NCBI GenBank assembly: GCA_003963305.1
Contig: RXJR01000024.1
Coordinates: 186,001 to 250,000 of the forward strand
Length of the DNA: 64,000 bases
DNA from: Candidatus Melainabacteria bacterium
Lineage (GTDB): Bacteria; Cyanobacteriota; Vampirovibrionia; Obscuribacterales; Obscuribacteraceae
Direction: 5' to 3'
In this document: one piece after another, positions 1 through 64,000 of the stretch
Layout of the letters: the number at the start of each line of letters is the position of its first letter
Position numbering within the stretch: position 1 is the stretch's first letter
Position numbers and translations under genes: made by a program
Notes under the pieces: generated by a model
Database searches by the model: none
What the model was told of the DNA's origin: nothing
What the model saw: the letters and a program-made list of their open reading frames with translations, nothing else

Positions 1-1
1 G

Positions 2-1345
2 AACCGTCTCGGTCAGCGCGGCGAGACCGAACTCGGCTGGGATTCACGCACTTACGCAGAAAGAGCACGTGCATTCGGCTGGAACGTCATCGAAATCAAC
101 GGTCATGATTACGACCAGATCGACCAGGCTCTAGGACAATCTGTGACCTGCAAAGGTCAGCCGACTTTCATCGTTGCCAAGACGGAGAAGGGTCATGGGT
201 TCCCCGAAATCGCCAACAAAGATGGTTGGCACGGCAAGCCACTCAGCGCCGAACAAGCCGTGCAGGCAATTGAAGGACTCGGCGGCATCCAGAACTCGGT
301 AATTAAAGTTCAGAAGCCGGAAGAAGTGAAGACAAAACTGCCTGCCACTACCCGCAGTGGCGAGTATCTGCCGCCCAAGTATGATAAGCCGATCGCCACT
401 CGTGAAGCTTACGGCGACGCGCTCAAAGCACTTGGCGGCTGCCAGGAAAACGTCGTAGCGCTGGACGCGGAAGTCGGCAACTCGACCTATTCCGAAAAAT
501 TCGGCAAAGCTTATATGGATCGCTTCTTCGAGATGTTCATCGCAGAACAACTGATGGTTGGAGCAGCAATCGGACTTTCAACACGCGCAAAGATTCCATT
601 TGCCTCGACATTCGCCGCGTTCTTGAGCCGCGCCTACGATTTCATTCGTATGGCTGCCATCAGCCGCGCCAGAATCTGCCTGGCTGGTTCGCATGCCGGT
701 GTTTCAATCGGTCAAGACGGACCATCACAAATGGCGCTGGAAGACCTTTCAATGATGCGTTCAATTTTCGACAGCATCGTTCTCTATCCTTCAGACGGCA
801 CTTCCACTGCCGCTCTGATCGAGCATATGGCTGATTACAATGGCATTTCTTACATGCGCACAACGCGTGAAAAGACACCGATTTTGTACAAGTCAGACGA
901 AAAATTCGAAATTGGCGGCAGCAAAGTTTTGAAGAGTTCGAAAGACGACAAAGCCACGTTGATAGGCGCTGGAATCACGCTGCATGAATGCCTGAAAGCA
1001 TACGAAACACTGCAGAAAGAAGGCATCAATGTGCGAGTGATTGACCTTTATTCAGTCAAGCCGGTAGATGCAAAAACAATCAAAGCTGCCGCTAAAGAAA
1101 CTGGAACGCTCGTGGTCGTAGAAGACCACTGGCCGGAAGGTGGACTTGGCGATGCAGTGCTCGATGTCTTTGCCGGCAAAGGCACCTGGACGAACGATGG
1201 TAGCGCCAATGGTGGCAGCGGTGCGCCGCGCGTCATCAAGGTGGCTGTCAAAGCGCTGCCGGGATCAGGCACTCCGGAAGAGTTGATGGATGCCGCCGGC
1301 ATTTCAGCCAAGCACATTGTCGAGGCGGTTAAGTCGGTTAAGTAA
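2..1345 (+). CDS. tkt: Transketolase, C-terminal part (5' end outside window)
   Basis: Transketolase moves two-carbon ketol units between sugar phosphates in the pentose phosphate pathway, using thiamine diphosphate. The frame is open from base 2 (NRLGQRGETELGW...), so the gene starts upstream of the window; the GTG at 143 is internal. About 447 residues are visible: the end of the ThDP-binding domain (NRLGQ, GHGFPE), the pyrimidine-binding domain with the catalytic Glu in FIAEQLMVG, the block GSHAGVSIGQDGPSQMALEDL, and the C-terminal domain (LIGAGITLHE, VVEDHWPEGGLGDAV). The wording of these blocks is closer to my memory of animal transketolase than to E. coli TktA. A tandem repeat and a terminator follow. 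The identification is firm; the animal-type affinity is from memory. Confidence 0.95.
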   Translation, partial: NRLGQRGETELGWDSRTYAERARAFGWNVIEINGHDYDQIDQALGQSVTCKGQPTFIVAKTEKGHGFPEIANKDGWHGKPLSAEQAVQAIEGLGGIQNSVIKVQKPEEVKTKLPATTRSGEYLPPKYDKPIATREAYGDALKALGGCQENVVALDAEVGNSTYSEKFGKAYMDRFFEMFIAEQLMVGAAIGLSTRAKIPFASTFAAFLSRAYDFIRMAAISRARICLAGSHAGVSIGQDGPSQMALEDLSMMRSIFDSIVLYPSDGTSTAALIEHMADYNGISYMRTTREKTPILYKSDEKFEIGGSKVLKSSKDDKATLIGAGITLHECLKAYETLQKEGINVRVIDLYSVKPVDAKTIKAAAKETGTLVVVEDHWPEGGLGDAVLDVFAGKGTWTNDGSANGGSGAPRVIKVAVKALPGSGTPEELMDAAGISAKHIVEAVKSVK

Positions 1346-1368
1346 GCGGGGCACCCGTCCCGGGCGCG

Positions 1369-1454
1369 TTCCATAGCACCCGGGACGGGCTGCTCCATAG
1401 CACCGGGACGGGCACGCTCCATGGCACCCGGGACAGTCCGCGCTCCATTGCAAC
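1369..1454. repeat. GC-rich imperfect tandem repeat after transketolase
   Basis: Three copies of a unit reading roughly TCCATAGCACCCGGGACGGGC begin near 1369, 1393 and 1417, with a fragment (CTCCATTGCAAC) near 1443. Just upstream, 1351-1365 carries the same core in inverted orientation (GCACCCGTCCCGGGC). The spacing is about 24-26 bp. It lies between the transketolase stop codon and its terminator, so it would be transcribed as 3' untranslated RNA. No coding potential is apparent. Confidence 0.8.
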
Positions 1455-1465
1455 GCTTAGATTAC

Positions 1466-1495
1466 AAAGCCCATCCAATCCGGATGGGCTTTTTC
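1466..1495 (+). terminator. Intrinsic terminator of transketolase
   Basis: Arms AAAGCCCATCC (1466-1476) and GGATGGGCTTT (1482-1492) pair perfectly across a 5-nt loop and run into a T tract (1490-1494). The T tract lies on the plus-strand side, which fits termination of the transketolase transcript before the convergent gene at 1521. Confidence 0.9.
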
Positions 1496-1520
1496 TTTAC
1501 GGTGATTTTTGGAGTGGAAA

Positions 1521-3140
1521 TCAAAAAATCCACTGCTCAGCGCGCAGCAATTCGACCGCTATTTCGCGAATTCTTTCAGCAAATGCAAACTGTTTGCGCT
1601 GCAGCTCATTCAATGAGCTCAAATCGACGCGCCCATGCTCATCTCTTTCAGGATACTTGAGCGGAGTGTTCCAGTACGGCAATTTCAGCGCGCCTGGCTC
1701 AACCTTATCTTTGGGATTGAATGGAATGCTCCCTTGAGTGTCAAACCAGTCTTGCAACAGATCGCCGATATGTTCGACGACCTTGTCGTGGTACTCTCGG
1801 CCGGCACCGGAAATCCTCTTGTGCTCAACCGTAAAAAGCTCTGGATCTTTATCGTGAGCCTTTTCAATTGCTTGCAAAACCTTTTGAATTCCAGTCGTTG
1901 GTTCTTCTTTGGGACCAATGATTATCCCGGAAAAGAGTTCACGCATAATCCTGGTTACTCTTTCCACTGCCGTTTTTGTTCGTCTCAATCCTGAAAGTGC
2001 CAGCGAATGCACCTCGGGACGAATGACACGGAACGAATCAGCAAAACTGTTGACTGCAGAATCGAGCGAATGCAAAACAGTCGGATCTTCGAAAATAGCC
2101 TCGGTATCTGGTCCCCGAATCAGAGCGATTTTGGCAAAACCTTCCGGGTGATTGTAATTAATCGAGTGATCACCGGCTATCACAGCGTGAGCAATTTTTG
2201 ATTGTGGATTATCCGGATGCGGAACATACCATTCGTCAATCTCAATGAGCTTGAGCAAACGGCGCTCCTCTTCATTGAATGCAATTTTTGTCAGCTCGAC
2301 GTTGAGATAACTCCTATTGAACGGATCGGCGATTTTACTGTAAATCTGCTCAATAGCACCACCTTGTCCGATATCGCATACGGTATCAGTTTTGGCTTCG
2401 CCGCGCCCCTGCAATTTCTTCTGAATCAAGATAGTGACCACTCGGGCCATGAACTCTGGCGGCGCGATTTGATGCTCTCGCACGGCGCGGGCGATCTCTT
2501 CGATAGCGGCAAGATTGTCCGGATCGCGCACATCCAAAATGTATGAAAGAGCTTGAGCAGCGCCGTAGGCGCCATGAATGTTGTGAATGATGAAATTGCT
2601 TTTCGTCTTAATTGCATCCGAAAAGATAGATGCGATGATGGCGTCACGAGTCTCTGACGCGTTCAAGTTGAGCAATTTGGCGGCTTCCAATACCTGGTCG
2701 ATTTCGGCACGAATGTGCTTCCAGTTCATATTCCACTGATAGCCACCTCGCACAGGAGGTTTACCGACAGACGGATCGATGTTCTCCATGCGCAGGAAGG
2801 CCTCACGCACAAGCGCCAGACACTTCCAGATAAGCTCCTTATCTCGCGCCGACATCAATTTGTCAGCTTCAAACTTAGCGAACACATCTGTGACTTTGCC
2901 GTCTTTGCCTAAAACCGGAACCTCGGAAAGGTCCTTTCGCATCGCCTTCAGCGACGCCTGCATGTCTGCCGGAGGCTCGAAGTAAGATTTGAAGCGATAA
3001 TTATCAGTCAGAGCACGAAGACGCTTCTCCGCTTCCTGATCGGTGAGCATGGTTTTAAGAGCGTGCTCTCGGGTGGGCACAACTGAACCGTGGTCGGCGA
3101 CCACAGGCATAGATTTCGTGCGCGTGCGCTTGCTGGACAT
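1521..3140 (-). CDS. Hypothetical protein with a degenerate HD-like helical region
   Basis: A 539-aa protein with no signal peptide or membrane segment, so probably cytoplasmic. Residues about 130-260 resemble an HD phosphohydrolase fold: a helix ending ETRDAIIASIFSDAIK, then IIHNIHGAYGAAQAL. In this pattern the usual His-Asp pair is replaced by Ser174-Asp175, while H186/H189 and a later AGDH remain. This is a pattern resemblance only. I do not recognise the rest, including a charged C-terminus. It is convergent with transketolase and stands alone. The start ATG at 3140 follows the basic leader MSSKRTRTKS. It could be a regulator that lost catalysis or an unrelated helical protein. Confidence 0.75.
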   Translation of the reverse strand: MSSKRTRTKSMPVVADHGSVVPTREHALKTMLTDQEAEKRLRALTDNYRFKSYFEPPADMQASLKAMRKDLSEVPVLGKDGKVTDVFAKFEADKLMSARDKELIWKCLALVREAFLRMENIDPSVGKPPVRGGYQWNMNWKHIRAEIDQVLEAAKLLNLNASETRDAIIASIFSDAIKTKSNFIIHNIHGAYGAAQALSYILDVRDPDNLAAIEEIARAVREHQIAPPEFMARVVTILIQKKLQGRGEAKTDTVCDIGQGGAIEQIYSKIADPFNRSYLNVELTKIAFNEEERRLLKLIEIDEWYVPHPDNPQSKIAHAVIAGDHSINYNHPEGFAKIALIRGPDTEAIFEDPTVLHSLDSAVNSFADSFRVIRPEVHSLALSGLRRTKTAVERVTRIMRELFSGIIIGPKEEPTTGIQKVLQAIEKAHDKDPELFTVEHKRISGAGREYHDKVVEHIGDLLQDWFDTQGSIPFNPKDKVEPGALKLPYWNTPLKYPERDEHGRVDLSSLNELQRKQFAFAERIREIAVELLRAEQWIF

Positions 3141-3480
3141 GACCGGGCTTTCTGAGTGTGAGACAGAGTATACCGATTTTAGCGATATGCCCGCAGAAAA
3201 CCAGCATTAACCCCCAGGAGGTTTTCATCCATAGAGAAATTTTTTGGCGGTAGCTCACTTTGAGCCGACAGTCGCTTGTTTTGTAACGTTAAGCCGAAAA
3301 TCCGGCGGTGTTCTCACTCTGCGATATACGAAAGGTGCACCGTTCAGCCCGTCTCCGCCGAGGGACTGCGCTCAAGGACCGGCGCTCCCGAAGTTGCCAA
3401 GCCCTTCTGTCAAGCCTCCTGGACCCAGCCGAATCCCGCCCTTGTGTGTCCTGTAATGCTAAATTAGTTCTGGAGGGAGC
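3141..3480. other. Divergent intergenic region, no gene seen
   Basis: This region separates the divergent genes starting at 3140 (minus) and 3481 (plus) and must hold both promoters; I could not assign confident -35/-10 boxes. A GAAAACC...GGTTTTC inverted repeat lies near 3195-3227. A good ribosome binding site (CTGGAGGGAGC) sits directly before 3481. The short open frames here look like noise. Confidence 0.6.
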
Positions 3481-4470
3481 ATGGACACTGCCCAGGCTAC
3501 AAAGTCAGATAGCTCTGAACCGGAAAAAGTTGACGCCGCGGCGCCAACCAGCAATTACTTAGCCCTGTGGCTGAAGCAGTTGCGATGGAAGCAGTGGCCT
3601 AAAAACCTCATTTGTTTTGCGCCATTACTGTTTTCTGGAAAGTTTGTAGAGCCGCATGCATTCATCGCGGCAGTAATTTGCTTCGTCGCATTTTGCATGA
3701 TTTCAAGCGGAATCTATGTGCTCAACGACATCATGGATGTCGAAGCAGACCGAATGCATCCAATCAAGAAATACAGACCTATCGCCTCAGGAAAACTGAA
3801 TATAAAAATGGCATTGGCCGTCGGACTTTGTTCTCTTCTGGGCGGTTTCGCGGCGGCTTTCTGGCTGCGTCACACACTGGTTTTTATATGCCTTGGATAC
3901 GTCATTTTGAACGTTGCTTACTCGCTGAAACTAAAGCACGTAGCAATTGTCGACATCCTCTGCATCTCCTCGGGCTTTGTCTTTCGAGCGATTGCCGGCG
4001 CAGTTGCCATCAACGTTATGCCTTCGAGCTGGTTTCTACTTTGCACCACACTCGGTGCCCTATTTCTGGCGATGGAAAAGCGACGACAGGAGATTATCGT
4101 ACTTTCAAACGAGTCAGCGACTCACAGAAAGGCGCTCACAGACTATAGCCTGCCACTGATCAGCAGATTTGAAAGCCTGGTCGTACCAAGTCTGCTCACA
4201 GCCTACGCCTTCTACACATCAAATTCACAGCACGGTCAGTACATGATGATCACAATCCCGGTGGTCCTCTACGGTCTGATGCGCTATCAGCAGATTTCAG
4301 AGAGCGGCACTAGCACTGGTACGCCGGAAGAAGTGCTGTTCAAGGACCGACCCATCCAGTTCACTATTTTGCTCTGGATAGTTATATGTGCCGTGGTGGT
4401 GCTGTTCCACCCTCGCGATCTGGTCTTGAACTTCTCGCATATGTTCGATGAGATGCGCACGTACCCGTAA
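3481..4470 (+). CDS. UbiA-family prenyltransferase, decaprenyl-phosphate phosphoribosyltransferase-like
   Basis: A 329-aa polytopic membrane protein of the UbiA superfamily. The first Asp-rich motif is N82-D83-x2-D86-x3-D90 followed by RMHPIKKYRPIASG, which matches the form found in decaprenyl-phosphate phosphoribosyltransferases (Rv3806c type) better than UbiA/MenA. The second motif is YSLKLKHVAIVDIL, followed by GFVFRAIAGA. Family members transfer phosphoribose from PRPP to a polyprenyl phosphate, the first step toward polyprenyl-phosphate arabinose or ribose. The start is supported by GGAGGGAGC immediately upstream. No dprE1/dprE2-like gene is in the window, so the later steps are not shown. 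The superfamily is firm; the substrate is inferred from motifs. Confidence 0.85.
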   Translation: MDTAQATKSDSSEPEKVDAAAPTSNYLALWLKQLRWKQWPKNLICFAPLLFSGKFVEPHAFIAAVICFVAFCMISSGIYVLNDIMDVEADRMHPIKKYRPIASGKLNIKMALAVGLCSLLGGFAAAFWLRHTLVFICLGYVILNVAYSLKLKHVAIVDILCISSGFVFRAIAGAVAINVMPSSWFLLCTTLGALFLAMEKRRQEIIVLSNESATHRKALTDYSLPLISRFESLVVPSLLTAYAFYTSNSQHGQYMMITIPVVLYGLMRYQQISESGTSTGTPEEVLFKDRPIQFTILLWIVICAVVVLFHPRDLVLNFSHMFDEMRTYP

Positions 4471-4545
4471 GGTTTACCGCGCAAAGTGCAACTTTACCCG
4501 CTTGCGATTTGGGCACGCGACCTTGAAACACCGGACTGCGTGAAG

Positions 4546-4563
4546 CCTCGCTTCAGAGCGAGG
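4546..4563 (+). terminator. Small hairpin between convergent genes
   Basis: CCTCGCT (4546-4552) and AGCGAGG (4557-4563) form a perfect 7-bp stem with a TCAG loop between the ends of the UbiA-like gene and the minus-strand gene. There is no T tract, so it may be only a weak or factor-assisted terminator. Confidence 0.4.
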
Positions 4564-4577
4564 TCGTGAGCATAGAA

Positions 4578-5306
4578 TTACCCTTTGAATAGGGATGAGA
4601 GCTTGTCTGCATCAAGTTCGCGAAGGGTGATGGTTTTTGGTGTAAATTTCTTCGTCGACTTCTTTTCCTTGTCATCAATAGTCTTGGTGACAGTTTCGAT
4701 GCCTTTTTCATAATCGTAACTGGTCTCCACCGATTCATTGCTGACACGGTCTGTACTTGTAGTTACTACAGCTTTCGAAACAACGAACTGATTTTTTGTT
4801 TTATCGAACTTGAAAGTGATGTTGTACTCAAAACTGTCATTACCACCGCCGCCACTCTGATCGACGCTAAACGTATTCTTTTCTTTGGAGATTTCGATAG
4901 TTGTGCCCAGCTGCCCACCACAAGTCGAACAGAGCAGGAACTTGGTCGCGTAATCTGCCAATTCGAGTTTGCCATTCTTCGCGAAAGCGACTACGAGAGC
5001 ACGAAAATCGGTGGCAACACCATTGGAATTTTTGCCTGCCTTTTTCGTGATCAACTCGATAATCTGATCCTTTGAGCCATTTCCCTGTAGGTCGGCGGTA
5101 AGCTTGCTTTCAACCTTCCAACCAGTCGGACAGAACTGGTCGGCGGTAGTACCAGTTTTGGGAATAGAATTGGGCGCTATCTCAGTTGCGAATGCGCCTG
5201 TACCGCAAACACCGAAGCCGAACATGAGAGTCAGCAACGCAATTCTTGTGCGGGCTCTGGTCTGTTTAGATCTCGATTGTATAGCTCTGGTGGATTGAAT
5301 TTTCAT
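4578..5306 (-). CDS. Exported hypothetical protein, FG-GAP/VCBS-like motif
   Basis: About 242 aa from the preferred ATG at 5306. That start gives a typical signal peptide: a basic N-terminus (MKIQSTRAIQSRSKQ), the hydrophobic core IALLTLMFGFGVCG and AFA before cleavage. A longer reading from 5402 would bury the signal. The mature part has DLQGNGSKDQIIELI, like the calcium-binding repeats of beta-propeller or surface proteins, then a CSTCGG pair of cysteines, a GGGGND turn and beta-rich sequence. It is likely periplasmic or surface located. I do not recognise a family, and neighbours give no functional clue. Confidence 0.75.
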   Translation of the reverse strand: MKIQSTRAIQSRSKQTRARTRIALLTLMFGFGVCGTGAFATEIAPNSIPKTGTTADQFCPTGWKVESKLTADLQGNGSKDQIIELITKKAGKNSNGVATDFRALVVAFAKNGKLELADYATKFLLCSTCGGQLGTTIEISKEKNTFSVDQSGGGGNDSFEYNITFKFDKTKNQFVVSKAVVTTSTDRVSNESVETSYDYEKGIETVTKTIDDKEKKSTKKFTPKTITLRELDADKLSSLFKG

Positions 5307-5400
5307 AGTTTCCATTCTTGGGAGTAGCTCAACAGCTGCCATGCAGCAACGGATTATATAACAAGCGGCCAGCGGCATTTTAGGACGACCAGCCCGCTCC

Positions 5401-5432
5401 AAAAGGAAAACTCAACCGCTAGCGGTTGAGTT
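5401..5432 (-). terminator. Perfect-palindrome terminator of the minus-strand gene at 5464
   Basis: AACTCAACCGCT (5409-5420) and its exact complement AGCGGTTGAGTT (5421-5432) form a 24-bp palindrome. Read on the minus strand it is followed by TTTTCCTTTT, making an intrinsic terminator for the gene ending at 5464. Confidence 0.85.
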
Positions 5433-5463
5433 CCCACAGCCGAATCCGCGACAGGAACGCGTT

Positions 5464-5931
5464 CTACTCTTGAGTACCAGAATTACTTGTGAATCCACCA
5501 CGCTCGTTTTGACCAGCCCGACTACTCGTTTTTTCAGGTTGTGCAGGTGGGGCACCGGGACCTCGCGTAATTGTGTCGCCCTGCACAGCTTGGCCGTCAA
5601 CGTAACTCTTGTCGTCTGTTTCCGCTGGTCCCTGGTTGGGGCGGAATGCACCTGTCGTACCTGGTGGAAGTGTATTGGGATCAGGCAAACCAGAATTCCG
5701 TCTTACATTTTCAGGGCGAGTGCTGTCGCCGTCGAAGTTCCATCGTGGCACAGCAAGTAATGCGCCGACCACACAGGCAAGAGCCAGTACAACAGTCATT
5801 ATCAAGGCAATGTTGATGCCACCGTTGCTCGATGACTTCGGTTCGTCTGGAACCTTGATGTGAGCCTCAGGAACGGTAGAACTCGAGCTGGGGCTCGGAG
5901 TTGGGCTCGGGGTTGGGGAGTTAGTAGCCAT
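5464..5931 (-). CDS. Single-pass membrane protein with Pro/Ser-rich N-terminus
   Basis: 155 aa. Residues 1-20 are a Pro/Ser/Thr repeat (TPSPTPSPSSSS). One transmembrane helix follows (about 40-62, INIALIMTVVLALACVVGALLAV), then a hydrophilic Pro/Gly/Asn-rich tail with no recognisable fold. The tail probably faces the periplasm, and the protein could be an anchor or linker. The start is fixed by a strong AGGAGG upstream of the ATG. It is monocistronic, with its own terminator downstream. No homologue recognised. Confidence 0.75.
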   Translation of the reverse strand: MATNSPTPSPTPSPSSSSTVPEAHIKVPDEPKSSSNGGINIALIMTVVLALACVVGALLAVPRWNFDGDSTRPENVRRNSGLPDPNTLPPGTTGAFRPNQGPAETDDKSYVDGQAVQGDTITRGPGAPPAQPEKTSSRAGQNERGGFTSNSGTQE

Positions 5932-6154
5932 AATCGCCTCCTTGGACTTGCCAGGTTGTGACGCGCAGCCGCGAGCGGAGGTTCCGGTCGTTAGACCGTT
6001 CTAGTCGTTTTTGTTGGTCCGGACGTTTTACGCCGATTTTATAAGCGGTCGCTTAACTTCTTCACATCGATGCTGACAACCTGTTTTGCCTGAAGCAGCA
6101 AGCATCTTACTTACCACTTAATCGCCCCGATTCTAATGAAGTGAGGAACTTACC

Positions 6155-6652
6155 ATGAGCCATGGTCACAGCAGAGCACACGAGTCTGAGAGAACCGAGT
6201 CACACACACACACTGCGCACGCCAGTGACCACTTGAGTCATGCTCACAGCGAAATTCATAGCGCCAGACACGAAGGTGGCCAATCTAGAACGCACGATTT
6301 TCAGCAGGCAGGAGTTGAACGGAATTCACAGGGACACGTCACGCACTTAGATTTCGGCGGACAAGATATTTATGCAAGCCTGAATTCGGCCCTTGGCGGA
6401 CGTGTAACAGCTTGGGAGCACCATAAGAGTGGACCGGTTGACCGAAATGGCAACGCTCTCACCACGGAAGGTGACAAAACCAACGCCATTAGTAATAGCG
6501 CAGACTACCACGGAAAACGTGGCTCGAACGGACTCGCCCTAGAAAACGAAGGCGATAACATTAACGCTATCAGTAATAGCGCGGACTACCACGGAAAACG
6601 TGGCTCGAACGGTCTCGCCCTAGAGAACGAAGGCGAACCTATTAACGCCTAA
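6155..6652 (+). CDS. His-rich protein with C-terminal 27-residue tandem repeats
   Basis: 165 aa, no signal peptide or membrane segment. Residues 1-50 are rich in His, Ser and Glu (HSRAHESERTESHTHTAH), suggestive of metal binding but not proof of it. A middle region (HVTHLDFGGQDIYASLNSALGG) is followed by repeats of the unit NAISNSADYHGKRGSNGLA-LENEGDN: one degenerate copy (SGPVDRNGNALTTEGDKT) and two near-identical copies. The frame ends just after the second copy, at INA. The ATG has GAGG about 9 nt upstream. No family recognised; it could be a fast-evolving surface-independent stress or spore-like protein, but that is speculation. Confidence 0.7.
   Translation: MSHGHSRAHESERTESHTHTAHASDHLSHAHSEIHSARHEGGQSRTHDFQQAGVERNSQGHVTHLDFGGQDIYASLNSALGGRVTAWEHHKSGPVDRNGNALTTEGDKTNAISNSADYHGKRGSNGLALENEGDNINAISNSADYHGKRGSNGLALENEGEPINA
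6482..6643 (+). repeat. Two 81-bp coding tandem repeats
   Basis: Copies at 6482-6562 and 6563-6643 differ at only about nine positions, mostly in third codon positions and at the last few bases, and encode the 27-residue repeat of the His-rich protein. The similarity points to a recent in-frame duplication. The coding frame stops six bases after the second copy. Confidence 0.9.
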
Positions 6653-7184
6653 ACCTCTAACGCATCGGCGCTAATGCTTGCAGTACAAGCGATTTGACTT
6701 GCGCAAAGCTGCGATAGGAATGAAGTGATTAAACCTGAACTTCGCGCAAATTATGCGCGCGCGCTGAGATTGGCTCCGAGTGCCAGTTTCAGCGCGAATC
6801 GCCACTTCTATTAGGCTTTGCTCACTGAAAATCAGCCTGGCATGCCTCTTCCCTGCCCCAAATTGCCACCGAAAAATGCGTCTAATTCCCAGGTGAGCGC
6901 GAGCAGCGCTAATAGCAGAAACCGCACCTGCGCCACCACGAGATCCAGGGATATCGATCAGACATTGCTTTAGAACAGCAAGAAAAAGTACGCTGCCAGA
7001 GTACTTTCTTAAATTCCCTTCCGAAACAGAGACCCTTTCAACAAAATCAAGCCCAGCAAATAACGCCTAGATGAGTCTTCCCGATCATCTCTCCTCATTT
7101 CCAGGAGCGGCGTTGTGAGCTTGTTTCGGAAGTTCTGAAACTCAACCAGGTAGCGCCGTTGCGCCACCTAGAAGGAGCATCACT
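6653..7184. other. Noncoding leader region of the M28 peptidase gene
   Basis: A 532-bp gap without a credible gene. It holds a hairpin with arms AAAGTAC (6985-6991) and GTACTTT (7001-7007), possibly a weak terminator for the His-rich protein gene. An 11-nt inverted repeat, CTTCCGAAACA (7018-7028) and TGTTTCGGAAG (7122-7132), can bring 93 nt together as one large stem-loop. A further near-perfect stem (AGGTAGCGC/GCGCCACCT, about 7150-7170) lies next to the ribosome binding site AAGGAG. The last two may form a structured 5' leader. Confidence 0.6.
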
Positions 7185-8312
7185 ATGTTCGCATCACTTG
7201 TTGCTGCGCTCGGTCCGATTGGACTGACCGCTGTCTTTCTGTTGCTCGCTGCTCTCGGCGCTGCCACAGTCCTTTTCATCCGCCGCTCGCGTGACACCGT
7301 CTTCAGCCCCGTTCACCCGGGCAGGAAGCACGTCGGCGGATGCAAGTTCGATTCGCGCATCGTCAACGCGACCCGCTTCGCGCCGACGCCGCCCATCGAC
7401 ATCTCCAACCTGCCCGCTCCCGACCCGCGCATCGTTGCGGCGTTCGCCACCATCAACCCCGACGACCTCCGCGTCAAGGTCGAGATGATTTCCGGCGAGC
7501 GCGACATCGTCATCGGTGGCAAGACCAAGCGCATCACCAGTCGCAGCACCTACGGCGCCGGCTACCTCGAGATCATGACCTGGCTCGAGGAGTACTACGC
7601 GTCCATCGGTCTGCCGACTCGCCGCGAGGCCTACAAGAAGGGCGGCAAGACCTACTACAACCTCATCGCCACTCGCAAGGGCGACAAGACGCCGGAGAAG
7701 GTCGTCATCGTCGGTGCTCACATCGACTCGACGGCCGGCGAGCAGTACCGCAACGAGGCGGTCGCTCCTGGCGCCGATGACGACGGTTCGGGCACCATCG
7801 GTCTGACGGTGTACGCCGGCATCCTCGCCAAGCTGCCTCTCGACTGCACGGTGGAGTTCGTCCACTTCAGCGGCGAGGAGCAGGGTCTGTGGGGCAGCTA
7901 CGCGCATTCCGATGCCGTCGCGGCCGCGAAGACCATCGTTCCGGCGATGATCGAGACCGACATGATCGGCTACTGCGCCAAGCCGGGCAACCGTGTCGAC
8001 ATCCACGACGACCAGGACCGCAACGGTTCGCACGAGATCGTCGTGAAGATGGTTCGCAACGTGCACCGCTACGGTCTGAACCTCAACCCGGTCGACACGC
8101 ACAACCACGCTGTCGAGGATCGCAGCGACCACGCCGGCTTCCTCGACCACGGCTACAAGGGCGTCCTCGTCAGCGAGGAGTTCACGGACGACGGCTTCAA
8201 TCCGCGGTACCACTCCAAGGAAGAGCGGTCCAAGTACATGAACTTCCCGTACATGGCCGAGGTCATCAAGATGGTGCTTGCCACCATCGCCGACTACGCC
8301 GAGCTGAAGTAA
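7185..8312 (+). CDS. M28-family zinc peptidase, membrane-anchored; GC-rich gene
   Basis: 375 aa. The N-terminal hydrophobic segment (residues about 4-30, GPIGLTAVFLLLAALGAAT) followed by RRSR is a membrane anchor or uncleaved signal. The rest is a peptidase family M28 aminopeptidase-like domain with the expected zinc ligands: GAHIDST (His), GADDDGSG (bridging Asp), FSGEEQGLWGS (general-base Glu and ligand Glu), ETDMIGY (Asp) and RYHSKEE (His). It probably releases N-terminal amino acids from peptides at the cell surface. AAGGAG precedes the ATG. The gene is far richer in G/C at third codon positions than its neighbours, and it is flanked by a structured leader and a strong terminator. Recent acquisition from a high-GC source, or strong codon selection, are both possible. 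Confidence 0.92.
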   Translation: MFASLVAALGPIGLTAVFLLLAALGAATVLFIRRSRDTVFSPVHPGRKHVGGCKFDSRIVNATRFAPTPPIDISNLPAPDPRIVAAFATINPDDLRVKVEMISGERDIVIGGKTKRITSRSTYGAGYLEIMTWLEEYYASIGLPTRREAYKKGGKTYYNLIATRKGDKTPEKVVIVGAHIDSTAGEQYRNEAVAPGADDDGSGTIGLTVYAGILAKLPLDCTVEFVHFSGEEQGLWGSYAHSDAVAAAKTIVPAMIETDMIGYCAKPGNRVDIHDDQDRNGSHEIVVKMVRNVHRYGLNLNPVDTHNHAVEDRSDHAGFLDHGYKGVLVSEEFTDDGFNPRYHSKEERSKYMNFPYMAEVIKMVLATIADYAELK

Positions 8313-8328
8313 TTCGGTCGACGCAGTT

Positions 8329-8425
8329 CCCGCCGGCGTTTCTCATCCCCGTGATGAGTGCGCCGGCGGGTGGAAAGGGAATTGCAAATGTGGTCTACCC
8401 GACCACCTCTTTGCAATTCTTTTTT
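8329..8425 (+). terminator. Double hairpin with T tract after the M28 gene
   Basis: The first hairpin pairs CCCGCCGGCG (8329-8338) with CGCCGGCGGG (8361-8370), with an inner CTCATC/GATGAG stem. The second pairs GAATTGCAAA (8379-8388) with TTTGCAATTC (8410-8419), with an inner TGGTC/GACCA stem, and runs into TTTTTT (8420-8425). The second is a strong intrinsic terminator on the plus strand. Confidence 0.92.
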
Positions 8426-8485
8426 CCAAACCAGCGCTACTAAATAATATAATAAGTAGATTGGCGAATAGGGACGAAGCAGGAG

Positions 8486-10045
8486 CTATTCAGAAAGCCC
8501 TTCTCTTCTGGACTTCAAATATCGCCCCAGGAAAATAACTAATGGCGTTGCCGTCAGCAGTACGTAATTAATTCCGCCTGAATGACCAAGATACGTAATC
8601 GCAAAAAGTTGCGTGCAGCTCAAGATGATAGCGAGCTTGCGTAATTCGCTACGCTCAGGCATCCAGAGAGCAACAGGAAAGAACATCAGGATGTACCAGG
8701 GGTGAAACTTCGAACTGACAACACAGACCGCCAGAAGGGCAAGCAGCAGCGAGTCACGCAGCATCGACTGCACCGAATAATTTCTTCCTGTTTTGAGCGC
8801 CTTCCCGAAAAGCACAATACAGAACCCGGCAAATCCAGCAAAAATTACTGCCTTCAATGCTGAGACACCTTGATTCAGCCCCTGCTCAAACCAGGGCAAA
8901 GTCGTGCTGTGATAGATCATGCGCTCGACGCCGTGCGCAATATTTTCGACAAGAGCAGGCAGCGATTTTCCGTTGAAGGATAAATCCTGACGCATGATGT
9001 CGAATCGAAAGTGACTGAAATCAGCGATATAAGGCGAGGCAAGCGCGGCAAGCATAGCGGTGGCGGCGAGAAGGTTCATAGCCAGGGCTTTAGGTCCGAA
9101 CTTCCTGTAAAGAAACAAAGCCAAGAACGGTACACTTACGAGCCACAGGAACTTGATTTGCGCGCTCACAACGAGAGCAGACAGCGCCAGCAACGGCAAG
9201 GCTGCGACATCCACCGATGCGCAGAACAGTGCAATCATGACAAATAAAGTCATCAAAACATCATTGTGCGCATTCGCCAGTGACTGAATCAGTACAAAGG
9301 GACTCCAGAGATAGAGATAGAGGCTCACTTCGGGTTTAGAAACTCCAAACCGTTTTGAACCGCAGTAAATCAACGCCGCCGTTGCAACGAACGCCCCGAA
9401 ATTGATGCACTTCATGAGCAGTGCTGTCGTGGCAAGATTTCCGCCACCCAACTGGCAAACCAATTTCGTCAGACCAGCAAAGGCAAACCCATAAGGGCAG
9501 GGATTCCAGGCCCAGACGCCAGTCAACATAGAATCGCTGCGAAAGTTCGGAATCTCATCTACAGTCGTCACGTAGGGGTTCAGGTGATAATTCGACTGCA
9601 GCCAACCAACATCTATGTAGCTGAAAACATCCGAAGAGTGGAAGTTGGGAATACAAACGGCAATTGCGGCGGATACCATGCCAAGCACAACTATCGACTT
9701 AAAATTTGAAGCCGAATCTTCCTGAATTGCCCGATAGCCGCGCCAGTACGACCAGAGCAACAGAACGACACCAGGGATGGTGACAATCAAGTTGCTGATG
9801 TGGTGATTGACGTACTTTGCATCAACAAGACTTGATTTGTAATACAAGGCAAAAGCCAGATAAGACAAGCTGTTAATGGCAAAACAACTAAGCAGACTGA
9901 CCGAAAGCCGCTTTGCGGGTTGCATTGCGCTTTGAACAGACTCAGATTGCGCAGTGGATAAAACGGACACGTCGGAAACGGATACGCCGGAAACCGACTC
10001 TGTGGGGAGATCGCAATCTGTCGCTTCGATAACTTCCTTAGACAT
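8486..10045 (-). CDS. GT-C membrane glycosyltransferase, MptB-like (GT87-type)
   Basis: 519 aa with a hydrophilic Ser/Val-rich N-tail (1-45) and about a dozen hydrophobic helices. SDVFSYIDVGW (138-148) followed by LNPY fits the first-loop Asp motif of GT-C enzymes, and SPFVLIQSLANAHNDVLM (248-265, His260-Asn-Asp262) closely recalls the GGxHND motif of actinobacterial alpha-1,6-mannosyltransferases MptA/MptB. Such enzymes add sugars from polyprenyl-phosphate donors on the outer face of the membrane. It is last in a four-gene operon; its ATG lies 2 bp after the preceding stop. The donor (mannose or another sugar) cannot be read from sequence. Confidence 0.8.
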   Translation of the reverse strand: MSKEVIEATDCDLPTESVSGVSVSDVSVLSTAQSESVQSAMQPAKRLSVSLLSCFAINSLSYLAFALYYKSSLVDAKYVNHHISNLIVTIPGVVLLLWSYWRGYRAIQEDSASNFKSIVVLGMVSAAIAVCIPNFHSSDVFSYIDVGWLQSNYHLNPYVTTVDEIPNFRSDSMLTGVWAWNPCPYGFAFAGLTKLVCQLGGGNLATTALLMKCINFGAFVATAALIYCGSKRFGVSKPEVSLYLYLWSPFVLIQSLANAHNDVLMTLFVMIALFCASVDVAALPLLALSALVVSAQIKFLWLVSVPFLALFLYRKFGPKALAMNLLAATAMLAALASPYIADFSHFRFDIMRQDLSFNGKSLPALVENIAHGVERMIYHSTTLPWFEQGLNQGVSALKAVIFAGFAGFCIVLFGKALKTGRNYSVQSMLRDSLLLALLAVCVVSSKFHPWYILMFFPVALWMPERSELRKLAIILSCTQLFAITYLGHSGGINYVLLTATPLVIFLGRYLKSRREGLSE

Positions 10046-10047
10046 AG

Positions 10048-12723
10048 TCAGTTCTTCGTGTTTGCGTTCGGTTGCGATTTAAGCGGCTCAGTGATTCGCA
10101 GGGTCAAAGTATCGGAGTATTCTCCGACCGGCTTAACAGCAGCATCAATACACCGTGCACGTAATTCGTAGAAGCCTGGCGTCGGAAATTCGTTCGCGTT
10201 GAATCGAATCTCAGGCGAGCTCAAGTCCGTCGTAGCACTCATCTGAACAGGTGATGCGCCCTCGACTTTCTCAAAATTGTTGAAGAAGTAATTGACCTTC
10301 CCGACCTCAACTTCAAAACCAGTGGCACCTTTCACGCCTCGACGATCGAGTGATACTGCGGCATTCGAACTATCAGTGCGATAAATACCAGCACCATCGC
10401 ATGTTCCACCAACGAACTTCATCAAAGGAGAGACGGTATTTGATGAAAGCAACTTGAAGTTTCGCATCGATATGTGCGAACAAGGGTAAGGTTGCACGGT
10501 AATCGATTCAAGATTCCCCTGGCAGAACCAGCGCCAGTAGCGAGACAACGGTACTCGCACCGTTTCGAATGAATCACAATTCTGCATAGCCAACTCTGCA
10601 ACAGCCTCACCAGCATTGCCAACATTGTCATCGCCACGCACGCCGGTAGAAAAGACTTGGAACCGTGCGCCCGGAGGAACACCTGTTGCCTGATACTCGA
10701 ATTGCAGAAAGTCTGCCGATGTCGGATTGACATTCAATCCAGCGATGCGCACTCCATCGCCTTCCTGCAATGACGTGATTTCAACTGCGCCATTAGCGAG
10801 TTTGTAGATAGCGCGACCGTGAGCATTTGGCAGCCAGCCAGTGACGCCACCTGCGATTGGCAAGTCAACGGTCCCGACTGGAACAGCCGTCAAATCTGCT
10901 TTCAATTTATCAAAATTTCCGTGCCCAGAATTCCAAACAAAAAACTCTCCATGCGAACTTTGCAGCACCGATTTAAAACGGGTTGCATCAATGTACTCCG
11001 GCGGTCCAAACATGATCGGATCGAAGGTTGCGAACCTCTGGGCGAAGTTCACTGTCGTGAAGGGCGGGCTGAGCATGGTACCAAATGTGGAGCCATTGAG
11101 AATCTGATGAGCGCCATTGCGTTCTTTCGGAATGCCCAGCACCGGAATCAGTTCCGACTTATTACGCGCTTCGGCAAGTCTCTGGGCAGCCGCTGAAACC
11201 TGCTTGTTTTCCTTGCCGGCGTGCACCCACTCCAGATCAGTTAAACAGGCAATTCGACCAAGAACGCAACCCAGCCCGGTCAAAACGACCGCACTGGCAA
11301 CAAGAATCTTCAGCTCAGATGCGTTGTGCAACGCGGAAGGAGAGTTCAGCCCAGCCGCAACGAACAGGTCGGATGCCTTGTGCAATTCTGCATCAGGGCT
11401 AGACCCAGACCGAGAGCGAGCCGTCTGGGTCGGGCGAAACAAAAGAACTGGCGCCAGAAGACAAAGTGGAACAGAAAGAAAGAAATAGAAGCGAGAGCCT
11501 TCCAGATCAAACCCCAAACCCCAGAGCTGAAATATCGGCACCGCAGCAGTTGCAAGCCAGCCTGCCAGGAATAAAAACCACTTCAGGGAAAGCTTTTTGT
11601 CGACCAGACGTATCAACGCGAGACCACAGAGTGCGGCATAGAACAAAGTCAGCGACTCGGAATATATCGTCGACTGTCCATTAAACAATGAGTGGCTGAG
11701 CGGATAAAACAACCGCTTAATCGTGTCGAAATCGAGCCATCTCTGCACCATAAATGAGAGCTGGCTAGCCCCGAAACCGGCCACATAGCCACCACCCAGA
11801 GTGCCGAGACAAGCGTATCTGATGATGAAATAAATGACCGCAGAAACCCAGAGCGGGGCGCTGAAAACAGCCGCATCGCGTAGTCGCGCCGTCAGTGGTC
11901 GCACGACGGGAAGCGCCGAGTGAGCAGAAGCACTGTTAGGCTCGGCGACTTGCCCACTGTCGCCGATGCCGAAGAATGCCGTCAGCGCCAGCAAAACCGG
12001 CAGACCGATAGCCATTTCCTTCGTTCCCATGGCCAGGAAGAAAGCCAGAACACCAAGGACAGTGAATATTTGCGGTTTGCGTACACCCGATGCACGCCCC
12101 TTCAAAAACAGTAGATAGCTGCTCAAATAAAAGAAACAGCAGATGATATCTACCCGACCCACCACCCAGGAAACGCTCTCACAGCGCAATGGATTAGCAG
12201 CAAAAAGAGACGCACCGAAAAATGCTGCTGCACCACTTCGAGTTCGGGACCAACCACGGGTAAGCTGACGGGTCACGAAATAGACAAGAAAAACCACACC
12301 TGTGAAGTAAGAAAGATTAGTGAAATAGTAGCCCGTTGCATTGGCTTTGTAGAGAAGGAAATCCATCACAAGCGATACGAGGAGCCAGGGTCGATAGACG
12401 TTCATCCCTGGAATCTGCATATAGTTGCCCGTGAAATTCGACCAGAAAAGCTGCGGCTCGCCGTTAAAAATCCGAGAGACGTAGCTGACTTCGCCGAAAT
12501 CGTCAGCAAGAAAGTAGCTGGTCAAAGTTCTTCCGAAGCACAGCGCAACGATCAGCAGCAACAAACTCAAATGTACATATGGACTGGAAATCAATCGTTC
12601 AAAGATAGATTCAGTCGCCATCGATTTGACCGAGTCATTCGAAACAGTAGATTCGGCTTGCGATTCCTTGTGCAAGTCTTTGTGCGCATCCTTATGCGAA
12701 TCTTTGTCCGTAGCTTCGATCAC
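10048..12723 (-). CDS. Large GT-C (PMT-like) membrane glycosyltransferase with C-terminal extracytoplasmic domain
   Basis: 891 aa. A charged N-tail has a KDxHKD-type repeat (residues 7-20), then multiple transmembrane helices to about residue 430. The typical GT-C acidic pair is FLADDFGEVS (D74-D75) in the first external loop, followed by VYRPWLLVS. The last ~400 residues form a soluble, beta-rich part with two sandwich-like stretches, presumably outside the membrane, that may bind glycan or acceptor. The GTG start overlaps the preceding stop (GTGA), so translation is coupled in the operon. The transferase class is well supported; sugar and acceptor are unknown. Confidence 0.8.
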   Translation of the reverse strand: MIEATDKDSHKDAHKDLHKESQAESTVSNDSVKSMATESIFERLISSPYVHLSLLLLIVALCFGRTLTSYFLADDFGEVSYVSRIFNGEPQLFWSNFTGNYMQIPGMNVYRPWLLVSLVMDFLLYKANATGYYFTNLSYFTGVVFLVYFVTRQLTRGWSRTRSGAAAFFGASLFAANPLRCESVSWVVGRVDIICCFFYLSSYLLFLKGRASGVRKPQIFTVLGVLAFFLAMGTKEMAIGLPVLLALTAFFGIGDSGQVAEPNSASAHSALPVVRPLTARLRDAAVFSAPLWVSAVIYFIIRYACLGTLGGGYVAGFGASQLSFMVQRWLDFDTIKRLFYPLSHSLFNGQSTIYSESLTLFYAALCGLALIRLVDKKLSLKWFLFLAGWLATAAVPIFQLWGLGFDLEGSRFYFFLSVPLCLLAPVLLFRPTQTARSRSGSSPDAELHKASDLFVAAGLNSPSALHNASELKILVASAVVLTGLGCVLGRIACLTDLEWVHAGKENKQVSAAAQRLAEARNKSELIPVLGIPKERNGAHQILNGSTFGTMLSPPFTTVNFAQRFATFDPIMFGPPEYIDATRFKSVLQSSHGEFFVWNSGHGNFDKLKADLTAVPVGTVDLPIAGGVTGWLPNAHGRAIYKLANGAVEITSLQEGDGVRIAGLNVNPTSADFLQFEYQATGVPPGARFQVFSTGVRGDDNVGNAGEAVAELAMQNCDSFETVRVPLSRYWRWFCQGNLESITVQPYPCSHISMRNFKLLSSNTVSPLMKFVGGTCDGAGIYRTDSSNAAVSLDRRGVKGATGFEVEVGKVNYFFNNFEKVEGASPVQMSATTDLSSPEIRFNANEFPTPGFYELRARCIDAAVKPVGEYSDTLTLRITEPLKSQPNANTKN

Positions 12724-15533
12724 TGAATTGAAAACCCTCTTGCTAATGGGTTCCCAGGCAATCTCACTATTTCCAGCTTCAAATCTTTGACCTGCACAAG
12801 GTCATCGGGCACTGAACCCACGGTCTTCCACTTCGGAACGTTGTACACAAACTCGCCTTGAAGCTGCTTGATGCCACCGGGCAAGCGACCTGGTGCAATG
12901 GGCACGGCGATATCAAAACGACTCCACGCTGTTGAAGTCCAGATGAAATTCGGCGTCCAGGGAGTTTCGTAGCGGTTTCCATCAAGGTTACAGTCCGCAC
13001 GCAACAGCATCGAAGGTCGTGCGGCAGAATTTTTCGACTTGATTGAACCAGTAGCCCTGACAATCCACAGGTCATCCTTTGCGTATGCCGGCATCGTATA
13101 GATGGCGAACGGCTTGCTACCCGACTTTGCCGTCAGTTCGAAGGGTGGGATCGGAACCTGCTTGAGCGACGTTACCCTGGTTGCTGAGGATAAAGCCGCC
13201 GCTGAAGTCAAAGCATCCGTGGTCGGATGCGGCTTTAGAACCAACGAAGCTGTCGTGCCCGGATCGACGTTTCCACGTGTCGACGGGATCAACAAGCGAA
13301 TGTTTGGCTCGGCAGTCCGAGCGAGCGGCGCGTGAATCGATTGATCGAGTCGCGGATCGGTCAATCCGGCTTCATTTTCTACGCCGTAGAATGCCTTCTC
13401 CCAGGAATATGTCGTGACACTGGGAATGTACAGCTCCTTACCGTGATGATAAGAACCATAGAGGATACCAACGATTTCTTCACTGGCGCTGACTTTCCTT
13501 GCTACTTTGACCGACAGCTGACCTTTGGCGCCAGCGGTAATTTCGGTCGGGACAGGAATCAAAAACCATTGCCGCAATTCAGCATTACTTGTGTCGGCAG
13601 GTTTCGTCATGAAATTGAAGATATTCTCGCCTTCCCATGTCACCTTCTTGTTAGTCACATGCTGCAAAACTGAATAATCCTGCGCCACGGCAAGACCCGG
13701 AATAACAGGACCGTCTAGCTTCTTACCGTTGACGATAACATCGGCAGAATTGAGGGAGCTGGCTCCATCCGTATCTATCATCAAGTATGTCTGCTGGTCA
13801 CCAATCGAGGCAGGCAAAGTCAATGTTTGCGTCACCGCATCGCCGATTAGCGGCTTCTGCCACTCATACCAGCGCCCTGCCGCGCGTCCTGGCAACACCA
13901 TCAGTGGTATCGCCAGAAGGAAGCACATCGTCGTGAGGATACGAGCCAGGCGCCTGTAGCCGCTAGTTTTTTCCAGTCCCATCCAGATTGAGAAAAGGAG
14001 GAATGCAAGAATTCCAAGTTTGGCCAGGCTCTGCATTCCCAGTGCGAACACGGCACTGTTGCATATGCCTGAATCCATCAACGGCTGCACAAAATTTGTA
14101 TGTGACACAACCCAGAAAGCCAATGCGGCAACCCCGATTCTGACGGCAATCTGGCGGGTGCGCTCGACAGCAAGCAAGGCAGCAACGGAAGCAAGACCGG
14201 CTGCACTGAAGGCAATCACTACAGGCATGGAGGTCAGGGCATAGCGCGGCACGGTAATGAACAGAACGTAAATCAGATGAACCAGCGCAAAACCGAGCAA
14301 GACCACGCGAGAATAAATCTGCGCCCGGTTCGGGCTTTCCCTGCCGACATTGGTAAACAATGCGATCAGCAAACCCAGCCCAGCGCAAAGCAAAACGAAC
14401 TGATGAAGCAATGACTGTGCGCCAACATCGAACCAACCGATGCTGGTGCGGAAATCATTCCACGGCATTTGAAAGAGCCTTGCAGGCTTATCCAGCATCA
14501 GTCGAATGAAGCGCGAGGGGCTGGTCTTATAGCTTTGCGCCAGAAGATTGGGCAAGGAGCTTTTCTCAATTCCCCGTCCATCTGGATACGGAAAAGTCAA
14601 CCAGCCCTGAGTTTGAGTGTTGGAGCCAATAAAGAGGTTGTAGTTTCCGACGCGATCGACAACTATGCCACCTTTATCGAAAGCAACATGCTGAAAGCTC
14701 ACCCAGGGAACTACTACACATGCGAAACCAAGCAAAAGCGAGACCAGCCCAGATTTCCAACGAGAGGCGTACTGTTGCACAATCAAAATCGGCACCATAC
14801 ACAGCGACGTGATCACGAGAATCGAGCGAGTCAATTGCAAGCATGCCGATAGAAATCCCAGAGCAAAGGCGCGCGGCACAACGTTCTTGACCGTAAAGAA
14901 TCCACGCACAACAAGCGCAAGTACAACGCAGACAACGAACGTCGCGAACGACTCGGTATAAAGGCGCCCGCTATTAACAATGAAACCAGGATATACAGCC
15001 GCAAGCAGCCCGGCAGTGTAACCAACTGGGCGCGACCAGGCTTTGCTTGAGAAGTCGGTGATCAGACAGCAAGCAACCGCCGAAAGAATTGACTGCACCA
15101 GAACCGGGGCGCCAAAAGGGTTGTCCGCAAATAAAAATCCGGCAACAGAAAACGAGATAGTGAGGAAGATCGGAAACACGGGACCAGCTTGATAAACCTC
15201 TTTCAAGCCGCTCATGTAAGCGCGTACAGATTCGAGGTCAGTCTGAGATGCCGTGCCGACGGCGCAGTTGAAAAATTTGTGCCAGAACTCTTGCGGCAAA
15301 CTGAGCATGCTGCTCAAGGCCGCAGCATTGCGCACATACTCGGAAGCATCGCAACAACCAGCACAGTTGGGATGGTCGGCCGCGAAATTGAACCACACTC
15401 GAACCGCCAGAGCGCCAACAAAAATTGCAGCCAGAATCAGTTTGTACCGTAACTCGGCAGATTTCCGCGCTGCACTTTCTGTGAGCAAATACGCAAACCC
15501 GGTGTCGGTTTCAGCAGGGATAATATTCTGCAT
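12720..15533 (-). CDS. ArnT/PMT_2-type GT-C glycosyltransferase with extracytoplasmic C-terminal domains
   Basis: About 937 aa from the ATG at 15533; a TTG two codons upstream is also possible. The first external loop has NCAGCCDASEYVRNAAAL with the expected catalytic Asp (D62), then about 11 helices and LTRSILVITSL/YTESFATF blocks typical of ArnT-like proteins. After residue ~550 come soluble beta-sandwich-like regions (TYLMIDTDGASSLNSADVIV, RQWFLIPVP). The same architecture and several of these motifs recur in the protein at 39996. It likely moves a sugar from a polyprenyl phosphate to an external acceptor. It is the second gene of the operon, about 20 bp after the GT4. Confidence 0.82.
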   Translation of the reverse strand: MQNIIPAETDTGFAYLLTESAARKSAELRYKLILAAIFVGALAVRVWFNFAADHPNCAGCCDASEYVRNAAALSSMLSLPQEFWHKFFNCAVGTASQTDLESVRAYMSGLKEVYQAGPVFPIFLTISFSVAGFLFADNPFGAPVLVQSILSAVACCLITDFSSKAWSRPVGYTAGLLAAVYPGFIVNSGRLYTESFATFVVCVVLALVVRGFFTVKNVVPRAFALGFLSACLQLTRSILVITSLCMVPILIVQQYASRWKSGLVSLLLGFACVVVPWVSFQHVAFDKGGIVVDRVGNYNLFIGSNTQTQGWLTFPYPDGRGIEKSSLPNLLAQSYKTSPSRFIRLMLDKPARLFQMPWNDFRTSIGWFDVGAQSLLHQFVLLCAGLGLLIALFTNVGRESPNRAQIYSRVVLLGFALVHLIYVLFITVPRYALTSMPVVIAFSAAGLASVAALLAVERTRQIAVRIGVAALAFWVVSHTNFVQPLMDSGICNSAVFALGMQSLAKLGILAFLLFSIWMGLEKTSGYRRLARILTTMCFLLAIPLMVLPGRAAGRWYEWQKPLIGDAVTQTLTLPASIGDQQTYLMIDTDGASSLNSADVIVNGKKLDGPVIPGLAVAQDYSVLQHVTNKKVTWEGENIFNFMTKPADTSNAELRQWFLIPVPTEITAGAKGQLSVKVARKVSASEEIVGILYGSYHHGKELYIPSVTTYSWEKAFYGVENEAGLTDPRLDQSIHAPLARTAEPNIRLLIPSTRGNVDPGTTASLVLKPHPTTDALTSAAALSSATRVTSLKQVPIPPFELTAKSGSKPFAIYTMPAYAKDDLWIVRATGSIKSKNSAARPSMLLRADCNLDGNRYETPWTPNFIWTSTAWSRFDIAVPIAPGRLPGGIKQLQGEFVYNVPKWKTVGSVPDDLVQVKDLKLEIVRLPGNPLARGFSIQ

Positions 15534-15553
15534 AATCAACCGGTGACCTCTGC

Positions 15554-17116
15554 TTACGAATTCTTTCGCTCACCGGCCGCAACCAATTCACGTTGTTGCG
15601 GCGAACTGTTTTTAGGAGCTTTCCTTTGCTTGACTTTGATTTCTTCTTCAAGCTTGCTAAGCATGCTCGCTTGCTGCCTTTTCATCGGAGAAAACGGTAA
15701 GAACTTGCGCACAATCGCAGCCAGAATTTTCGCCCCCATCAAACGCGGACGATTTTTTGCGAGGCGTCCCCAGTGCTTGAATCTGAAAGCGATCGACTCC
15801 TGGTAGAGCAAGTCGTAAAGCATCTTGTCAAAAGCGTACATAATTGCGTCGGCATCGCTCAAACACTCGCTCGAGTCTTTCAGATAGAGCTTCGTTTCCG
15901 GACGGAATCGGTCAATGGCGAGTTTGTACAACTCAACGGTCTGGCGAGCGATTTCTTTGCGCTGGAATTTTTCCAATACTCGCTGACGAGCGTTTTGCGA
16001 AAGTCGTTCTTGCTCTTTATCATCGGTGAGAATGGAGAGAATTGCTGTCGCCAGAGCAGCCGAGTCGCGAGGCGGAACGATAATTCCTGATTCGCCGTCG
16101 ATCAAGTACTCGCATGTGCCACCAGCAGAGGTGCCCACAACCGCACGTCCGCAGGACATGGCTTCCAGGCATGTGTAAGGTGAATTGTCATAGACGGAAG
16201 GCACAACGCAAATGTCTGCGGAGCGGTAATAGTTGGGCAGTGAATTGAGCGGCACTCGATTGATAAATTGCACACTGTCGAGTGAATTGCTATTCGTCAA
16301 ACTTTCCTTCAGTTGTGCTAAAACCGATGTCTGCTTGCTTTCCGCATTAACTGTATCGTCACCAATAATGACGAAACGCACATTTTTGTAAGACTTGAGA
16401 ATTTCTGGAATAGCTTCGACAAGGTAGCGAATGCCTTTCCGTTCTTCCAATCTTCCAACGAACAGAACGGTTTTGCGCCCATCCGACGGCAGTTCCTTCA
16501 CGCCATCTGGATTGAAAACATCAGGATCGATTGGATTTCGAACAATTTCAATCAGCTGACGCGGATAGTTCAAGTCGTTCGAAACAAACTCAGCCAGGTC
16601 ATCGCTGGGCGAAGTAATTACATCGGCAGAGCGCATCGCCACCCGCTCGAGCATCGCCACGAACTGATGATCGAAGGAAGGATGAACGCTATGCAATTTT
16701 TCAGCGATAAATTTCGAATGTGGCGTATAAAGCCGAATCAAGAGAGGAGCGACCTTCGTCACCGCGGGCATTAATCCTTCTGCCAGCAGTTCAGGTGTAT
16801 CAACTACATCGAACGGATTCTTGCTGTGAAGCTCGAAGAATTTTTCCCACAAACCTGCAGTCGTTCTGAGGACATATCGACTGTATGGCATGCACATCGA
16901 AACGGCACCCAGGTCGCCTTCCACAGCATAAGGCTCAACTCGATGAACGCGGATTCCTTCCACGTCTACGGTTTTTGCCGGACCCTCAGCCAGTGCCACG
17001 ACTTCGACGTCATGACCAAGGTCGCGCAGACCATGCGCCAGATGTTTCGCAAAAGTGGCGATTCCGCCCCAGCCGGTATCGGGTGGATATTCCCGGGAAA
17101 TCAAACAAATTCTCAT
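15554..17116 (-). CDS. GT4 glycosyltransferase with a conserved C-terminal extension
   Basis: 520 aa. It is a GT-B retaining glycosyltransferase: N-terminal glycine loop in ISREYPPDTGWGGIATF, nucleotide-binding VLFVGRLEERKGI, and the E-x7-E region YDNSPYTCLEAMSCGRAVVGTSAGG. It uses a nucleotide sugar in the cytoplasm to extend a glycan. After the GT4 core (about residue 400) is a ~110-aa tail with FDKMLYDLLYQESIAFRFKHW, also present in the GT4 proteins at 26188 and 52732. It heads a minus-strand operon with three GT-C genes, suggesting one pathway working on both membrane faces. Confidence 0.92.
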   Translation of the reverse strand: MRICLISREYPPDTGWGGIATFAKHLAHGLRDLGHDVEVVALAEGPAKTVDVEGIRVHRVEPYAVEGDLGAVSMCMPYSRYVLRTTAGLWEKFFELHSKNPFDVVDTPELLAEGLMPAVTKVAPLLIRLYTPHSKFIAEKLHSVHPSFDHQFVAMLERVAMRSADVITSPSDDLAEFVSNDLNYPRQLIEIVRNPIDPDVFNPDGVKELPSDGRKTVLFVGRLEERKGIRYLVEAIPEILKSYKNVRFVIIGDDTVNAESKQTSVLAQLKESLTNSNSLDSVQFINRVPLNSLPNYYRSADICVVPSVYDNSPYTCLEAMSCGRAVVGTSAGGTCEYLIDGESGIIVPPRDSAALATAILSILTDDKEQERLSQNARQRVLEKFQRKEIARQTVELYKLAIDRFRPETKLYLKDSSECLSDADAIMYAFDKMLYDLLYQESIAFRFKHWGRLAKNRPRLMGAKILAAIVRKFLPFSPMKRQQASMLSKLEEEIKVKQRKAPKNSSPQQRELVAAGERKNS

Positions 17117-17278
17117 GGCGCTTATTTTACCGCTGCCTCTTGTAATCGATATTGAGACGAATCTCAGTAACCACGCAGATTAGCCTCGTAGAACAGAGAA
17201 ACTGGACTGCCGAGCGGTGCAAAATGACAATCGAATCAATATGAAGTCTTGCTACAACTTCGATTTTCCGCATGGCGT

Positions 17279-17297
17279 CGAGTTCTTGACGAACTCG
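17279..17297 (+). promoter_or_regulatory. Inverted repeat in the leader of the 17333 gene
   Basis: CGAGTTC (17279-17285) and GAACTCG (17291-17297) flank TTGAC in the 216-bp gap between the divergent GT4 genes starting at 17116 and 17333. It could be an operator or a leader hairpin. A TATGAT box at 17300-17305 is a possible -10 element, but no convincing -35 is at the right distance. Confidence 0.35.
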
Positions 17298-17332
17298 TTG
17301 TATGATGTGTTGTCCGCAAAAGCGCGCATTCA

Positions 17333-18772
17333 ATGAGAAGAGTTTTACTTACCGTTCATAAATTTTTCCCTGAACACAAGGCAGGGACTGAAGTCCTGAC
17401 GCTCAAAGTCGCGCAGGGCTTAATCGCACGCGGCTACGAAGTGCTCGTTGTTACTGCCAATCCACCGGATATAGACGCTCGTCACCCGAGCGCTGAAGAA
17501 TACCGGGAATATGTCCACGAGGGCGTCAACGTCCACTCTATTGAAGAAGGTCTACGGCTTAAAGGTTACACATTCAAGCACGAATACTATCACCGGGCCA
17601 TCAAAGAACATTTCGATCAGCTGCTTGCCCGGTTCAAGCCTGATCTGGTGCACATCTTCCACGCGCAGAATCTGACCAGTTCCATAATTGATTCATGCGA
17701 AGAAGCGCGAATACCGATTGTTTCGTCGCTGACTGACTTCTGGTTCGTTTGCCCCGTAGTGCAATTGAAACGCCCTGACGGTGCGCTCTGCCGCGGACCG
17801 AGCCCGGGCGCGACAAACTGTCTGACTTGCTACACGCCTGAGCTCATTCCGCCTGCGGCACAACTACTCGAAGCGGTGGGAAAGAAGCTGCCGGCAGTTG
17901 GAAAGGTCGTAGATAGCCTGCCCAAGCCGATTCAGTCAGTCTGCGCCGGGGCTTTGCAATTAGGCTACTCGGCGGCGAAGATGCCCGCTGCTGTTCGAGC
18001 TACCACCGATCGCCCTGAAGCGCTGCGCATCGCGGCAAACAAGAACAGGGCGATTATGGTTCCAACGAAATTGATGCGCGATATATTCGTGGAAAATGGC
18101 ATGAAACCTGAGCTTTTACACCATGTTCCATTCGGGCTGGATCAGTCTAATTTGAAAGGACATCAAACAAAGACTCCTGCCGACGTCCTGCGCATAGGCT
18201 TTATCGGCACTATCTTCGAGCACAAGGGACTGGATTTGCTGATTAAGGCATTTCAGAAATTTCCTCCAGAAGCCCCGGCGGTTCTGCAAATCTATGGCGA
18301 CATCAATCAATTTCCTGAGTACGGCAAAACAATAACGGCTCTCATAAACAGCAAACCGGACAACATTCAACTGCTCGGCACTTTTCCAAACGCTGAACTG
18401 GGACGGATATTGGACAACATGGATGTGCTTGTAGTGCCCTCACGCTGGTACGAAAACACTCCACTTGTGATTCAGTCGGCGCTGGCGACCAAAACGCCTG
18501 TGATTGCCACTAATCTGGGCGGAATGTCTGAACTGGTCAAGCATGAACAAAATGGTCTGCTGTTTGAACTGAACGATTACAATTCGCTGCACACGCAGCT
18601 GGCGAGGCTCGTGGACAATCGTTCCATCCTGAAACAGTTCATGGATAACATTCCGCCTGAACGAACGATAGAAGCAATGGTTGACGACATCGAAGGCATT
18701 TATGAAAAGGTTTTGAAGTCAGACGGTACTGTTACGCCAGAGTCGGAACTGAACCGGTCGGTGGTATCATAA
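17333..18772 (+). CDS. GT4 glycosyltransferase
   Basis: 479 aa GT-B glycosyltransferase: HKFFPEHKAGTEVLTLKVA glycine-containing N-terminal loop, LRIGFIGTIFEHKGLDLLIKAF, and the donor-site region SRWYENTPLVIQSALATKTPVIATNLGG. The middle part (about 140-245) has cysteines (CPVVQLKRPDGALCRGPSPG, CLTCYTPE) common in a subgroup with an insert that may bind metal. It lacks the MLYDLLY C-terminal extension seen in three other GT4 genes here. No clear Shine-Dalgarno precedes the ATG. It is first of a plus-strand run with an epimerase 7 bp downstream, pointing to shared synthesis of one surface glycan. Confidence 0.9.
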   Translation: MRRVLLTVHKFFPEHKAGTEVLTLKVAQGLIARGYEVLVVTANPPDIDARHPSAEEYREYVHEGVNVHSIEEGLRLKGYTFKHEYYHRAIKEHFDQLLARFKPDLVHIFHAQNLTSSIIDSCEEARIPIVSSLTDFWFVCPVVQLKRPDGALCRGPSPGATNCLTCYTPELIPPAAQLLEAVGKKLPAVGKVVDSLPKPIQSVCAGALQLGYSAAKMPAAVRATTDRPEALRIAANKNRAIMVPTKLMRDIFVENGMKPELLHHVPFGLDQSNLKGHQTKTPADVLRIGFIGTIFEHKGLDLLIKAFQKFPPEAPAVLQIYGDINQFPEYGKTITALINSKPDNIQLLGTFPNAELGRILDNMDVLVVPSRWYENTPLVIQSALATKTPVIATNLGGMSELVKHEQNGLLFELNDYNSLHTQLARLVDNRSILKQFMDNIPPERTIEAMVDDIEGIYEKVLKSDGTVTPESELNRSVVS

Positions 18773-18779
18773 CGTCCTT

Positions 18780-19712
18780 ATGAAATCACTAGTAATTGGC
18801 GGAAACGGATTCATCGGCACAAACCTCGTAGACGGCTTGCTCCGCAAGGGTCACGCGGTGCGCGTTTTCGACCGTTATCCGAGCCGCTTTCGCGAGCCGA
18901 ATCCGGCGGTTGAGTATGTAGTAGGCGATCTCGGCAATCACGGCGAAGTCGCGGACGTGGTCCAGGGCGTAGACTTCGTTTTTCACCTGGCTTACACGAG
19001 CCTGCCGCACACAAGTAACGAAGACCCTGTTTACGACATTCGCTCGAATGTTGTCGATACAGTGCAGATGTTGCAACAGTGCAGTGCCGCAGCAGTGCGC
19101 AAAGTAATCTTCATTTCCTCTGGTGGCACCGTATATGGTATCCCGCAGAACACTCCTATTAAGGAGGACGACGCCACCGATCCGATTTGCTCCTACGGCA
19201 TCACAAAACTCGCTATAGAGAAGTATCTCCACCTGTTTCATCGATTGCATGGGCTCGATTACGTGGTCGCCCGTATATCCAATCCATATGGCGAACAGCA
19301 GAATCCCGACGCGAAACAAGGCGCTGTCACGGTGTTCCTCGGCAACTTAAAACGAGGCAACCCCATAACTATCTGGGGCGACGGCGAGGTTGTTCGCGAT
19401 TACATCTATATAGGTGACGCAGTGCAAGCGCTGGTCAAGTCAGCAGACTACCAGCCCGGACCGGATCAGCACCGAGTCTTCAACATCGGCGCCGGGCGCG
19501 GTTATTCGTTAAATCAGTTGATCGCAGCAATGCGCGGCGTTGTCGGTAAAGATATTGACGTTCGTTACACTCCGGGACGAGTCGAAGACGTACCTTCGAA
19601 CGTGCTGGATATAAGTCGGGCAACAGCAGAACTGGGCTGGAAACCGGAAGTGGAGCTGGAAGAAGGGCTTACCCGAACCTGGGAATGGCTGAAGACACTT
19701 CAGCTGGCCTGA
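18780..19712 (+). CDS. NAD-dependent epimerase/dehydratase (extended SDR, GalE-like)
   Basis: 310 aa. Rossmann motif GGNGFIG near the N-terminus (G-x2-G-x2-G), then VFHLAYTSLPH, SSGGTVYG and the catalytic YGITK (Tyr-x3-Lys), followed by RISNPYGEQQ, GDGEVVRDYIYIGDAV and FNIGAGRGYSLN. These are the blocks of UDP-hexose 4-epimerases and related nucleotide-sugar SDR enzymes. It probably converts a UDP- or dTDP-sugar for the neighbouring transferases. It sits 7 bp after the GT4 gene. Exact substrate unknown. Confidence 0.9.
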   Translation: MKSLVIGGNGFIGTNLVDGLLRKGHAVRVFDRYPSRFREPNPAVEYVVGDLGNHGEVADVVQGVDFVFHLAYTSLPHTSNEDPVYDIRSNVVDTVQMLQQCSAAAVRKVIFISSGGTVYGIPQNTPIKEDDATDPICSYGITKLAIEKYLHLFHRLHGLDYVVARISNPYGEQQNPDAKQGAVTVFLGNLKRGNPITIWGDGEVVRDYIYIGDAVQALVKSADYQPGPDQHRVFNIGAGRGYSLNQLIAAMRGVVGKDIDVRYTPGRVEDVPSNVLDISRATAELGWKPEVELEEGLTRTWEWLKTLQLA

Positions 19713-19815
19713 ACTTAAACATTGATTCCGCAACATTAGAATTGCCAAGTTGACCTTTTCAAGTTGTTAGCGGACAATCAGGCGTTGTTGAAACCAAAGG
19801 AATTACTGGCAAGAA

Positions 19816-20802
19816 ATGATTCTTGATCTGTCGATAATCGTGGCGGTCTATAACGAAGACCCACGCAATCTTTCCCTACTGATTGAACGACTCCGAACGG
19901 TCATCACAGGCGACGGGCTCTCCTACGAAGTAATTTTTGTAAACGATGGCAGCAAAGCCCCAACGAGCAAAGCGCTAAGGGATATTGCCGCGCAATATGA
20001 TTATGTAAAACTTATCGAACTGTCCAGAAATTTCGGACAGCAAGCGGCGATCACGGCCGGTATCGATCATGCCGAAGGTCAAGCCGTGATTAACCTTGAC
20101 TCAGATTTGCAAGATCCGCCCGAACTGATTCCAGCCATGGTTAAGCGCTGGCGCGAAGGATACGACGTTGTATATGCACAACGTTCAAGCCGCAGAGATA
20201 AACTCGGCAAGCGATTACCCGCTTATATCTTCTATCGACTCTTAGGTTCCGTTTCGTCGGTACACATTCCGTGGGACACAGGCGACTTCCGTTTGATGGA
20301 TCGCAAGGTCTGCAACGAGCTAAGAAATATGCCCGAAAGGTCACGTTTCTTGCGCGGTCTGATTCCGTGGTTGGGCTTCAGACAAATTGGCATTCCAATT
20401 GACCGTGACGCTCGCGAAGTGGGTCAGAGCACCTACACTCTGAAGAAGCTTATCAATCTGGCTCTTGATGGCATACTGGCATTCAGCGTAGCGCCACTAT
20501 ATTTGGTGCCGATCGTTGGTGGTGTAATGTTTGGAGTTGGATTGCTGGCACTGCTCGCCTGGGCAGTCACGCATTCATCTTCGCTGCTTCAGCTGGACAG
20601 CGCCTGCATTATCGCCTCGATAATTACCGTGGCGGGGTTGCAAATTCTCTGCACCGGAGCAGTTGCAATCTACCTTTCCAAAGTACTTGACGAAGTGCGC
20701 GGCCGCCCGACATACGTTGTTGCTCACAGACTCGGTCTGGCGTTTGCACGCTCAGGCGAACAATCCAACTTCGAAAGAGCATTGCTCGATCAAACTACCT
20801 GA
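19816..20802 (+). CDS. GT2 polyprenyl-phosphate glycosyltransferase (ArnC/GtrB/DPM-like)
   Basis: 328 aa. GT-A fold motifs: SIIVAVYNED, FVNDGSKAPT, NLDSDLQDPPELI (metal-binding Asp region) and DTGDFRLMDRKV. RSRFLRGLIPWLGFRQ precedes two transmembrane helices (about 232-258 and 270-298). This is the ArnC/GtrB/dolichol-phosphate-mannose synthase architecture, which loads a sugar onto undecaprenyl or another polyprenyl phosphate on the cytoplasmic face. The product would be a plausible donor for the GT-C enzymes in this window. It follows the epimerase by about 100 bp on the same strand. Confidence 0.92.
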   Translation: MILDLSIIVAVYNEDPRNLSLLIERLRTVITGDGLSYEVIFVNDGSKAPTSKALRDIAAQYDYVKLIELSRNFGQQAAITAGIDHAEGQAVINLDSDLQDPPELIPAMVKRWREGYDVVYAQRSSRRDKLGKRLPAYIFYRLLGSVSSVHIPWDTGDFRLMDRKVCNELRNMPERSRFLRGLIPWLGFRQIGIPIDRDAREVGQSTYTLKKLINLALDGILAFSVAPLYLVPIVGGVMFGVGLLALLAWAVTHSSSLLQLDSACIIASIITVAGLQILCTGAVAIYLSKVLDEVRGRPTYVVAHRLGLAFARSGEQSNFERALLDQTT

Positions 20803-20832
20803 TCCCATCGGGACCACTCCTGAGAGACACAG

Positions 20833-21828
20833 ATGCACTTGCTTGTGATCGGCGGCACCGTCTTTCTGGGCAGACACATCGTGCTGGAAGCGCTCGCTTC
20901 CGGGCACAAAGTGACCACTCTCAATCGCGGCACGCACGTTTTGCCGGAGCAAGAAAACGTCGAAAAACTCATCGATGACCGCGAAAAAGATCTGGACATC
21001 CTCGCCGGTCGCAAATTTGATGCAGTCATAGATGTTTGTGGATACAAACCGGAAGTAGTTGCTCAGTCAGCAGAGATTTTGAAGAATGCCGTCGAGACAT
21101 ATTTATTCGTCTCAACGATCTCTGTTTACGGCTCCTTTGAAAAAATCGGATTGAACGAAAGCGATCCAATCAAACATACAACGCTGAAAAAGCCCGGCGA
21201 CTACGGCACTTTCAAAGCAGACTGCGAAAAGGTCTTGCAAGAAATAGTTCCAGAAAAAGCACTGATTGTCCGACCTGGCTTAATTGTCGGTCCCTTCGAT
21301 CCGACGGATCGCTTCACCTATTGGCCGGCACGAATCGCCAGAGGCGGCAAGGTTGTGGCGCCCGGGAAACCCGACGCCGCCATGCAATTTATTGACGTAC
21401 GAGATCTGGCCCGATGGCTGATCGAACTGACGGAGAATGGAGAGCGTGGAATCTACAATGCCACGGGACCGCGCCAGAGACTGACTCTGGGTGAGTTTCT
21501 CGAATCCAGCAACCGAGCACTGAACGGCAACTGCGAGTTCATCTGGTTAGATGACGAGATTCTGGAAAACGAAAAAGTGCAATCATTTGCTGACCTTCCG
21601 TTTTGGATTCCTGCATCCTCAGCCGAGTACGCTGGATTTCAGCAGATTGACTGCAGTAAAGCGTTCAACGCAGGACTGAAATTTCGACCTCTTGAACAAA
21701 CTGTCAGGGACACCCTGGCATGGCATCATGAGCACCGTTCGGACCGTTCAGACCGTTCAAAAACCAAGCCGTTAGCCGTAGGTATCAGCCCTGAGCGCGA
21801 ACGAGAACTGATCGAAAAGTACCATTAA
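20833..21828 (+). CDS. NAD-dependent epimerase/reductase-like SDR
   Basis: 331 aa. N-terminal GGTVFLGRHI nucleotide-binding loop, VIDVCGYKP, VSTISVYG, YGTFKADCEKVL (Tyr-x3-Lys) and VRPGLIVGPFDPTDRFTYW. It is an atypical extended SDR, related to NAD-dependent epimerases annotated as reductases; the substrate is unknown. The C-terminus has a short HRSDRSDRS duplication. It follows the GT2 gene by 30 bp. Its last 4 bases overlap the end of the convergent alpha-2-macroglobulin gene, so no terminator separates them. Confidence 0.82.
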   Translation: MHLLVIGGTVFLGRHIVLEALASGHKVTTLNRGTHVLPEQENVEKLIDDREKDLDILAGRKFDAVIDVCGYKPEVVAQSAEILKNAVETYLFVSTISVYGSFEKIGLNESDPIKHTTLKKPGDYGTFKADCEKVLQEIVPEKALIVRPGLIVGPFDPTDRFTYWPARIARGGKVVAPGKPDAAMQFIDVRDLARWLIELTENGERGIYNATGPRQRLTLGEFLESSNRALNGNCEFIWLDDEILENEKVQSFADLPFWIPASSAEYAGFQQIDCSKAFNAGLKFRPLEQTVRDTLAWHHEHRSDRSDRSKTKPLAVGISPERERELIEKYH

Positions 21829-24800
21829 CGAGCAGCGGCAATCTCCACCTGCATGCCATCGACCCACTTCTTGTCCTCGTCTCCATAATAGAGATAAGCC
21901 CGACTTGCTGGACCGGTGTAGGTGCCAGGAATCGCAGCAACCAGGCTGAGCGGCACCTCGACTTTCGCATTGCCGGGCAAGGTGCGCCAGTAGAGCACCA
22001 CTTCGCGACCGCGAACTTCGTACGCATCAATGACGCTCTTCTTAACGAGTTCCTTCAACTGTGCGTGGCGCGGTTCCAGTCCGCCGGGCAGACCAACTAT
22101 GGCAATTGGCGTCGGAACGACCTCGTTGCTATTGTTGGTTACTGTCACGTTAGCCTCGGTCGCCGTACCTTCTGAAACGTGGTCCTGCGCTAGCTTTGTC
22201 ACGATGTCGAGTTTGCAATCTTTGGATGACGCAGGTGTGAGCGCGTTGTATTTCGCTGCCACCGAATATGGCATCACACTTCCATTCTGCATCGTCAGCT
22301 CGATTGTATGTTCACCAGGAGGCAACTTCGAACAAATGTCAGAAAGCTTGATTGCGCCCTGACTTGACTGATCGAACGACACCCAGTCACCGACAACATT
22401 TCCATCAACAGCGACCCGAACCTTACCCGGTGCCTTGGGATGAGCTCGCAGCTGATCATATTTGACAATGGCTCGCAACGCCAGAACTGTTGCCTGAGTA
22501 GAACCGTATCGACCAGCTTTGCAAGAGTCAGCAAGGAACTTGATGCTTTTCTCAACGTTGGCGGCATAGGCAGGATCATGCAGCCAGGCAAGCACAGACA
22601 GTGCTGTTCCTTCCACAGTCAGAGATTGGCCACTGCTGCCGACAATCGAGCTTGTTATACCGTCAATACTTCCGTCTGGCTTTTGTTTAGCAGCCAGCGC
22701 ATCCATCAATTTCTTTGCGGCTGATTTGTCGCCAGAGAGATAGAGTGCATTAGCAGCCAGGGCAACCACGTACATGTTCTTACTTTCGCTAGCGGCACTC
22801 TTGATTGACGAGAGTTCCAGCGACAGGTCAGAAGCAGGCTGTCCGCATTCGAGCAACGCCCAGAGAATGTATGCGTTTGAGCAGTCTTTGTCCTCGATCC
22901 AGGTGTGCAGAGCTCGGCGTTTGCGAGTGAATCCACCCTTTCCATCCTTTTGCTTGAGCAGCCAGGCACGCGTGGTGGAAATCATATTCTGGTCGACATC
23001 ACGAACCTTCTGCATATCCGTAAAGTGAAGCAATCCAAAAGCAGTCAGAGCTTCATGTCCCGGATTCTCTCCAAACCATTCATAGCCGCGATCGGGGCAC
23101 CAGAATCCGACAAGTTTCTTGTATCCATCGTCCAATTTCTGACGCGATACTTCAACCAGTTTAGGGTCGACATTCGTATGCGACAAGAAATACTGTTGCG
23201 CCATAGTGAGCGGATAACTCGTCGAACTCGTCTGCTCGAAGCATCCGTAGGGATCTTGAATCATGCGCTCCAACGCCTCTGTGAGATTCGCAAGCGGAGT
23301 TGGAAAAACAGAAGTGTTCGTGGAGAGGCTTCCAGGCACAAGTGCTTGAGGAATTGTAATTATATGTTTTACTGTTTTATTCGGTTCGAGCACCCCTGCA
23401 AACGTCGTTTCGATGGGAAATCCTTTCGATTTCACCGACAATTTGCGCAGTACTTTGTCCGAAAACAAGCCTGTTTTTGCAACGAGTGTCAGATCTTTCA
23501 ACTCGTTTCCGCTGTTGACGTCAATCGGCTGAATCCAACGCACGCGCTGCCCGGCGGCAATCGCAGAATTACTTTTCTGCAGTGCAGCCAGCTTTTCAAC
23601 ACCAGCAAGCGAAACGTCCACGCCGACATCGGAAAAGTTCTCCGCGGTTGCATTGACGAGGCTAATCGGCAAAAGAATATGGTCGCCTTCAGTCACTTCC
23701 AGAGGCATTTTGGCTTCAGCGTAGAATGGTTGAACTGATTCCAAGCCTACATTGGCAGCACCAACTGCGCCATCACCAGTAAACCCGTCAGCGAACACTC
23801 TGAAGGTCGTAACACTATCGTTCAAGCCAAACTTTACTTGAGCTTCGCCGGTTTTGGCATCGGTTTTAACTCCGGCATTCCAATACAATGTCTCGGCAAA
23901 ATCAACGCGGTCGTTTGGTTTTCGATCTGCTCGAACCTGATGGGCGAACTCGCGTACAAACAAATTGGGAGCCCAGGCTCGTTGTCTGCGAAAATCCTGC
24001 TCATTCAATCGCGCCAGTTTTCCTTCCATGACGATCTTGTTGGCAGCCTTGTCACCGGCAGCCCATGCCTGTTGCGGTTTTGCTTGAATAAGATCCAGGT
24101 TGACTTCTTCATCTTTTCCAACCGCACTCTTCGGAACAGACGCAGGAGCTCCAGCAGCAGGCATCCCAGCACCATGCGCAGCGCCAAGCACCCCAGCACC
24201 ATGCGCAGCGGCAAGCACACCAGCACCACGCAAACCGTTGACAGCACCAGGAACAACCGGAGGCGGAGCGGGAATCAAACCACCGCGCCTCGGTTGAATA
24301 AGGGCGCCATCTTCCTCAAAACACACGGCTCCAAATGACACATCAGGCGCATTTCTTTTAGCGGCGAGCATAGTACGCCCTTTATCGCCATACTTTTCAA
24401 CAAACTTGGCTAGACTCATTATGGCGAAACGGCGCCATCCCTGAGTGCCCAGCAAAAGATCGGTCGCCAGGGGCGCCTTTGGGTTGGTGGAATCGAGGTA
24501 GACTGCGGCATCTGCAAGGTCTTTAACTTCAGGCTCGAGAAACACCATTACAGGTAAACGAGGAGCTTTCTCACGCTTCTCCACCATCTCCAGAACACTA
24601 TCATCGGTTACCGTGATACCGACTACTGTAGAAACTGGCTTTCCATCAGCGTCAGTGGCTTTTACTTTCAATTCAGCATTGTCGCCCGGGATATAGGTCT
24701 TCTTATCAGAAGTAATCGTGATATTGAGCGGATGCGCAGGCTCGCGAAAAACAAGCCGTTCTGCAAGAGGCGCTCCTTTCTCGTCCCATACGGTGACAGT

Positions 24801-26090
24801 GAGAACGCCATCGATATTGGCCGGCACATCAAACTGAGTCGAATGTACAGAAGAACCGGAGCCGCCCGAAGAAACTTTGTCGGCTGCTACTTCAACTTCG
24901 CGCTTGGACAGGGTAACCCGATAATTTTTCTCAGTACAACCAACGCGAACCGACACCGGACGGTTCTTTGCGAACACATCGCTATCGGAATGAATAACTG
25001 CACCAGCAGTCTTGACTTTGGGCAACGGATATTCAGTCTTGATTCCGGCGGGCGATGAGATCTTCAGAAAGTAATCTTTGCCAGCCTCAGGAGCAAATTC
25101 AAAACGCCCTCTGCCCTCGTGTTCTGTCTTGAACTCCGCCACTTGCACAGGCACACCAAGCTGTTTGCACATCAACTGACCTTGAAGATCTGCCGGTTTA
25201 CCATTAGGTTGATTTGCCTGCAGATAAACACGATTTTTGAAACCGGCAAGAAGATCGCCTCCCTCCGGAAAAATCTGCAAATCAACTGTTTGCAGAAGAA
25301 TTGGAATAGTCTTAGCGGCGGTCTCGACCACTCCACCATCAGCTATCACAAGCGCAAGAGTTCCTTCTCCGCGAGGAATCTGACGCGGCAAATCAAAACT
25401 GACCGTGCACAAGCCCTTCTCATCGACAGTCGCAGTACCACCATCAATCTCAATCCCATCGACACGGGCAGTGACGTTTACCTTTGCGCCCTGTGGCACG
25501 CCACCCTCAGCTCGTTTCACATCAAGTGTGGCAGTAACCTTCTCGCCGGGGCCATATCCATCTCGAAGAAAGGTTATCTGTGACTTCAGGCGCGGAGCCC
25601 GATAATCGCGAATATCAAATTTACGCTCAGAGGGCGCATAACCGTCAAAAGGATAGGTGACGCTGACCGTATATTCACCGCCAGCTTGTCCATTTGGCAC
25701 TTCCCAACCAAAACCCCAGACACTATCCTGCGACGGCACAGAACTCGCAACGAGAATGTCCCCTCGCGAACCTTTTATTTGCACTGCGGCAGTGGCTATT
25801 GTGTCCGCCGGCAAAGGTTTGTGGTTATGAGCGTTTAACAGCACGCCACGGACGTACACTTTTTCGCCCGGATGGTAAATAGGTTTGTCTGTGCTGACAA
25901 AGGTTTGATAGCGTTCTGCTCCGCCAAGTGTCTTAGTACGAGCGTCTTCGTCGTGTGCTTTCATGGCGCGGCCTTTGCCTCCCGCAGTGTGCGTGTGAAC
26001 GGGCGAATTCGCCAGAGTTCGACCAAGGGATACCATCCAACAAGCCATGACACCAAACGCCATCCAAAGCCAAATCCATCGGCGAGCCAT
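21825..26090 (-). CDS. Bacterial alpha-2-macroglobulin family protein with thioester
   Basis: About 1,421 aa from ATG 26090, chosen because GGGGAGGA lies just upstream. N-terminal hydrophobic signal ([14 protein letters not shown]), an MG-type region ([17 protein letters not shown]), an Ala/Gly-rich insert near residues 615-645, the bait/ANA region ([13 protein letters not shown]), the thioester motif YGCFEQTSS with Cys950 (CxEQ), then the helical thioester domain ([27 protein letters not shown]) and a C-terminal receptor-type domain. Such proteins trap attacking proteases covalently in the periplasm. In many bacteria an A2M gene is beside pbpC; here it follows a GT4 gene by 98 bp. Confidence 0.9.
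24168..24238 (-). repeat. 27-bp tandem repeat inside the alpha-2-macroglobulin gene
   Basis: Units begin at 24168, 24195 and 24222 (the last partial), each 27 bp and starting AGCACCAYGCG on the plus strand. On the coding strand they give the Ala/Gly-rich segment with repeated AAHGAG. It is probably a flexible linker that varies in length. Confidence 0.85.
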
Positions 26091-26187
26091 ATTCGGTCCT
26101 CCCCTAAACACGCGACCAATTTCGCGAATAGCGTGATGGTATCACGGTGAATTCGCCTGAATGTACCGGGAATATCCTAGTTTGTCG

Positions 26188-27624
26188 TCAGGGTGGAGAG
26201 CTGTTTCCGTTAGTATGTTTAACGCCGAAAATCTTAGCAACAGTACTTGCAATCGGTGCCGCCGGCGATTTTGATTCTGCAACCTTAGTGAACCAATGTC
26301 TGAAGCGAAACTCCGGCGATTCAACGAATAGCAGGTCGTAAAGCATCTTGTCATAAGAGGCGACCAGCGCTTCGGAACGCTGCACAAAGTCATGCATTGC
26401 CATGGCGCGCGCGGCGGCTCGTTCTTCGCTTCTATAATTGTCGATTGCAGCTCGATAGATGTCTTCCAACTTGCCCATGACACGTCGACGGCAATGACTC
26501 TCGTGCACAACGCGACAGCCGGAAATACCAACTTTGAGACGCAGTGCTCGGTCCTCAAACAGCTCCAAAACAGCATTTACACTGGCTTTAACATCAAATG
26601 GTTTGACCAGGACTGCATCCTCACCGGCTCGCATATACTGCTCGCATCCCGGATCTGAATTGGCAATGACAGCTCGCTGACAGGCCATTGGTTCGAGCCA
26701 TGAATAAGGAACTCGCTCAGATCCCGGAGCTACCAGCACGTACTGCGCGGACCGCAAAAGATCGGGAAGCAGCTGATGATATGCTCTTGTGACAATAACA
26801 GGATTGTGCTCACCTAGAAGCCCTTTCACAGATTCTTGCGCATGATGTTCGTCATCATCGCTGGTTATGTCTTCAGCCAGGATAAGGAACGGGATCTCGT
26901 GATTTTGATGATTGACGCCTTTGATCACATCGCACATATACTTGTGTACGGCTTTATCACGGACTTTCCCGACGATAACCAACTTTCGGTCTGAATCTTT
27001 GGGCATAGCCATAGCACCATATACGGTGAAGCGATCCATATCGATCGGGTCAGCGACTATGTCCACTTTATCCGGGTTGCTCGGAACTAAAGCAGCAGCC
27101 AGCTCCTTAGTCGGTGAGTAAATTTTTTCCGCCATGTTCAAGGTCAAATCAGAGAATTGATTTACCAATTCACTGTCGAGCGAAAACGCAGATTTTGCGC
27201 CTATGCTCTCCTTGTCGTAAAGAGATTGGTTTTGTTGCAATCGAACTACTACCGGCACCATCCCCGAAATTGAAGGCAAGAGACCATCCCACAAAATATT
27301 GGGAATATCAAGCACCTCGAAAGGACGCTGAGCATGAGCCTTTAAAAATGCCTTCCAGAGCGCAGATCGACTGCTCCAGATAGTGAGGACGTTGGGCGTC
27401 GTCTTGGGCACGACCTTAAGCTGCACCAGCTTCTGATCGACGAGAACCCGATGCACCCGCATTCCATCCTGAATTGTTACCGATTCAATTTCGGCCGCCA
27501 GGGCAAAGATTTCTACTTCGTGACCAGCAGCTTTCAAGCCCATAGCAAGCTCATAAGCACGAGTGGCGCCGCCATCCCAACCAAAGTCGGGTGGAAAGCT
27601 GGCACTGATAATTCCTACTCGCAT
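26188..27624 (-). CDS. GT4 glycosyltransferase with the shared C-terminal extension
   Basis: About 478 aa from ATG 27624, which aligns with the start of its paralogues (MRVGIISASFPPDFGWDGG). A TTG four codons earlier is an alternative. GT4 features: LVIVGKVRDKAVHKYM, SERVPYSWLEPMACQRAVIANSDPG (donor-site Glu residues) and VLVKPFDVKASVNAVL. The tail contains YDKMLYDLLFVESPEFRFRHW, as in the GT4 proteins at 15554 and 52732. It follows the DUF4915-like gene closely in a long minus-strand operon with the sulfate-activation genes. Confidence 0.88.
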   Translation of the reverse strand: MRVGIISASFPPDFGWDGGATRAYELAMGLKAAGHEVEIFALAAEIESVTIQDGMRVHRVLVDQKLVQLKVVPKTTPNVLTIWSSRSALWKAFLKAHAQRPFEVLDIPNILWDGLLPSISGMVPVVVRLQQNQSLYDKESIGAKSAFSLDSELVNQFSDLTLNMAEKIYSPTKELAAALVPSNPDKVDIVADPIDMDRFTVYGAMAMPKDSDRKLVIVGKVRDKAVHKYMCDVIKGVNHQNHEIPFLILAEDITSDDDEHHAQESVKGLLGEHNPVIVTRAYHQLLPDLLRSAQYVLVAPGSERVPYSWLEPMACQRAVIANSDPGCEQYMRAGEDAVLVKPFDVKASVNAVLELFEDRALRLKVGISGCRVVHESHCRRRVMGKLEDIYRAAIDNYRSEERAAARAMAMHDFVQRSEALVASYDKMLYDLLFVESPEFRFRHWFTKVAESKSPAAPIASTVAKIFGVKHTNGNSSPP

Positions 27625-27643
27625 CGCCTTACTCAACTCGCTC

Positions 27644-28510
27644 TCAACTCGCCGGCAGCACTAACACATCATAAATTTCTACGACCGGAAGTGGAATGAA
27701 TTGCTTCACTGCCAGCGTTTGGCGATCGACAACAGCCATTCCCGCTTTGGCTTCTTCCGCTTTGAGCATGTCGACCCGGCGTGATTGACTGAGACCAACA
27801 TAAAGGTTCTGTTCCCCAAAAGACAACCCGCGCGGATACTTACCCTTGAACTCAACACTTTTGACCTCACCGTCGCGGTCAACAAGCAGTTTCTGCGCAT
27901 ATGAATCACAGATGCATTTGGTGCCGTCCGGCAAGAGTTTTGGTGAATGAGGTTGTGACAACCCCTTCCACAAGATCTCACGCGTCTGCACGTCAGCTAC
28001 AAGCCCATTCTCCTTGTAGTTGCCTTTCCACTGACGGTGCCAATCGAATTCACCAAACGCCGAAACGACTAGCTTGCCATTCCAGTTATCCAGGCAGTTG
28101 AGATGCCACGCGTCGCCAGAGCCGGGGAAAGTGATACGTTCCGTAAGCTTGCCGTCTTCTGTCATAACGCAAATCTCGTTGGTGACAGTCGACACGGCGT
28201 AGAATTTCCCATCAAAGAAACGGATATCGTGAATATCACCGACTTCCGTGTTGACTCGATAAGACACTTCGCCATCACTATTGATTTGACCGATGCGGGC
28301 ATGATCGTGTGAAACATAGGCAAAGTGTAGAATGCCGTCGTTGAGCCAGAGCCCTGTGATTGAGCCGCGGCTGACGCGATCGATGACGCCGTCATGAAAC
28401 AGGTACATACCGCGGTCGTGCTGAGCTGAGACAAGCACTACATCAGGAACGTCTTGATATGTGCCGACGCGCTCGATTGATTTCTCAGCGAGAGCCTTAA
28501 CTATAGGCAT
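27644..28510 (-). CDS. DUF4915/TIGR03032-like beta-propeller protein
   Basis: 288 aa with no signal peptide. It is built of short beta-repeat blocks (SITGLWLNDGILHFAYV, GDIHDIRFFDGKFYAVST) and has GDAWHLNCLDNWNGKLVVSAFGE and LSQPHSPKLLPDG. The HLNC and QPHSP motifs recall the DUF4915/TIGR03032 family of predicted propellers, which I associate with polysaccharide loci, sometimes with sulfotransferases; that association is from memory. It lies between a secreted-protein gene (43 bp upstream) and a GT4 gene. Molecular function unknown. Confidence 0.7.
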   Translation of the reverse strand: MPIVKALAEKSIERVGTYQDVPDVVLVSAQHDRGMYLFHDGVIDRVSRGSITGLWLNDGILHFAYVSHDHARIGQINSDGEVSYRVNTEVGDIHDIRFFDGKFYAVSTVTNEICVMTEDGKLTERITFPGSGDAWHLNCLDNWNGKLVVSAFGEFDWHRQWKGNYKENGLVADVQTREILWKGLSQPHSPKLLPDGTKCICDSYAQKLLVDRDGEVKSVEFKGKYPRGLSFGEQNLYVGLSQSRRVDMLKAEEAKAGMAVVDRQTLAVKQFIPLPVVEIYDVLVLPAS

Positions 28511-28552
28511 ATTCTACGCAAAGGGCGGGGTTGCAACCTCGAAAGTATATCA

Positions 28553-29239
28553 TCACCGGGAGCTTGAGCCAGAAAGTGCAGGGATCTGTTTGAGCTTCCG
28601 GCTCCGCTGCAATTCGGTTGTCAGCCATGCGCTTGCCCTCGCCGAGCCCGCCGTGCGATAAGGCTCAACTTCGCTGAACTTCGCGCACACTGTCGGGCGA
28701 AGCAGCTTCTTCTGATATACATCAGCTAGAGTCCGATTCTGCACCATGTTGTAATGAAGCAGCAGCCCCTGCCAGGCAGCGATAACCGCCCCCGAATCAG
28801 CACCGCAAACGGTCTCCGCTGTCTCTTCTCGACACTTCATAGCTGATTCAGTCAATTTGTTGTCAGCCGCAACCGTGGCAGCGGAGTCAGGTTTCATCGG
28901 CTTTGACCCCCGCGCCGCTAGCTCGTCGCCAACTGCCATCAGCTCAATGAATCGCTTATCGCCACAGCTTATGTTTGCGCTCTCGGTAGCATCAGGCTTC
29001 GGAGTGTTAGGAGTGCTCAGCGACTTCACTGTCTTTAAAGCCTTGATGTAACTATTGGCAGCTTGCGAAAAATGCCCCTGCGCCATTTGCTCCTCGCACT
29101 GACGCAACGTGCCGTACCAGTCACTCATCGCTGAAGCAGGTGCTTTCGGCTGACGCGTAGCAGTCTGAGCTAACGCGCTCGACGCGCAAATGTAGTGAGA
29201 AAGTGTCGCCAGAGCAGAGAGAGCCAAAACTCGCTTCAT
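28553..29239 (-). CDS. Exported hypothetical protein
   Basis: About 228 aa. The start ATG at 29239 overlaps the preceding gene's TGA (ATGA) and yields a clear signal peptide (MKRVLALSALATLSHYICAS..ALA). The mature protein is mostly helical: a TPR-like stretch (WYGTLRQCEEQMAQGHFSQAANSYIKALKTV), several cysteines (CGDKRF, CREETAETVCG) and a basic Ser-rich end. It is probably periplasmic. Translational coupling to the FAD protein suggests a shared process. No named family recognised. Confidence 0.72.
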   Translation of the reverse strand: MKRVLALSALATLSHYICASSALAQTATRQPKAPASAMSDWYGTLRQCEEQMAQGHFSQAANSYIKALKTVKSLSTPNTPKPDATESANISCGDKRFIELMAVGDELAARGSKPMKPDSAATVAADNKLTESAMKCREETAETVCGADSGAVIAAWQGLLLHYNMVQNRTLADVYQKKLLRPTVCAKFSEVEPYRTAGSARASAWLTTELQRSRKLKQIPALSGSSSR

Positions 29240-30687
29240 GCAGGATTGTAAGCAACCTGACTGGCAGCAGCAACAGCTCCGCAAACTTCTTCGGAAACAA
29301 ACGTCGTGCGAACAATCTGCTCAGCCAGCTGCGCTGCCTGAACGCGCAATTCGGGCACTGCGATTGTTTCCCACAGTTGTCCCTTGCGCAGAACACCAAT
29401 CGTGATGATCGATTCTGAGCGAGTACCATTGGCGCGCACGGCATAGCCATGCTCGCTCAGTTGCAATCCCAAACCTAATTGATCAGGAACGACAGCCCCG
29501 CTTTCGATCAACCCTTTGATAAAACGATCGTCTGTGGTGCGCAAATCGATATTCGGTCCGGTGCAATTGATGATGCGTCGGTAAGTCGCAGTCTGAACAC
29601 GTCTTGAGCGGCGCAAACGCATGGTTACTTCCACCGAGTTACCGGAAACGACTGCAGTCAACAATCGACCTGCCACTATGCGCAGTCTATAGTCTTCACG
29701 CATAGATTCAATCACCGCTGCTACCTCGGGAGCCATGCGATGGCGCAGAACTTCCCAGAGAGGACGCGCATGACGGAGGAAACGCTTCTTATCAGCGGTA
29801 TCCATGCCGCTCCAGATCTTCTGCGTGTGCGGGCGCAATTCATTTACGACTAACCGCCAGTCAGCATCAGCTGACGCGTCAGCTTTTTCACAAGCGGCTC
29901 GTATGGTGCTGAACAACTCGCGCACCTTGGACGGAAACACAGTTGGGAGATTGCCGCCGACGGGCGTGCCCTCGATGCGATTGAAGATTCGATGCTTGTT
30001 GGGCATCAAACCGTGTCTGGAGATAGCAGTTATTATGCCCTGATGTCCAGCTGCTTGCAGCTGAACAACGAGGTCGACCATCGTCAAACCAGTACCGATC
30101 AAAAGAATATTGTCGTGTGTGGAAAGACCTTCCAGTGCTTCCTGCGCCCAGGGATTGTTGATGTAAGCACCGCTGTTAACGACCGCAGCATCTTCGACAA
30201 CCAGCGTTGGTTGGAAGTGACCGGTAGCCAGCACCAATCTGTCGATTTCGATTACTCTTCCAGATGCCAACTTGAGATGTTTTTCGTCGCCGCTCAGCTC
30301 AACCGCTTCGTCATCGACAATCTCGACCTCGACGCCCTCGCCCAGAGCATTGAGAGTTTGTTGGAAAAACTCAGAGACATACTCGCCATAGATTTTGCGG
30401 GATACGAAAGCGGAAGGAGCTACTGCCGAATAACGCTGAGAGAGCCAGTTCAAGAAGTGGTCGCGATCTTCAGGGAGAGCACTCATGTCTTGTGCCGGTA
30501 CATTTAGTAAATGCAAATCGCATTGAGTGTCATACGCCACACCCCGAGCAATTTTCTTCGTTTTCTCGACGAGGAAGATTTTGGCTGCGTTCTTTGTATC
30601 CTTGAGCAACTTAGCCAGTCGAATCGTGGCTAGCGTGCCACTAAATCCGCCACCAACAATCGCAATGTGCACTTTGTTTTTAGTCAT
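29236..30687 (-). CDS. FAD/NAD(P)-binding oxidoreductase-like protein
   Basis: About 483 aa from the ATG at 30687, 8 nt inside the end of the preceding cysNC gene. It starts MTKNKVHIAIVGGGFSGTLATIRL, a dinucleotide-binding beta-alpha-beta fold. Further blocks are VEKTKKIARGVAYDT, LHLLNVPAQDMSALP, LVLATGHFQP, ILLIGTGLTMVDLVVQLQ (second glycine motif) and INCTGPNIDLRTTDD. This matches the FAD-NAD(P)-binding group typified by PF13454. Substrate unknown. Position right after sulfate-activation genes may hint at redox sulfur metabolism, but such proteins have varied roles. Confidence 0.82.
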   Translation of the reverse strand: MTKNKVHIAIVGGGFSGTLATIRLAKLLKDTKNAAKIFLVEKTKKIARGVAYDTQCDLHLLNVPAQDMSALPEDRDHFLNWLSQRYSAVAPSAFVSRKIYGEYVSEFFQQTLNALGEGVEVEIVDDEAVELSGDEKHLKLASGRVIEIDRLVLATGHFQPTLVVEDAAVVNSGAYINNPWAQEALEGLSTHDNILLIGTGLTMVDLVVQLQAAGHQGIITAISRHGLMPNKHRIFNRIEGTPVGGNLPTVFPSKVRELFSTIRAACEKADASADADWRLVVNELRPHTQKIWSGMDTADKKRFLRHARPLWEVLRHRMAPEVAAVIESMREDYRLRIVAGRLLTAVVSGNSVEVTMRLRRSRRVQTATYRRIINCTGPNIDLRTTDDRFIKGLIESGAVVPDQLGLGLQLSEHGYAVRANGTRSESIITIGVLRKGQLWETIAVPELRVQAAQLAEQIVRTTFVSEEVCGAVAAASQVAYNPA

Positions 30688-32629
30688 TGATAGCCTGTAG
30701 TGAGCGAGGTCCCGATGTACGCAAAATTTCAGACAATTCATTGTTCAAAGCTTGTTCACCAGGCAGAACATCGTTCTGACTGAGCAAAGCAATCACTGCA
30801 TCCACTTCTTCAGCAACAGTCATTTTGCTGGAGTCGAGTCTTACAGCTGGACGCTGCGGAGCCTGATACGGCGAATCGAAGCCGGTCACGGCACTAATCT
30901 GTCCAGCCGAAGCTTTACTGTACAAGCCTTTTGGATCGCGGCGCTGACACTCTTCCAACGGGCAAAATACAAAAAGTTCTTTGAAGTCCTGAGCACCGAT
31001 TATCTCTCGCGCAATTTCGCGATCTTTCGCATAAGGCGAAATGCAAGCGGTGATAACGATGAATCCCGTATCGAGGAATAGTTTAGCTGTATGAGCGATA
31101 CGACGAATATTTTCTGAACGGTCTTCCGGACTGAAACCGAGGTCGGCGCAAAGTCCGAAACGCAAATTGTCGCCATCTAACACAGCGACGCGGCAACCTC
31201 TTGCAAAAAGTGCCTTTTCCAACTCCTTAGCCAGACTGCTCTTGCCGGAACCGGATAAGCCGGTCATCCACAAAACAGCACCACGATGTCCGTTCAGCGC
31301 TTCATATCGTAGCCGCTCAACATAACCAGACTCATGACGCAAGTTAGGGTTGACCTTGAGACTGCGCTCTACACGCACAGGTCGATTATCGACGACACCA
31401 GCGGCCACAGTATCGTGGGTGGTGCAAACAACAAATTTTTCGATGATGGCTCCAGTAGCGGTGCGATCGAATGCGACCGGCTTGAAAGTCTTGATGATGA
31501 CATCGGCGAAACCGCCGTTGGCAAGAATTTCACTGTCGCCGGATCGCTTTTCCTGTGTCGCCGGGTCAAGCAACTCTACCTTGCAAGGCACTTCGGCAGT
31601 ACCCATTTTCAGCATATACTCAGCATCAGCCGAGTATGAATTGGATGAAAGCCAAGCCAGTTTCCCTCTGAACTCAGTGTCGATTTCAGGTGCATTATCA
31701 AGCAAGGAAATAACTTCGCCGCGCTCAACAAAAACCTGTTCGGTAAGCCGCAACGCGATGGATTCTCCAGCAACGGCAGACTCGACTCCGGTTTCACCAA
31801 ACTTTTCGATCGCCTCAACGCGCGAAATTTTTCCTGACGGCGAAAAGAAGATCTCAGCGCCAGTTTTGATAGAGCCGGAGACAACCCGACCGGCAAACAA
31901 TCTGTCGCCTTCAAACCTGTAGACATCTTGCAACAGCATGCGGAAAGGCTGATCCTCTTTTTTGAGGCTGCTCAATTTCTGCGATACGTCGATAAGTGTT
32001 CCAAGCAGCGGCTTTCCGACATACCAATCAAGTTTGGCGGTCGGAGTTGTGATGTTTTCGCCAGCCAGAGCGCTGATTGGAACAATTTGTTCGCAGGTGA
32101 TTTCCTGCTGTTCAATAATTTCTCTAGTCTTCTTGCAGACGTCTTCAAAAACAGTCTGGTCATATTTGATCTGATCGACTTTGTTGAGCGCGACGATAAC
32201 GCGACGCACACCCAGCATGTTGAGAATCTTCAGATGCCTTTCAGTCTGGGAGCGAACCCCCTGGTTGCCGTCCACTACCAGAATGCCGAGGTCAGCTTCA
32301 GAGGCGCCGGAGGTCATATTTTTGAGAAATTCAAGATGCCCGGGGGCATCGATCAATATGAACTTGTGACCGTCAAACTCGAAGTTAACGCGAGTGGTAT
32401 CAATGCTGATGCCTTGCTCCTGCTCTTCCTGCAGAGCATCGAACAAAAATGCTGGTTCGAATTGCAAACTCTTATCTGAGCAGATCTTCTCAACGTGAGC
32501 GATTCTGTCTTCGGGCACTCGTCCACACTCGAGGAGAATGCGACCGAGCAATGTCGATTTACCATGGTCAACGTGACCAACGACTACGACTTTGTGCAAC
32601 TCCAGTTCCGCAGCGGCTTCCACGCCCAT
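30680..32629 (-). CDS. cysNC: Bifunctional sulfate adenylyltransferase large subunit / APS kinase
   Basis: 649 aa. The N-terminal ~420 residues are the CysN GTPase: GHVDHGKST (G1), DAPGHLEF (G3), NKVD (G4), then EF-Tu-like barrels. The C-terminal ~190 residues are CysC: GLSGSGKSSLAKEL (P-loop), DGDNLRFGLCADLGFS, RSENIRR and FISPYAKDRE-type ACISPYAKDRE. Together with CysD it makes adenosine-5'-phosphosulfate from sulfate and ATP, then phosphorylates it to PAPS. The fusion is the NodQ arrangement. Start and cysD stop overlap (TAATG). No PAPS reductase or sulfotransferase gene is in the window. Confidence 0.96.
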   Translation of the reverse strand: MGVEAAAELELHKVVVVGHVDHGKSTLLGRILLECGRVPEDRIAHVEKICSDKSLQFEPAFLFDALQEEQEQGISIDTTRVNFEFDGHKFILIDAPGHLEFLKNMTSGASEADLGILVVDGNQGVRSQTERHLKILNMLGVRRVIVALNKVDQIKYDQTVFEDVCKKTREIIEQQEITCEQIVPISALAGENITTPTAKLDWYVGKPLLGTLIDVSQKLSSLKKEDQPFRMLLQDVYRFEGDRLFAGRVVSGSIKTGAEIFFSPSGKISRVEAIEKFGETGVESAVAGESIALRLTEQVFVERGEVISLLDNAPEIDTEFRGKLAWLSSNSYSADAEYMLKMGTAEVPCKVELLDPATQEKRSGDSEILANGGFADVIIKTFKPVAFDRTATGAIIEKFVVCTTHDTVAAGVVDNRPVRVERSLKVNPNLRHESGYVERLRYEALNGHRGAVLWMTGLSGSGKSSLAKELEKALFARGCRVAVLDGDNLRFGLCADLGFSPEDRSENIRRIAHTAKLFLDTGFIVITACISPYAKDREIAREIIGAQDFKELFVFCPLEECQRRDPKGLYSKASAGQISAVTGFDSPYQAPQRPAVRLDSSKMTVAEEVDAVIALLSQNDVLPGEQALNNELSEILRTSGPRSLQAIND

Positions 32630-33432
32630 TACATGTAACCTCCGCTTCTCAGCTTTTGCATGGCATAGGTATCAACCTTGTCCTGCGCTCGTCCCGCGCG
32701 TTCGCCGGTTTTTGTAGTTCTCAATTCTTCAATGATTTCGTCCAGATTGCTGGCAGTCGAATCGATTGTGCCGGTGCATGGTGAGCATCCCAAGCTGCGA
32801 TACCGTTTACCATCTTTTGAAAAGTAAAGCGGCATGATGTCGAGATTTTCGCGGCGAATGTATTCCCAGACATCCATCTCTGTCCACTGCAACAGCGGAT
32901 GTACTCGCAAATGAATGTTTTCAGGAACATGCATGTTGTAGTAGTGCCAGATTTCGGCAGGCTGCTCTTTGTAAGTCCAGGTACCGCTTTCAGGACGTGG
33001 TGAACAGACTCGTTCCTTGCCGCGCGAACCTTCTTCGTCACGACGAATACCCACCAACAAAGCTTGAATTTTGTGGTCTTTGATTGTGTCAAGCAAAGCC
33101 TGAGTCTTGAGAGCGCCGCAGCAAGTAAGCCGTCCCATACCGGGGTTCATGCCTTCCTCGAGAGCTCTCTTGTTCGCACCGACGATCAAACGCAGACCAT
33201 GCTCTTTCGTGTAGCTGTCACGCCAGGTGATCATCTCCGGAATCTTATAGCTCGTGTCGATATGCACAAGCGGAATCGGCACATTGCCTAGAAATGCCTT
33301 ACGAACCAGGTGCAGCAGCACCGTCGAATCTTTACCCATTGACCAGAGCAGACCGAGATTCTTAGTCCTGCTATAAGCTTCCCTGATGATGAAAATGCTT
33401 TCGTTCTCGAGGGAGTCGAGGTAGTCGCTCAT
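32629..33432 (-). CDS. cysD: Sulfate adenylyltransferase small subunit
   Basis: 267 aa ATP pyrophosphatase fold: LLWSMGKDSTVLLHL (SxGKDS PP-loop), VHIDTSYKIPEM, CCGALKTQAL, GIRRDEEGSRGKERV, a W-x2-MDVWEYI block and LGCSPCTGTIDS. It forms ATP sulfurylase with CysN, catalysing sulfate adenylation driven by GTP hydrolysis. It is the first gene of a minus-strand run of overlapping genes. E. coli CysD is about 302 aa, so this is a slightly short form. The 204-bp region upstream shows no recognisable regulator site. Confidence 0.95.
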   Translation of the reverse strand: MSDYLDSLENESIFIIREAYSRTKNLGLLWSMGKDSTVLLHLVRKAFLGNVPIPLVHIDTSYKIPEMITWRDSYTKEHGLRLIVGANKRALEEGMNPGMGRLTCCGALKTQALLDTIKDHKIQALLVGIRRDEEGSRGKERVCSPRPESGTWTYKEQPAEIWHYYNMHVPENIHLRVHPLLQWTEMDVWEYIRRENLDIMPLYFSKDGKRYRSLGCSPCTGTIDSTASNLDEIIEELRTTKTGERAGRAQDKVDTYAMQKLRSGGYM

Positions 33433-33636
33433 ATATGTTTAAGAAGTCCTACAGTAACCGTTTTTCGCCGATCAAAACCAGCCGGAACCCAGTGAACCAC
33501 AGGGGCAGGGGCATTTCAAGTGACGCTTGCCGAAATTGTAGCTAATTCAGGCTCAACGCCGTTCTGTGCTGCGTCTTGCCCTACCCACCAGAGATAATTG
33601 GTGCTTAACAAAAGAGCCGCAAAAGTTAGGTGAATT

Positions 33637-35376
33637 TTACTTTGACCGACTGAGCTGGCTGCGCCATTTCGACAACACCGCTCGCTCCAATCCAAAACCG
33701 AAACCACGTTGCTCGATTGTAGAAATAAACTCTTCGGCGCTGTGAATCGGCACTATTTCACCCTTTGGAGGAATAATGATGAAGAGCTTGCTGAAGTCAT
33801 ATGTATTGCAGACAACACCTCGCGATATATCTTTCAACTGGTTGTTCTGAATCTCCATTCGTTCAGACACGACACCACCTTTGATATCACGACTCTTCAG
33901 GGTCAGCTGCAACATAGGCTGAAAGTCCCAAACTCCGTCAAATAGCGGCGCCCACATAACATAGCGGGGGCAGTTAGCAAGAATGATCGAATCACCCGGG
34001 CGGAATCGCCCGGCGTTGGCTTTCAACGAATCCTGAATCACCTTCTGGGTGTACCAGGACAGTATCCAGGGCTGTGCATAGCCTCTGTCGGCGATGAAAC
34101 TGAGGGCCAGCATGGGCAGCAACACAGCCGCAATGACGAGTGCCTGAACTGCACTGCCGGCTTTTGCACCAAGCATCCTCAAAATCAGGGCAATAAAACC
34201 GGCAGTGGCGATGGCGATACCCACCGCGGCGCCTTCATTGATGCGATTTACCAGAGTCTGGAAAGTCGGGAAGTATTCCGGATTCAAACCAAAAATCGTA
34301 TACGAGAGTACGACAGTGATGAGCCCGAGCGGCAGAAGAATGGTCGGCTGATTTTTATCATCAGAGAGTCTCAAAAGCCCCCACATTGCCGCCATCAAGA
34401 CAGCAGCAGCAATCCCGAACGTGGTCCACAGGGTCTTACCGGAGGTGTATTCATAGGCGCGCGCACCGACCTCGGCAAAATACTGCACCGAATACGGTGG
34501 ACAATTGATACGCACACCTTCAACGACTACATTGATAATGTTGCGCAGATCGAAGTGCACCGCATGAACCTGTGCCGGTCCCAGCATCGGCGCAATCACA
34601 CGCGAGTAGATGAGCAGAGGAATGACAGAAAGCGCAAAAGGCAAACTCACCAGCGTCGCTCGCTTGAAAGCTTTGAGTGCATCATCCGAACGAAGGAAAA
34701 CGATATAAGCGAAAAAAGCGTTCAACGATACCAGTGGTAAAAAAGTTTCATAACAAAAAATAGACAGAAGGAAACAGACAACCGACCAGCAGTGATAACT
34801 CAGCTTTCCTTGAATAGCGCCCTTTGTGGTCAAAGCCAGACTGGCCATAGACAGCGCCAGGCTGACATTTTCGGAGCTGCAAGTCGACCAGTAGTGAGTA
34901 ACATCGTGATTCGGATAGGCAATCAAAATCAATCCTGCCACCAGAGATAGTGCAGGCTTGCGGGTAAGATCGCACAAAGCAACGTAGAGCAAAAATGCAG
35001 AAGCTATCTCAAGCGCCGCATTAACAAGGTGATAGCCGATGGGCTTCAAACCAAAAACGAAAAATTCCACGACGTAGAAAAAGGCTTCCACCGGTCGCAC
35101 TATGACACGCGGATCGCTGAGAAGGTATTGATGAAAGGCCGAAAAGAATGACTTAGGTCCCCACTGAATCAGGTTCAGCGTGATCCAGTCATCCAGATAA
35201 AAGCCGACTTTGTTTACAATCGGTCCAAAACAAACAAATTCAAAAGCAATAATCAGAGCCAGAGCGATTAACAAATGCCATCGCTTCATAAAATCGCCGA
35301 GGGTCGTAAGCCCATTCTTTGAGCCACTTTCAGCTGGCTCTGCCGGCGCGTTTTGTTCATCGTTCACAGCCGTCAT
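33637..35376 (-). CDS. GT-C-type membrane protein, probable glycosyltransferase
   Basis: About 579 aa from the ATG at 35376 (a GTG one codon earlier is possible). A hydrophilic N-tail is followed by about 11 membrane helices. The first loop has GFYLDDWITLNL (D63-D64), the acidic pair expected of GT-C enzymes, followed by VRPVEAFFYVVEF and YHLVNAALEIASAF. The C-terminal ~120 residues are soluble. It resembles a smaller version of the protein at 10048 but is alone, divergent from the SGNH-like gene and upstream of cysD. The sugar substrate is unknown; other roles cannot be excluded. Confidence 0.72.
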   Translation of the reverse strand: MTAVNDEQNAPAEPAESGSKNGLTTLGDFMKRWHLLIALALIIAFEFVCFGPIVNKVGFYLDDWITLNLIQWGPKSFFSAFHQYLLSDPRVIVRPVEAFFYVVEFFVFGLKPIGYHLVNAALEIASAFLLYVALCDLTRKPALSLVAGLILIAYPNHDVTHYWSTCSSENVSLALSMASLALTTKGAIQGKLSYHCWSVVCFLLSIFCYETFLPLVSLNAFFAYIVFLRSDDALKAFKRATLVSLPFALSVIPLLIYSRVIAPMLGPAQVHAVHFDLRNIINVVVEGVRINCPPYSVQYFAEVGARAYEYTSGKTLWTTFGIAAAVLMAAMWGLLRLSDDKNQPTILLPLGLITVVLSYTIFGLNPEYFPTFQTLVNRINEGAAVGIAIATAGFIALILRMLGAKAGSAVQALVIAAVLLPMLALSFIADRGYAQPWILSWYTQKVIQDSLKANAGRFRPGDSIILANCPRYVMWAPLFDGVWDFQPMLQLTLKSRDIKGGVVSERMEIQNNQLKDISRGVVCNTYDFSKLFIIIPPKGEIVPIHSAEEFISTIEQRGFGFGLERAVLSKWRSQLSRSK

Positions 35377-35640
35377 CACGGCTCGAATCTAGCAGAAGAG
35401 CGCTTCCGACAACGCCTGTTGTGTATAAAAATTTTGCCACAATAGGATCACTATATCTATGAACCTATTAGTCTATGTCTGAATACCTATCGACCGGGGC
35501 GCACCGTTCTGACCAGAGTTTTCGTCGAGCCGAAAGTTTCGGAAGCTGATACCAATGGTCAGCCTGGCTCACTCAGCCACTCACCAGAGCACGCACAAGC
35601 CACGTCTGCAAAAGTAGCTACGGTAAAAGCGGGACCGGCA

Positions 35641-36849
35641 GTGCCGACCAAAACGAGAGTTCTATCAGCATTCACGCTATCGCTGATGGCATTTGCAGCC
35701 ATCAATGCAGGAATAGCGTACACGCCCTATGCGAAAATAAATCCCGATGTCTCATCTTACCGAGGCTGGAGCTGGTGGACGGTCAACGACATCAGGAGCG
35801 CTTCCAGACCTGCAAATGTTGCACTGCTCGGGTCATCACTGATGGTGGCAGCGATCGCCGAGTGCGATGCAAATTATTTGAAACATTCACTCGACCTGGC
35901 GACCTATCGCGGTGCCAGCTATCTGGACCATACTTTGAGCAACAAATTAGGTGGCTCATTCAACACGATGAATATTTCGGCACCCGGACAGATGCCTTCT
36001 GATGCTTACTTGACCCTGAAAGCTGCGCTCAAGGAGGGCATGAAGCCCTCCATCATCATTTACGGTCTGGCGCCCAGAGACTTTATCGACGGCACAATGC
36101 AAAGCCCGTCCGACACCGAAGCATTCAAGTTCTTGCAGCGTAGCGTCGATATAAGTGACTGCGGTTTGGATTATTACTCATCTCCATTCGGCAAGTTCGA
36201 CTGGTTGCTGCAGCGATCGGTCAATCTCTATCGCATCTCGCAAGACTGTCGCCTGGCACTGGAAAAGTTTTCCCGACAATATCTGACTCACAACGGCATC
36301 TTCAATCTTCCTGAGCAGGAAGGCGCCGCCGGACCATTCGCAACTCGATTGAGAGCCCTGCTCCGCCCCTTCAATATCGAACCAGGGACATTTTTGGCCC
36401 TGCAAACAGTCAACAACCAAACATCAATGATTGACAATCGTCGTGACTACATGGACCGCTACAGAAATCCGGACCAACGCCTTTACAAAACACAGTTCAA
36501 GTTTCTAGAGCGCATCATCGACGTGTGCGACAGGGAAAATATCGAGCTTATTCTCGTGCAAATGCCCATCACTCAAGACAACGTTCAGATTCTCAAGCCG
36601 GCAGACTACGCAAAATATAGAGCCGATTTAAACCAATTCGCTACTGATAAAAAAATCGCGCTGCTTGACCTGTGTAAATTCGAACAATATGACAAGAGCG
36701 ATTATCGAGACACTGTGCACTTGAACGGTTACGGCGGCAAAAAGTTCGTTGACAATCTGGTTTCCGCAATCAGCTCAGATGCCGCCCTTAAAGGCGCTTT
36801 TACGGCAACTGGCGAACGTTATGGCAATTCCGTGAGACTGGCGCAGTAA
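35641..36849 (+). CDS. SGNH-hydrolase-like membrane-anchored protein; N-terminus uncertain
   Basis: 402 aa from GTG 35641. One N-terminal membrane segment (LSAFTLSLMAFAAINAGIAY), then VALLGSSLMVAA (nucleophile-type Gly-x-Ser) and near the end DTVHLNGYGGKKFVDNL (the Asp-x2-His block V). This is the pattern of SGNH/GDSL hydrolases acting on surface glycans (AlgJ/DltD-type). The GTG has no ribosome binding site, and the frame is open upstream to 35446 without an ATG. An ATG at 35475 in another frame would join this frame if one T of the TTTT at 35519-35522 were removed. The real N-terminus may therefore be frameshifted or misread. Confidence 0.72.
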   Translation: MPTKTRVLSAFTLSLMAFAAINAGIAYTPYAKINPDVSSYRGWSWWTVNDIRSASRPANVALLGSSLMVAAIAECDANYLKHSLDLATYRGASYLDHTLSNKLGGSFNTMNISAPGQMPSDAYLTLKAALKEGMKPSIIIYGLAPRDFIDGTMQSPSDTEAFKFLQRSVDISDCGLDYYSSPFGKFDWLLQRSVNLYRISQDCRLALEKFSRQYLTHNGIFNLPEQEGAAGPFATRLRALLRPFNIEPGTFLALQTVNNQTSMIDNRRDYMDRYRNPDQRLYKTQFKFLERIIDVCDRENIELILVQMPITQDNVQILKPADYAKYRADLNQFATDKKIALLDLCKFEQYDKSDYRDTVHLNGYGGKKFVDNLVSAISSDAALKGAFTATGERYGNSVRLAQ

Positions 36850-36972
36850 ATTTGGGAATGTTAGAGTTACCGTTGAACCGGCTGACCGTTTCAGCATGTA
36901 ATATGTACTGCTATCGGCTATCGGTTCCCTACAACTTTACACCGCTACCCTTACCATCAGGCGATACAAGGC

Positions 36973-38766
36973 ATGTTTAGCAGTTCAAAGAAGCCACCAC
37001 CAGATCCATCAAAGATAAAGTTGCCAAAGGCTTCCATCGCCCCAAACATGGCCGAATTGCAGGCGATGCACCAGCAAGCCGCCGAAACCGGGCGTGAAGT
37101 CGAACAAATCTGGGCGGAGCCTGATTCGACCAAGTCTTACAGCATGAGCGCCAAGTTCGAAAACGCTGCTCCAAGCCCCACATGGACCTTGTGGGAAGAC
37201 GATGGCATGGAAGGAAGACTGGTCTGGAAATTTGAAACGTCTGATTTCGAGCTGGTCAACGACGTTGTCTGCATGCTCAAGAAGTCGAAACCAGCCACAC
37301 CGGCAAATGAGACTCCAAACGAGCCGCAGCGCCCCCGTGACCCATTTGAAGCAGTCAAACCCCAACCGGTTCAACAAGCACCAGATCCATTCGGCGCACT
37401 AAAACCGCAGCACCAACAAAATCCATACCAGAGCCCTGCCTCTTATCAACCAGGCTACTTTACAAAACCAGAGCCTGTTAAGCCGGAAGCACCGCAGCAG
37501 CCGATGATGCGAAACCCATATCTGGACTCGTCCGCCGATGACTTAGGACCGACAGGGCTACCCATGCCCAAGCCTCTGATGCCTGCGAAACGTGAACCTG
37601 AGGGTGTATACGTCAAGGCAGAGAAGAAGTCCGACACAATCGAAGGCACACTGGCTGAAATGGCTGTTCCTCAGCTTTTACGGAGCCTTGTAACGAACCA
37701 GGCCACAGGCAAACTGGAAATCCTCGGCGAAGAAACAGTCGGCGAAGTATATTTCGAGCACGGCATGCCTAAACATGCCAGCACGCCGTCAGAATATGGC
37801 GACGGTGCCATCAAAGAGCTGGTCACCTGGGAGAAAGGAACATACGTCTTCACTCCGAACTCTCGCACTGATATGCGATCGGTGAATGAGACGCTGGAAA
37901 AGGTGATCACAGAAGGAGTCTTACTGCTCGACCAGAAACGACATCTGAAACGAGCCGGCCTGGCCTACGAATCGTATCTGATTCGCCTGCACAAAAATCT
38001 GAGCGATACAGAGCTGAAACTGATGCTCACCAAAGGCGCTCCTCTCGATTTTGAATTCCAACGTGATGTCTATCACTACTTGAGACACAAGCGCACCTTC
38101 ACAGACCTCTTGCGCGACAAGCCCATGGATAGCACGAAGTGGACGGCGCTGCTTTTCAATTTCCTCTCTTGCGGTTTGATCGAAATCAAACAACCTGACG
38201 CGATCAAGGGTTCTGCTTTAGACTTTTTAGGTGAAGCAAGAGCGCAAGTGCAAGCGATTCACGAATCGTTCATTCGCCCGGAAACAGGCGTTTACTCGTA
38301 TCCAGCCCTGATGTATTTCATGGAGTATGAACTGAACCGCTATGAAGCGTACAACTTTCCGCTCTCATTGATAGTTTTTGAAATCAAAAATCGTCGCGAC
38401 GGCAGTTCTACATCAGACGTACTAACCAGTCAGGCTGCGGGAATTGCAGCGATGAGAATCGATCTGGTAAAACGACCACTCGATATCATCGGACACTTCG
38501 AAGCAGTCGACTACGGTTTGTTATTGCCGAATACCACTGGTTCTTCTGCTGCTTTCGTGGCTAACAGAATATTGGAAAGCTTGACTGCAACTCCGCTGAT
38601 CAAAGGCGTTGACCGTAATTCTCTCGAACTCGCCTTCGGCATAGCCTGCTTACCCGCCGATGGTGATGACATGGAAAGCCTGGTCATGTCTGCCAAAGCT
38701 GCAAAAGCAAAAGCGAAGAGCGGACAGTTCCCGATCGTTCTGTCGCGCAGCAAAAAGAGTAATTGA
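36973..38766 (+). CDS. DUF4388 (PATAN) protein with degenerate GGDEF-like C-terminal domain
   Basis: 597 aa, soluble. Residues about 1-110 are of unknown fold, 110-205 a Pro/Gln-rich linker, and 222-318 a DUF4388/PATAN domain (EGTLAEMAVPQLLRSLV, GEVYFEHGMPKHA). About 434-595 resembles a nucleotide cyclase fold (ETGVYSYPALMYFMEYELNR, IIGHFEAVDYGLLLPNTTG), but the GGDEF signature is replaced by FEAVDYG, so diguanylate cyclase activity is unlikely. PATAN domains occur in two-component and gliding-type regulators. It heads a tight operon with a four-repeat MshEN-like protein and a GT-C enzyme, suggesting regulation of surface glycan assembly or motility. Confidence 0.8.
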   Translation: MFSSSKKPPPDPSKIKLPKASIAPNMAELQAMHQQAAETGREVEQIWAEPDSTKSYSMSAKFENAAPSPTWTLWEDDGMEGRLVWKFETSDFELVNDVVCMLKKSKPATPANETPNEPQRPRDPFEAVKPQPVQQAPDPFGALKPQHQQNPYQSPASYQPGYFTKPEPVKPEAPQQPMMRNPYLDSSADDLGPTGLPMPKPLMPAKREPEGVYVKAEKKSDTIEGTLAEMAVPQLLRSLVTNQATGKLEILGEETVGEVYFEHGMPKHASTPSEYGDGAIKELVTWEKGTYVFTPNSRTDMRSVNETLEKVITEGVLLLDQKRHLKRAGLAYESYLIRLHKNLSDTELKLMLTKGAPLDFEFQRDVYHYLRHKRTFTDLLRDKPMDSTKWTALLFNFLSCGLIEIKQPDAIKGSALDFLGEARAQVQAIHESFIRPETGVYSYPALMYFMEYELNRYEAYNFPLSLIVFEIKNRRDGSSTSDVLTSQAAGIAAMRIDLVKRPLDIIGHFEAVDYGLLLPNTTGSSAAFVANRILESLTATPLIKGVDRNSLELAFGIACLPADGDDMESLVMSAKAAKAKAKSGQFPIVLSRSKKSN

Positions 38767-38768
38767 TT

Positions 38769-39989
38769 ATGTCCGAATCAGCACAGCTAGAACCCGCTGA
38801 ACTCGCACTGCGGCTGGGCGATCTGCTTGTTCGCACGGGAGTAGTGACACCGGAAGCGCTCGAAGATGCAGTCGCCCTGAGCGAAAAGATGCATATCCCA
38901 CTCGAGCGCACGCTGGGCATGAACGGACATCTGAATGCAGATGGAGTGCAGGCAGCAATCACCTTGCAAAACATGCTCGACAGCCAGCAAATCAGCCTGG
39001 ACAGTGCTGTAAAAGTGCTTGAACTGGTTGCATTTCAATCAATGGAGTTCAATACGGCGCTGCGCAAGTTGGCTCCAGGCGTTGAGAAAGCCCAGGGCAA
39101 GCTGACCAGTAAACTCGGCGAAATCATGCGACAAGCTGGAGTCGTAAATCCACGCCACCTTGACGAAGGGCTGCGTCAGAGCCTCAACACAGGGCTGCCT
39201 CTGGGCCTGGTTCTGATCGGTATGGGAGCAATTTCCAACCAGAATCTCCACTCTACTCTTCTGGCTCTTCGCCTCATTCGTGACGAGGTGCTGGATAGAG
39301 AATCTGCGATTCAGGCATTGAGAGTGGCGCGCTTGCAAGAAATCAGTCTCAAGCAAGCACTGGAAGATCAGAAAATTCGCACAATCAAGCTTCAATTCGG
39401 CGTCGGCGAGCTCTTCGTGTTGGCAGGATTCATGACTGAAGGTCAACTTCTTTCAGCGCAAGAACTCGAGCTTGTCGAAGACAGGTCTATTGAACAAGTA
39501 CTTGTGGAGTGCGGCTACGGCACACCGCTTACCATCGAAGCGACGCTGCGCCTTCTCGATATGATCAAAAAAGGAACGCTCTTCGAAGACCAGGCGGCAA
39601 GCATCTTAAAGCGCATCAGAAACGTAAACACGCACGCTGAGATGAATGAGATATTCTCCAATCCTGGCGATTATGACGTTGAATCTCTGAAAACCGACCT
39701 GAATGACTTGCTCTTCATGACCGGTCTCGTTTCAGACGAGGATATTGAAGCAGCTAAGCCGCTAGCCGAGTCGAATAAGGTGCCCCTCGTACAAACGCTG
39801 CAGCAAGTTGGTGCGCTTGACCAGGCAACTGTTACTGCTATGAAAGACTGCAAAGAAGCCCTGGATGCCGGCATTATCTCCAGCGAGCAAGCCGTGATTG
39901 CAGTAGTTTATGCCAATGAGAATAAAACGAGCTTCACCGACACATTGAAAAAGTTCGGCTGGGCACCAACGGTGTTGATGAGCGAATAG
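38769..39989 (+). CDS. Protein of four MshEN/GspE-N-like repeats
   Basis: About 406 aa from the ATG at 38769, two bases after the previous stop. It consists of four ~98-residue units starting near residues 14, 114, 212 and 310. Each opens with a block like LGDLLVRTGVVTPEALEDA (also LGEIMRQAGVVNPRHLDEG, VGELFVLAGFMTEGQLLSA, LNDLLFMTGLVSDEDIEAA) followed by +-x-L-x3-L-x4-G. These blocks match the N-terminal domain of GspE/PilB/MshE ATPases, which in MshE binds cyclic-di-GMP. No ATPase part is present. It is likely a scaffold or nucleotide sensor paired with the upstream DUF4388 protein. Confidence 0.78.
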   Translation: MSESAQLEPAELALRLGDLLVRTGVVTPEALEDAVALSEKMHIPLERTLGMNGHLNADGVQAAITLQNMLDSQQISLDSAVKVLELVAFQSMEFNTALRKLAPGVEKAQGKLTSKLGEIMRQAGVVNPRHLDEGLRQSLNTGLPLGLVLIGMGAISNQNLHSTLLALRLIRDEVLDRESAIQALRVARLQEISLKQALEDQKIRTIKLQFGVGELFVLAGFMTEGQLLSAQELELVEDRSIEQVLVECGYGTPLTIEATLRLLDMIKKGTLFEDQAASILKRIRNVNTHAEMNEIFSNPGDYDVESLKTDLNDLLFMTGLVSDEDIEAAKPLAESNKVPLVQTLQQVGALDQATVTAMKDCKEALDAGIISSEQAVIAVVYANENKTSFTDTLKKFGWAPTVLMSE

Positions 39990-39995
39990 CTGCAA

Positions 39996-42536
39996 GTGAG
40001 ACCGGCTAAAGCGAATCTTGGTTGGCGGGCTTATGGGGCAGTTTTTGTCATCACAATTGCCGTCACGACTCTCTATCATCTGCTCGATGATGGCGTGAAA
40101 GTAGCATTGCTGTTTGACGGCAGGCATTATTTCGAATCGTGCCAGAGAATGACAGGATTGATTCTCGCACTGGTGAGCATGAAAGCGGATCAGGTAGCCG
40201 CGGCAGAACAATCGCTGCGCGAATATATCATGCTCGATGGTCCGGTGCTGCCGACACTGTTTGGCTCAGTCTATGCGCTTCTGGGGCGCATTCCAACCAG
40301 CGCTGACTGGACCCTCATTGTCTGGGTTCAAACTGTACTGCACGCGCTAGCGACTACACTGATCTGCAAGATCACTTTTCAGATGACACGCAAGCATGCT
40401 GTCGCTTTCACTTGCTGCGCGCTCTGGGCTCTGTACCCAGCAGCGCTCGTTGCGTCTGGAAGGCTGATGACAGAAAGCCTGGCGGTGGTTCTTCTGCTTA
40501 GCTTGCCACTGGCTCTGAGAGGAGCTATATCGGCACCGCGCACGGAGGAAAACCAGAGCGCTGACGAATCCACGAAAACGGACGGAAAAGCAGGCGAAGA
40601 AAAAGACGCGTCCTCCTCAAAAGTCACAACTCGGTCGATATTGAGTAAATTTGCCAGTCTAGCAGCCTGCAATCAATTTGGATTTGCGGCAGGCATTGTC
40701 TCAGGGCTTCTAATTCTGCTCAAACCAGGAATGATACCGTCGGTGGCACTATCGTGGCTTGCTTGCCTGGCTATGACGCGCGCCAGACTCGCCGTTGTCG
40801 TTTCACTTCTTCTCGGCGCAGGACTCTCAATCAGTCCCTGGATGCTCTATACAAAGCAGACAACAGGCAAAGCGGCCATAACAGTGCAACGAATGCCCGT
40901 CCATAACGCTCTGATCGGATGGGATCCAGAAACAAGCGGTTGGCAGACAAATCCACCATCAGGCTTCGAGCGTGTGATGAATACCGGAGGCGAGCCGCTT
41001 TCGACAATCGAAGGAATCTGGCTCAGTCATCCGCAAGACTGCATCAACATTCTTTTGGAAAAATTTGGACATCTCTACTCCACACCATGGAACGATTATC
41101 GAGCTAACGTATTCGGAGTCGGAACGCGCCCGCAGGGCTTCTATCATTGCCTCCTGCTCTTTCTGGGGTTGGGCGGAGTGTTTGCCTGGATACTAACGAG
41201 CGAACGCAAGAACAAACTGGCAATCTTATGCATTGCAGCTGCGACAGGGCAATGCGTCTACTTGATGTTTGAGCCAGTTTGCAGATATGCCTTCCCTCAA
41301 ATTGCCTTTGCGCCGGTTCTGTCGGCGTTGTTCCTGGCATTATTGCCCGGAAATTCAAAAAAATGGAAGACCATCGCGCTTGCATCGATATTGTCGGCAG
41401 GCAGCGTAGAGCTTGTTGCCCAGAGCGAAAAACAATCAAGCAAGCGCCTGGAAGAAGTCGCACATGCACTTACCAATAACGAAAAACTCGCTGCCACAAT
41501 CAAATTCAACCCCCAATCATTGCCGGGTTCAACAATTGCCCTTCTGTTGGTGGACGGAGATGCCAATCTAGAGTCCGCACGGGTCGAAGTGAACGGACAC
41601 AAGTGCTTCGGAAATCTAATCGCCTTCAACTACTACGATCCGCAGCGCTACCAGGCATTCAACCTGCTAAAAGAACTGGGTTACGGAATGCATGTCCAGG
41701 TAGACGATTTCAGGATCTGGAGAGCCATTCCTGTTCCTCTTAACGCGATTGAGGACGGCGTCGCCAACATCACAATCACTGCCGGACAGCAGGGTTGCAC
41801 CATATACGGTGACAACCAGGAGTCTCGCAACTATTTGAGCCCCGACTTCCTCTGCGTAAACCGGTTAATCAACTCGAAATCGTCACTGGAGATGCGCAAT
41901 GAAAGTCCGATTCCGGCAGCAAGAACGATGCGGAGCTGGACATTTAGCGATAATCCGCGCATTCACTTACTGCTTGCCAAAGACGCAAACCCAGCGGCAG
42001 AGGAATTAAAATCAAGCACGCCACTCAAGCCATCCAATCTCAATATTGCGCTTTCTCCAGACGACTTCGATGAGAACATGCGAACGCCGACTGGAGAGAT
42101 AAAAATAAGCAGGAGCATTCTCAAGGCAGCCCGATCAACCGGACTGGTGCGCAAGTTGCCCAAGCTCGATAGTGCAGCAAATGTAGAAATCACCCTTGAA
42201 GGAGACATGCACTCAGGTCCCAAGCCGGGCGAGCTAGGCATTGTCATCTCGACAGTGACAGACAAAAATACTGAATGTTTTCTTGCGCGGCTGCCATCAT
42301 CTATTCCGACAAAATCAGACTGGACCCACTTCAAGCTCACAGATATTGCTCCATGCAAAACCAGGCAGGGCGAAGTGAACGCAATCGACATCGCTTTCTT
42401 TCCTGGTCCCTGGCAGCAAATCGCCGGATATGGAGCCGATCGCAAATGCACTGATACGGTGCTGAAAAATCTGCGTCTGGAAGTAAACAGTACCGCACTA
42501 CCGTCCCTGGCCGACAAGCAACTGCTTATTTATTAG
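39996..42536 (+). CDS. ArnT/PMT_2-type GT-C glycosyltransferase, paralogue of the 12720 gene
   Basis: 846 aa from a GTG six bases after the previous stop. The first external loop has LLFDGRHYFESCQRM with the expected catalytic Asp (D41). There are about 11 membrane helices with a long charged cytoplasmic insert (about 180-210), and then soluble domains: ALLLVDGDANLESARVEVNG, RIWRAIPVP and IHLLLAKD. These mirror the 12720 product (YLMIDTDGASSLNSADVIVNG, RQWFLIPVP, IRLLIP). It likely transfers a sugar from a lipid carrier outside the membrane. The stop codon lies in the first unit of a 32-bp tandem repeat. Confidence 0.82.
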   Translation: MRPAKANLGWRAYGAVFVITIAVTTLYHLLDDGVKVALLFDGRHYFESCQRMTGLILALVSMKADQVAAAEQSLREYIMLDGPVLPTLFGSVYALLGRIPTSADWTLIVWVQTVLHALATTLICKITFQMTRKHAVAFTCCALWALYPAALVASGRLMTESLAVVLLLSLPLALRGAISAPRTEENQSADESTKTDGKAGEEKDASSSKVTTRSILSKFASLAACNQFGFAAGIVSGLLILLKPGMIPSVALSWLACLAMTRARLAVVVSLLLGAGLSISPWMLYTKQTTGKAAITVQRMPVHNALIGWDPETSGWQTNPPSGFERVMNTGGEPLSTIEGIWLSHPQDCINILLEKFGHLYSTPWNDYRANVFGVGTRPQGFYHCLLLFLGLGGVFAWILTSERKNKLAILCIAAATGQCVYLMFEPVCRYAFPQIAFAPVLSALFLALLPGNSKKWKTIALASILSAGSVELVAQSEKQSSKRLEEVAHALTNNEKLAATIKFNPQSLPGSTIALLLVDGDANLESARVEVNGHKCFGNLIAFNYYDPQRYQAFNLLKELGYGMHVQVDDFRIWRAIPVPLNAIEDGVANITITAGQQGCTIYGDNQESRNYLSPDFLCVNRLINSKSSLEMRNESPIPAARTMRSWTFSDNPRIHLLLAKDANPAAEELKSSTPLKPSNLNIALSPDDFDENMRTPTGEIKISRSILKAARSTGLVRKLPKLDSAANVEITLEGDMHSGPKPGELGIVISTVTDKNTECFLARLPSSIPTKSDWTHFKLTDIAPCKTRQGEVNAIDIAFFPGPWQQIAGYGADRKCTDTVLKNLRLEVNSTALPSLADKQLLIY

Positions 42537-42636
42537 GTCTCGCTGACAAGCAATTGCTCAGTTCTTAAGTACCGGTGACGAGCATCTGCTCAGTTCTTAA
42601 GCATCGGTGACGAGCACCTGCTGATTTTAAGGTCAG
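42509..42636. repeat. 32-bp tandem repeat (four copies) spanning a stop codon
   Basis: Units begin near 42509, 42541, 42573 and 42605, with a core like GGTGACGAGCA-CTGCTCAGTTCTTAAG. The first copy encodes the last residues and TAG of the GT-C gene; the other three are noncoding. Contiguous copies without spacers and gradual divergence indicate tandem duplication, not CRISPR. Confidence 0.88.
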
Positions 42637-42776
42637 CAATCCGATTACTTATTCAAGTCGCTCGGAGTCATTTAACAACTCCGAAATTTATCGTCTGTAA
42701 TTTCAGGGCATCGAACAAACCCGGTTCGCCAAGAAATGCCCCTCGCTTTTCAGTCAATTTACTGGAGATTACTAAC

Positions 42777-44966
42777 ATGTCAGAACAAACGGACGCCGCA
42801 CAAAAAGATGCAGTTAAGGACGTAAACGAGGTCAAGGAAAAATTGCAAAAGTCAGGAGCGGCGGAAGCCTCCAAGTTGATGCTTGAAGAGATACAGAACG
42901 AGCATAAGAAACTCAACCTGAATTCGAAAACGCCAAACGCCGAAGCGGAAAGCACTATGAAGGCATACATGGAGAAATTTGCAGCGACGGCGCAGGAACA
43001 GGGTCTGATTCAACCACTGTCGATCGAATACATGAACAACAACCAGAACTTCCTGGGAAAAGACAAAAAGGTTATCGAAGATGCTGCGTCAAAATCGAAC
43101 GACCCGATGGAAAAGCTCATGCTGCAAAACGTCGCATCAAAATACGACGAATTGAAAAATGCAAAACAAGATAACCAGAACGGCATCTCGCAAGACGATA
43201 TCAACGAAGTTCGAAAAAACGGACTCACTGAAAAGCCGCAATCAGACGACAGCAGACAGAAGTTGGCAAAGGAATTAGGTCTGGAGCCTGATACAAACTT
43301 GAAGGGCGGAACGACTCTCTACGATGTAGCGAAAGCGAAGCTCACGCTAATGCATAATGCATTGCCAGAGAAATATGGTGCTCCGACGCAGCAGGATGTT
43401 TTCGGCGAAATCGCAAAAATGATGCAACGGTCGAACACGCAGAAAAAATTTGACGACCTCAAAGAAGAAGACGCCAGAGCGGGCATGCAAAATTCTATTC
43501 CCAAAAATTGGAACTCACTAACTTCAAAAGACACCTTGAAAGTCTATACAGAAGAGGAACTCAAACAGCTACAACAACCGCAATCCACCGAACAGAAGAC
43601 AACCGAAAAGCCACCGACAGCACCGAAAACCACCGAAGAACAGACAACCGAAAAGTCACCGACTGCACCAAAAACCACCGAAGAAAAGACAAACGAAAAA
43701 TCAATAACCACTTCCGGAACCACTGAGCAGCAGGAGCCGGCGAATAATGCCTCAGTGCAACCGGATAAAAAACTTGAACTACAAAAGCCTCTTTCCAACG
43801 GTCAAAGTCGCACTATCCATCTGGATAACGCGGACGGAAATCCCAGCACAATCACATACAAAGACAATAGCGGCAAAGATGTACAAGTGCTTGCCAGAAA
43901 AGCCGATGGCACTTGGACCTCGAAAACAGGTGACCAGCCAGAAATTGCTGTTTCAGTCACGTCAGAGAACGGCCGCTTGACCGTCCAAGAAAGCGCCTCA
44001 AAAAAACGCATTGAATATAACAATGGCACCGTTGTTGAGATGGACCTTCCGAAACAGAGCATCTCGACAGGGGGAGCCGAGCCCCACGTTTATCAGACCA
44101 CAGACGGCAAAACCTGGACAGTAGATGGCAAACCTGGCGCCGAATCAGTCGCGGTCAGTGCTGACGGCATCGTAACTCGGTCGCTATTGAATACAGACCG
44201 GGAGACGCTTACTAGCGAAGAAGTAGCTCGAGGACGGGAGTTCTTTCTCAAGCATTTCGATGAGATAGATCAGAGCGGCAGCGACAAAGATGGCTGGGTA
44301 ACACAAGCAGATTTAAACGCATACTCTTCTAAGCACAAAGCCGAACTGAGTCCAGCTGAACTTAAGTACCTGAGCTACCTGAACGAGCACTACGATAAAG
44401 TCGAAGAAGCCAATAATGACGAGACTGGTTTTGAAAACGCTGGCATAACCAAACTCGACATCGATAACTGGTCGCAGGAAAAACTATTCAAAGCTGGTCA
44501 CGGGGACTGGATCGTCATGGCACCCGAGCTGTCGAAAGAAGAGCAAGACAAAGCTTCTGCATTTATCACGAAAAATGCTGCCGCCATGAACAGAGATGGT
44601 GACGCCTACATCAATCCGAAGGAAATCAATGCATTCTTAAAAGAGCACGCCGACGATCAGACTATCACTTCTGCCGATAGAGAATTAATGCAGAGGTACA
44701 TGGCCAGTGAAACTGAAAAGCTTCGTCAGTTCGTCGTGAAAAACTGGATGGAACTGGATAAAGACGGAAGCAACGGTCTCTCTAAAGACGAGTTAAGCGA
44801 CTTTGCTGTCAGCCATCCAGAAGGAGCTGAAGCTCTTTCAAAGTTGATCGGGGAAATGTCCACATTCGAACCGATTCAGTTCTCCCACGAATACGACTCA
44901 CAGTCCGGGGTGACTGTTTACGACCTGCTCAACGAGACATATGCGTATACGCATCCAGCCACTTAA
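42777..44966 (+). CDS. EF-hand protein with Thr/Pro/Glu-rich repeats
   Basis: 729 aa, no signal peptide. The N-terminal ~260 residues are helical and charged. A Thr/Glu/Pro/Lys low-complexity segment (about 265-320, TTEKPPTAPKTTEE repeats) is followed by a beta-rich middle part (KTWTVDGKPG, DGTWTSKTGDQP). The C-terminus carries EF-hand calcium loops: DQSGSDKDGWVT (498), canonical NRDGDAYINPKE (605-616) and DKDGSNGLSKDE (661-672). Calcium binding is likely for the last two; the first has an altered loop. GGAG lies 8 bp before the ATG. Role unknown. It is convergent with a small membrane protein gene. Confidence 0.8.
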   Translation: MSEQTDAAQKDAVKDVNEVKEKLQKSGAAEASKLMLEEIQNEHKKLNLNSKTPNAEAESTMKAYMEKFAATAQEQGLIQPLSIEYMNNNQNFLGKDKKVIEDAASKSNDPMEKLMLQNVASKYDELKNAKQDNQNGISQDDINEVRKNGLTEKPQSDDSRQKLAKELGLEPDTNLKGGTTLYDVAKAKLTLMHNALPEKYGAPTQQDVFGEIAKMMQRSNTQKKFDDLKEEDARAGMQNSIPKNWNSLTSKDTLKVYTEEELKQLQQPQSTEQKTTEKPPTAPKTTEEQTTEKSPTAPKTTEEKTNEKSITTSGTTEQQEPANNASVQPDKKLELQKPLSNGQSRTIHLDNADGNPSTITYKDNSGKDVQVLARKADGTWTSKTGDQPEIAVSVTSENGRLTVQESASKKRIEYNNGTVVEMDLPKQSISTGGAEPHVYQTTDGKTWTVDGKPGAESVAVSADGIVTRSLLNTDRETLTSEEVARGREFFLKHFDEIDQSGSDKDGWVTQADLNAYSSKHKAELSPAELKYLSYLNEHYDKVEEANNDETGFENAGITKLDIDNWSQEKLFKAGHGDWIVMAPELSKEEQDKASAFITKNAAAMNRDGDAYINPKEINAFLKEHADDQTITSADRELMQRYMASETEKLRQFVVKNWMELDKDGSNGLSKDELSDFAVSHPEGAEALSKLIGEMSTFEPIQFSHEYDSQSGVTVYDLLNETYAYTHPAT
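43599..43733 (+). repeat. 45-bp coding tandem repeat in the EF-hand gene
   Basis: Units start at 43599, 43644 and 43689, each beginning ACAA(C/A)CGAAAA. The first two are nearly identical and the third has diverged. They encode the 15-residue TTEK-PTAPKTTEE-type linker. Confidence 0.88.
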
Positions 44967-44979
44967 GGTGAGTCCGAAA

Positions 44980-45008
44980 CAGGCGCAGACTAGAGCGATC
45001 TGCGCCTG
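44980..45008 (-). terminator. Perfect 10-bp hairpin at the convergent gene ends
   Basis: CAGGCGCAGA (44980-44989) pairs with TCTGCGCCTG (44999-45008). It lies between the ends of the EF-hand gene and the small minus-strand gene, whose stop codon falls in the loop. On the minus strand it is followed only by TTTC, so it may be a bidirectional but weak terminator. Confidence 0.6.
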
Positions 45009-45145
45009 GAGTGATACCGTATGCGATGCATAGCCAGCTTTCTTTTTCTCTGTTCAATAATGATGGAAACGGCAGCAGCCACCGTGACCAGATAAATAAG
45101 TACAAACACAACGCCTGCCACCAGGCAAAAATCTTCTAAAGCCAT
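44990..45145 (-). CDS. Small single-pass membrane protein (51 aa)
   Basis: The start ATG at 45145 is preceded by GGAGGTGGTT, the strongest ribosome binding site in this part of the window. The product begins MALEDFCLVAG and has one hydrophobic helix (about residues 7-30, VVFVLIYLVTVAAAVSIII), then a strongly basic tail (EQRKRKLAMHRIRYHSRRRS), so the tail should be cytoplasmic. Another frame of this stretch gives a 60-aa frame without a ribosome site and is less likely. It might regulate a membrane enzyme. No homologue recognised. Confidence 0.68.
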   Translation of the reverse strand: MALEDFCLVAGVVFVLIYLVTVAAAVSIIIEQRKRKLAMHRIRYHSRRRSL

Positions 45146-45284
45146 AACCACCTCCATTTACAACGCGAACAAGCGAACGAGTAGATCTCCTAATAAGAAC
45201 TACGTTCAACCAGGTAATTTGGTTCAATTTCTAGAGGTAAATTTATGAGCTAATCGAGAAGCAAAAGGCCAATTGATTGAAATA

Positions 45285-46184
45285 TCAAGTTGATTTCGGT
45301 GCCACTTGTTTGCCACCACGCAGGTGAAAGCTGGCGATTCTGAAATAAGCCAACCCCATCAACCCCAGGTAGGCAGGGGCATCCATATACCAACGCCCAT
45401 TGCGATAGTGTTTTTTCCAGAAGCGATACAGTCCACGATGCGATGACAAAATCATTTTGGCTTTTACTTGCTTGATTGACTGACCGTAATGGTGCACCAC
45501 TTTTGCACTCGGTGTGAACCAGATCTGCCAACCCTTTTGCTTGATGCGATAACACCAATCAACTTCTTCAAAGAGCATCCAGAAGCCCTCATCAAGCGTG
45601 CCGACATCATCGATGACCTCACGCTTGAGCATCAGGCAGGCGCCCTCGGGCTGGTCCACTTCGCGCTCGTCATCATGATTCCAATCAAGCATTTTGTATT
45701 CGCGAAATCGCGGTTGATCTGGAAATATTTTGCTCAATCCCATCAATTCATAGACCATGCCGTTGAAGGTGGGAAAGGCGCGACACGATCTCTGAATCGA
45801 GCCATCAGTATTTATCAGTTGAGGCGCAACAATGCCGGCTTTCGGATGACTGTCGAGAAAGTCCATAAGACACTTGAGTGCACCAGGCTTCACCTCCGTA
45901 TCCGGATTAAGAAGCAAAATCTTTTCACCCTTACAGATATTGATTGCCTGATTGTTCGCTTTAGCAAATCCCAGGTTGTCTGAATTAGCGATGAGATGAA
46001 CCCATGGAAAATCGCTGGACACCATCTGCGCCGAGCCATCCTTGGAGTCATTATCAACGAGGAAAACTTCGGTTTCGCCGGCTAGCAAATTGGAAGGATC
46101 GTCGAGTTCAGCCTTGACCGTCGTCAAAGAAGTGCGCAAGAGTTCTCGCGTGTTCCAGCTGACGATGACGATAGATAGTTTCAT
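45285..46184 (-). CDS. GT2 glycosyltransferase, WbbL/rhamnosyltransferase-like
   Basis: 299 aa GT-A enzyme: LSIVIVSWNTRELL, VFLVDNDSKDGS, NSDNLGFAKANNQAI, LLLNPDTEVKPGAL (metal-binding region) and GTLDEGFWMLFEEVDWCYRIKQKGW (the ED-Y motif of the group). These motifs are typical of dTDP-rhamnosyltransferases such as WbbL. It lies beside the rml genes, across a divergent intergenic region, which fits a rhamnose donor, although other sugars are possible. There is one weakly hydrophobic C-terminal stretch (AYLGLMGLAYFRIASF). Confidence 0.88.
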   Translation of the reverse strand: MKLSIVIVSWNTRELLRTSLTTVKAELDDPSNLLAGETEVFLVDNDSKDGSAQMVSSDFPWVHLIANSDNLGFAKANNQAINICKGEKILLLNPDTEVKPGALKCLMDFLDSHPKAGIVAPQLINTDGSIQRSCRAFPTFNGMVYELMGLSKIFPDQPRFREYKMLDWNHDDEREVDQPEGACLMLKREVIDDVGTLDEGFWMLFEEVDWCYRIKQKGWQIWFTPSAKVVHHYGQSIKQVKAKMILSSHRGLYRFWKKHYRNGRWYMDAPAYLGLMGLAYFRIASFHLRGGKQVAPKST

Positions 46185-46288
46185 TGCTGCATTGCTGCGT
46201 TTTCGGAGTCCAAATCAAACATTTTAGGACAATCAGCAACCTGATGGACTGTGCTGTGAACAAGTACACATAGTTTGTCTTGCGAAAA

Positions 46289-46563
46289 GTGATACCAAAT
46301 GAAAAGTATTAATCACATAGCTTCGCAGCAATTTATTAGAGCGCTCACATGTTTCAAATAGTGTCACCAAGCGAAATTAAAAGTCAAAAGGACCCGATAA
46401 GCACGGCAATCGGCACCGAATAATGCGACCAAACGAAAACAACGCATCGATTAGTTGATAATCACCATACGCCATAAGCTTTTCGTTTAGTCGCACTAAA
46501 AGAAATTGCACCATCAAATCGATATTCATAACGATTCGCCATCCAAGTTTCATTTAGTAGCAT
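46289..46563. promoter_or_regulatory. Five-copy 18-bp motif array in an AT-rich divergent region
   Basis: The 542-bp gap 46185-46726 is AT-rich and noncoding. Five copies of a motif with consensus RTGNNACYAARYGAAA occur: plus orientation at 46289, 46361 and 46423, and minus orientation at 46479-46496 and 46546-46563. The third and fourth copies form an inverted repeat (TGCGACCAAACGAAAA against TTTTCGTTTAGTCGCA, one mismatch). Spacings are about 56-72 bp. They look like binding sites for a regulator of the divergent GT2 and ATPase genes, or iteron-like remnants of a mobile element. Further on, a 17-codon signal-peptide-like frame (46603-46656) ends abruptly. Confidence 0.6.
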
Positions 46564-46726
46564 TAAACAAAACGTAAAACCAGATTTTTCAAATTCGATT
46601 CTATGAAAACTGCTAAAAAATTCGCAGTTGGAGTGGTGACGGTAACAGCTGAGTGACGGCCGACTGCTTAGAAAGCTCGCCCGGTGCTTAATTACAAACT
46701 CTAAGGAATTACCAGACCGACACCAG

Positions 46727-47914
46727 ATGAAACGCTACTTGCGTTTAGTACACCTACATGCAAGACTCGTCCTTATGAAGAATAGAAGTTTTTGGTTCAG
46801 ACAAGTCGAGGAAAGGTGGCAACGAGGCAATGCCATCTGGTTTTCCGGACTACCAGGAACCGGAAAGAGCCTGATTGCACAGAACCTGCCCCAGGTCGAA
46901 TATTTCGACTGCACACTTCCGAGTGTTCGACGAGAACTTGAACACCCCCTGGAATTTTTCGCACGCATAGGCGAGGGGCGTATCGTGCTCGACGAAATTA
47001 CACGGCTCGTCAATCCTCTGGCAATAATTTCGCTAGCCCGCCAGGTGTATCCACAAATCAGGCTCCTCGCAACCAGCTCATCTTCACTGGCGCTCGCCGC
47101 AGTCGGCAAAGATTTGACTGAGGAACGCATTGAAGAACTCTGGCTTACACCCATGGTCAGCAATGATCTTGCGGACTTCCTTCAACACGATCTTCAACAA
47201 CGTTTTCTTCGTGGAGGACTGCCTCCGTTCTTCCTTGCCGAAGGTTTCCCTGAACATGAGTTTCAGCAATGGATGGACGATTTCTGGTTCAACTCAGTGC
47301 AAAACCAATTTCGCCTGGAAAAGAAAACTTCACTGCAAAAATTCGCAGAGATGCTCATGATCAATAGCGGCGACATTTTCGAGGCGACAAGATACGCAGA
47401 ACCATGCGGTGTCAGCCGCACAACGATAACAAACTATCTGGCAGTGTTGGAGAAAACATACTTCGCCAATTTGCTGCGTCCCTTCAACTCGAGACGATCA
47501 ACGGAGATCATCGCAGCACCAAAGGTCTATGGCTTCGACACAGGTTTTATCGCATTCCATCGCGGCTGGAATCAACTGCGCCGATCAGATCTTGGACCAA
47601 TGTGGAAACACTTTGTGCTCAACGAATTGCATGCCAGCCTCCAAACCAGACAGTTCTACTATTGGCGCGATAAACGCAATCACGAAGTTGACTTTATTTT
47701 TGCTCGACGAATTCACACGCCTACTGCCATTGACTGCTCATGGTCCTCTTCTGAATATGATCCCACCGGTCTGCAGGCATTTCGCCGCCAGTATCCGAGC
47801 GGCGAAAACCTGATCGTCTGTCACGATGTGACGCAACCCTTTACTCGCACTTACAAAAAACTGACCGCGAAATTTGTCCCGCTCAATCAGGTTGTGGATG
47901 AATTAGTCTCGTAA
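46727..47914 (+). CDS. AAA_14/DUF4143-type ATPase
   Basis: 395 aa. Walker A SGLPGTGKS, Walker B RIVLDEI, sensor-like LLATSSSSLAL, then LRGGLPPFFLAE. A winged-helix-like part (YAEPCGVSRTTITNYLAVLEKTYF) and the C-terminal nuclease-fold-like block FYYWRDKRNHEVDFIF follow. This is the AAA_14 plus DUF4143 architecture found widely in archaea and bacteria, often of unclear function or in defence and mobile settings. The start is uncertain: neither ATG 46727 nor ATG 46775 has a good ribosome site. It is preceded by the repeat array and followed by glycan genes, with which it has no obvious link. Confidence 0.85.
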   Translation: MKRYLRLVHLHARLVLMKNRSFWFRQVEERWQRGNAIWFSGLPGTGKSLIAQNLPQVEYFDCTLPSVRRELEHPLEFFARIGEGRIVLDEITRLVNPLAIISLARQVYPQIRLLATSSSSLALAAVGKDLTEERIEELWLTPMVSNDLADFLQHDLQQRFLRGGLPPFFLAEGFPEHEFQQWMDDFWFNSVQNQFRLEKKTSLQKFAEMLMINSGDIFEATRYAEPCGVSRTTITNYLAVLEKTYFANLLRPFNSRRSTEIIAAPKVYGFDTGFIAFHRGWNQLRRSDLGPMWKHFVLNELHASLQTRQFYYWRDKRNHEVDFIFARRIHTPTAIDCSWSSSEYDPTGLQAFRRQYPSGENLIVCHDVTQPFTRTYKKLTAKFVPLNQVVDELVS

Positions 47915-48027
47915 TGTGTGAAAACAACTGAGTAACTTACTGAGTAACTTACTGATCAAATTTGACTAAGTTTTGGCACGTCTCTTCGCTGCCACAGTAC
48001 AATCACTCCACACAAACGGAGCCGGTT

Positions 48028-48597
48028 GTGCTGAAAGCTCTTAAACGAATCACTGACGTCGCAATCTCTACCACTGCCCTGGTAGGTCTCGCGCCCGTTC
48101 TGGCAGCGGTAGCTATCGCCATTAAGAGCGATTCAAAGGGTCCGATCATCTTCAAGCAAAAGCGCGTTGGACTGAACGGTGAATTGTTTGAAATTTATAA
48201 GTTTCGCACGATGTTTTACGGCACACCTGACGTGCCGACAGACCAGATGCTGAAAATGCCCAGCCCGATAACCAAAGTCGGTGCGTTCTTGCGCAAAACG
48301 AGCCTGGATGAACTTCCTCAATTGGTTAACGTCCTTAAAGGCGAGATGAGTTTGGTTGGGCCGCGCCCGGCTCTGTATAATCAGACCGAGCTAACGGCGA
48401 TGCGGCAAGAGTCAGGCGTTCTCAAGTTTCCGCCCGGAATTACGGGATGGGCACAAGTCAACGGTCGCGACGAACTGCCCGATGATGTCAAAGTCGAGGC
48501 AGACAAGTGGTACTGCGACCACTGGAACTACTGGCTCGATTGGCAGATTATTTTTTCCACGTTTGGTGCTGTCGTCAGCAAGCGTGGTGCGTTCTAG
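48028..48597 (+). CDS. Initiating polyprenyl-phosphate sugar-1-phosphate transferase
   Basis: 189 aa from a GTG at 48028 with GGAG 6 bp upstream; a TTG at 47962 would add 22 residues. One N-terminal membrane segment (TDVAISTTALVGLAPVLAAVA), then PIIFKQKRVGLNGELFEIYKFRTM, FLRKTSLDELPQLVNVLKGEMSLVGPRP and PGITGWAQVNGRDEL. These are the conserved blocks of the bacterial sugar transferase family (PF02397; WbaP/PglC-type core). It transfers a sugar-1-phosphate to undecaprenyl phosphate to begin a glycan chain. It sits 30 bp before rmlA. Confidence 0.94.
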   Translation: MLKALKRITDVAISTTALVGLAPVLAAVAIAIKSDSKGPIIFKQKRVGLNGELFEIYKFRTMFYGTPDVPTDQMLKMPSPITKVGAFLRKTSLDELPQLVNVLKGEMSLVGPRPALYNQTELTAMRQESGVLKFPPGITGWAQVNGRDELPDDVKVEADKWYCDHWNYWLDWQIIFSTFGAVVSKRGAF

Positions 48598-48627
48598 GTT
48601 CTGACGACTAGAGATACAGGCGGAAAA

Positions 48628-49701
48628 ATGAAGGGACTAATCTTAAGCGGCGGCAAAGGCACTCGCATGCGTCCGATCACGCATACAGCAGCAAAGCAAT
48701 TGCTGCCGGTAGCGAACAAACCGATTCTATTCTATGGAATCGAAGCGTTGATATCCGCAGGCATACGAGAAATTGCCATCATCATCAGCCCTGAAACCGG
48801 CAATGATGTACGCGAATCAGTCGGCAACGGCGATCGCTGGGGCATCAAAATCGAATATGTGCTGCAAGACGAACCGCTCGGGCTCGCTCACGCAGTAAAG
48901 ACTGCCAGACCATTTCTGAAAGACGATCCGTTTGTTATGTATCTGGGTGACAACCTGATCAAAGATGGCGTAGGTCCTCTGGTTAAGCGCTTTGAAGAGG
49001 GAAAAGCCGACGCATTTATCTTGCTCAAAGAAGTCGAAAATCCAAGTTCATTCGGCGTAGCCCAGCTCAACGAAGACGGCAGAATTCTTTGCCTTGAAGA
49101 AAAGCCTGCCAAGCCAAAATCCAATCTGGCCCTGGTCGGAGTCTATCTGTTCAACAAGAATATCCACACCGCAATCGACCAGATCAAACCAAGCAAGCGG
49201 GGCGAGCTGGAAATCACCGACGCCATTCAACAGCTCATCTCTACCGGACACCACGTTGACAGCCACATTCTCAGGAGCTGGTGGCTGGACACAGGGAAGA
49301 AAGACGACATGCTGGAAGCCAACCGCGTTGTGCTCGACGAGATGACAGACGTCTCCATGCTGGGCACCACTGATAGTGCTTCACGAATCTCAGGCAGAGT
49401 ACACGTCGGAAAAGGCAGTCAGCTGAAAAATTGCATCGTGCGCGGCCCGGCCATGATCGGTGAAGACTGCTTCCTGGAAGACAGCTACGTTGGACCGTTC
49501 ACCTCAATCGGCGATGGTGCAAGGGTTTCACATGCTGAAATCGAACACTGCATTTTGCGCGAGCACTGCCAGATCGTCGACTTCCATGGACGTATAGAAG
49601 ATTCTTTGATCGGTGTCAACGTCGAACTTAAACGAAGCAACAGCAAACCAATTGCATTTAGATTAATGATCGGTGATGACAGCAAAGTTGAAGTTGTCTG
49701 A
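48628..49701 (+). CDS. rmlA: Glucose-1-phosphate thymidylyltransferase, long form
   Basis: 357 aa. Nucleotidyltransferase signature LSGGKGTRMRPITHTAAKQLLPV, metal-site YLGDNL, EEKPAKPKSNLALVGVYLF and RSWWLDTGKKDDMLEAN. The C-terminal ~100 residues are left-handed beta-helix repeats (GKGSQLKNCIVRGPAMIGEDC), as in the long RmlA type, about 60 residues longer than enteric RmlA. It makes dTDP-glucose from glucose-1-phosphate and dTTP, the first step to dTDP-rhamnose. rmlB follows after 167 bp. Confidence 0.93.
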   Translation: MKGLILSGGKGTRMRPITHTAAKQLLPVANKPILFYGIEALISAGIREIAIIISPETGNDVRESVGNGDRWGIKIEYVLQDEPLGLAHAVKTARPFLKDDPFVMYLGDNLIKDGVGPLVKRFEEGKADAFILLKEVENPSSFGVAQLNEDGRILCLEEKPAKPKSNLALVGVYLFNKNIHTAIDQIKPSKRGELEITDAIQQLISTGHHVDSHILRSWWLDTGKKDDMLEANRVVLDEMTDVSMLGTTDSASRISGRVHVGKGSQLKNCIVRGPAMIGEDCFLEDSYVGPFTSIGDGARVSHAEIEHCILREHCQIVDFHGRIEDSLIGVNVELKRSNSKPIAFRLMIGDDSKVEVV

Positions 49702-49868
49702 GCGCCAGCCATTCAGTCCTGACAACTTCATTAGACAAGATTCACTGCAGATCGGCTGCACATTATTTCTCTCACGTTGACCACGGCGGGGTTGTCACTG
49801 GACAATTGCTCCTGACGATTGGAAACCTTTGCGGTTGTCAAGTTTTCAGGATTACCGAGGAGAACTAA

Positions 49869-50918
49869 ATGCAATTACTCATCACCGGCGGACTGGGCTT
49901 CATTGGAAGCAATCTGGTGCGCTACTTGTTGAATAATCATCCGGACTACACGATCATCAATCTAGATGCCGTTACCTACGCGGGACATCCAGAGAACTTA
50001 TCAGACGTATCCGACAACCCACGTTATAAGTTCGTCAAAGGAGAGATCCAGGACGCAACCCTCGTCAACGATATCGTCTCAGGCAAACGTTTCGGAAAGA
50101 TTGACGGCATTATCAACCTGGCTGCGGAAAGTCACGTAGATCGGTCGATTTCAGACCCCGCTGTGTTCGTCGAAACCAACGTAATGGGCACACAGGTGCT
50201 TTTGGAAGCAGCTTTCAAACACGGCAAGTTGCCGACCGGCGGATTCCGCATCAAATATGTACAAGTATCGACCGACGAAGTTTATGGATCGCTTGGGCCA
50301 ACCGGACTGTTTACCGAAGAGACTCCGCTTCAGCCAAACAGCCCATACTCAGCCAGCAAGACTGCAGCTGATTTGCTCTGCAGAGCTTACTTCCACACTT
50401 TCAATTTCCCAGCCGTAATCACACGCTGCTCAAACAACTATGGACCATATCAGCATCCAGAAAAATTGATTCCTCTCTTCATCACGAACTGCTTTGCCAA
50501 CAAGCAAGTGCCGGTTTATGGAGACGGACTGAATGTGCGCGATTGGTTGCATGTAGAAGACCACTGCGCGGCAATCGATCTGGCATTCCACAAAGGAGTT
50601 CCAGGCGAGGTGTACAACATCGGTGGAAACAACGAACGCACCAACATGCAGATCACTCAATTGATCTTGAAGGAATGCGGAAAGGGTCCTGAACTCATCA
50701 AGTACGTTGAAGACCGACTTGGACATGACCGCAGATATGCTATCGATTCAAGCAAAATTCAAAGAGAACTGGGCTGGACGCCTAAGCACACCTTTGAAAC
50801 AGGTATCTACCAGACAATTAACTGGTACAAGACAAACACAGCCTGGTTGAACGCCGTGACGAAACCGGAGTTCGCTCCGCCTGTCGTGCCAGCCCCAACC
50901 CCAACGGTTGCGGTTTAG
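49869..50918 (+). CDS. rmlB: dTDP-glucose 4,6-dehydratase
   Basis: 349 aa extended SDR: GGLGFIGSNLVRYL (NAD loop), NLDAVTYAGHPENL, NLAAESHVDRSI, STDEVYG (Thr135-Asp136-Glu137 catalytic triad portion), YSASK (Tyr160, Lys164), RCSNNYGPYQHPEKLIP and VYGDGLNVRDWLHVEDHC. It converts dTDP-glucose to dTDP-4-keto-6-deoxyglucose. GAGGAGA lies just before the ATG. A terminator follows the gene, so rmlD is probably transcribed separately. Confidence 0.96.
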   Translation: MQLLITGGLGFIGSNLVRYLLNNHPDYTIINLDAVTYAGHPENLSDVSDNPRYKFVKGEIQDATLVNDIVSGKRFGKIDGIINLAAESHVDRSISDPAVFVETNVMGTQVLLEAAFKHGKLPTGGFRIKYVQVSTDEVYGSLGPTGLFTEETPLQPNSPYSASKTAADLLCRAYFHTFNFPAVITRCSNNYGPYQHPEKLIPLFITNCFANKQVPVYGDGLNVRDWLHVEDHCAAIDLAFHKGVPGEVYNIGGNNERTNMQITQLILKECGKGPELIKYVEDRLGHDRRYAIDSSKIQRELGWTPKHTFETGIYQTINWYKTNTAWLNAVTKPEFAPPVVPAPTPTVAV

Positions 50919-50949
50919 TTCGCCAGCAAGCTGCTGTAATGGAATCTGG

Positions 50950-50980
50950 AGGTCCGCATCACTAGATGCGGACCTTTGCT
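50950..50980 (+). terminator. Intrinsic terminator after rmlB
   Basis: AGGTCCGCATC (50950-50960) and GATGCGGACCT (50965-50975) form a perfect 11-bp stem with an ACTA loop, followed by TTGCTTTT. It separates rmlB from rmlD. Confidence 0.92.
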
Positions 50981-51083
50981 TTTGAAGTACCTAGAAACTG
51001 CGGGCCTGACTTGCTATCATGGCGTCTGGCTGTGAAGAATCGGTAATGGAGGCGTGGCGCTGCCACGGATCTGAATGGAAACG

Positions 51084-51947
51084 ATGAAACTTTTGGTCAC
51101 CGGCGCTGGTGGCATGTTAGGTCAAGCATTATCTGCGTGTCTTCAGTCACGCGGACACAACGTCATCAGTGTGCCGAAAGAGAAGCTCGACGTCACCAAC
51201 TATAATCAATGCCTCGAAACCATCGAAGATCTCGCGCCTGATCTGATCATTCACTGCGGCGCTTACACAAAAGTAGATCAAGCAGAATCAGAGCCCAATC
51301 TCGCCTATCACATCAACGGATACGGCACAGAGAACTTAGCAGTTGCCTGCAATATTTTCGAAACACCAATGCTCTACTTCAGCTCAGATTACGTATTCGA
51401 CGGCGAGCAAAATCAGCCTTACACTCCCTGGGATGCTACCCGCCCGCTCTCCATCTATGGAAAGAGCAAACTGGCTGGAGAAAAAGCCGTACAGCGTCAC
51501 CTTCAGCGCTTCTACATCGTGCGCACCAGCTGGCTCTACGGTCCAAACGGCAAAAACTTCGTCGACACGATTTCTTCCATGGCAAATGACCGCAAAACCC
51601 TGCGCGTCGTCTCTGACCAGATTGGCTCTCCAACATGCACTTTGAGTCTTTCTGAAACAGTTGCCGATCTGATCACGACAGGCAGATGGGGCGTCTACCA
51701 CGGCACCGATGATGGCGTGACGAGCTGGTACGAATTTGCCAAAGAAATTTTGCGCGATCGCGATAACGAAGTAATTCCGATAGCGACAAGCGAAATGCCG
51801 CGCCCTGCAACACGCCCGAAATATTCAGTGCTCGACAAAACCACCCTGATCAATACAATCGGTCGGGAGTTGCCGCCCTGGCAAGAATCGCTGAAAACTT
51901 ACCTGCAGCTGCATTCCGGACAAAAAGCGGCAGCGACTAGCGGCTAG
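51084..51947 (+). CDS. rmlD: dTDP-4-dehydrorhamnose reductase
   Basis: About 287 aa from ATG 51084; another ATG lies three codons upstream at 51075. NAD(P) loop LVTGAGGMLGQAL, IIHCGAYTKVDQAESEP, YFSSDYVFDGEQNQPYTPWD, YGKSKLAGE (Tyr-x3-Lys) and VRTSWLYGPNGKNFV. It reduces dTDP-4-keto-rhamnose to dTDP-rhamnose. It is separated from rmlB by a terminator and followed by rmlC. A hairpin with arms CGACTAG/CTAGTCG (51934-51950) spans its stop codon. Confidence 0.95.
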   Translation: MKLLVTGAGGMLGQALSACLQSRGHNVISVPKEKLDVTNYNQCLETIEDLAPDLIIHCGAYTKVDQAESEPNLAYHINGYGTENLAVACNIFETPMLYFSSDYVFDGEQNQPYTPWDATRPLSIYGKSKLAGEKAVQRHLQRFYIVRTSWLYGPNGKNFVDTISSMANDRKTLRVVSDQIGSPTCTLSLSETVADLITTGRWGVYHGTDDGVTSWYEFAKEILRDRDNEVIPIATSEMPRPATRPKYSVLDKTTLINTIGRELPPWQESLKTYLQLHSGQKAAATSG

Positions 51948-52106
51948 TCGACCGGAATGAAAACCTTTTGAAAGGTCGTAGCGTTAGAGTAACTACACCT
52001 TCGCAAAGCGGCACAAGTCTGGACTTAAGCGGGTCTTGGCTGGTATTCTTTAGTCTTGTCATATGCTCGATTAGCACAACTTTTCTGAAAAGGCGCTTAA
52101 CTTCTC

Positions 52107-52661
52107 ATGCTCAAACCGTTGACTAAAGACGCTATTGGTGGCGACTACTGCAGTGCACTCTCAGTGCAGGATTACTCGAAGAAGGTCACTATCGAAGGTG
52201 TCCAGCTGATCAACCTCAACATGTTCGTTGATGATGGCGGGGCTTTAGCCGAAATTGTTCGTCTCGACGAACAAGGAAATCTGCTGATTTTGCCCGAATT
52301 CAAAGTACGTCAAAGCACCTACTCACAAATGCTTCCGGGCACAATCAAAGCTTTCCACCTGCACTACAACCAGGAAGATGTGTGGTTTATCATTCCGCAA
52401 GATCGTCTTCTGATCGGCTTGTTTGACGCGAGAAAAGACTCACCGACTTACAACAAGACTATGCGTTTTGTTCTGGGAGCCGGTCGAGCGCAGGCTCTCT
52501 ACATTCCCAGAGGGGTAGCCCACGGTCTGGCGAATGTCGGAACCCAGCCTGCGAACATGATTTACTTCGTCAACCAATGCTTTGACGCCACTAACCCTGA
52601 CGAGCATCGCTTGCCATGGGATATCCTCGGCGAAGATTTCTGGGAAGTCAAAAAAGGCTAA
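52107..52661 (+). CDS. rmlC: dTDP-4-dehydrorhamnose 3,5-epimerase
   Basis: 184 aa cupin-fold enzyme: FKVRQSTYSQMLPGTIKAFHLHYNQEDVW contains the active-site His region, then LYIPRGVAHGLANVG (second His motif) and YFVNQCFDATNPDEHRLPWD. It epimerises C3 and C5 of dTDP-4-keto-6-deoxyglucose. The first ~40 residues (AIGGDYCSALSVQDYSKKVTIEGV) are slightly longer than in enteric RmlC. It is followed after 70 bp by a GT4 gene. With rmlA, rmlB and rmlD it completes the dTDP-L-rhamnose pathway. Confidence 0.92.
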   Translation: MLKPLTKDAIGGDYCSALSVQDYSKKVTIEGVQLINLNMFVDDGGALAEIVRLDEQGNLLILPEFKVRQSTYSQMLPGTIKAFHLHYNQEDVWFIIPQDRLLIGLFDARKDSPTYNKTMRFVLGAGRAQALYIPRGVAHGLANVGTQPANMIYFVNQCFDATNPDEHRLPWDILGEDFWEVKKG

Positions 52662-52731
52662 ATTCTGTCTCACAAGACAAACCGCATCGTTCAACTTGGA
52701 ATCCCTTTAGATCCCCTGCGAAGTAAACGCC

Positions 52732-54330
52732 ATGCGAATTTGTCTTATCTCACGCGAATACCCGCCTGAGACCGGCTGGGGAGGCATCGGAGCCTACACT
52801 TATCAACATGCGAACGCACTGGCTGCGCTCGGGCACGACGTTGAAGTAATTGCACTGGCTCGAAAAGAAGATGTCGTCGAACCACCAATCGCAAACGGCG
52901 CGGAAGATCCATCCCGCCATGTGATTCCTTTGCACAGAGCAGTCTGGGGTCGACTGCTGGATGAACTGGCAACGATCTGGATTTCGCTTCCCTACAGTCA
53001 TTACCTGTTCAAATCGACAATTGCACTGTGGAATAAATTCATCGAGCTCCATGCCAAAGAGCCATTTGATGTCGTGGAAGCGCCCGAGCATCTGGCAGAA
53101 GGTCTGGCAATCGCAATGACGAAGTCGTGTCCGCTTGTAGTGCGACTGCACACACCACACTTCAAATTTGTCGCGGAACGCTACCACAACCTGGTTCCTT
53201 CCTTCGATCACAATCTCTTCGGCATGCTGGAAAGACTGACTATCCTCAATGCAGATGCGGTTTCATCGCCAAGCAAGGAATTAGCTCAATATGTCTCTTT
53301 CAACTGCGGCTACGATGCTGAATCTATTCACATCGTCAGAAACGGCGTCGACCTGAACAAATTTACGCCAGAAGGCAAGCGCTCACTCACCCCAACAGAT
53401 CGAGTGACAGTAATGTTTGCCGGAAGACTCGAGGAAAGAAAAGGAATTCACCAGTTAATCGATGCCATTCCGCAGGTGCTCGAGCAAACCAGGAATGTGC
53501 GATTTATCATCGTCGGTCGTGACATGAAAGTGGGAAAACGCTCCGTCGCGCGAACCGTTAAAAGCAGACTGGCAGCAAGCGGAGCCCAAGATTACGTTCA
53601 ATTCGTGGACCATGTGCAGCTTTCAGAAATGCCGTCATTTTATCGCTCGGCTGATATATGCGTGGTTCCATCGCTCTATGAAAATGCACCATATACAGTG
53701 CTGGAAGCAATGGCTTGCGGCAAACCAGTGATCGCTACCAATTCAGGCGGAACGCCTGAATACATCGACGAAGGCGCAACTGGTTACATCGTGCCGCCGG
53801 GCCGTTCCACCGAACTTGCGGCAGCAATTGTCAAATTGGCCATCTCTCCTGAACGTCGCACCACTTTTGGAGAAGCCGCTCGCAGGAAAGCTGAGGCGAC
53901 GCTGGAGTGCCGCACTGTAGCGCAGCAGCAGATTCAAGTTTATGAGGAAGCGATTGTTGAATATCGCCAGTCAAAGCAATACGCACAATACCGCAAGTCG
54001 CCTGAAGAAGCATTTGCAGATGTTCGCGATCTGATCTATTCATACCATCAAAATCTTTATCAGCTCATCTACGTACACTCACTTTCCTTCCGAATCAAAC
54101 ACTGGTTGAATCTGGTGCTGAAGAGACCGAAACTATGCGCCGCCAAGGCACTACTTTCACCTCTCAACATGGCTCACGGATTGTTCGGCAACAAGTCATC
54201 TATGCTTGAAACCTGGACACAAAAGCTAGATGGCGATATCAGATCGAAGGAAGCCGAGCGAGAGGAACTATTCAAATCATTTATTGGCTATAGCGTGCAA
54301 ACTTCAGCCCGGAGACGACCCGATAACTGA
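52732..54330 (+). CDS. GT4 glycosyltransferase with the shared C-terminal extension
   Basis: 532 aa, a close paralogue of the 15554 product: MRICLISREYPPETGWGGIGAY, VMFAGRLEERKGIHQLIDAI, and YENAPYTVLEAMACGKPVIATNSGG (donor-site Glu pair). The last ~120 residues carry YHQNLYQLIYVHSLSFRIKHW, a diverged form of the MLYDLLY motif, and a charged end. Its place after rmlC suggests it transfers rhamnose or acts on a rhamnose-containing glycan, though this is only by position. Confidence 0.9.
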   Translation: MRICLISREYPPETGWGGIGAYTYQHANALAALGHDVEVIALARKEDVVEPPIANGAEDPSRHVIPLHRAVWGRLLDELATIWISLPYSHYLFKSTIALWNKFIELHAKEPFDVVEAPEHLAEGLAIAMTKSCPLVVRLHTPHFKFVAERYHNLVPSFDHNLFGMLERLTILNADAVSSPSKELAQYVSFNCGYDAESIHIVRNGVDLNKFTPEGKRSLTPTDRVTVMFAGRLEERKGIHQLIDAIPQVLEQTRNVRFIIVGRDMKVGKRSVARTVKSRLAASGAQDYVQFVDHVQLSEMPSFYRSADICVVPSLYENAPYTVLEAMACGKPVIATNSGGTPEYIDEGATGYIVPPGRSTELAAAIVKLAISPERRTTFGEAARRKAEATLECRTVAQQQIQVYEEAIVEYRQSKQYAQYRKSPEEAFADVRDLIYSYHQNLYQLIYVHSLSFRIKHWLNLVLKRPKLCAAKALLSPLNMAHGLFGNKSSMLETWTQKLDGDIRSKEAEREELFKSFIGYSVQTSARRRPDN

Positions 54331-54482
54331 ATCATCTTAGCCACTCAGCCGCAAGCCGACTAACCGAAAACCGCGCCCACTAAATGCTACGCGGGCGGTG
54401 TCAAAGCAACGACCCACTATTAATGCTATTAAGTTCAAATCCCGGGCATAAATAGAATTAGGCTGCTAATAGAGTTGAGCGA

Positions 54483-55499
54483 ATGCAAAAGCGTCGCATA
54501 CTACTGCTTCTTCTAACGATTCCTGTGATTCAGCCCATGCCTGTTTCAGCGCAGAGCACTATGGAATTTGGCGCTGTTCATGCCGGAGCTATTGGATTGG
54601 GCGCAGGATTGGCAGCCAGTCGAAGTCACGGTCAGGTTGTGCGCCGCTCCTATGAAGCAATGATTGAAGCAGAAAAGGCGACAATTGCGCAGACAAAAGC
54701 CATCGAACAATACATGACACTTGGATGTCAGCTCGAATCGAAAAAACGCTGGAGCGACGCAGAGAAGTCCTTCGCCTATGTACTTAAAGTGGTAGCGCTG
54801 AGAGATGGTCCCGGCAGTATAAAGGGACTTCCAGCGCTGCAACATCTAGTCAACGTTTCGAAACAACAGGGGAAAATCACAGAAGCTATCGACTTTCAAA
54901 AAACTGTGGTTGCATTTGCAAAATCACCGAAGGTTCCGGATCAACAACTGCTCTTACGCTCGCAGATTGATCTTACGGATCTGTTTCTTATAAAAAACGA
55001 CTATACAAATGCTGAGACGGTGCTGAGAGAAACAATTACCGACAATAAGTCGTACCAGGCGCTGCCGGCAGCGAAGAGACGTAAAACCATTCAGACTTAC
55101 GCCAATGTTCTGCGCAAATTAAACAGAGATTCTGATGCCGATGCGCTCGAAGCCGAAAATGCTCAACTGCTTTCCGGCTCAGAGAGCCCAACAGCAGTCG
55201 CTAAAGAGGCAAGACCGGATGCAACTCCCTCGATCGTAACCGAGGCGCCTGCAACCGCCGGACAAATACCAGCCACGGCGTCAGCACCTGCAGCACTACC
55301 GACAACACCGACGACAACAGCATCGTCAATAAGGGCAACCGATCCAACTACAGCACCATCGTCAATAACAGCAGCAACGTCAGCAACGCCAACGGCAGAA
55401 TCAAAATCAACAGCGACTGCAACGGCAACAACGGCTGCTAATTCGCCGGCGATAACGACTACGTCAAAATCAACTGAGCCGGCAACGGGACACAGGTAA
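54483..55499 (+). CDS. Exported TPR-like protein with Ala/Thr-rich tail
   Basis: 338 aa. Signal peptide (MQKRRILLLLLTIPVIQPMPVSAQS), then helical repeats resembling TPR units (EQYMTLGCQLESKKRWSDAEKSFAYVLKVV; LVNVSKQQGKITEAIDFQKTVV; DLTDLFLIKNDYTNAETVLRETI) to about residue 230. A low-complexity Ala/Thr/Pro/Ser tail (about 240-335) may be a wall or surface linker. Its stop is one base before the start of a Ser/Thr kinase gene, so the two are likely co-expressed and may act together at the envelope. Confidence 0.8.
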   Translation: MQKRRILLLLLTIPVIQPMPVSAQSTMEFGAVHAGAIGLGAGLAASRSHGQVVRRSYEAMIEAEKATIAQTKAIEQYMTLGCQLESKKRWSDAEKSFAYVLKVVALRDGPGSIKGLPALQHLVNVSKQQGKITEAIDFQKTVVAFAKSPKVPDQQLLLRSQIDLTDLFLIKNDYTNAETVLRETITDNKSYQALPAAKRRKTIQTYANVLRKLNRDSDADALEAENAQLLSGSESPTAVAKEARPDATPSIVTEAPATAGQIPATASAPAALPTTPTTTASSIRATDPTTAPSSITAATSATPTAESKSTATATATTAANSPAITTTSKSTEPATGHR

Positions 55500-55500
55500 T

Positions 55501-56607
55501 ATGGATCTCGAGCGTACTCAAATTGAAGACTCGCGACTCCAGAGTTTTCAATTACGAGCAAAGCAACTAGCCGAAGAACTGCCGACACAATATCAACTGT
55601 TCGAAAAAGTCGGCGAAGGCGGCATGGGCTTCATCTTCAAGGCCGGGAATCGGTACACCGGCGCGCAGTATGCGATCAAAGTTCTACGCTCGGAATTTGA
55701 TTCAGACCAAAGAGCACTCGAAAGGTTCATGTTTGAGGCGAAAGCAGCAAGTTCACTCAAACATCCAAACATCTGTTGTGTTCATGACTTTGGTCTGACT
55801 GACAACGGAATCCCCTATCTAGTCATGGACTGGATTGAAGGCATCAGCCTGGGACGCAAAGTTACTCGAGATAAACAATTTTCGGTTCCCGAAGCGCTGG
55901 AGATCTTCAAACAAGTTGCGGCTGCGCTCATTCATTCGCATCAAAACAAAGTCGTGCACCGAGACATGAAACCAGAAAACATCATGCTCAGCCGGGACGC
56001 GCAAGGTAAAACCACAGTGCATCTGCTGGACTTTGGCATTGCAAAAATGTTGAGTGATGAAGATATGGTGATTTCAGGCGGACTGACACGATCAGGCACC
56101 GTGGTTGGAACGCCATTGTATATGAGCCCAGAACAAGCTCGAGGACTGAAAGTAGATCGCCGCTCCGACATTTATTCTCTTGGCTGCGTAATGTATTTCA
56201 CTCTCACAGGCGCACCACCTTTCGTCGGCAAAACAGTAATCGACACAATCGAGATGCATCTAAACTCTCCGCCTCCTGAGATAGATAGCGCCCTGAAAGT
56301 GCCTGCGGACCTGAAGAAAGTAATCTTGAAAGCGCTGGAAAAGAGCCCGGCAGATCGATATCAGTCTGTCGAAGAATTAGCGAATGATCTTGGAAAAGTG
56401 ACTCGCGGAGTGAGTATCGACAAAAAAATGTTGGCGAGCGAACGCAAGTCGATGCAGAAAAAGATCGCCGTCGTTCTCTCCTTCATTCTCGGATTCATTG
56501 TCATGTACGCTGTTTCAATTGGTTTGCAAAACCTTTTGGACAGCCCTACCTCGAAAACGCCGGCCAAAAAAACTCACAATAATCAAAAGCAACCGATTCC
56601 CAAGTAG
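55501..56607 (+). CDS. Membrane Ser/Thr protein kinase (PknB-like)
   Basis: 368 aa Hanks-type kinase. Gly-rich loop GEGGMG (38-43), Lys60 in AIKVL, Glu79, catalytic loop HRDMKPEN (Asp155), DFGIAK (Asp177), GTPLYMSPEQ (APE-like) and DRRSDIYSLGCVMY. A single transmembrane helix (about 322-343, VVLSFILGFIVMYAVSIGLQ) is followed by a short Lys/Asn-rich external tail and no PASTA repeats. It phosphorylates Ser/Thr targets from the membrane. All catalytic residues are present. The preceding secreted TPR protein is a natural candidate partner. Confidence 0.95.
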   Translation: MDLERTQIEDSRLQSFQLRAKQLAEELPTQYQLFEKVGEGGMGFIFKAGNRYTGAQYAIKVLRSEFDSDQRALERFMFEAKAASSLKHPNICCVHDFGLTDNGIPYLVMDWIEGISLGRKVTRDKQFSVPEALEIFKQVAAALIHSHQNKVVHRDMKPENIMLSRDAQGKTTVHLLDFGIAKMLSDEDMVISGGLTRSGTVVGTPLYMSPEQARGLKVDRRSDIYSLGCVMYFTLTGAPPFVGKTVIDTIEMHLNSPPPEIDSALKVPADLKKVILKALEKSPADRYQSVEELANDLGKVTRGVSIDKKMLASERKSMQKKIAVVLSFILGFIVMYAVSIGLQNLLDSPTSKTPAKKTHNNQKQPIPK

Positions 56608-56663
56608 AAATATCAAAGCCTGTAAAAGCGCGCATTTCTACGGACACCGGGCATCGACTCGAT

Positions 56664-58628
56664 TCATAGCAACGGATTTCCACCTGGTCCAGTCGGTCCC
56701 CCAGGTGCACCGATGGCAGTCAAATGAACGGGCTCCAGAAGACTCGACTTCGGCTGCAGATCTGCGAATTTCGAATCGTGCGCTGCTGCAGTCGCGAAAT
56801 AGTGATTGGCTTCATCTTTCTTGCCGCTAATAAACAAAGTTATGGCCAGGTTGAAATAAGCTTCAGTCAATGATTGCTCAGATTCGATGGCTCTCTGAAA
56901 AGACTCGACGGCAGCTTCAGTAGCTCGATGCATCAAATAATAAACCCCGAGGTTGTACCACCCCCTGGACATCTCAGGCTTTCGAGTCACGGCGGCATTT
57001 AAATAGCTAACAATCCGTGGACGTATTGTAGTGATTTCATCACTCAGTCGAATTTCCATGATTGCCGAATTGTAGGCGGCTTCGGCAAGCCCACCCAACG
57101 CATCAGCAGCGGCAAAGTCTTGAGCCGCCTCGCCTAATTGATTCAACAGAGCATGTGCACAGCCGCGATTGTAATAGGCTAGCGCTGTCGGGTTCGTTTG
57201 AATGCTGGAATCAAACAGCTTCAAACTGGTGTTGTAGTCTTTCTCCAGATAGGACTTATTCGCCAGGTTATAGAGAACAGCTTCAGGATTATTGCTTTCG
57301 GTATCGCCAGCAATACCAGCCAGTCCAGCATACAAGAACACAGGAAGGGCTCGACTCAACGACGGTCCGAAACCGCTCACGCCCTTATCCCATCTGAATA
57401 TCTCACATTGAGGGATGTGCGATTCTAATTGTTCTCGGACTTTCGGAGGGAATGGCAGATTATGCTTATGCTCGGTCCAGGCTGCAAGAAATTCTTCGCT
57501 GCACTCTTTTGCAATTTCTACAATTTGACGACTGGAGAGTTCGGCTTTGCTAGCCAATTTAGCGAAGTTTTCGAATGTAATGGACGTAATCAATTTTGCT
57601 CCACCCAAACTCAACCCCAGTTCATTGCTTGGATGAAAAGCCATTGTAGGAACCAGATCATAGGCGGGTGAAAGCGCCGGATTGACCCCATCTCTGTAAA
57701 TCAAAGACCAATTTTTCAAATGCATATCGGCATTTCCGGTGCCTATCATGAAAACGAGTCTGCGTATGAATTCGGTCACGCCGCTCATGCCTTCGGTGCC
57801 TCTCAGCACACGGGCGATGTCGTGATAAGCAACGCCTTTATATTTATCGGCGGGATACCGTCCAAACACCTGGGCAAAGTCTTCCATATGAATTCTTTTC
57901 AGCCCATCACGATCAAACCGTTTCACCGACAGCGTCTTGCCGCCCATCCTTTTGATATCAGAAGGCAAATTCGCAACTTCCGAAGTACTAACGAGCGAAA
58001 CTTCGGCAGTATTAATGCCCAGCAATTTAGAAAGCTTCATCGTTGCATATTCAGCTTCAGGAAGCCCTTCATATGCCAGTTCGGGCACTTTTAAAATGTG
58101 GTCGCCATCTTCGCCGTAAGGTCTTAGAGTCAGACGTCCATTGTGTTGCAGGTGCGCTGAAAACTTCATCTGAACACCAGCCAAAGAGAATTTAAGCGGT
58201 TCGATGTCGAGTTCTTTCGCAGCTGCGTCTTTTATTGAGTCGGCGGACGCCGCAATCTGACCATCTGGAATTGCTTTTACGGCGCCTGGAAGATCGGCTC
58301 CAAGTGCAGCCAGAAGAAAGAACTCACGCTCTTCATTGATGTTCAGCCCTTTCGCGACGTATGTGCGCAATTGCCCCTCTGGCAGCAAATTGGAGAAAAA
58401 AGGATGGAGCTTAGTTCGGTATATTTTCGAAGACTCAATGACGCCTCCTGTTTTTGATTGAAAGTTGAGACTCAACACTGGGCGATTTCTATCTTCAACG
58501 TAATCCAATTCAAAAGATAAACGGCTACCGTCGTACTGATCCGCGGTCAGTGTTCCGATTCTCTGCTCGCCAAGCCATATCGATAGTCTATTGCCGTATA
58601 TTTCAGAAGCCTTGCGCTTACTCACCAT
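56664..58628 (-). CDS. hipA: HipA-type Ser/Thr kinase toxin fused to a TPR domain
   Basis: About 654 aa from ATG 58628, chosen for a GAGGA about 9 nt upstream; ATG 58643 or GTG 58646 are alternatives, and all overlap hipB. Residues to ~410 are a HipA kinase: FSLAGVQMK holds the serine equivalent to E. coli HipA Ser150 (Ser148 here), HILKVP with the ATP-site Lys, SVKRFDRD, GNADMHLKNWS (catalytic Asp301, Asn306) and SPAYDLVPT (metal Asp324). Usual HipA proteins are ~440 aa; here a ~200-residue TPR region follows (YLEKDYNTSLKLFDSSI; RGWYNLGVYYLMHRATEAAV). HipA in E. coli phosphorylates GltX; the target here is unknown. Confidence 0.92.
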   Translation of the reverse strand: MVSKRKASEIYGNRLSIWLGEQRIGTLTADQYDGSRLSFELDYVEDRNRPVLSLNFQSKTGGVIESSKIYRTKLHPFFSNLLPEGQLRTYVAKGLNINEEREFFLLAALGADLPGAVKAIPDGQIAASADSIKDAAAKELDIEPLKFSLAGVQMKFSAHLQHNGRLTLRPYGEDGDHILKVPELAYEGLPEAEYATMKLSKLLGINTAEVSLVSTSEVANLPSDIKRMGGKTLSVKRFDRDGLKRIHMEDFAQVFGRYPADKYKGVAYHDIARVLRGTEGMSGVTEFIRRLVFMIGTGNADMHLKNWSLIYRDGVNPALSPAYDLVPTMAFHPSNELGLSLGGAKLITSITFENFAKLASKAELSSRQIVEIAKECSEEFLAAWTEHKHNLPFPPKVREQLESHIPQCEIFRWDKGVSGFGPSLSRALPVFLYAGLAGIAGDTESNNPEAVLYNLANKSYLEKDYNTSLKLFDSSIQTNPTALAYYNRGCAHALLNQLGEAAQDFAAADALGGLAEAAYNSAIMEIRLSDEITTIRPRIVSYLNAAVTRKPEMSRGWYNLGVYYLMHRATEAAVESFQRAIESEQSLTEAYFNLAITLFISGKKDEANHYFATAAAHDSKFADLQPKSSLLEPVHLTAIGAPGGPTGPGGNPLL

Positions 58629-58929
58629 CGTTGTCGTCCTCATCACCTAAGGGAACAAAAGCTGGTTCTGAGTCGTTTTCGGTAGAGTCGTGCAACAGAA
58701 GTCTAACTTCGGGTAAAAGTTGTATCGGCGCCAGAATTATCTCAAGTCCATAAAATCTGGAAAGCTCAATGAGGGTGCTTGCCTTCAGGTCGTACTGACC
58801 TTGCTCCAGTCGAGATAGATACCCCTGGGGAAACCCTAGCTGCTTTGAGACGCTCGCGCGTGTTAGACCGAGTTTTTCTCGGGCGTCGACAAGTTGCCTG
58901 ATGAGCGGTTTGTAGATATGGTCCTTCAT
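58618..58929 (-). CDS. hipB: HipB-type XRE-family antitoxin/repressor
   Basis: 103 aa. A helix-turn-helix of the Cro/C1 type at about residues 10-65: LVDAREKLGLTRASVSKQLGFPQGYLSRLEQG. The tail is short and acidic (PLGDEDDNDGE). Its stop lies within the start of hipA, so translation is coupled. By analogy with HipB it neutralises HipA and represses the operon; four matching operator-like sites lie directly upstream. No clear Shine-Dalgarno precedes the ATG, which may mean a very short leader. Identification by neighbourhood and fold is strong. Confidence 0.92.
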   Translation of the reverse strand: MKDHIYKPLIRQLVDAREKLGLTRASVSKQLGFPQGYLSRLEQGQYDLKASTLIELSRFYGLEIILAPIQLLPEVRLLLHDSTENDSEPAFVPLGDEDDNDGE

Positions 58930-58932
58930 GAT

Positions 58933-59050
58933 TGTAATTTACTACACTTTACTAGAAAAAAGTGTAGTAAATTACAACACTGCTCCTTAAAGAGAAAGAC
59001 CAAAATTGTAGCAAACTACACTTTTTGCGCAAAGATTGTAGTCCAATACA
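58933..59050 (-). promoter_or_regulatory. Four TGTA-N6-TACA operator-like palindromes upstream of hipB
   Basis: Sites lie at 58933-58946, 58963-58976, 59007-59020 and 59037-59050; each reads TGTA-N6-TACA. Start-to-start distances are 30, 44 and 30 bp, so they form two pairs with the same internal spacing. The first two also form one larger perfect inverted repeat (TTGTAATTTACTACACTTT and its complement). They fill the gap between the malic enzyme stop and hipB, as expected for autoregulation by HipB. Confidence 0.85.
59005..59032 (-). promoter_or_regulatory. Candidate hipBA promoter
   Basis: On the minus strand TTGCGC (59032-59027) and TACAAT (59010-59005) are separated by 16 bp. The -10 box overlaps the third operator, and the fourth lies just upstream of the -35. 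A second possible promoter, TTGTAA-N17-TAGTAA (58977-58949), lies between the first two operators and would give a nearly leaderless hipB mRNA. Confidence 0.55.
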
Positions 59051-59068
59051 CTATTCAAAAAAATGAAC

Positions 59069-60409
59069 CTAACCAGGTTCACCTGTCCGCGCAGCCAGAG
59101 CGACAGCATCAGCGACAACCTTATGCACTTCGCGATCCAAAATGCTCGGAACCAGGTTATCCATTTTGGTTTGACCAGCGATTGCCTGAGCTGCGGCAAT
59201 TTTCATAGCGTCTGTGAATCTCGTCGCCCCTGACATTAGAGCGCCTTTGAACAGACCCGGGAAAGATAGCGCGTTATTTATGGTTCTGCCGTCGGCCGCA
59301 AATTTCGCACCACAGGCGATGGCGAGGTCAGGATCTATTTCGGGATCTGGATTTGAAAGCGCGAGGATTACTTGTCCTTCCTTGACCATCTCTGGCTTGA
59401 TCAATCCTGGAACTCCGGTCGTGGCGACAACTACTTCTGATTCCTTCATAACAGTTTGCAGGTCAACCGGATATCCGCCGCGGGAGGCCAACCTGTCCAT
59501 AGCAGCTTGTTTCAAGTCTGTTCCGAAAATTTTCTTGGCGCCAAAGCTTTGCAACAACTGGGCAATGCCAGCGCCGGCAGCACCAAGACCGATGATTCCA
59601 ATGTTGCAGGAGGCGAGATCGATGCCCATTCTCTGAGTAATCGTCAGCAGCGCCCCAAGCACAACAATCGCCGTCGCATGCTGATCGTCGTGGAGAACAG
59701 GGATAGATAAAGCGTTTTGCAAACGCTCTTCGATATCGAAACATTCCGGAGCAGCGATATCCTCAAGATGGATAGCACCAAATGTGGGGGCAATGGCTTT
59801 TACTGATTCAATAATGTAATCGCTGTCCGTTGACTCAATCAAAATCGGTACCGCACTGATACCAACAAGCTCAGAGAACAATACGGATTTACCTTCCATC
59901 ACAGGCATACCGGCGACGGGCCCAATGTTGCCCAGACCAAGAATAGCGGTACCGTTTGTGACTACCGCAACAGTATTTGAAATGCTTGTGTACTCTTTGC
60001 TGTAATTCTTATCTTTTGCTATCAACTTGCAAATTTGCGCGACACCTGGAGTATAAATCCGGCGCAGTTCCGCTAATGAATTCAATTCAATACGACTGCG
60101 CATCTCGATTTTGCCGCCTTGATGCACCAACTGAACGGGGTCGATAACCATCTCGACCTCGACGCCTTCAAGACCAGAAACCGCGTCTTGAACACGCTGC
60201 AGATGTTTCTCATCATCAAGCTGCAGACTGATATCGCGAATGATGAAATCAGGACCCTGTCCGTGAATATGGATTTCACCAATATTCGCTTCCTGATCAC
60301 CAAGCAGGGTAGCGACTTTACCGAGAAATCCGGGCTTGTCCGTTACTCTCAGTCTGAGAATTCGCAATATTTTGGGTTGGGTTTTGCTGGTAGATGTTGT
60401 TGGTGCCAT
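59069..60409 (-). CDS. NAD(P)-dependent malic enzyme with N-terminal ACT domain
   Basis: 446 aa. Residues 14-90 are an ACT-like regulatory domain ([21 protein letters not shown]). The malic enzyme core follows: [92 protein letters not shown] (Rossmann loop), [14 protein letters not shown] and FPGLFKGAL. It decarboxylates malate to pyruvate, feeding central metabolism. The ACT domain suggests allosteric control by an amino acid or other small molecule. It lacks the phosphotransacetylase-like tail of long malic enzymes. Confidence 0.95.
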
Positions 60410-60670
60410 GGTTGCTAACTACTATTGGGGGCACTCAGTGTAACCCACTTAATAAGCATTCGGACCTGATGTAACCGAAAGAGAAACGCTGCTTTACGCA
60501 ATCAAATTTCGGGGTCGAATCTATCCAGAAGACCAGCTCAGGGAGACGGTGTTAGAGCGGACCCTATCAGCTTCGCTGCATGAGTTTAGGCTATTTCACC
60601 TGGGTGATGATAACATGCGTGTCTAACTCGCTAGCGCCAGTATACCCAGCATCAACTAAGGAGAAGACGG

Positions 60671-61315
60671 ATGTCCTCAATTGCGTCTTTTTACTTGATG
60701 GAGAGCAGCAATTTTCACGAGTACGCAAAATTGGCTGGTCTTCAACAAACTGAGAATCTGCCAAATCTAGCGGACGATGATAAGCAAGTCGCAGTATATG
60801 CCGGAGGCTTCAACGCTGCGGAGATTGAGCGCGATCCTCGATTCAAGAACGCCAGGAATGCCTTTGATTTCTTGCGAAGTCACTCAAGCCAGCCTTTTCA
60901 ATTTCAGTGGTCTGGTTATGTTCTGTATGACTTGTTGGAGTTGCTCAAAGATGACAAGCAAATCGACCTGATTTCTAAAGGCTTCGCAAAAACCCCAAGT
61001 GACACGCCCAGCTATCTTCTTGACGCTAGTGTCAAAGAACTTTATTTGACATCGATTGATCCAGTGCATTTTTCAGAGAAGCAGCTGGAAACTGACTATC
61101 AAAATAGAAGCGAGCGCCTAAAAGAAAAGTATTTCAAGGAGATGGCAAGCAAACTGCCGCCGCATGAATTGAAAAAATTCATGGACTTGCAAAACGATTA
61201 TGTTGAGGAACCATTTCCCGAGAGAGGCATAGCGCTGATGGACGGCATAACAATCCTGCACGGTTGCCTCAATCTGGTAAATGATATTGACGTGGTCATA
61301 ATGCAAATCGGCTAA
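60671..61315 (+). CDS. Hypothetical cytoplasmic protein
   Basis: 214 aa with a good ribosome site (AAGGAG) 8 bp before the ATG. No signal or membrane segment. It is helical and acidic in the middle (ELLKDDKQIDLISKGF), with charged segments SERLKEKYFKEMASKLPPHELKKFMDL. The opening and the block FQWSGYVLYDLLELL weakly recall DUF1877 (YfbM-like) proteins, but I am not sure. It is divergent from malic enzyme and convergent with the NTF2-like gene. Confidence 0.72.
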   Translation: MSSIASFYLMESSNFHEYAKLAGLQQTENLPNLADDDKQVAVYAGGFNAAEIERDPRFKNARNAFDFLRSHSSQPFQFQWSGYVLYDLLELLKDDKQIDLISKGFAKTPSDTPSYLLDASVKELYLTSIDPVHFSEKQLETDYQNRSERLKEKYFKEMASKLPPHELKKFMDLQNDYVEEPFPERGIALMDGITILHGCLNLVNDIDVVIMQIG

Positions 61316-61350
61316 GGCACAGCCATATACTTGTTACAACTTGCCTGATG

Positions 61351-61875
61351 TTACGGATGCAATTTGTCAGAAAACGCCACCCAGTTAACGATTTGCCAGG
61401 CCCCCTGTTTATTGCGTTTCAACACATCCATGCCGAGTTCATCATTTTTATCAATCAGTTTTCCATTTTCATACGTGGAAAGATGCCACGTAATACGCAC
61501 CGCTGCAAGGTCTCCGCTGCGCCAGATGTGGAGCACGTCATATGTGTATTTGAAACTTTTGCTTCTATCAGCGAAAAGCTTTTTAAAACCTGCCTCAATT
61601 TGATCGTACGTTTTGTGGTTAGCGTCGGGCAGGGCGGCTTCGCACACCGGCGCAAATATCGACATAGTGCCGACCATGTCCTTTTGGTTGAACGACTTTG
61701 TCCAATCGGCGTAAAGTTTGTCAAATAATTTGGCGTCACTCGTTAATGATTTAGCGTCGTTCGTCGACGATTTGGCTTCTCTTGTCGTTGAATCTGCTGC
61801 GGCCGGCAACGCCAATACGACAGCTACAGATGTGCAAAGCAGAATCGATCCAGCGATACGAACTTTTAGCGACAT
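61351..61875 (-). CDS. Exported NTF2-like (DUF4440-type) protein
   Basis: 174 aa. Signal peptide (MSLKVRIAGSILLCTSVAVVLALPAAA), a short Ser/Asp/Lys-rich linker with a repeat (TNDAKSLTSDAK), then an NTF2-like fold: FDKLYADWTKSFNQKDMVGTMSIF, a middle YDVLHIWRSGDLAAVRITWHLS, and the ending GAWQIVNWVAFS. DUF4440 proteins bind small ligands or have isomerase-like pockets, mostly of unknown role. It is probably periplasmic. It is monocistronic, about 165 bp downstream of the upstream gene's stop, with that gene's terminator between them. Confidence 0.85.
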   Translation of the reverse strand: MSLKVRIAGSILLCTSVAVVLALPAAADSTTREAKSSTNDAKSLTSDAKLFDKLYADWTKSFNQKDMVGTMSIFAPVCEAALPDANHKTYDQIEAGFKKLFADRSKSFKYTYDVLHIWRSGDLAAVRITWHLSTYENGKLIDKNDELGMDVLKRNKQGAWQIVNWVAFSDKLHP

Positions 61876-61908
61876 GATAAGCCCCCACGCAAACGGACCA
61901 GATCATAA

Positions 61909-61951
61909 CAAAAAACAACCCGCGAGCACTTGATCAAGCTCGCGGGCTGTT
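61909..61951 (-). terminator. Intrinsic terminator downstream of the 62041 gene
   Basis: On the minus strand CCCGCGAGC and GCTCGCGGG (plus coordinates 61919-61927 and 61938-61946) form a 9-bp stem extended by AC-rich/GT-rich flanks, followed by TTGTTTTTTG. It ends transcription of the sigma-like/62041 gene pair. Confidence 0.88.
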
Positions 61952-62040
61952 GTCTAGCTCTCACCTGCTGCCGAGCAAGATGAGACTTAGAATCGAAAAG
62001 AAATAGTTTAGAGAATTGGAACAGCGGACAAAACGTTCGA

Positions 62041-62718
62041 TTAGATACGGAAGAACGGAGTTTCAACAACTTTGTCGGCAAAGAAGACCTGAATCTGATA
62101 TTGACCTGGTCCCACTTTTACACTCGGAGCAACAACAGAACCATCTTCATTAGTCTTTCTCGAGAAGACAACGCCGCGCTCTGCTTCGTTGATTCTCATT
62201 TCGACATCGGCCAGTGCGTTCTCTTGCATGTCTTTAGCTTGCAACAGGATACGCAGCTGATCAGTGTCTACGTGCCATCCCAGGTTGATTTGAATATTCG
62301 CGTCATCGACGGTCTTCTGGAAAGTTCCTAATCCAACCAGTTGTGCGCCAACTCCACGCAGCGCACCAGCAGGCACCATCTGCTGCCACGCCATTGCAGC
62401 CAGCATATCTTGCCAGGTGTTGATCGCCGCTTCCTTTGTGCTGCCGACCATATCCCTGAGCTTCACTACAGCTTCCTTAACGACATCGACCTGCTCACCG
62501 AGCAACTTATCGGTGACACGCTTGATTATCGCCTCATCGGTCTTTGACAACGTTCTGAATTGAGACGCTGCCCACATCGCACCATCAAATTTCGAATTCT
62601 CGCCCGGCAACGGCAGGTCGTTAAAATTCTCAGCGCAGAATTTCTCGAATGACTCGGCGCACTGCTTCTCATCACTGATTGCAAGGACCTTATCCAACTT
62701 TTCATTCAGGGTGTTCAT
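62041..62718 (-). CDS. Hypothetical partner of the sigma-like regulator
   Basis: About 225 aa from the ATG at 62718, which has AGGAG 6 bp upstream; another ATG lies two codons earlier, too close to the ribosome site. The N-terminal 100 residues are helical (KLDKVLAISDEKQCAESFEKFC, KRVTDKLLGEQVDVVKEAVVKL). The C-terminal ~80 residues look like a beta-sandwich (ADVEMRINEAERGVVFSRKT, VKVGPGQYQIQVFFADK), recalling carboxypeptidase-regulatory-type domains. It follows the sigma-like gene by a few bases. It could be its effector or an anti-sigma-like partner; no family recognised. Confidence 0.75.
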   Translation of the reverse strand: MNTLNEKLDKVLAISDEKQCAESFEKFCAENFNDLPLPGENSKFDGAMWAASQFRTLSKTDEAIIKRVTDKLLGEQVDVVKEAVVKLRDMVGSTKEAAINTWQDMLAAMAWQQMVPAGALRGVGAQLVGLGTFQKTVDDANIQINLGWHVDTDQLRILLQAKDMQENALADVEMRINEAERGVVFSRKTNEDGSVVAPSVKVGPGQYQIQVFFADKVVETPFFRI

Positions 62719-62727
62719 TTCCATCTC

Positions 62728-63609
62728 CTAGATACGCGCCTCGTCTCTGTCCAATTTCTCTTTAAACGCCTTAAGCGTTCGAACTATTTTCTTGTCGATC
62801 GTATCTATACTCTTGGGGTCCATTTTTAGACATGAAATCAAATCTTCTCGTTTATATCCTTCGACATACTTCAAAACGAAGCAGGTGCGATGGATTTGCT
62901 CAGGTAGCTCAGCCAGAATCTGATCTATAAGATCGTTAATCATCGCTTTCGCGGCCGGGTCATTCCCTTCAGAGTTACCGGACATCGTATATTCCATGCC
63001 GAAAACGTCGTCGGCTGTACGCCCGTCCTCAGCATCAAACATTGAATCAAGGGAAGTCGTGCGCCACTGATTCGATGTCGACGATTCCTCGCTAAAGGTT
63101 TTGCCCAAACCGTACTGCTTTCGGGTCATCGATTCGCCGTCATAATTGGCATCATGGGCAGCCACACCAATTTCTACGGTTTGTTCAGTCGATTTCTTCT
63201 CGTCACGCTTCTTCAGCTGAACCTTATGATAGCGCTCCAGATTCTGCGCGATTGCTTTGTTACAGGCGCCGAGGCAATAGGGAGCCAGCTTCGCTTCCGG
63301 ATGAGACGGGTCGAAATGCTTGGTGACCAGAACAAGGGCGTTCTGGAGAATGTCTTCCACGTCTTCGTCAGTCGCAAGACGCGCCCGCGAGCGGATGTAA
63401 CGCATCATCCGCTGAGGGGTAAAGTCCATTTGACCCCGCAAAAAGCTTCGACTTTCCTTGTCGTTCATATCGCCGCTGGCCGTGCCGTCGGCCTGATCTC
63501 CGTGCTGTCCAGAAAGAACTATATCTGATTCTTGCGTGAATCTTGCGAATCCGAGACCCATTGGCTTCCCGGACCCCGTATCTATACCCGCCAGAGCTTT
63601 TTCAGACAC
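62728..63609 (-). CDS. Sigma-70-family (ECF-like) protein
   Basis: 293 aa from a GTG with AGGGAAC just upstream. Region 2-like sequence at about 53-115 (MMRYIRSRARLATDEDVEDILQNALVLVTKHF..CNKAIAQNLERYHK). A ~100-residue linker rich in Lys/Glu/Ser follows, then a region 4-like part at about 235-285 (LPEQIHRTCFVLKYVEGYKREDLISCLKMDPKSIDTIDKKI), which would bind the -35 element. The linker is far longer than in ordinary ECF sigmas. It probably directs RNA polymerase to a small regulon that includes the co-transcribed downstream gene. Divergent from the gene at 63840. Confidence 0.82.
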   Translation of the reverse strand: MSEKALAGIDTGSGKPMGLGFARFTQESDIVLSGQHGDQADGTASGDMNDKESRSFLRGQMDFTPQRMMRYIRSRARLATDEDVEDILQNALVLVTKHFDPSHPEAKLAPYCLGACNKAIAQNLERYHKVQLKKRDEKKSTEQTVEIGVAAHDANYDGESMTRKQYGLGKTFSEESSTSNQWRTTSLDSMFDAEDGRTADDVFGMEYTMSGNSEGNDPAAKAMINDLIDQILAELPEQIHRTCFVLKYVEGYKREDLISCLKMDPKSIDTIDKKIVRTLKAFKEKLDRDEARI

Positions 63610-63839
63610 GTTCCCTAAAAGTCTGCATAGATGTTACCAAATTAATGCTTATCTTTCGCCGATACCGTCCTGCTGGCGACAGCTTCACGAATTAGTCACA
63701 TCGCGAAAAAGTGGTTGCTGTAGAATAAATCGGCTCGCAAAGCGCCTCCTCGCGCTTTTCCTTTCAATTTGCTTGCAAAAAGTACATTAAAGGGCTACCT
63801 GGCAGTCGTTTCGAAGCCTCGGATATACTGAACCCGCTC

Positions 63840-64000
63840 ATGAATCGACATTTACTAGCCGCGCTCGGCATCCTGACAATCAGCAATTCTCCGGCATTCA
63901 GCAAAGATGCCGATAAGTTTTTGCAGGATGGTACTGATAAATATGTAATCGGGGCCGGAATGCCAGCCTCGCCTGCACCAGTGGCGCCAAGCAGCAGCCA
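63840..64000 (+). CDS. Exported protein, N-terminal part only
   Basis: The frame opens at ATG 63840 and runs off the window end after about 53 codons. MNRHLLAALGILTISNSPAFS is a short signal peptide, followed by KDADKFLQDGTDKYVIGAG and a Pro/Ala/Ser-rich stretch. There is no strong ribosome site. Function cannot be judged from this fragment. Confidence 0.55.
   Translation, partial: MNRHLLAALGILTISNSPAFSKDADKFLQDGTDKYVIGAGMPASPAPVAPSSS

Follow-up and report, generated by a model that had tools for sequence, protein, structure and literature searches.

The stretch of DNA analysed here, hereafter the window, comprises 64,000 nucleotides from a genome of 7.48 Mb in 44 contigs, whose nearest named relatives are Candidatus Melainabacteria and Obscuribacterales MAGs, including Candidatus Obscuribacter phosphatis. 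Three co-directional ORFs follow one another in the window, separated by 2 bp (counted from the ATG of gene 2 at 38769) and 6 bp, exactly as reported in a first-pass annotation that had read them together as a nucleotide-sensing control unit for surface glycan assembly. That observation is confirmed by the follow-up analysis, and the interpretation placed upon it is supported in part. The genes, their domains and the surrounding features are collected in Table 1.

Table 1. Features of the three-gene locus and its surroundings, in window coordinates.
Feature	Position	Strand	Basis
9-TM protein with homologues close to the pair in several relatives	33637..35379	-	TM prediction, locus comparison
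Upstream co-directional DUF1574/DltD-like protein	35641..36849	+	Pfam
Gene 1, DUF4388 (PATAN) and degenerate GGDEF protein, 597 aa	36973..38766	+	ORF, Pfam, alignment, model
Gene 1 N-terminal domain, residues 13-102	37009..37278	+	predicted alpha-beta4-alpha, pLDDT about 85
Gene 1 Pro/Gln-rich disordered linker, residues 104-219	37282..37629	+	pLDDT < 50
DUF4388 domain, residues 224-322	37642..37938	+	Pfam PF14332, E 3.2e-12, 47 bits vs cut-off 25
Degenerate GGDEF domain, about residues 425-590	38245..38742	+	Pfam, profile, model
R501-P-L-D504 (RxxD), five residues ahead of the GGDEF position	38473..38484	+	alignment
GGDEF position, EAVDY in the window, variable among orthologues	38500..38514	+	alignment
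Gene 2, four-repeat MshEN-like protein	38769..39989	+	ATG 38769 likely start; ORF open from TTG 38763
MshEN motif repeat 1, RLG..S..PLE..Q, Gln61 kept, Gly40 lost	38811..38969	+	
MshEN motif repeat 2, KLG..S..PLG..L, best conserved, Gln61 lost	39111..39269	+	
MshEN motif repeat 3, contacts lost	39399..39557	+	
MshEN motif repeat 4, contacts lost	39696..39854	+	
Gene 3, ~9-TM protein with soluble C-terminal part, plausible GT-C-type transferase, 846 aa	39996..42536	+	
Glycan cluster, partly conserved next to the pair in several relatives	45285..52661	.	Pfam, locus comparison
GT2 of the glycan cluster	45285-46184	-	
Bac_transf, NTP_transferase, dehydratase, RmlD, dTDP-sugar isomerase	47962-52661	+	

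The N-terminal domain of gene 1 matched no Pfam family; it is found in the orthologues and lies beyond the matched range of most paralogues. Beyond the linker lies DUF4388, which we take to be the PATAN domain, followed by a cyclase fold. The Pfam GGDEF model finds this last part at E 2.5e-4, under its cut-off, profile comparison with 3ign gave E 1.6e-10, and the modelled fold matches solved cyclases with Z of about 16-20. The fold had been described at the outset as one whose GGDEF signature is lost, and this holds, with EAVDY at the signature position and the GG[DE]EF signature present in none of 13 orthologues aligned side by side and none of ten own-genome relatives compared. Loss of the signature rules out an active cyclase. 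RxxD is invariant in all 19 rows of the gene 1 orthologue alignment, and seven of the ten own-genome relatives keep it, with GGDEF kept in 0/10. Its position, exactly five residues ahead of the GGDEF site, is the inhibitory-site (I-site) register of diguanylate cyclases (PleD). The motif alone is no proof of ligand binding because the invariant stretch is wider than RxxD, extending over K-R-P-L-D and a later His (KRPLD..H) both in the 13 orthologues and in the 19-row alignment. Judged by its sequence, gene 1 is a pseudo-cyclase that appears to have lost its active site and kept the I-site RxxD.

Read from its TTG, the gene 2 ORF spans 38763-39989 (408 aa), and the ATG at 38769 lines up with the orthologue starts. 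The NCBIfam model "c-di-GMP_motif, MshE-related" scores 74.8 bits on the protein against a cut-off of 38, with two stretches significant, and is matched by all 21 members of the gene 2 family alignment at E <= 0.001. Pfam MshEN (PF05157) gave no match to gene 2 at E <= 1, and in the whole genome that model finds two places only, both on contig C6. An HMM built for the family places copies at residues 17-69, 117-167, 215-262 and 315-359, with 37, 44, 8 and 10 bits, respectively. The description of the protein as four MshEN-like copies without an ATPase is thereby upheld, as neither Pfam nor NCBIfam detected an ATPase domain and the four repeats fill the 408 aa; nor did Pfam match a GT2 domain. 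In the predicted structure, of modest quality (pLDDT 75, pTM 0.46), a six-helix pattern recurs, with each repeat of ~98 residues apparently consisting of the 53-residue MshE motif, in four helices, and then two further helices. The top match of the repeat 2 model is 5htl, MshE with c-di-GMP (Z 8.1, rmsd 2.6 over 59 residues, 29% identity), a value to be read knowing that helical matches with Z < 13 can be generic; this model also superposes on 8pdk. A Foldseek search of the PDB with the whole gene 2 model returned nothing at E <= 0.001.

Gene 3 carries about nine predicted TM segments within its first ~445 residues. It matched no family in Pfam or NCBIfam, and a profile search of the PDB with it gave no GT-C match. 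One of six relatives matches GT-C_AftD weakly (E 0.059), and profile comparison of the relatives with a PMT_2 protein gave a probability of 0.5 on a 0-100 scale. The proposal that gene 3 is a lipid-linked-sugar transferase of GT-C type is no more than plausible on its topology, with no match in these three databases that would prove it. Gene 3 was also considered as a conserved third partner of genes 1 and 2 and rejected: its sole close orthologue (G002, 65% identity) lies 7.5 kb off the pair, and the best full-length matches elsewhere are about 30% identical. Nineteen loci are informative, namely the window and 19 others except L134, whose contig ends 87 bp on. A large co-directional ORF stands directly 3' of the pair in ten of them, and a convergent gene is next to the pair in six. 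Predicted TM segments number 7-13 in nine of those ten ORFs, and the tenth (L137) runs off its contig after two; Pfam YfhO matches the downstream ORF in five loci, at the C-terminal end only. L131, L140 and L149 have no large membrane ORF directly 3' of the pair, and L140 has a GT-C-like ORF 919 bp on. Since the downstream gene varies among loci, the output may be a varying membrane transferase or another member of the cluster. A separate observation is that a 729-aa EF-hand-like, Pro/Thr-rich protein is encoded directly 3' of gene 3 (window 42777-44966, +), and that an EF-hand-like protein likewise lies 3' of the pair in L146.

Genes 1 and 2 are a true unit, inherited as an adjacent pair. One scan of relatives' contigs yielded 20 loci from named genomes (L063-L075, from largely the same genomes, were not recounted), and in 19 of these related Obscuribacterales loci the two genes are adjacent and co-directional, with spacings of -4 to +77 bp, the exception being L150. 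In a second family of the order, search coordinates put the two genes next to each other in each of three genomes examined. Sister genome G002 holds a natural fusion, a 1065-aa ORF in which PATAN, the GGDEF fold and MshEN matches make up a single protein, as well as a second paralogous pair with a 1-bp overlap. Within the window's own genome, MshEN and PATAN matches, some weak, share a chain in two ORFs of 620-638 aa (L097, L120), and one MshEN gene is divergent to a PATAN-GGDEF gene; outside the pair, only one of nine PATAN-GGDEF paralogues examined adjoins an MshEN gene. At L142 (G034:C201), one of the 19 loci with the pair, gene 1 is split over two frames beside an intact gene 2, reflecting either assembly error or decay. 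Of 53 genomes of the order, 24 have a full-length gene 1 orthologue with E below 1e-150, a few of these copies being partial or split. A clear score gap sets them apart from the paralogues, with the next match at 3e-129, and the resulting distribution is patchy, which is what a surface locus might be expected to show. A correlation of 0.91 between gene 1 and gene 2 distances (171 pairs) was set aside as proof of coupling, as it only mirrors shared descent; the counts of syntenic loci are likewise not independent, since these loci have a common ancestry with the window.

Besides glycosyltransferases, the cluster in the window contains a sugar-phosphate transferase, a nucleotidyltransferase and genes of dTDP-rhamnose type. 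When 19 chosen glycan-cluster proteins of the window, several assigned by topology only, were used as queries, homologues were found at 13 of 19 orthologue loci (mean 11.4 kb) versus two of 40 own-genome MshEN or PATAN paralogue regions (mean 12.6 kb), with a Fisher p of 5e-7 that overstates independence because the orthologue loci share descent with the window. Better evidence of a glycan link comes from L146-L148, where the pair sits amid other, differing glycan genes of GT1 and GT2 type, joined in L148 by ABC-2 export and O-antigen ligase genes. Acyl_transf_3 and MBOAT proteins are further neighbours of the pair, and Pfam, applied to one neighbour each of ten own-genome MshEN paralogues, found no glycan family.

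As the dead cyclase and the MshEN array are inherited together inside glycan clusters, they probably regulate the building of the surface coat. On the balance of evidence, we give roughly even chances to genes 1 and 2, the latter a soluble array with no enzyme attached, forming one control pair for the assembly of surface glycan that lacks catalytic activity and probably responds to c-di-GMP. Of the control unit first proposed, genes 1 and 2 are well supported, as a conserved pair with a natural fusion and a place in varied glycan clusters, and the three-gene arrangement, which is unconserved, is not. In such a pair, c-di-GMP would be made by some of the 13 GGDEF matches in the genome with an intact signature, and would bind the best-kept MshEN repeat, namely repeat 2 in most orthologues and repeat 1 in one clade, and possibly also the RxxD of gene 1. 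Ligand binding would change the contact between the PATAN/GGDEF protein and the MshEN array, and the changed contact would tune either a glycosyltransferase in the membrane or an export step within the pair's cluster, in the window perhaps gene 3. The lost cyclase signature, the kept RxxD, two ligand-like repeats out of four, the adjacency, the fusion and the glycan surroundings are observed; that the two proteins interact physically, that c-di-GMP binds, and which output is controlled in which direction are what we infer.

How far the array could still sense the nucleotide depends on its contact residues. MshE contacts c-di-GMP through R9, L10, G11, Q32, L39, G40 and Q61, according to the accessible text of the 2016 structural report (PMC5013675), and the equivalents were counted in 20 orthologue rows, that is, the 21 family members less L150, which has no adjoining gene 1. 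Repeat 2 has R/K9, L10, G11, L39, G40, G47, L54 and L58 in all 20 rows and Q61 in 15, and repeat 1 has G11 and Q61 in all 20 and G40 in 18; repeats 3 and 4 have neither G40 nor Q61 in any of the 20. An equivalent of the motif-I Gln32 is found in none of the 20 orthologues, Ser, Ala, Gly, Val or Cys taking its place in repeats 1 and 2, and is likewise missing from all 18 motifs of full length (53 matched codons) among 30 loci of this genome. Mean entropy at contact and other positions, respectively, is 0.48 and 1.32 in repeat 2, 0.82 and 1.20 in repeat 1, 1.05 and 1.33 in repeat 3, and 0.99 and 1.21 in repeat 4, a contrast in which some contact positions are also structural and repeats 3 and 4 provide an internal control.

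These residues bear most directly on the strongest alternative, which we regard as possible though doubtful: that the pair is a glycan-cluster scaffold no longer sensing c-di-GMP, with the array a helical-hairpin solenoid that serves protein contacts only and RxxD retained because it belongs to an interface. It would account for the loss of Gln32 throughout, the full degeneracy of repeats 3 and 4, and the breadth of the invariant KRPLD..H stretch relative to RxxD, and the nearest PDB match of the gene 2 model by Foldseek is a designed alpha/alpha toroid. In the window, alone among the 20, repeat 1 lacks Gly40 and repeat 2 lacks Gln61, leaving neither with both, and in PilF the loss of both Gln residues abolished binding, as far as the available text reports (PMC11731258). 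Against a mere scaffold stand the strong selection on the repeat 2 contact positions, the Gln61 retained in repeat 1 (20/20) and repeat 2 (15/20), and the co-occurrence of G40 and Q61 in at least one repeat in 19 of the 20 rows, the window copy being the sole exception. The published accounts of PilF run both ways: GSPII-B, which has Lys at position 1 and Leu at position 30, binds c-di-GMP, and changing its motif-I Gln to Glu leaves it binding at 950 nM (PMC11731258), and the rescue of GSPII-A required Gln at both positions together with Arg at position 30 (PMC12002112). The notion that Pro in place of R38 alone precludes binding was discarded, given that, in the published PilF data, GSPII-B has Leu there and GSPII-C Pro, and both bind. 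These data fit either outcome, and we therefore expect c-di-GMP to be bound by most gene 2 orthologues and weakly or not at all by the copy in the window. The nucleotide sensing first suggested for the locus is accordingly left plausible by the contacts kept in repeats 1 and 2, most of them in repeat 2 and never in repeats 3 and 4, and weakened by the missing motif-I Gln in 20/20 rows and by a window copy whose set of sites is the weakest of the 20. Repeats stripped of nucleotide contacts together with an absence of co-occurring genes, the combination named beforehand as telling against a sensing unit, is as a whole not what was found.

An action of the pair on type IV pili instead of glycan, with the free MshEN array competing for or carrying PATAN regulators, appears unlikely. 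Its appeal comes from cyanobacteria, where, in the accessible parts of the reports, PATAN regulators act on PilB1, PATAN-REC proteins binding it in Synechocystis, and the cyanobacterial PilB bears an MshEN domain (PMC9090330, PMC7690835), as well as from the two own-genome ORFs that unite PATAN and MshEN (L097, L120); against it, the orthologue neighbourhoods are glycan loci, and no pilus gene is present among the genes typed there. The last alternative, that the pair is a passenger of unrelated function sharing a chromosomal address with glycan genes by descent only, is improbable too, since, although the orthologue loci are syntenic over long stretches, such that the association may count as one event, and the same-genus G001 has no full-length gene 1 orthologue, the pair lies amid different glycan genes in L146-L148 and paralogues of both genes lie near glycan homologues in only two of 40 regions.

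The control pair is best read as a variant of MshEN-controlled glycan synthesis as seen in NfrB. According to the text available, NfrB of E. coli is a glycosyltransferase whose MshEN domain binds c-di-GMP and which works with the cyclase DgcJ (PMC8669469). Both systems tie MshEN to surface-glycan synthesis and to a GGDEF protein, and the NCBIfam NfrB model matches 19 of 21 gene 2 family members and PRK15489 all 21, the window match falling on the MshEN part. NfrB is a c-di-GMP-activated GT2 with C-terminal MshEN, locally fed by DgcJ, whereas here the MshEN is a free four-repeat protein to which no glycosyltransferase is joined, its partner combines PATAN with a dead cyclase fold, and the adjoining putative transferase is GT-C/YfhO-like and varying, not GT2. 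With the GSPII domains of MshE, PilB and PilF (V. cholerae, T. thermophilus), gene 2 shares the 53-residue tandem motif and, as in PilF, several repeats per chain; it differs in having no ATPase and no Gln32 equivalent, and in its ~98-residue repeats, which in the model end in a helical pair, not MshEN_C.

Two pilus systems offer further parallels. The PATAN-REC proteins PixE and LsiR, acting on PilB1, are likewise PATAN proteins working through an MshEN-bearing partner, if the interaction supposed here exists; there a REC receiver addresses a pilus motor, whereas here a pseudo-GGDEF protein would address an enzyme-less MshEN array in a glycan locus. In the FimX-PilZ-PilB system of X. citri, the c-di-GMP receptor, which has GGDEF and EAL domains, is reported to pass its signal to an N-domain resembling MshEN (PMC8389850). 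Unlike FimX, gene 1 has no EAL, and no PilZ adaptor is seen at the locus. A literature search covering titles and the starts of abstracts, with subscription papers mostly outside it, brought up no description recognised as a PATAN-GGDEF/MshEN pair.

MshEN has been known chiefly as a regulator built into ATPases and, in the one case of NfrB, into a glycosyltransferase. A free-standing MshEN array that is inherited with a PATAN pseudo-cyclase, is fused to it in one instance and occurs in different glycan loci offers a testable case of c-di-GMP adaptors detached from enzymes. If true, it would be a first concrete signalling-to-surface link in these non-photosynthetic sister lineages of cyanobacteria, which are uncultured, and the contact between PATAN and PilB in cyanobacteria would then look like one instance of a broader PATAN-MshEN interface.

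The most interesting by-product of the analysis is the expansion of MshEN in the order. The NCBIfam MshE-type motif has 11-86 matches per genome across 38 relatives and the window's own genome, and 0-3 per genome in 21 genomes from other orders of the class. In the own genome, 73 matches, some weak, fall in 36 frames, some of which are fused to long C-terminal parts (L103, 957 aa; L111, 1885 aa; L117, 1181 aa). The maximum given in the accessible text of the 2016 MshE paper is 22 genes per genome, in Myxococcus xanthus (PMC5013675). The window's own genome has one PilZ and two EAL matches alongside 37 GGDEF matches, 13 with intact GG[DE]EF and 24 without the strict signature, so that many other cyclase folds may be receptors. 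A broader and more speculative proposal, to which we lend limited credence, is that a catalysis-free two-protein c-di-GMP relay, made of an I-site pseudo-cyclase and a free MshEN array, gates GT-C/YfhO-type membrane transferases in Obscuribacterales, and that it is one member of a large, lineage-specific MshEN adaptor family acting, via PATAN-MshEN contacts, as the order's main c-di-GMP effector system.

The wider window holds several other features. Three consecutive large membrane ORFs of 519, 891 and 939 aa, with 8-11 TM segments and no match in Pfam, occupy 8486-15539 (-) and are possibly transferases. A 1428-aa bacterial alpha-2-macroglobulin is encoded within the glycan cluster at 21825-26111 (-). 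Sulfate-activation genes, comprising a GTPase-APS kinase fusion and a PAPS-reductase-type protein, lie beside glycan genes at 29236-33432 (-), an arrangement suggesting, from gene content, that the surface glycan may be sulfated; their homologues occur at the same place in G002 (L063).

Follow-up and report, generated by a model that had tools for sequence, protein, structure and literature searches.

Several HipB operators at one promoter are already known from E. coli, have been suggested in Caulobacter and occur in another form in Legionella hipBST. In E. coli, HipB occupies four operators cooperatively, HipA takes part as co-repressor, and the operators are bent by ~70 degrees (PMC3376134; PMC3920265). 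The hipBA1 and hipBA2 promoters of Caulobacter carry identical inverted repeats at intervals that fit the higher-order complex of E. coli (PMC7029023). In Legionella hipBST, several HipB palindromes lie upstream of hipB and were bound in gel shifts (PMC10653801). Here we describe an intergenic stretch of an uncultured Obscuribacterales-type bacterium which carries four exact TGTA-N6-TACA palindromes directly upstream of hipB. Judged from its layout, this four-site array is very probably the switch for self-repression of hipBA.

The hipBA locus and its neighbourhood

The locus was studied within a 64-kb window, that is, the whole stretch of DNA that was analysed (Table 1). The hipB gene precedes and overlaps hipA on the same strand, which is the arrangement of a hipBA operon, and the HipA protein matched the Pfam domains Couple_hipA and HipA_C (1.2e-19 and 2.7e-47) and has a catalytic-loop region, GNADMHLKN, that is conserved with its relatives. 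When searched as a single sequence, the antitoxin did not match HipB among the solved structures and remained far below the NCBIfam Y4mF cut-off. A profile of 11 HipB relatives, built with no E. coli sequence, found the structures of HipB from E. coli (1e-9) and from Legionella (9e-8), with HigA and another Xre protein scoring slightly above these known HipB structures. This places the protein among the Xre/Cro helix-turn-helix proteins and relates it to known HipB. Apart from its own genome, no HipB relative was found at E 1e-12 in 386 sampled genomes of the wider phylum.

Table 1. Features of the hipBA locus, in coordinates of the window
Feature	Position	Strand	Remarks
S1 operator-like palindrome, TGTATTGGACTACA (hipB orientation)	59037..59050	(-)	centre -114.5 from hipB start codon
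S2 palindrome, TGTAGTTTGCTACA	59007..59020	(-)	centre -84.5; 30 bp from S1; overlaps weak -10
S3 palindrome, TGTAATTTACTACA	58963..58976	(-)	centre -40.5; 44 bp from S2
S4 palindrome, TGTAGTAAATTACA	58933..58946	(-)	centre -10.5; 30 bp from S3
S3+S4 perfect inverted repeat	58932..58977	(-)	arms ~19 nt, 8 nt between; pair nearest hipB
hipB, 103-aa helix-turn-helix antitoxin/repressor	58618..58929	(-)	HTH_3; profile match to E. coli HipB structures
hipA, kinase	56664..58646	(-)	HipA N-/C-terminal domains and C-terminal TPR repeats; overlaps hipB end
Terminator-like hairpin, end of malic enzyme gene	59061..59084	(-)	between malic enzyme gene and operator array
Malic enzyme gene	60409-59069	(-)	upstream neighbour of operator array
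Ser/Thr kinase gene	55501-56607		converges on hipA
TACAAT, -10 candidate	59010-59005		read from sequence
AAGGAG	58988-58983		Shine-Dalgarno-like
hipBA block	54331-59068		4.7 kb: TPR protein, Ser/Thr kinase, hipA, hipB, operators

Of the positions linked to high persistence in E. coli, this HipA has kept neither P86 nor D88, and G22 is variable among the relatives; HipA-HipA bridging therefore lacks residue-by-residue support. Unlike E. coli HipA, the protein carries TPR repeats; it also has a G-P-rich tail. This HipA-TPR fusion is also present in two relatives of the order (L029, 3950-5977; L119, 573-3035), and different long C-terminal extensions occur on other HipA proteins of the group (L030, L041, L051), such an extension being absent from nearly all other complete HipA proteins compared. 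The Ser/Thr kinase gene that converges on hipA scored 1.9e-88 against the PADLOC PD-T4-6 models, which are possibly broad for such kinases.

The hipBA block as a whole is absent from a genome of the same genus (G033, L117), in which the two genes bordering the block in the window, for a glycosyltransferase and for malic enzyme, adjoin each other. No HipB match was found in the other same-genus genome either. The difference may reflect a gain in the genome of the window or a loss in G033.

The four palindromes and the described systems

The gap between hipB and the malic enzyme gene is 139 bp long and AT-rich (30% GC), and contains all four palindromes. A sequence-only reading of this DNA had reported four TGTA-N6-TACA sites within 118 bp at start-to-start spacings of 30, 44 and 30, and exact matches were recovered at each of these places (S1 to S4 in Table 1). 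TACA stands at positions 4-7 from the centre in all eight half-sites, and the majority half-site, read from the centre outwards, is N A Y TACA M T N T T. As seven of the eight half-sites also have A at position 2 and T at position 9, the operator is probably longer than the TGTA-N6-TACA motif of that reading.

The layout is that of E. coli hipBA, where four palindromes also lie upstream of hipB in two pairs. When measured on their own promoter (L027), the E. coli operators are spaced 28-39-28 against 30-44-30 in the window; their pairs are 2 bp closer, the middle gap is 5 bp shorter, and the array ends 30 bp before hipB whereas that of the window ends 10 bp before it. The half-sites are different, TATCC-N8-GGATA in E. 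coli and TACA in the window, in agreement with what had been noted from the sequence, and the operator sequence differs in nearly all loci compared. Since it is spacing and not sequence that the loci have in common, the half-site difference from E. coli may be taken as typical variation. Caulobacter shares the paired four-site layout, two of its loci being spaced 31-45-31 (L059) and 31-43-31 (L061), but its half-sites are ATAT-type and not TACA. Legionella hipBST resembles the window in having several palindromes upstream of hipB and differs in their number and placement, with three operators at even 53-bp gaps that are not paired, and in its kinase, which is split into HipS and HipT.

Conservation of operator geometry

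We compared hipBA loci of the family and 80 loci from other bacteria, chosen by HipA or HipB similarity and not at random. The hipB gene and its likely start, picked automatically, were located in 100 loci, and close relatives were counted once only in the non-redundant figures. For the analysis of pairs, any two palindromes with a common half-site at a spacing of 15-65 were searched, using no operator sequence, in 37 non-redundant loci whose HipB proteins are <60% identical. The pair spacing showed a sharp peak at 30-31 bp, whereas random control segments of the same loci were flat. Significant pairs were found in 14 of the 37 loci against 0 of 37 controls, and 11 of these 14 lay at 29-32 bp.

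A four-site model, in which the pairs were limited to 28-32 bp and the middle gap was left free between 22 and 71, agrees with the unrestricted analysis of pairs. A score of z>5 was obtained for 49 of 96 hipB upstreams, against none of the 96 control segments; among non-redundant loci the figure was 11 of 36. In about half of the hipB upstreams the array was not significant, for which divergence, fewer sites or a wrong start may be the cause. The arrays found are mostly 30/31-44-30/31 and belong to several phyla; a middle gap of 43-45 is the commonest, and most last sites are at -9 to -13 from hipB. Examples are Croceicoccus (L050, 30-44-30), Corticimicrobacter (L068, 31-44-30), Parvularcula (L052, 31-43-31), an Acidobacteria bin (L093, 31-35-31), a Dadabacteria bin (L077, 31-43-31) and two loci of the window's own family (L009, 31-44-31; L006, 30-54-30). 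The highest four-site score among all upstreams was that of the window locus (30-44-30, last site at -10).

Two candidate features were discarded. An odd-centre scan gave pairs at 33 bp in the window and at 23 in L006; these values arise artificially when two sites stand in inverted order, and with even centres both loci give 30. Helical phasing between the two pairs gave a strong Rayleigh result for all loci, which was lost without the dominant 42-46 class (p ~0.3).

The operator cores are mostly ATAT-type at the other loci and TACA-type in the window. TGTA-N6-TACA was present, exactly or with one mismatch, upstream of none of the other family hipB genes examined, and the window's operator sequence does not occur upstream of its closest HipB relatives, which are at most 47% identical. 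Conservation upstream of hipB relatives, which had been proposed as a check, thus fails within the family for the operator sequence and extends far beyond the family for the geometry. A plausible though tentative explanation is that hipBA promoters of many phyla are kept by geometry and not by sequence, such that HipB and its operator drift together while a HipA-mediated bridge on the DNA fixes the spacing. The conserved elements would be a spacing of 30-31 bp within both pairs, a gap of ~44 bp in the middle and ~10 bp from the last site to hipB. No description of spacing conserved across phyla with sequence turnover was found in the open papers searched, and no priority is claimed.

Promoter region of hipB

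The sequence-only reading had placed one site over the -10 box of a plausible promoter. The overlap of TACAAT with S2 is borne out, but the promoter itself is weak: the best upstream candidate is TTGCGC-N16-TACAAT, whose -35 is TTGCGC (8/12 matches), and a consensus promoter scan of the intergenic stretch reported none. Many of the relatives have a -35 resembling TTGACA or containing TTG in the middle gap, and their -10 coincides in part with the third site. Besides, the last operator ends a few bases from the hipB start codon in many promoters (L050, L052, L068, L077 and others), which leaves no room for an adjacent Shine-Dalgarno sequence.

Alternative explanations for the array

An AT-rich intergenic stretch may produce palindromes by chance, and the low GC content of this one would favour such an origin. 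In 20,000 dinucleotide shuffles of the 139-bp stretch, no site arose 19,819 times, one site 180 times and two sites once, and three or more were never reached. A four-site cluster in 118 bp is expected ~5e-9 times per genome from the genome-wide motif rate, and the layout of S1-S4 is also that of other hipB promoters. The cluster upstream of hipB is not chance, and the probability we leave to chance palindromes is negligible. Single occurrences of TGTA-N6-TACA are, on the other hand, at chance frequency genome-wide (57 in the 7.48-Mb genome against 53 for the reversed control; 0.18 sites expected per 64-kb window), so that confinement to this locus, which the genome scan was to decide, does not hold for the bare motif. 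It does hold for the paired form: the exact 30-bp pair occurs twice in the genome, both times upstream of this hipB, the runners-up differ by 3 mismatches and, at 13 others against 9, are close to the control, and no further exact pair at 27-32 bp was found among 53 genomes of the order. The same results bear on the idea that some unrelated cellular regulator recognizes TGTA-N6-TACA, occupies S1-S4 and controls hipBA among other genes. Palindromes of the TGTA/TACA kind are used by several unrelated regulators, which lends this idea some ground. The YefM-YoeB operators, for instance, have a TGTACA core (PMC3920265). Such a regulator is nevertheless very unlikely, as the paired form is found nowhere else in the genome or the order, single motifs do not exceed chance, and a layout shared with hipB promoters whose sequences differ is not what it would predict.

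S3 and S4 could also act mainly as RNA, their inverted repeat folding in the leader and setting hipB translation, with the DNA palindromes being partly a by-product. The S3/S4 leader hairpin folds at -24.4 kcal/mol (z about -8), and no Shine-Dalgarno-like sequence adjoins the hipB AUG. In the putative leader (58929-58988, minus strand), AAGGAG precedes the hairpin by 5 nt and the AUG follows it by 2 nt, and folding would bring this Shine-Dalgarno-like sequence to 7 nt from the start codon, which may be a coincidence. Two similar palindromes in inverted order trivially give a hairpin, though, and a role in the leader explains neither S1/S2 nor the palindromic form of each site. The upstream AAGGAG is missing in L006 and L007, which are the closest relatives to have an inverted repeat at this position. 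As the main role of S3/S4 we consider this very unlikely indeed; a leader function could coexist with HipBA operators.

Proposed autoregulation of hipBA

Autoregulation by HipB is what one would suspect first, given that the array is oriented towards hipB and situated past the malic enzyme terminator. We hold it to be highly likely that S1-S4 are the hipBA operators, each site taking up a HipB dimer and the sites being paired through a probable HipA bridge, with repression of hipBA as the outcome. The same layout as in E. coli suggests this mode, with a dimer per site and HipA bridging within pairs. Each of the four palindromes would be bound by one HipB dimer, and the dimers on S1/S2 and on S3/S4 would be separated by about three turns of the helix and lie on approximately one face of the DNA. 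The paired dimers would be joined in one repressing assembly, probably via the attached HipA kinases, as reported for E. coli. This assembly would extend over the promoter as far as the start codon of hipB, so that hipBA is repressed and HipA is kept inactive, and loss of HipB would release both the repression of hipBA and HipA. We infer HipB binding, HipA bridging, cooperativity and repression from the paired form found only at hipB, the conserved geometry and the 28-39-28 array of E. coli; on this evidence, HipB operators with autoregulation, as envisaged from the sequence at the outset, are the best explanation of the array.

These comparisons, made from sequence alone, show that the paired-operator layout of E. 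coli hipBA extends to remote bacterial phyla, although the operators themselves change in sequence. The spacing allows HipB operators to be located even where their sequence is not known, and one can now test whether these kinases are generally restrained by a HipA-bridged higher-order DNA complex. If the pattern is general and undescribed, the spacing would be a sequence-independent mark of DNA-sequestered HipA.
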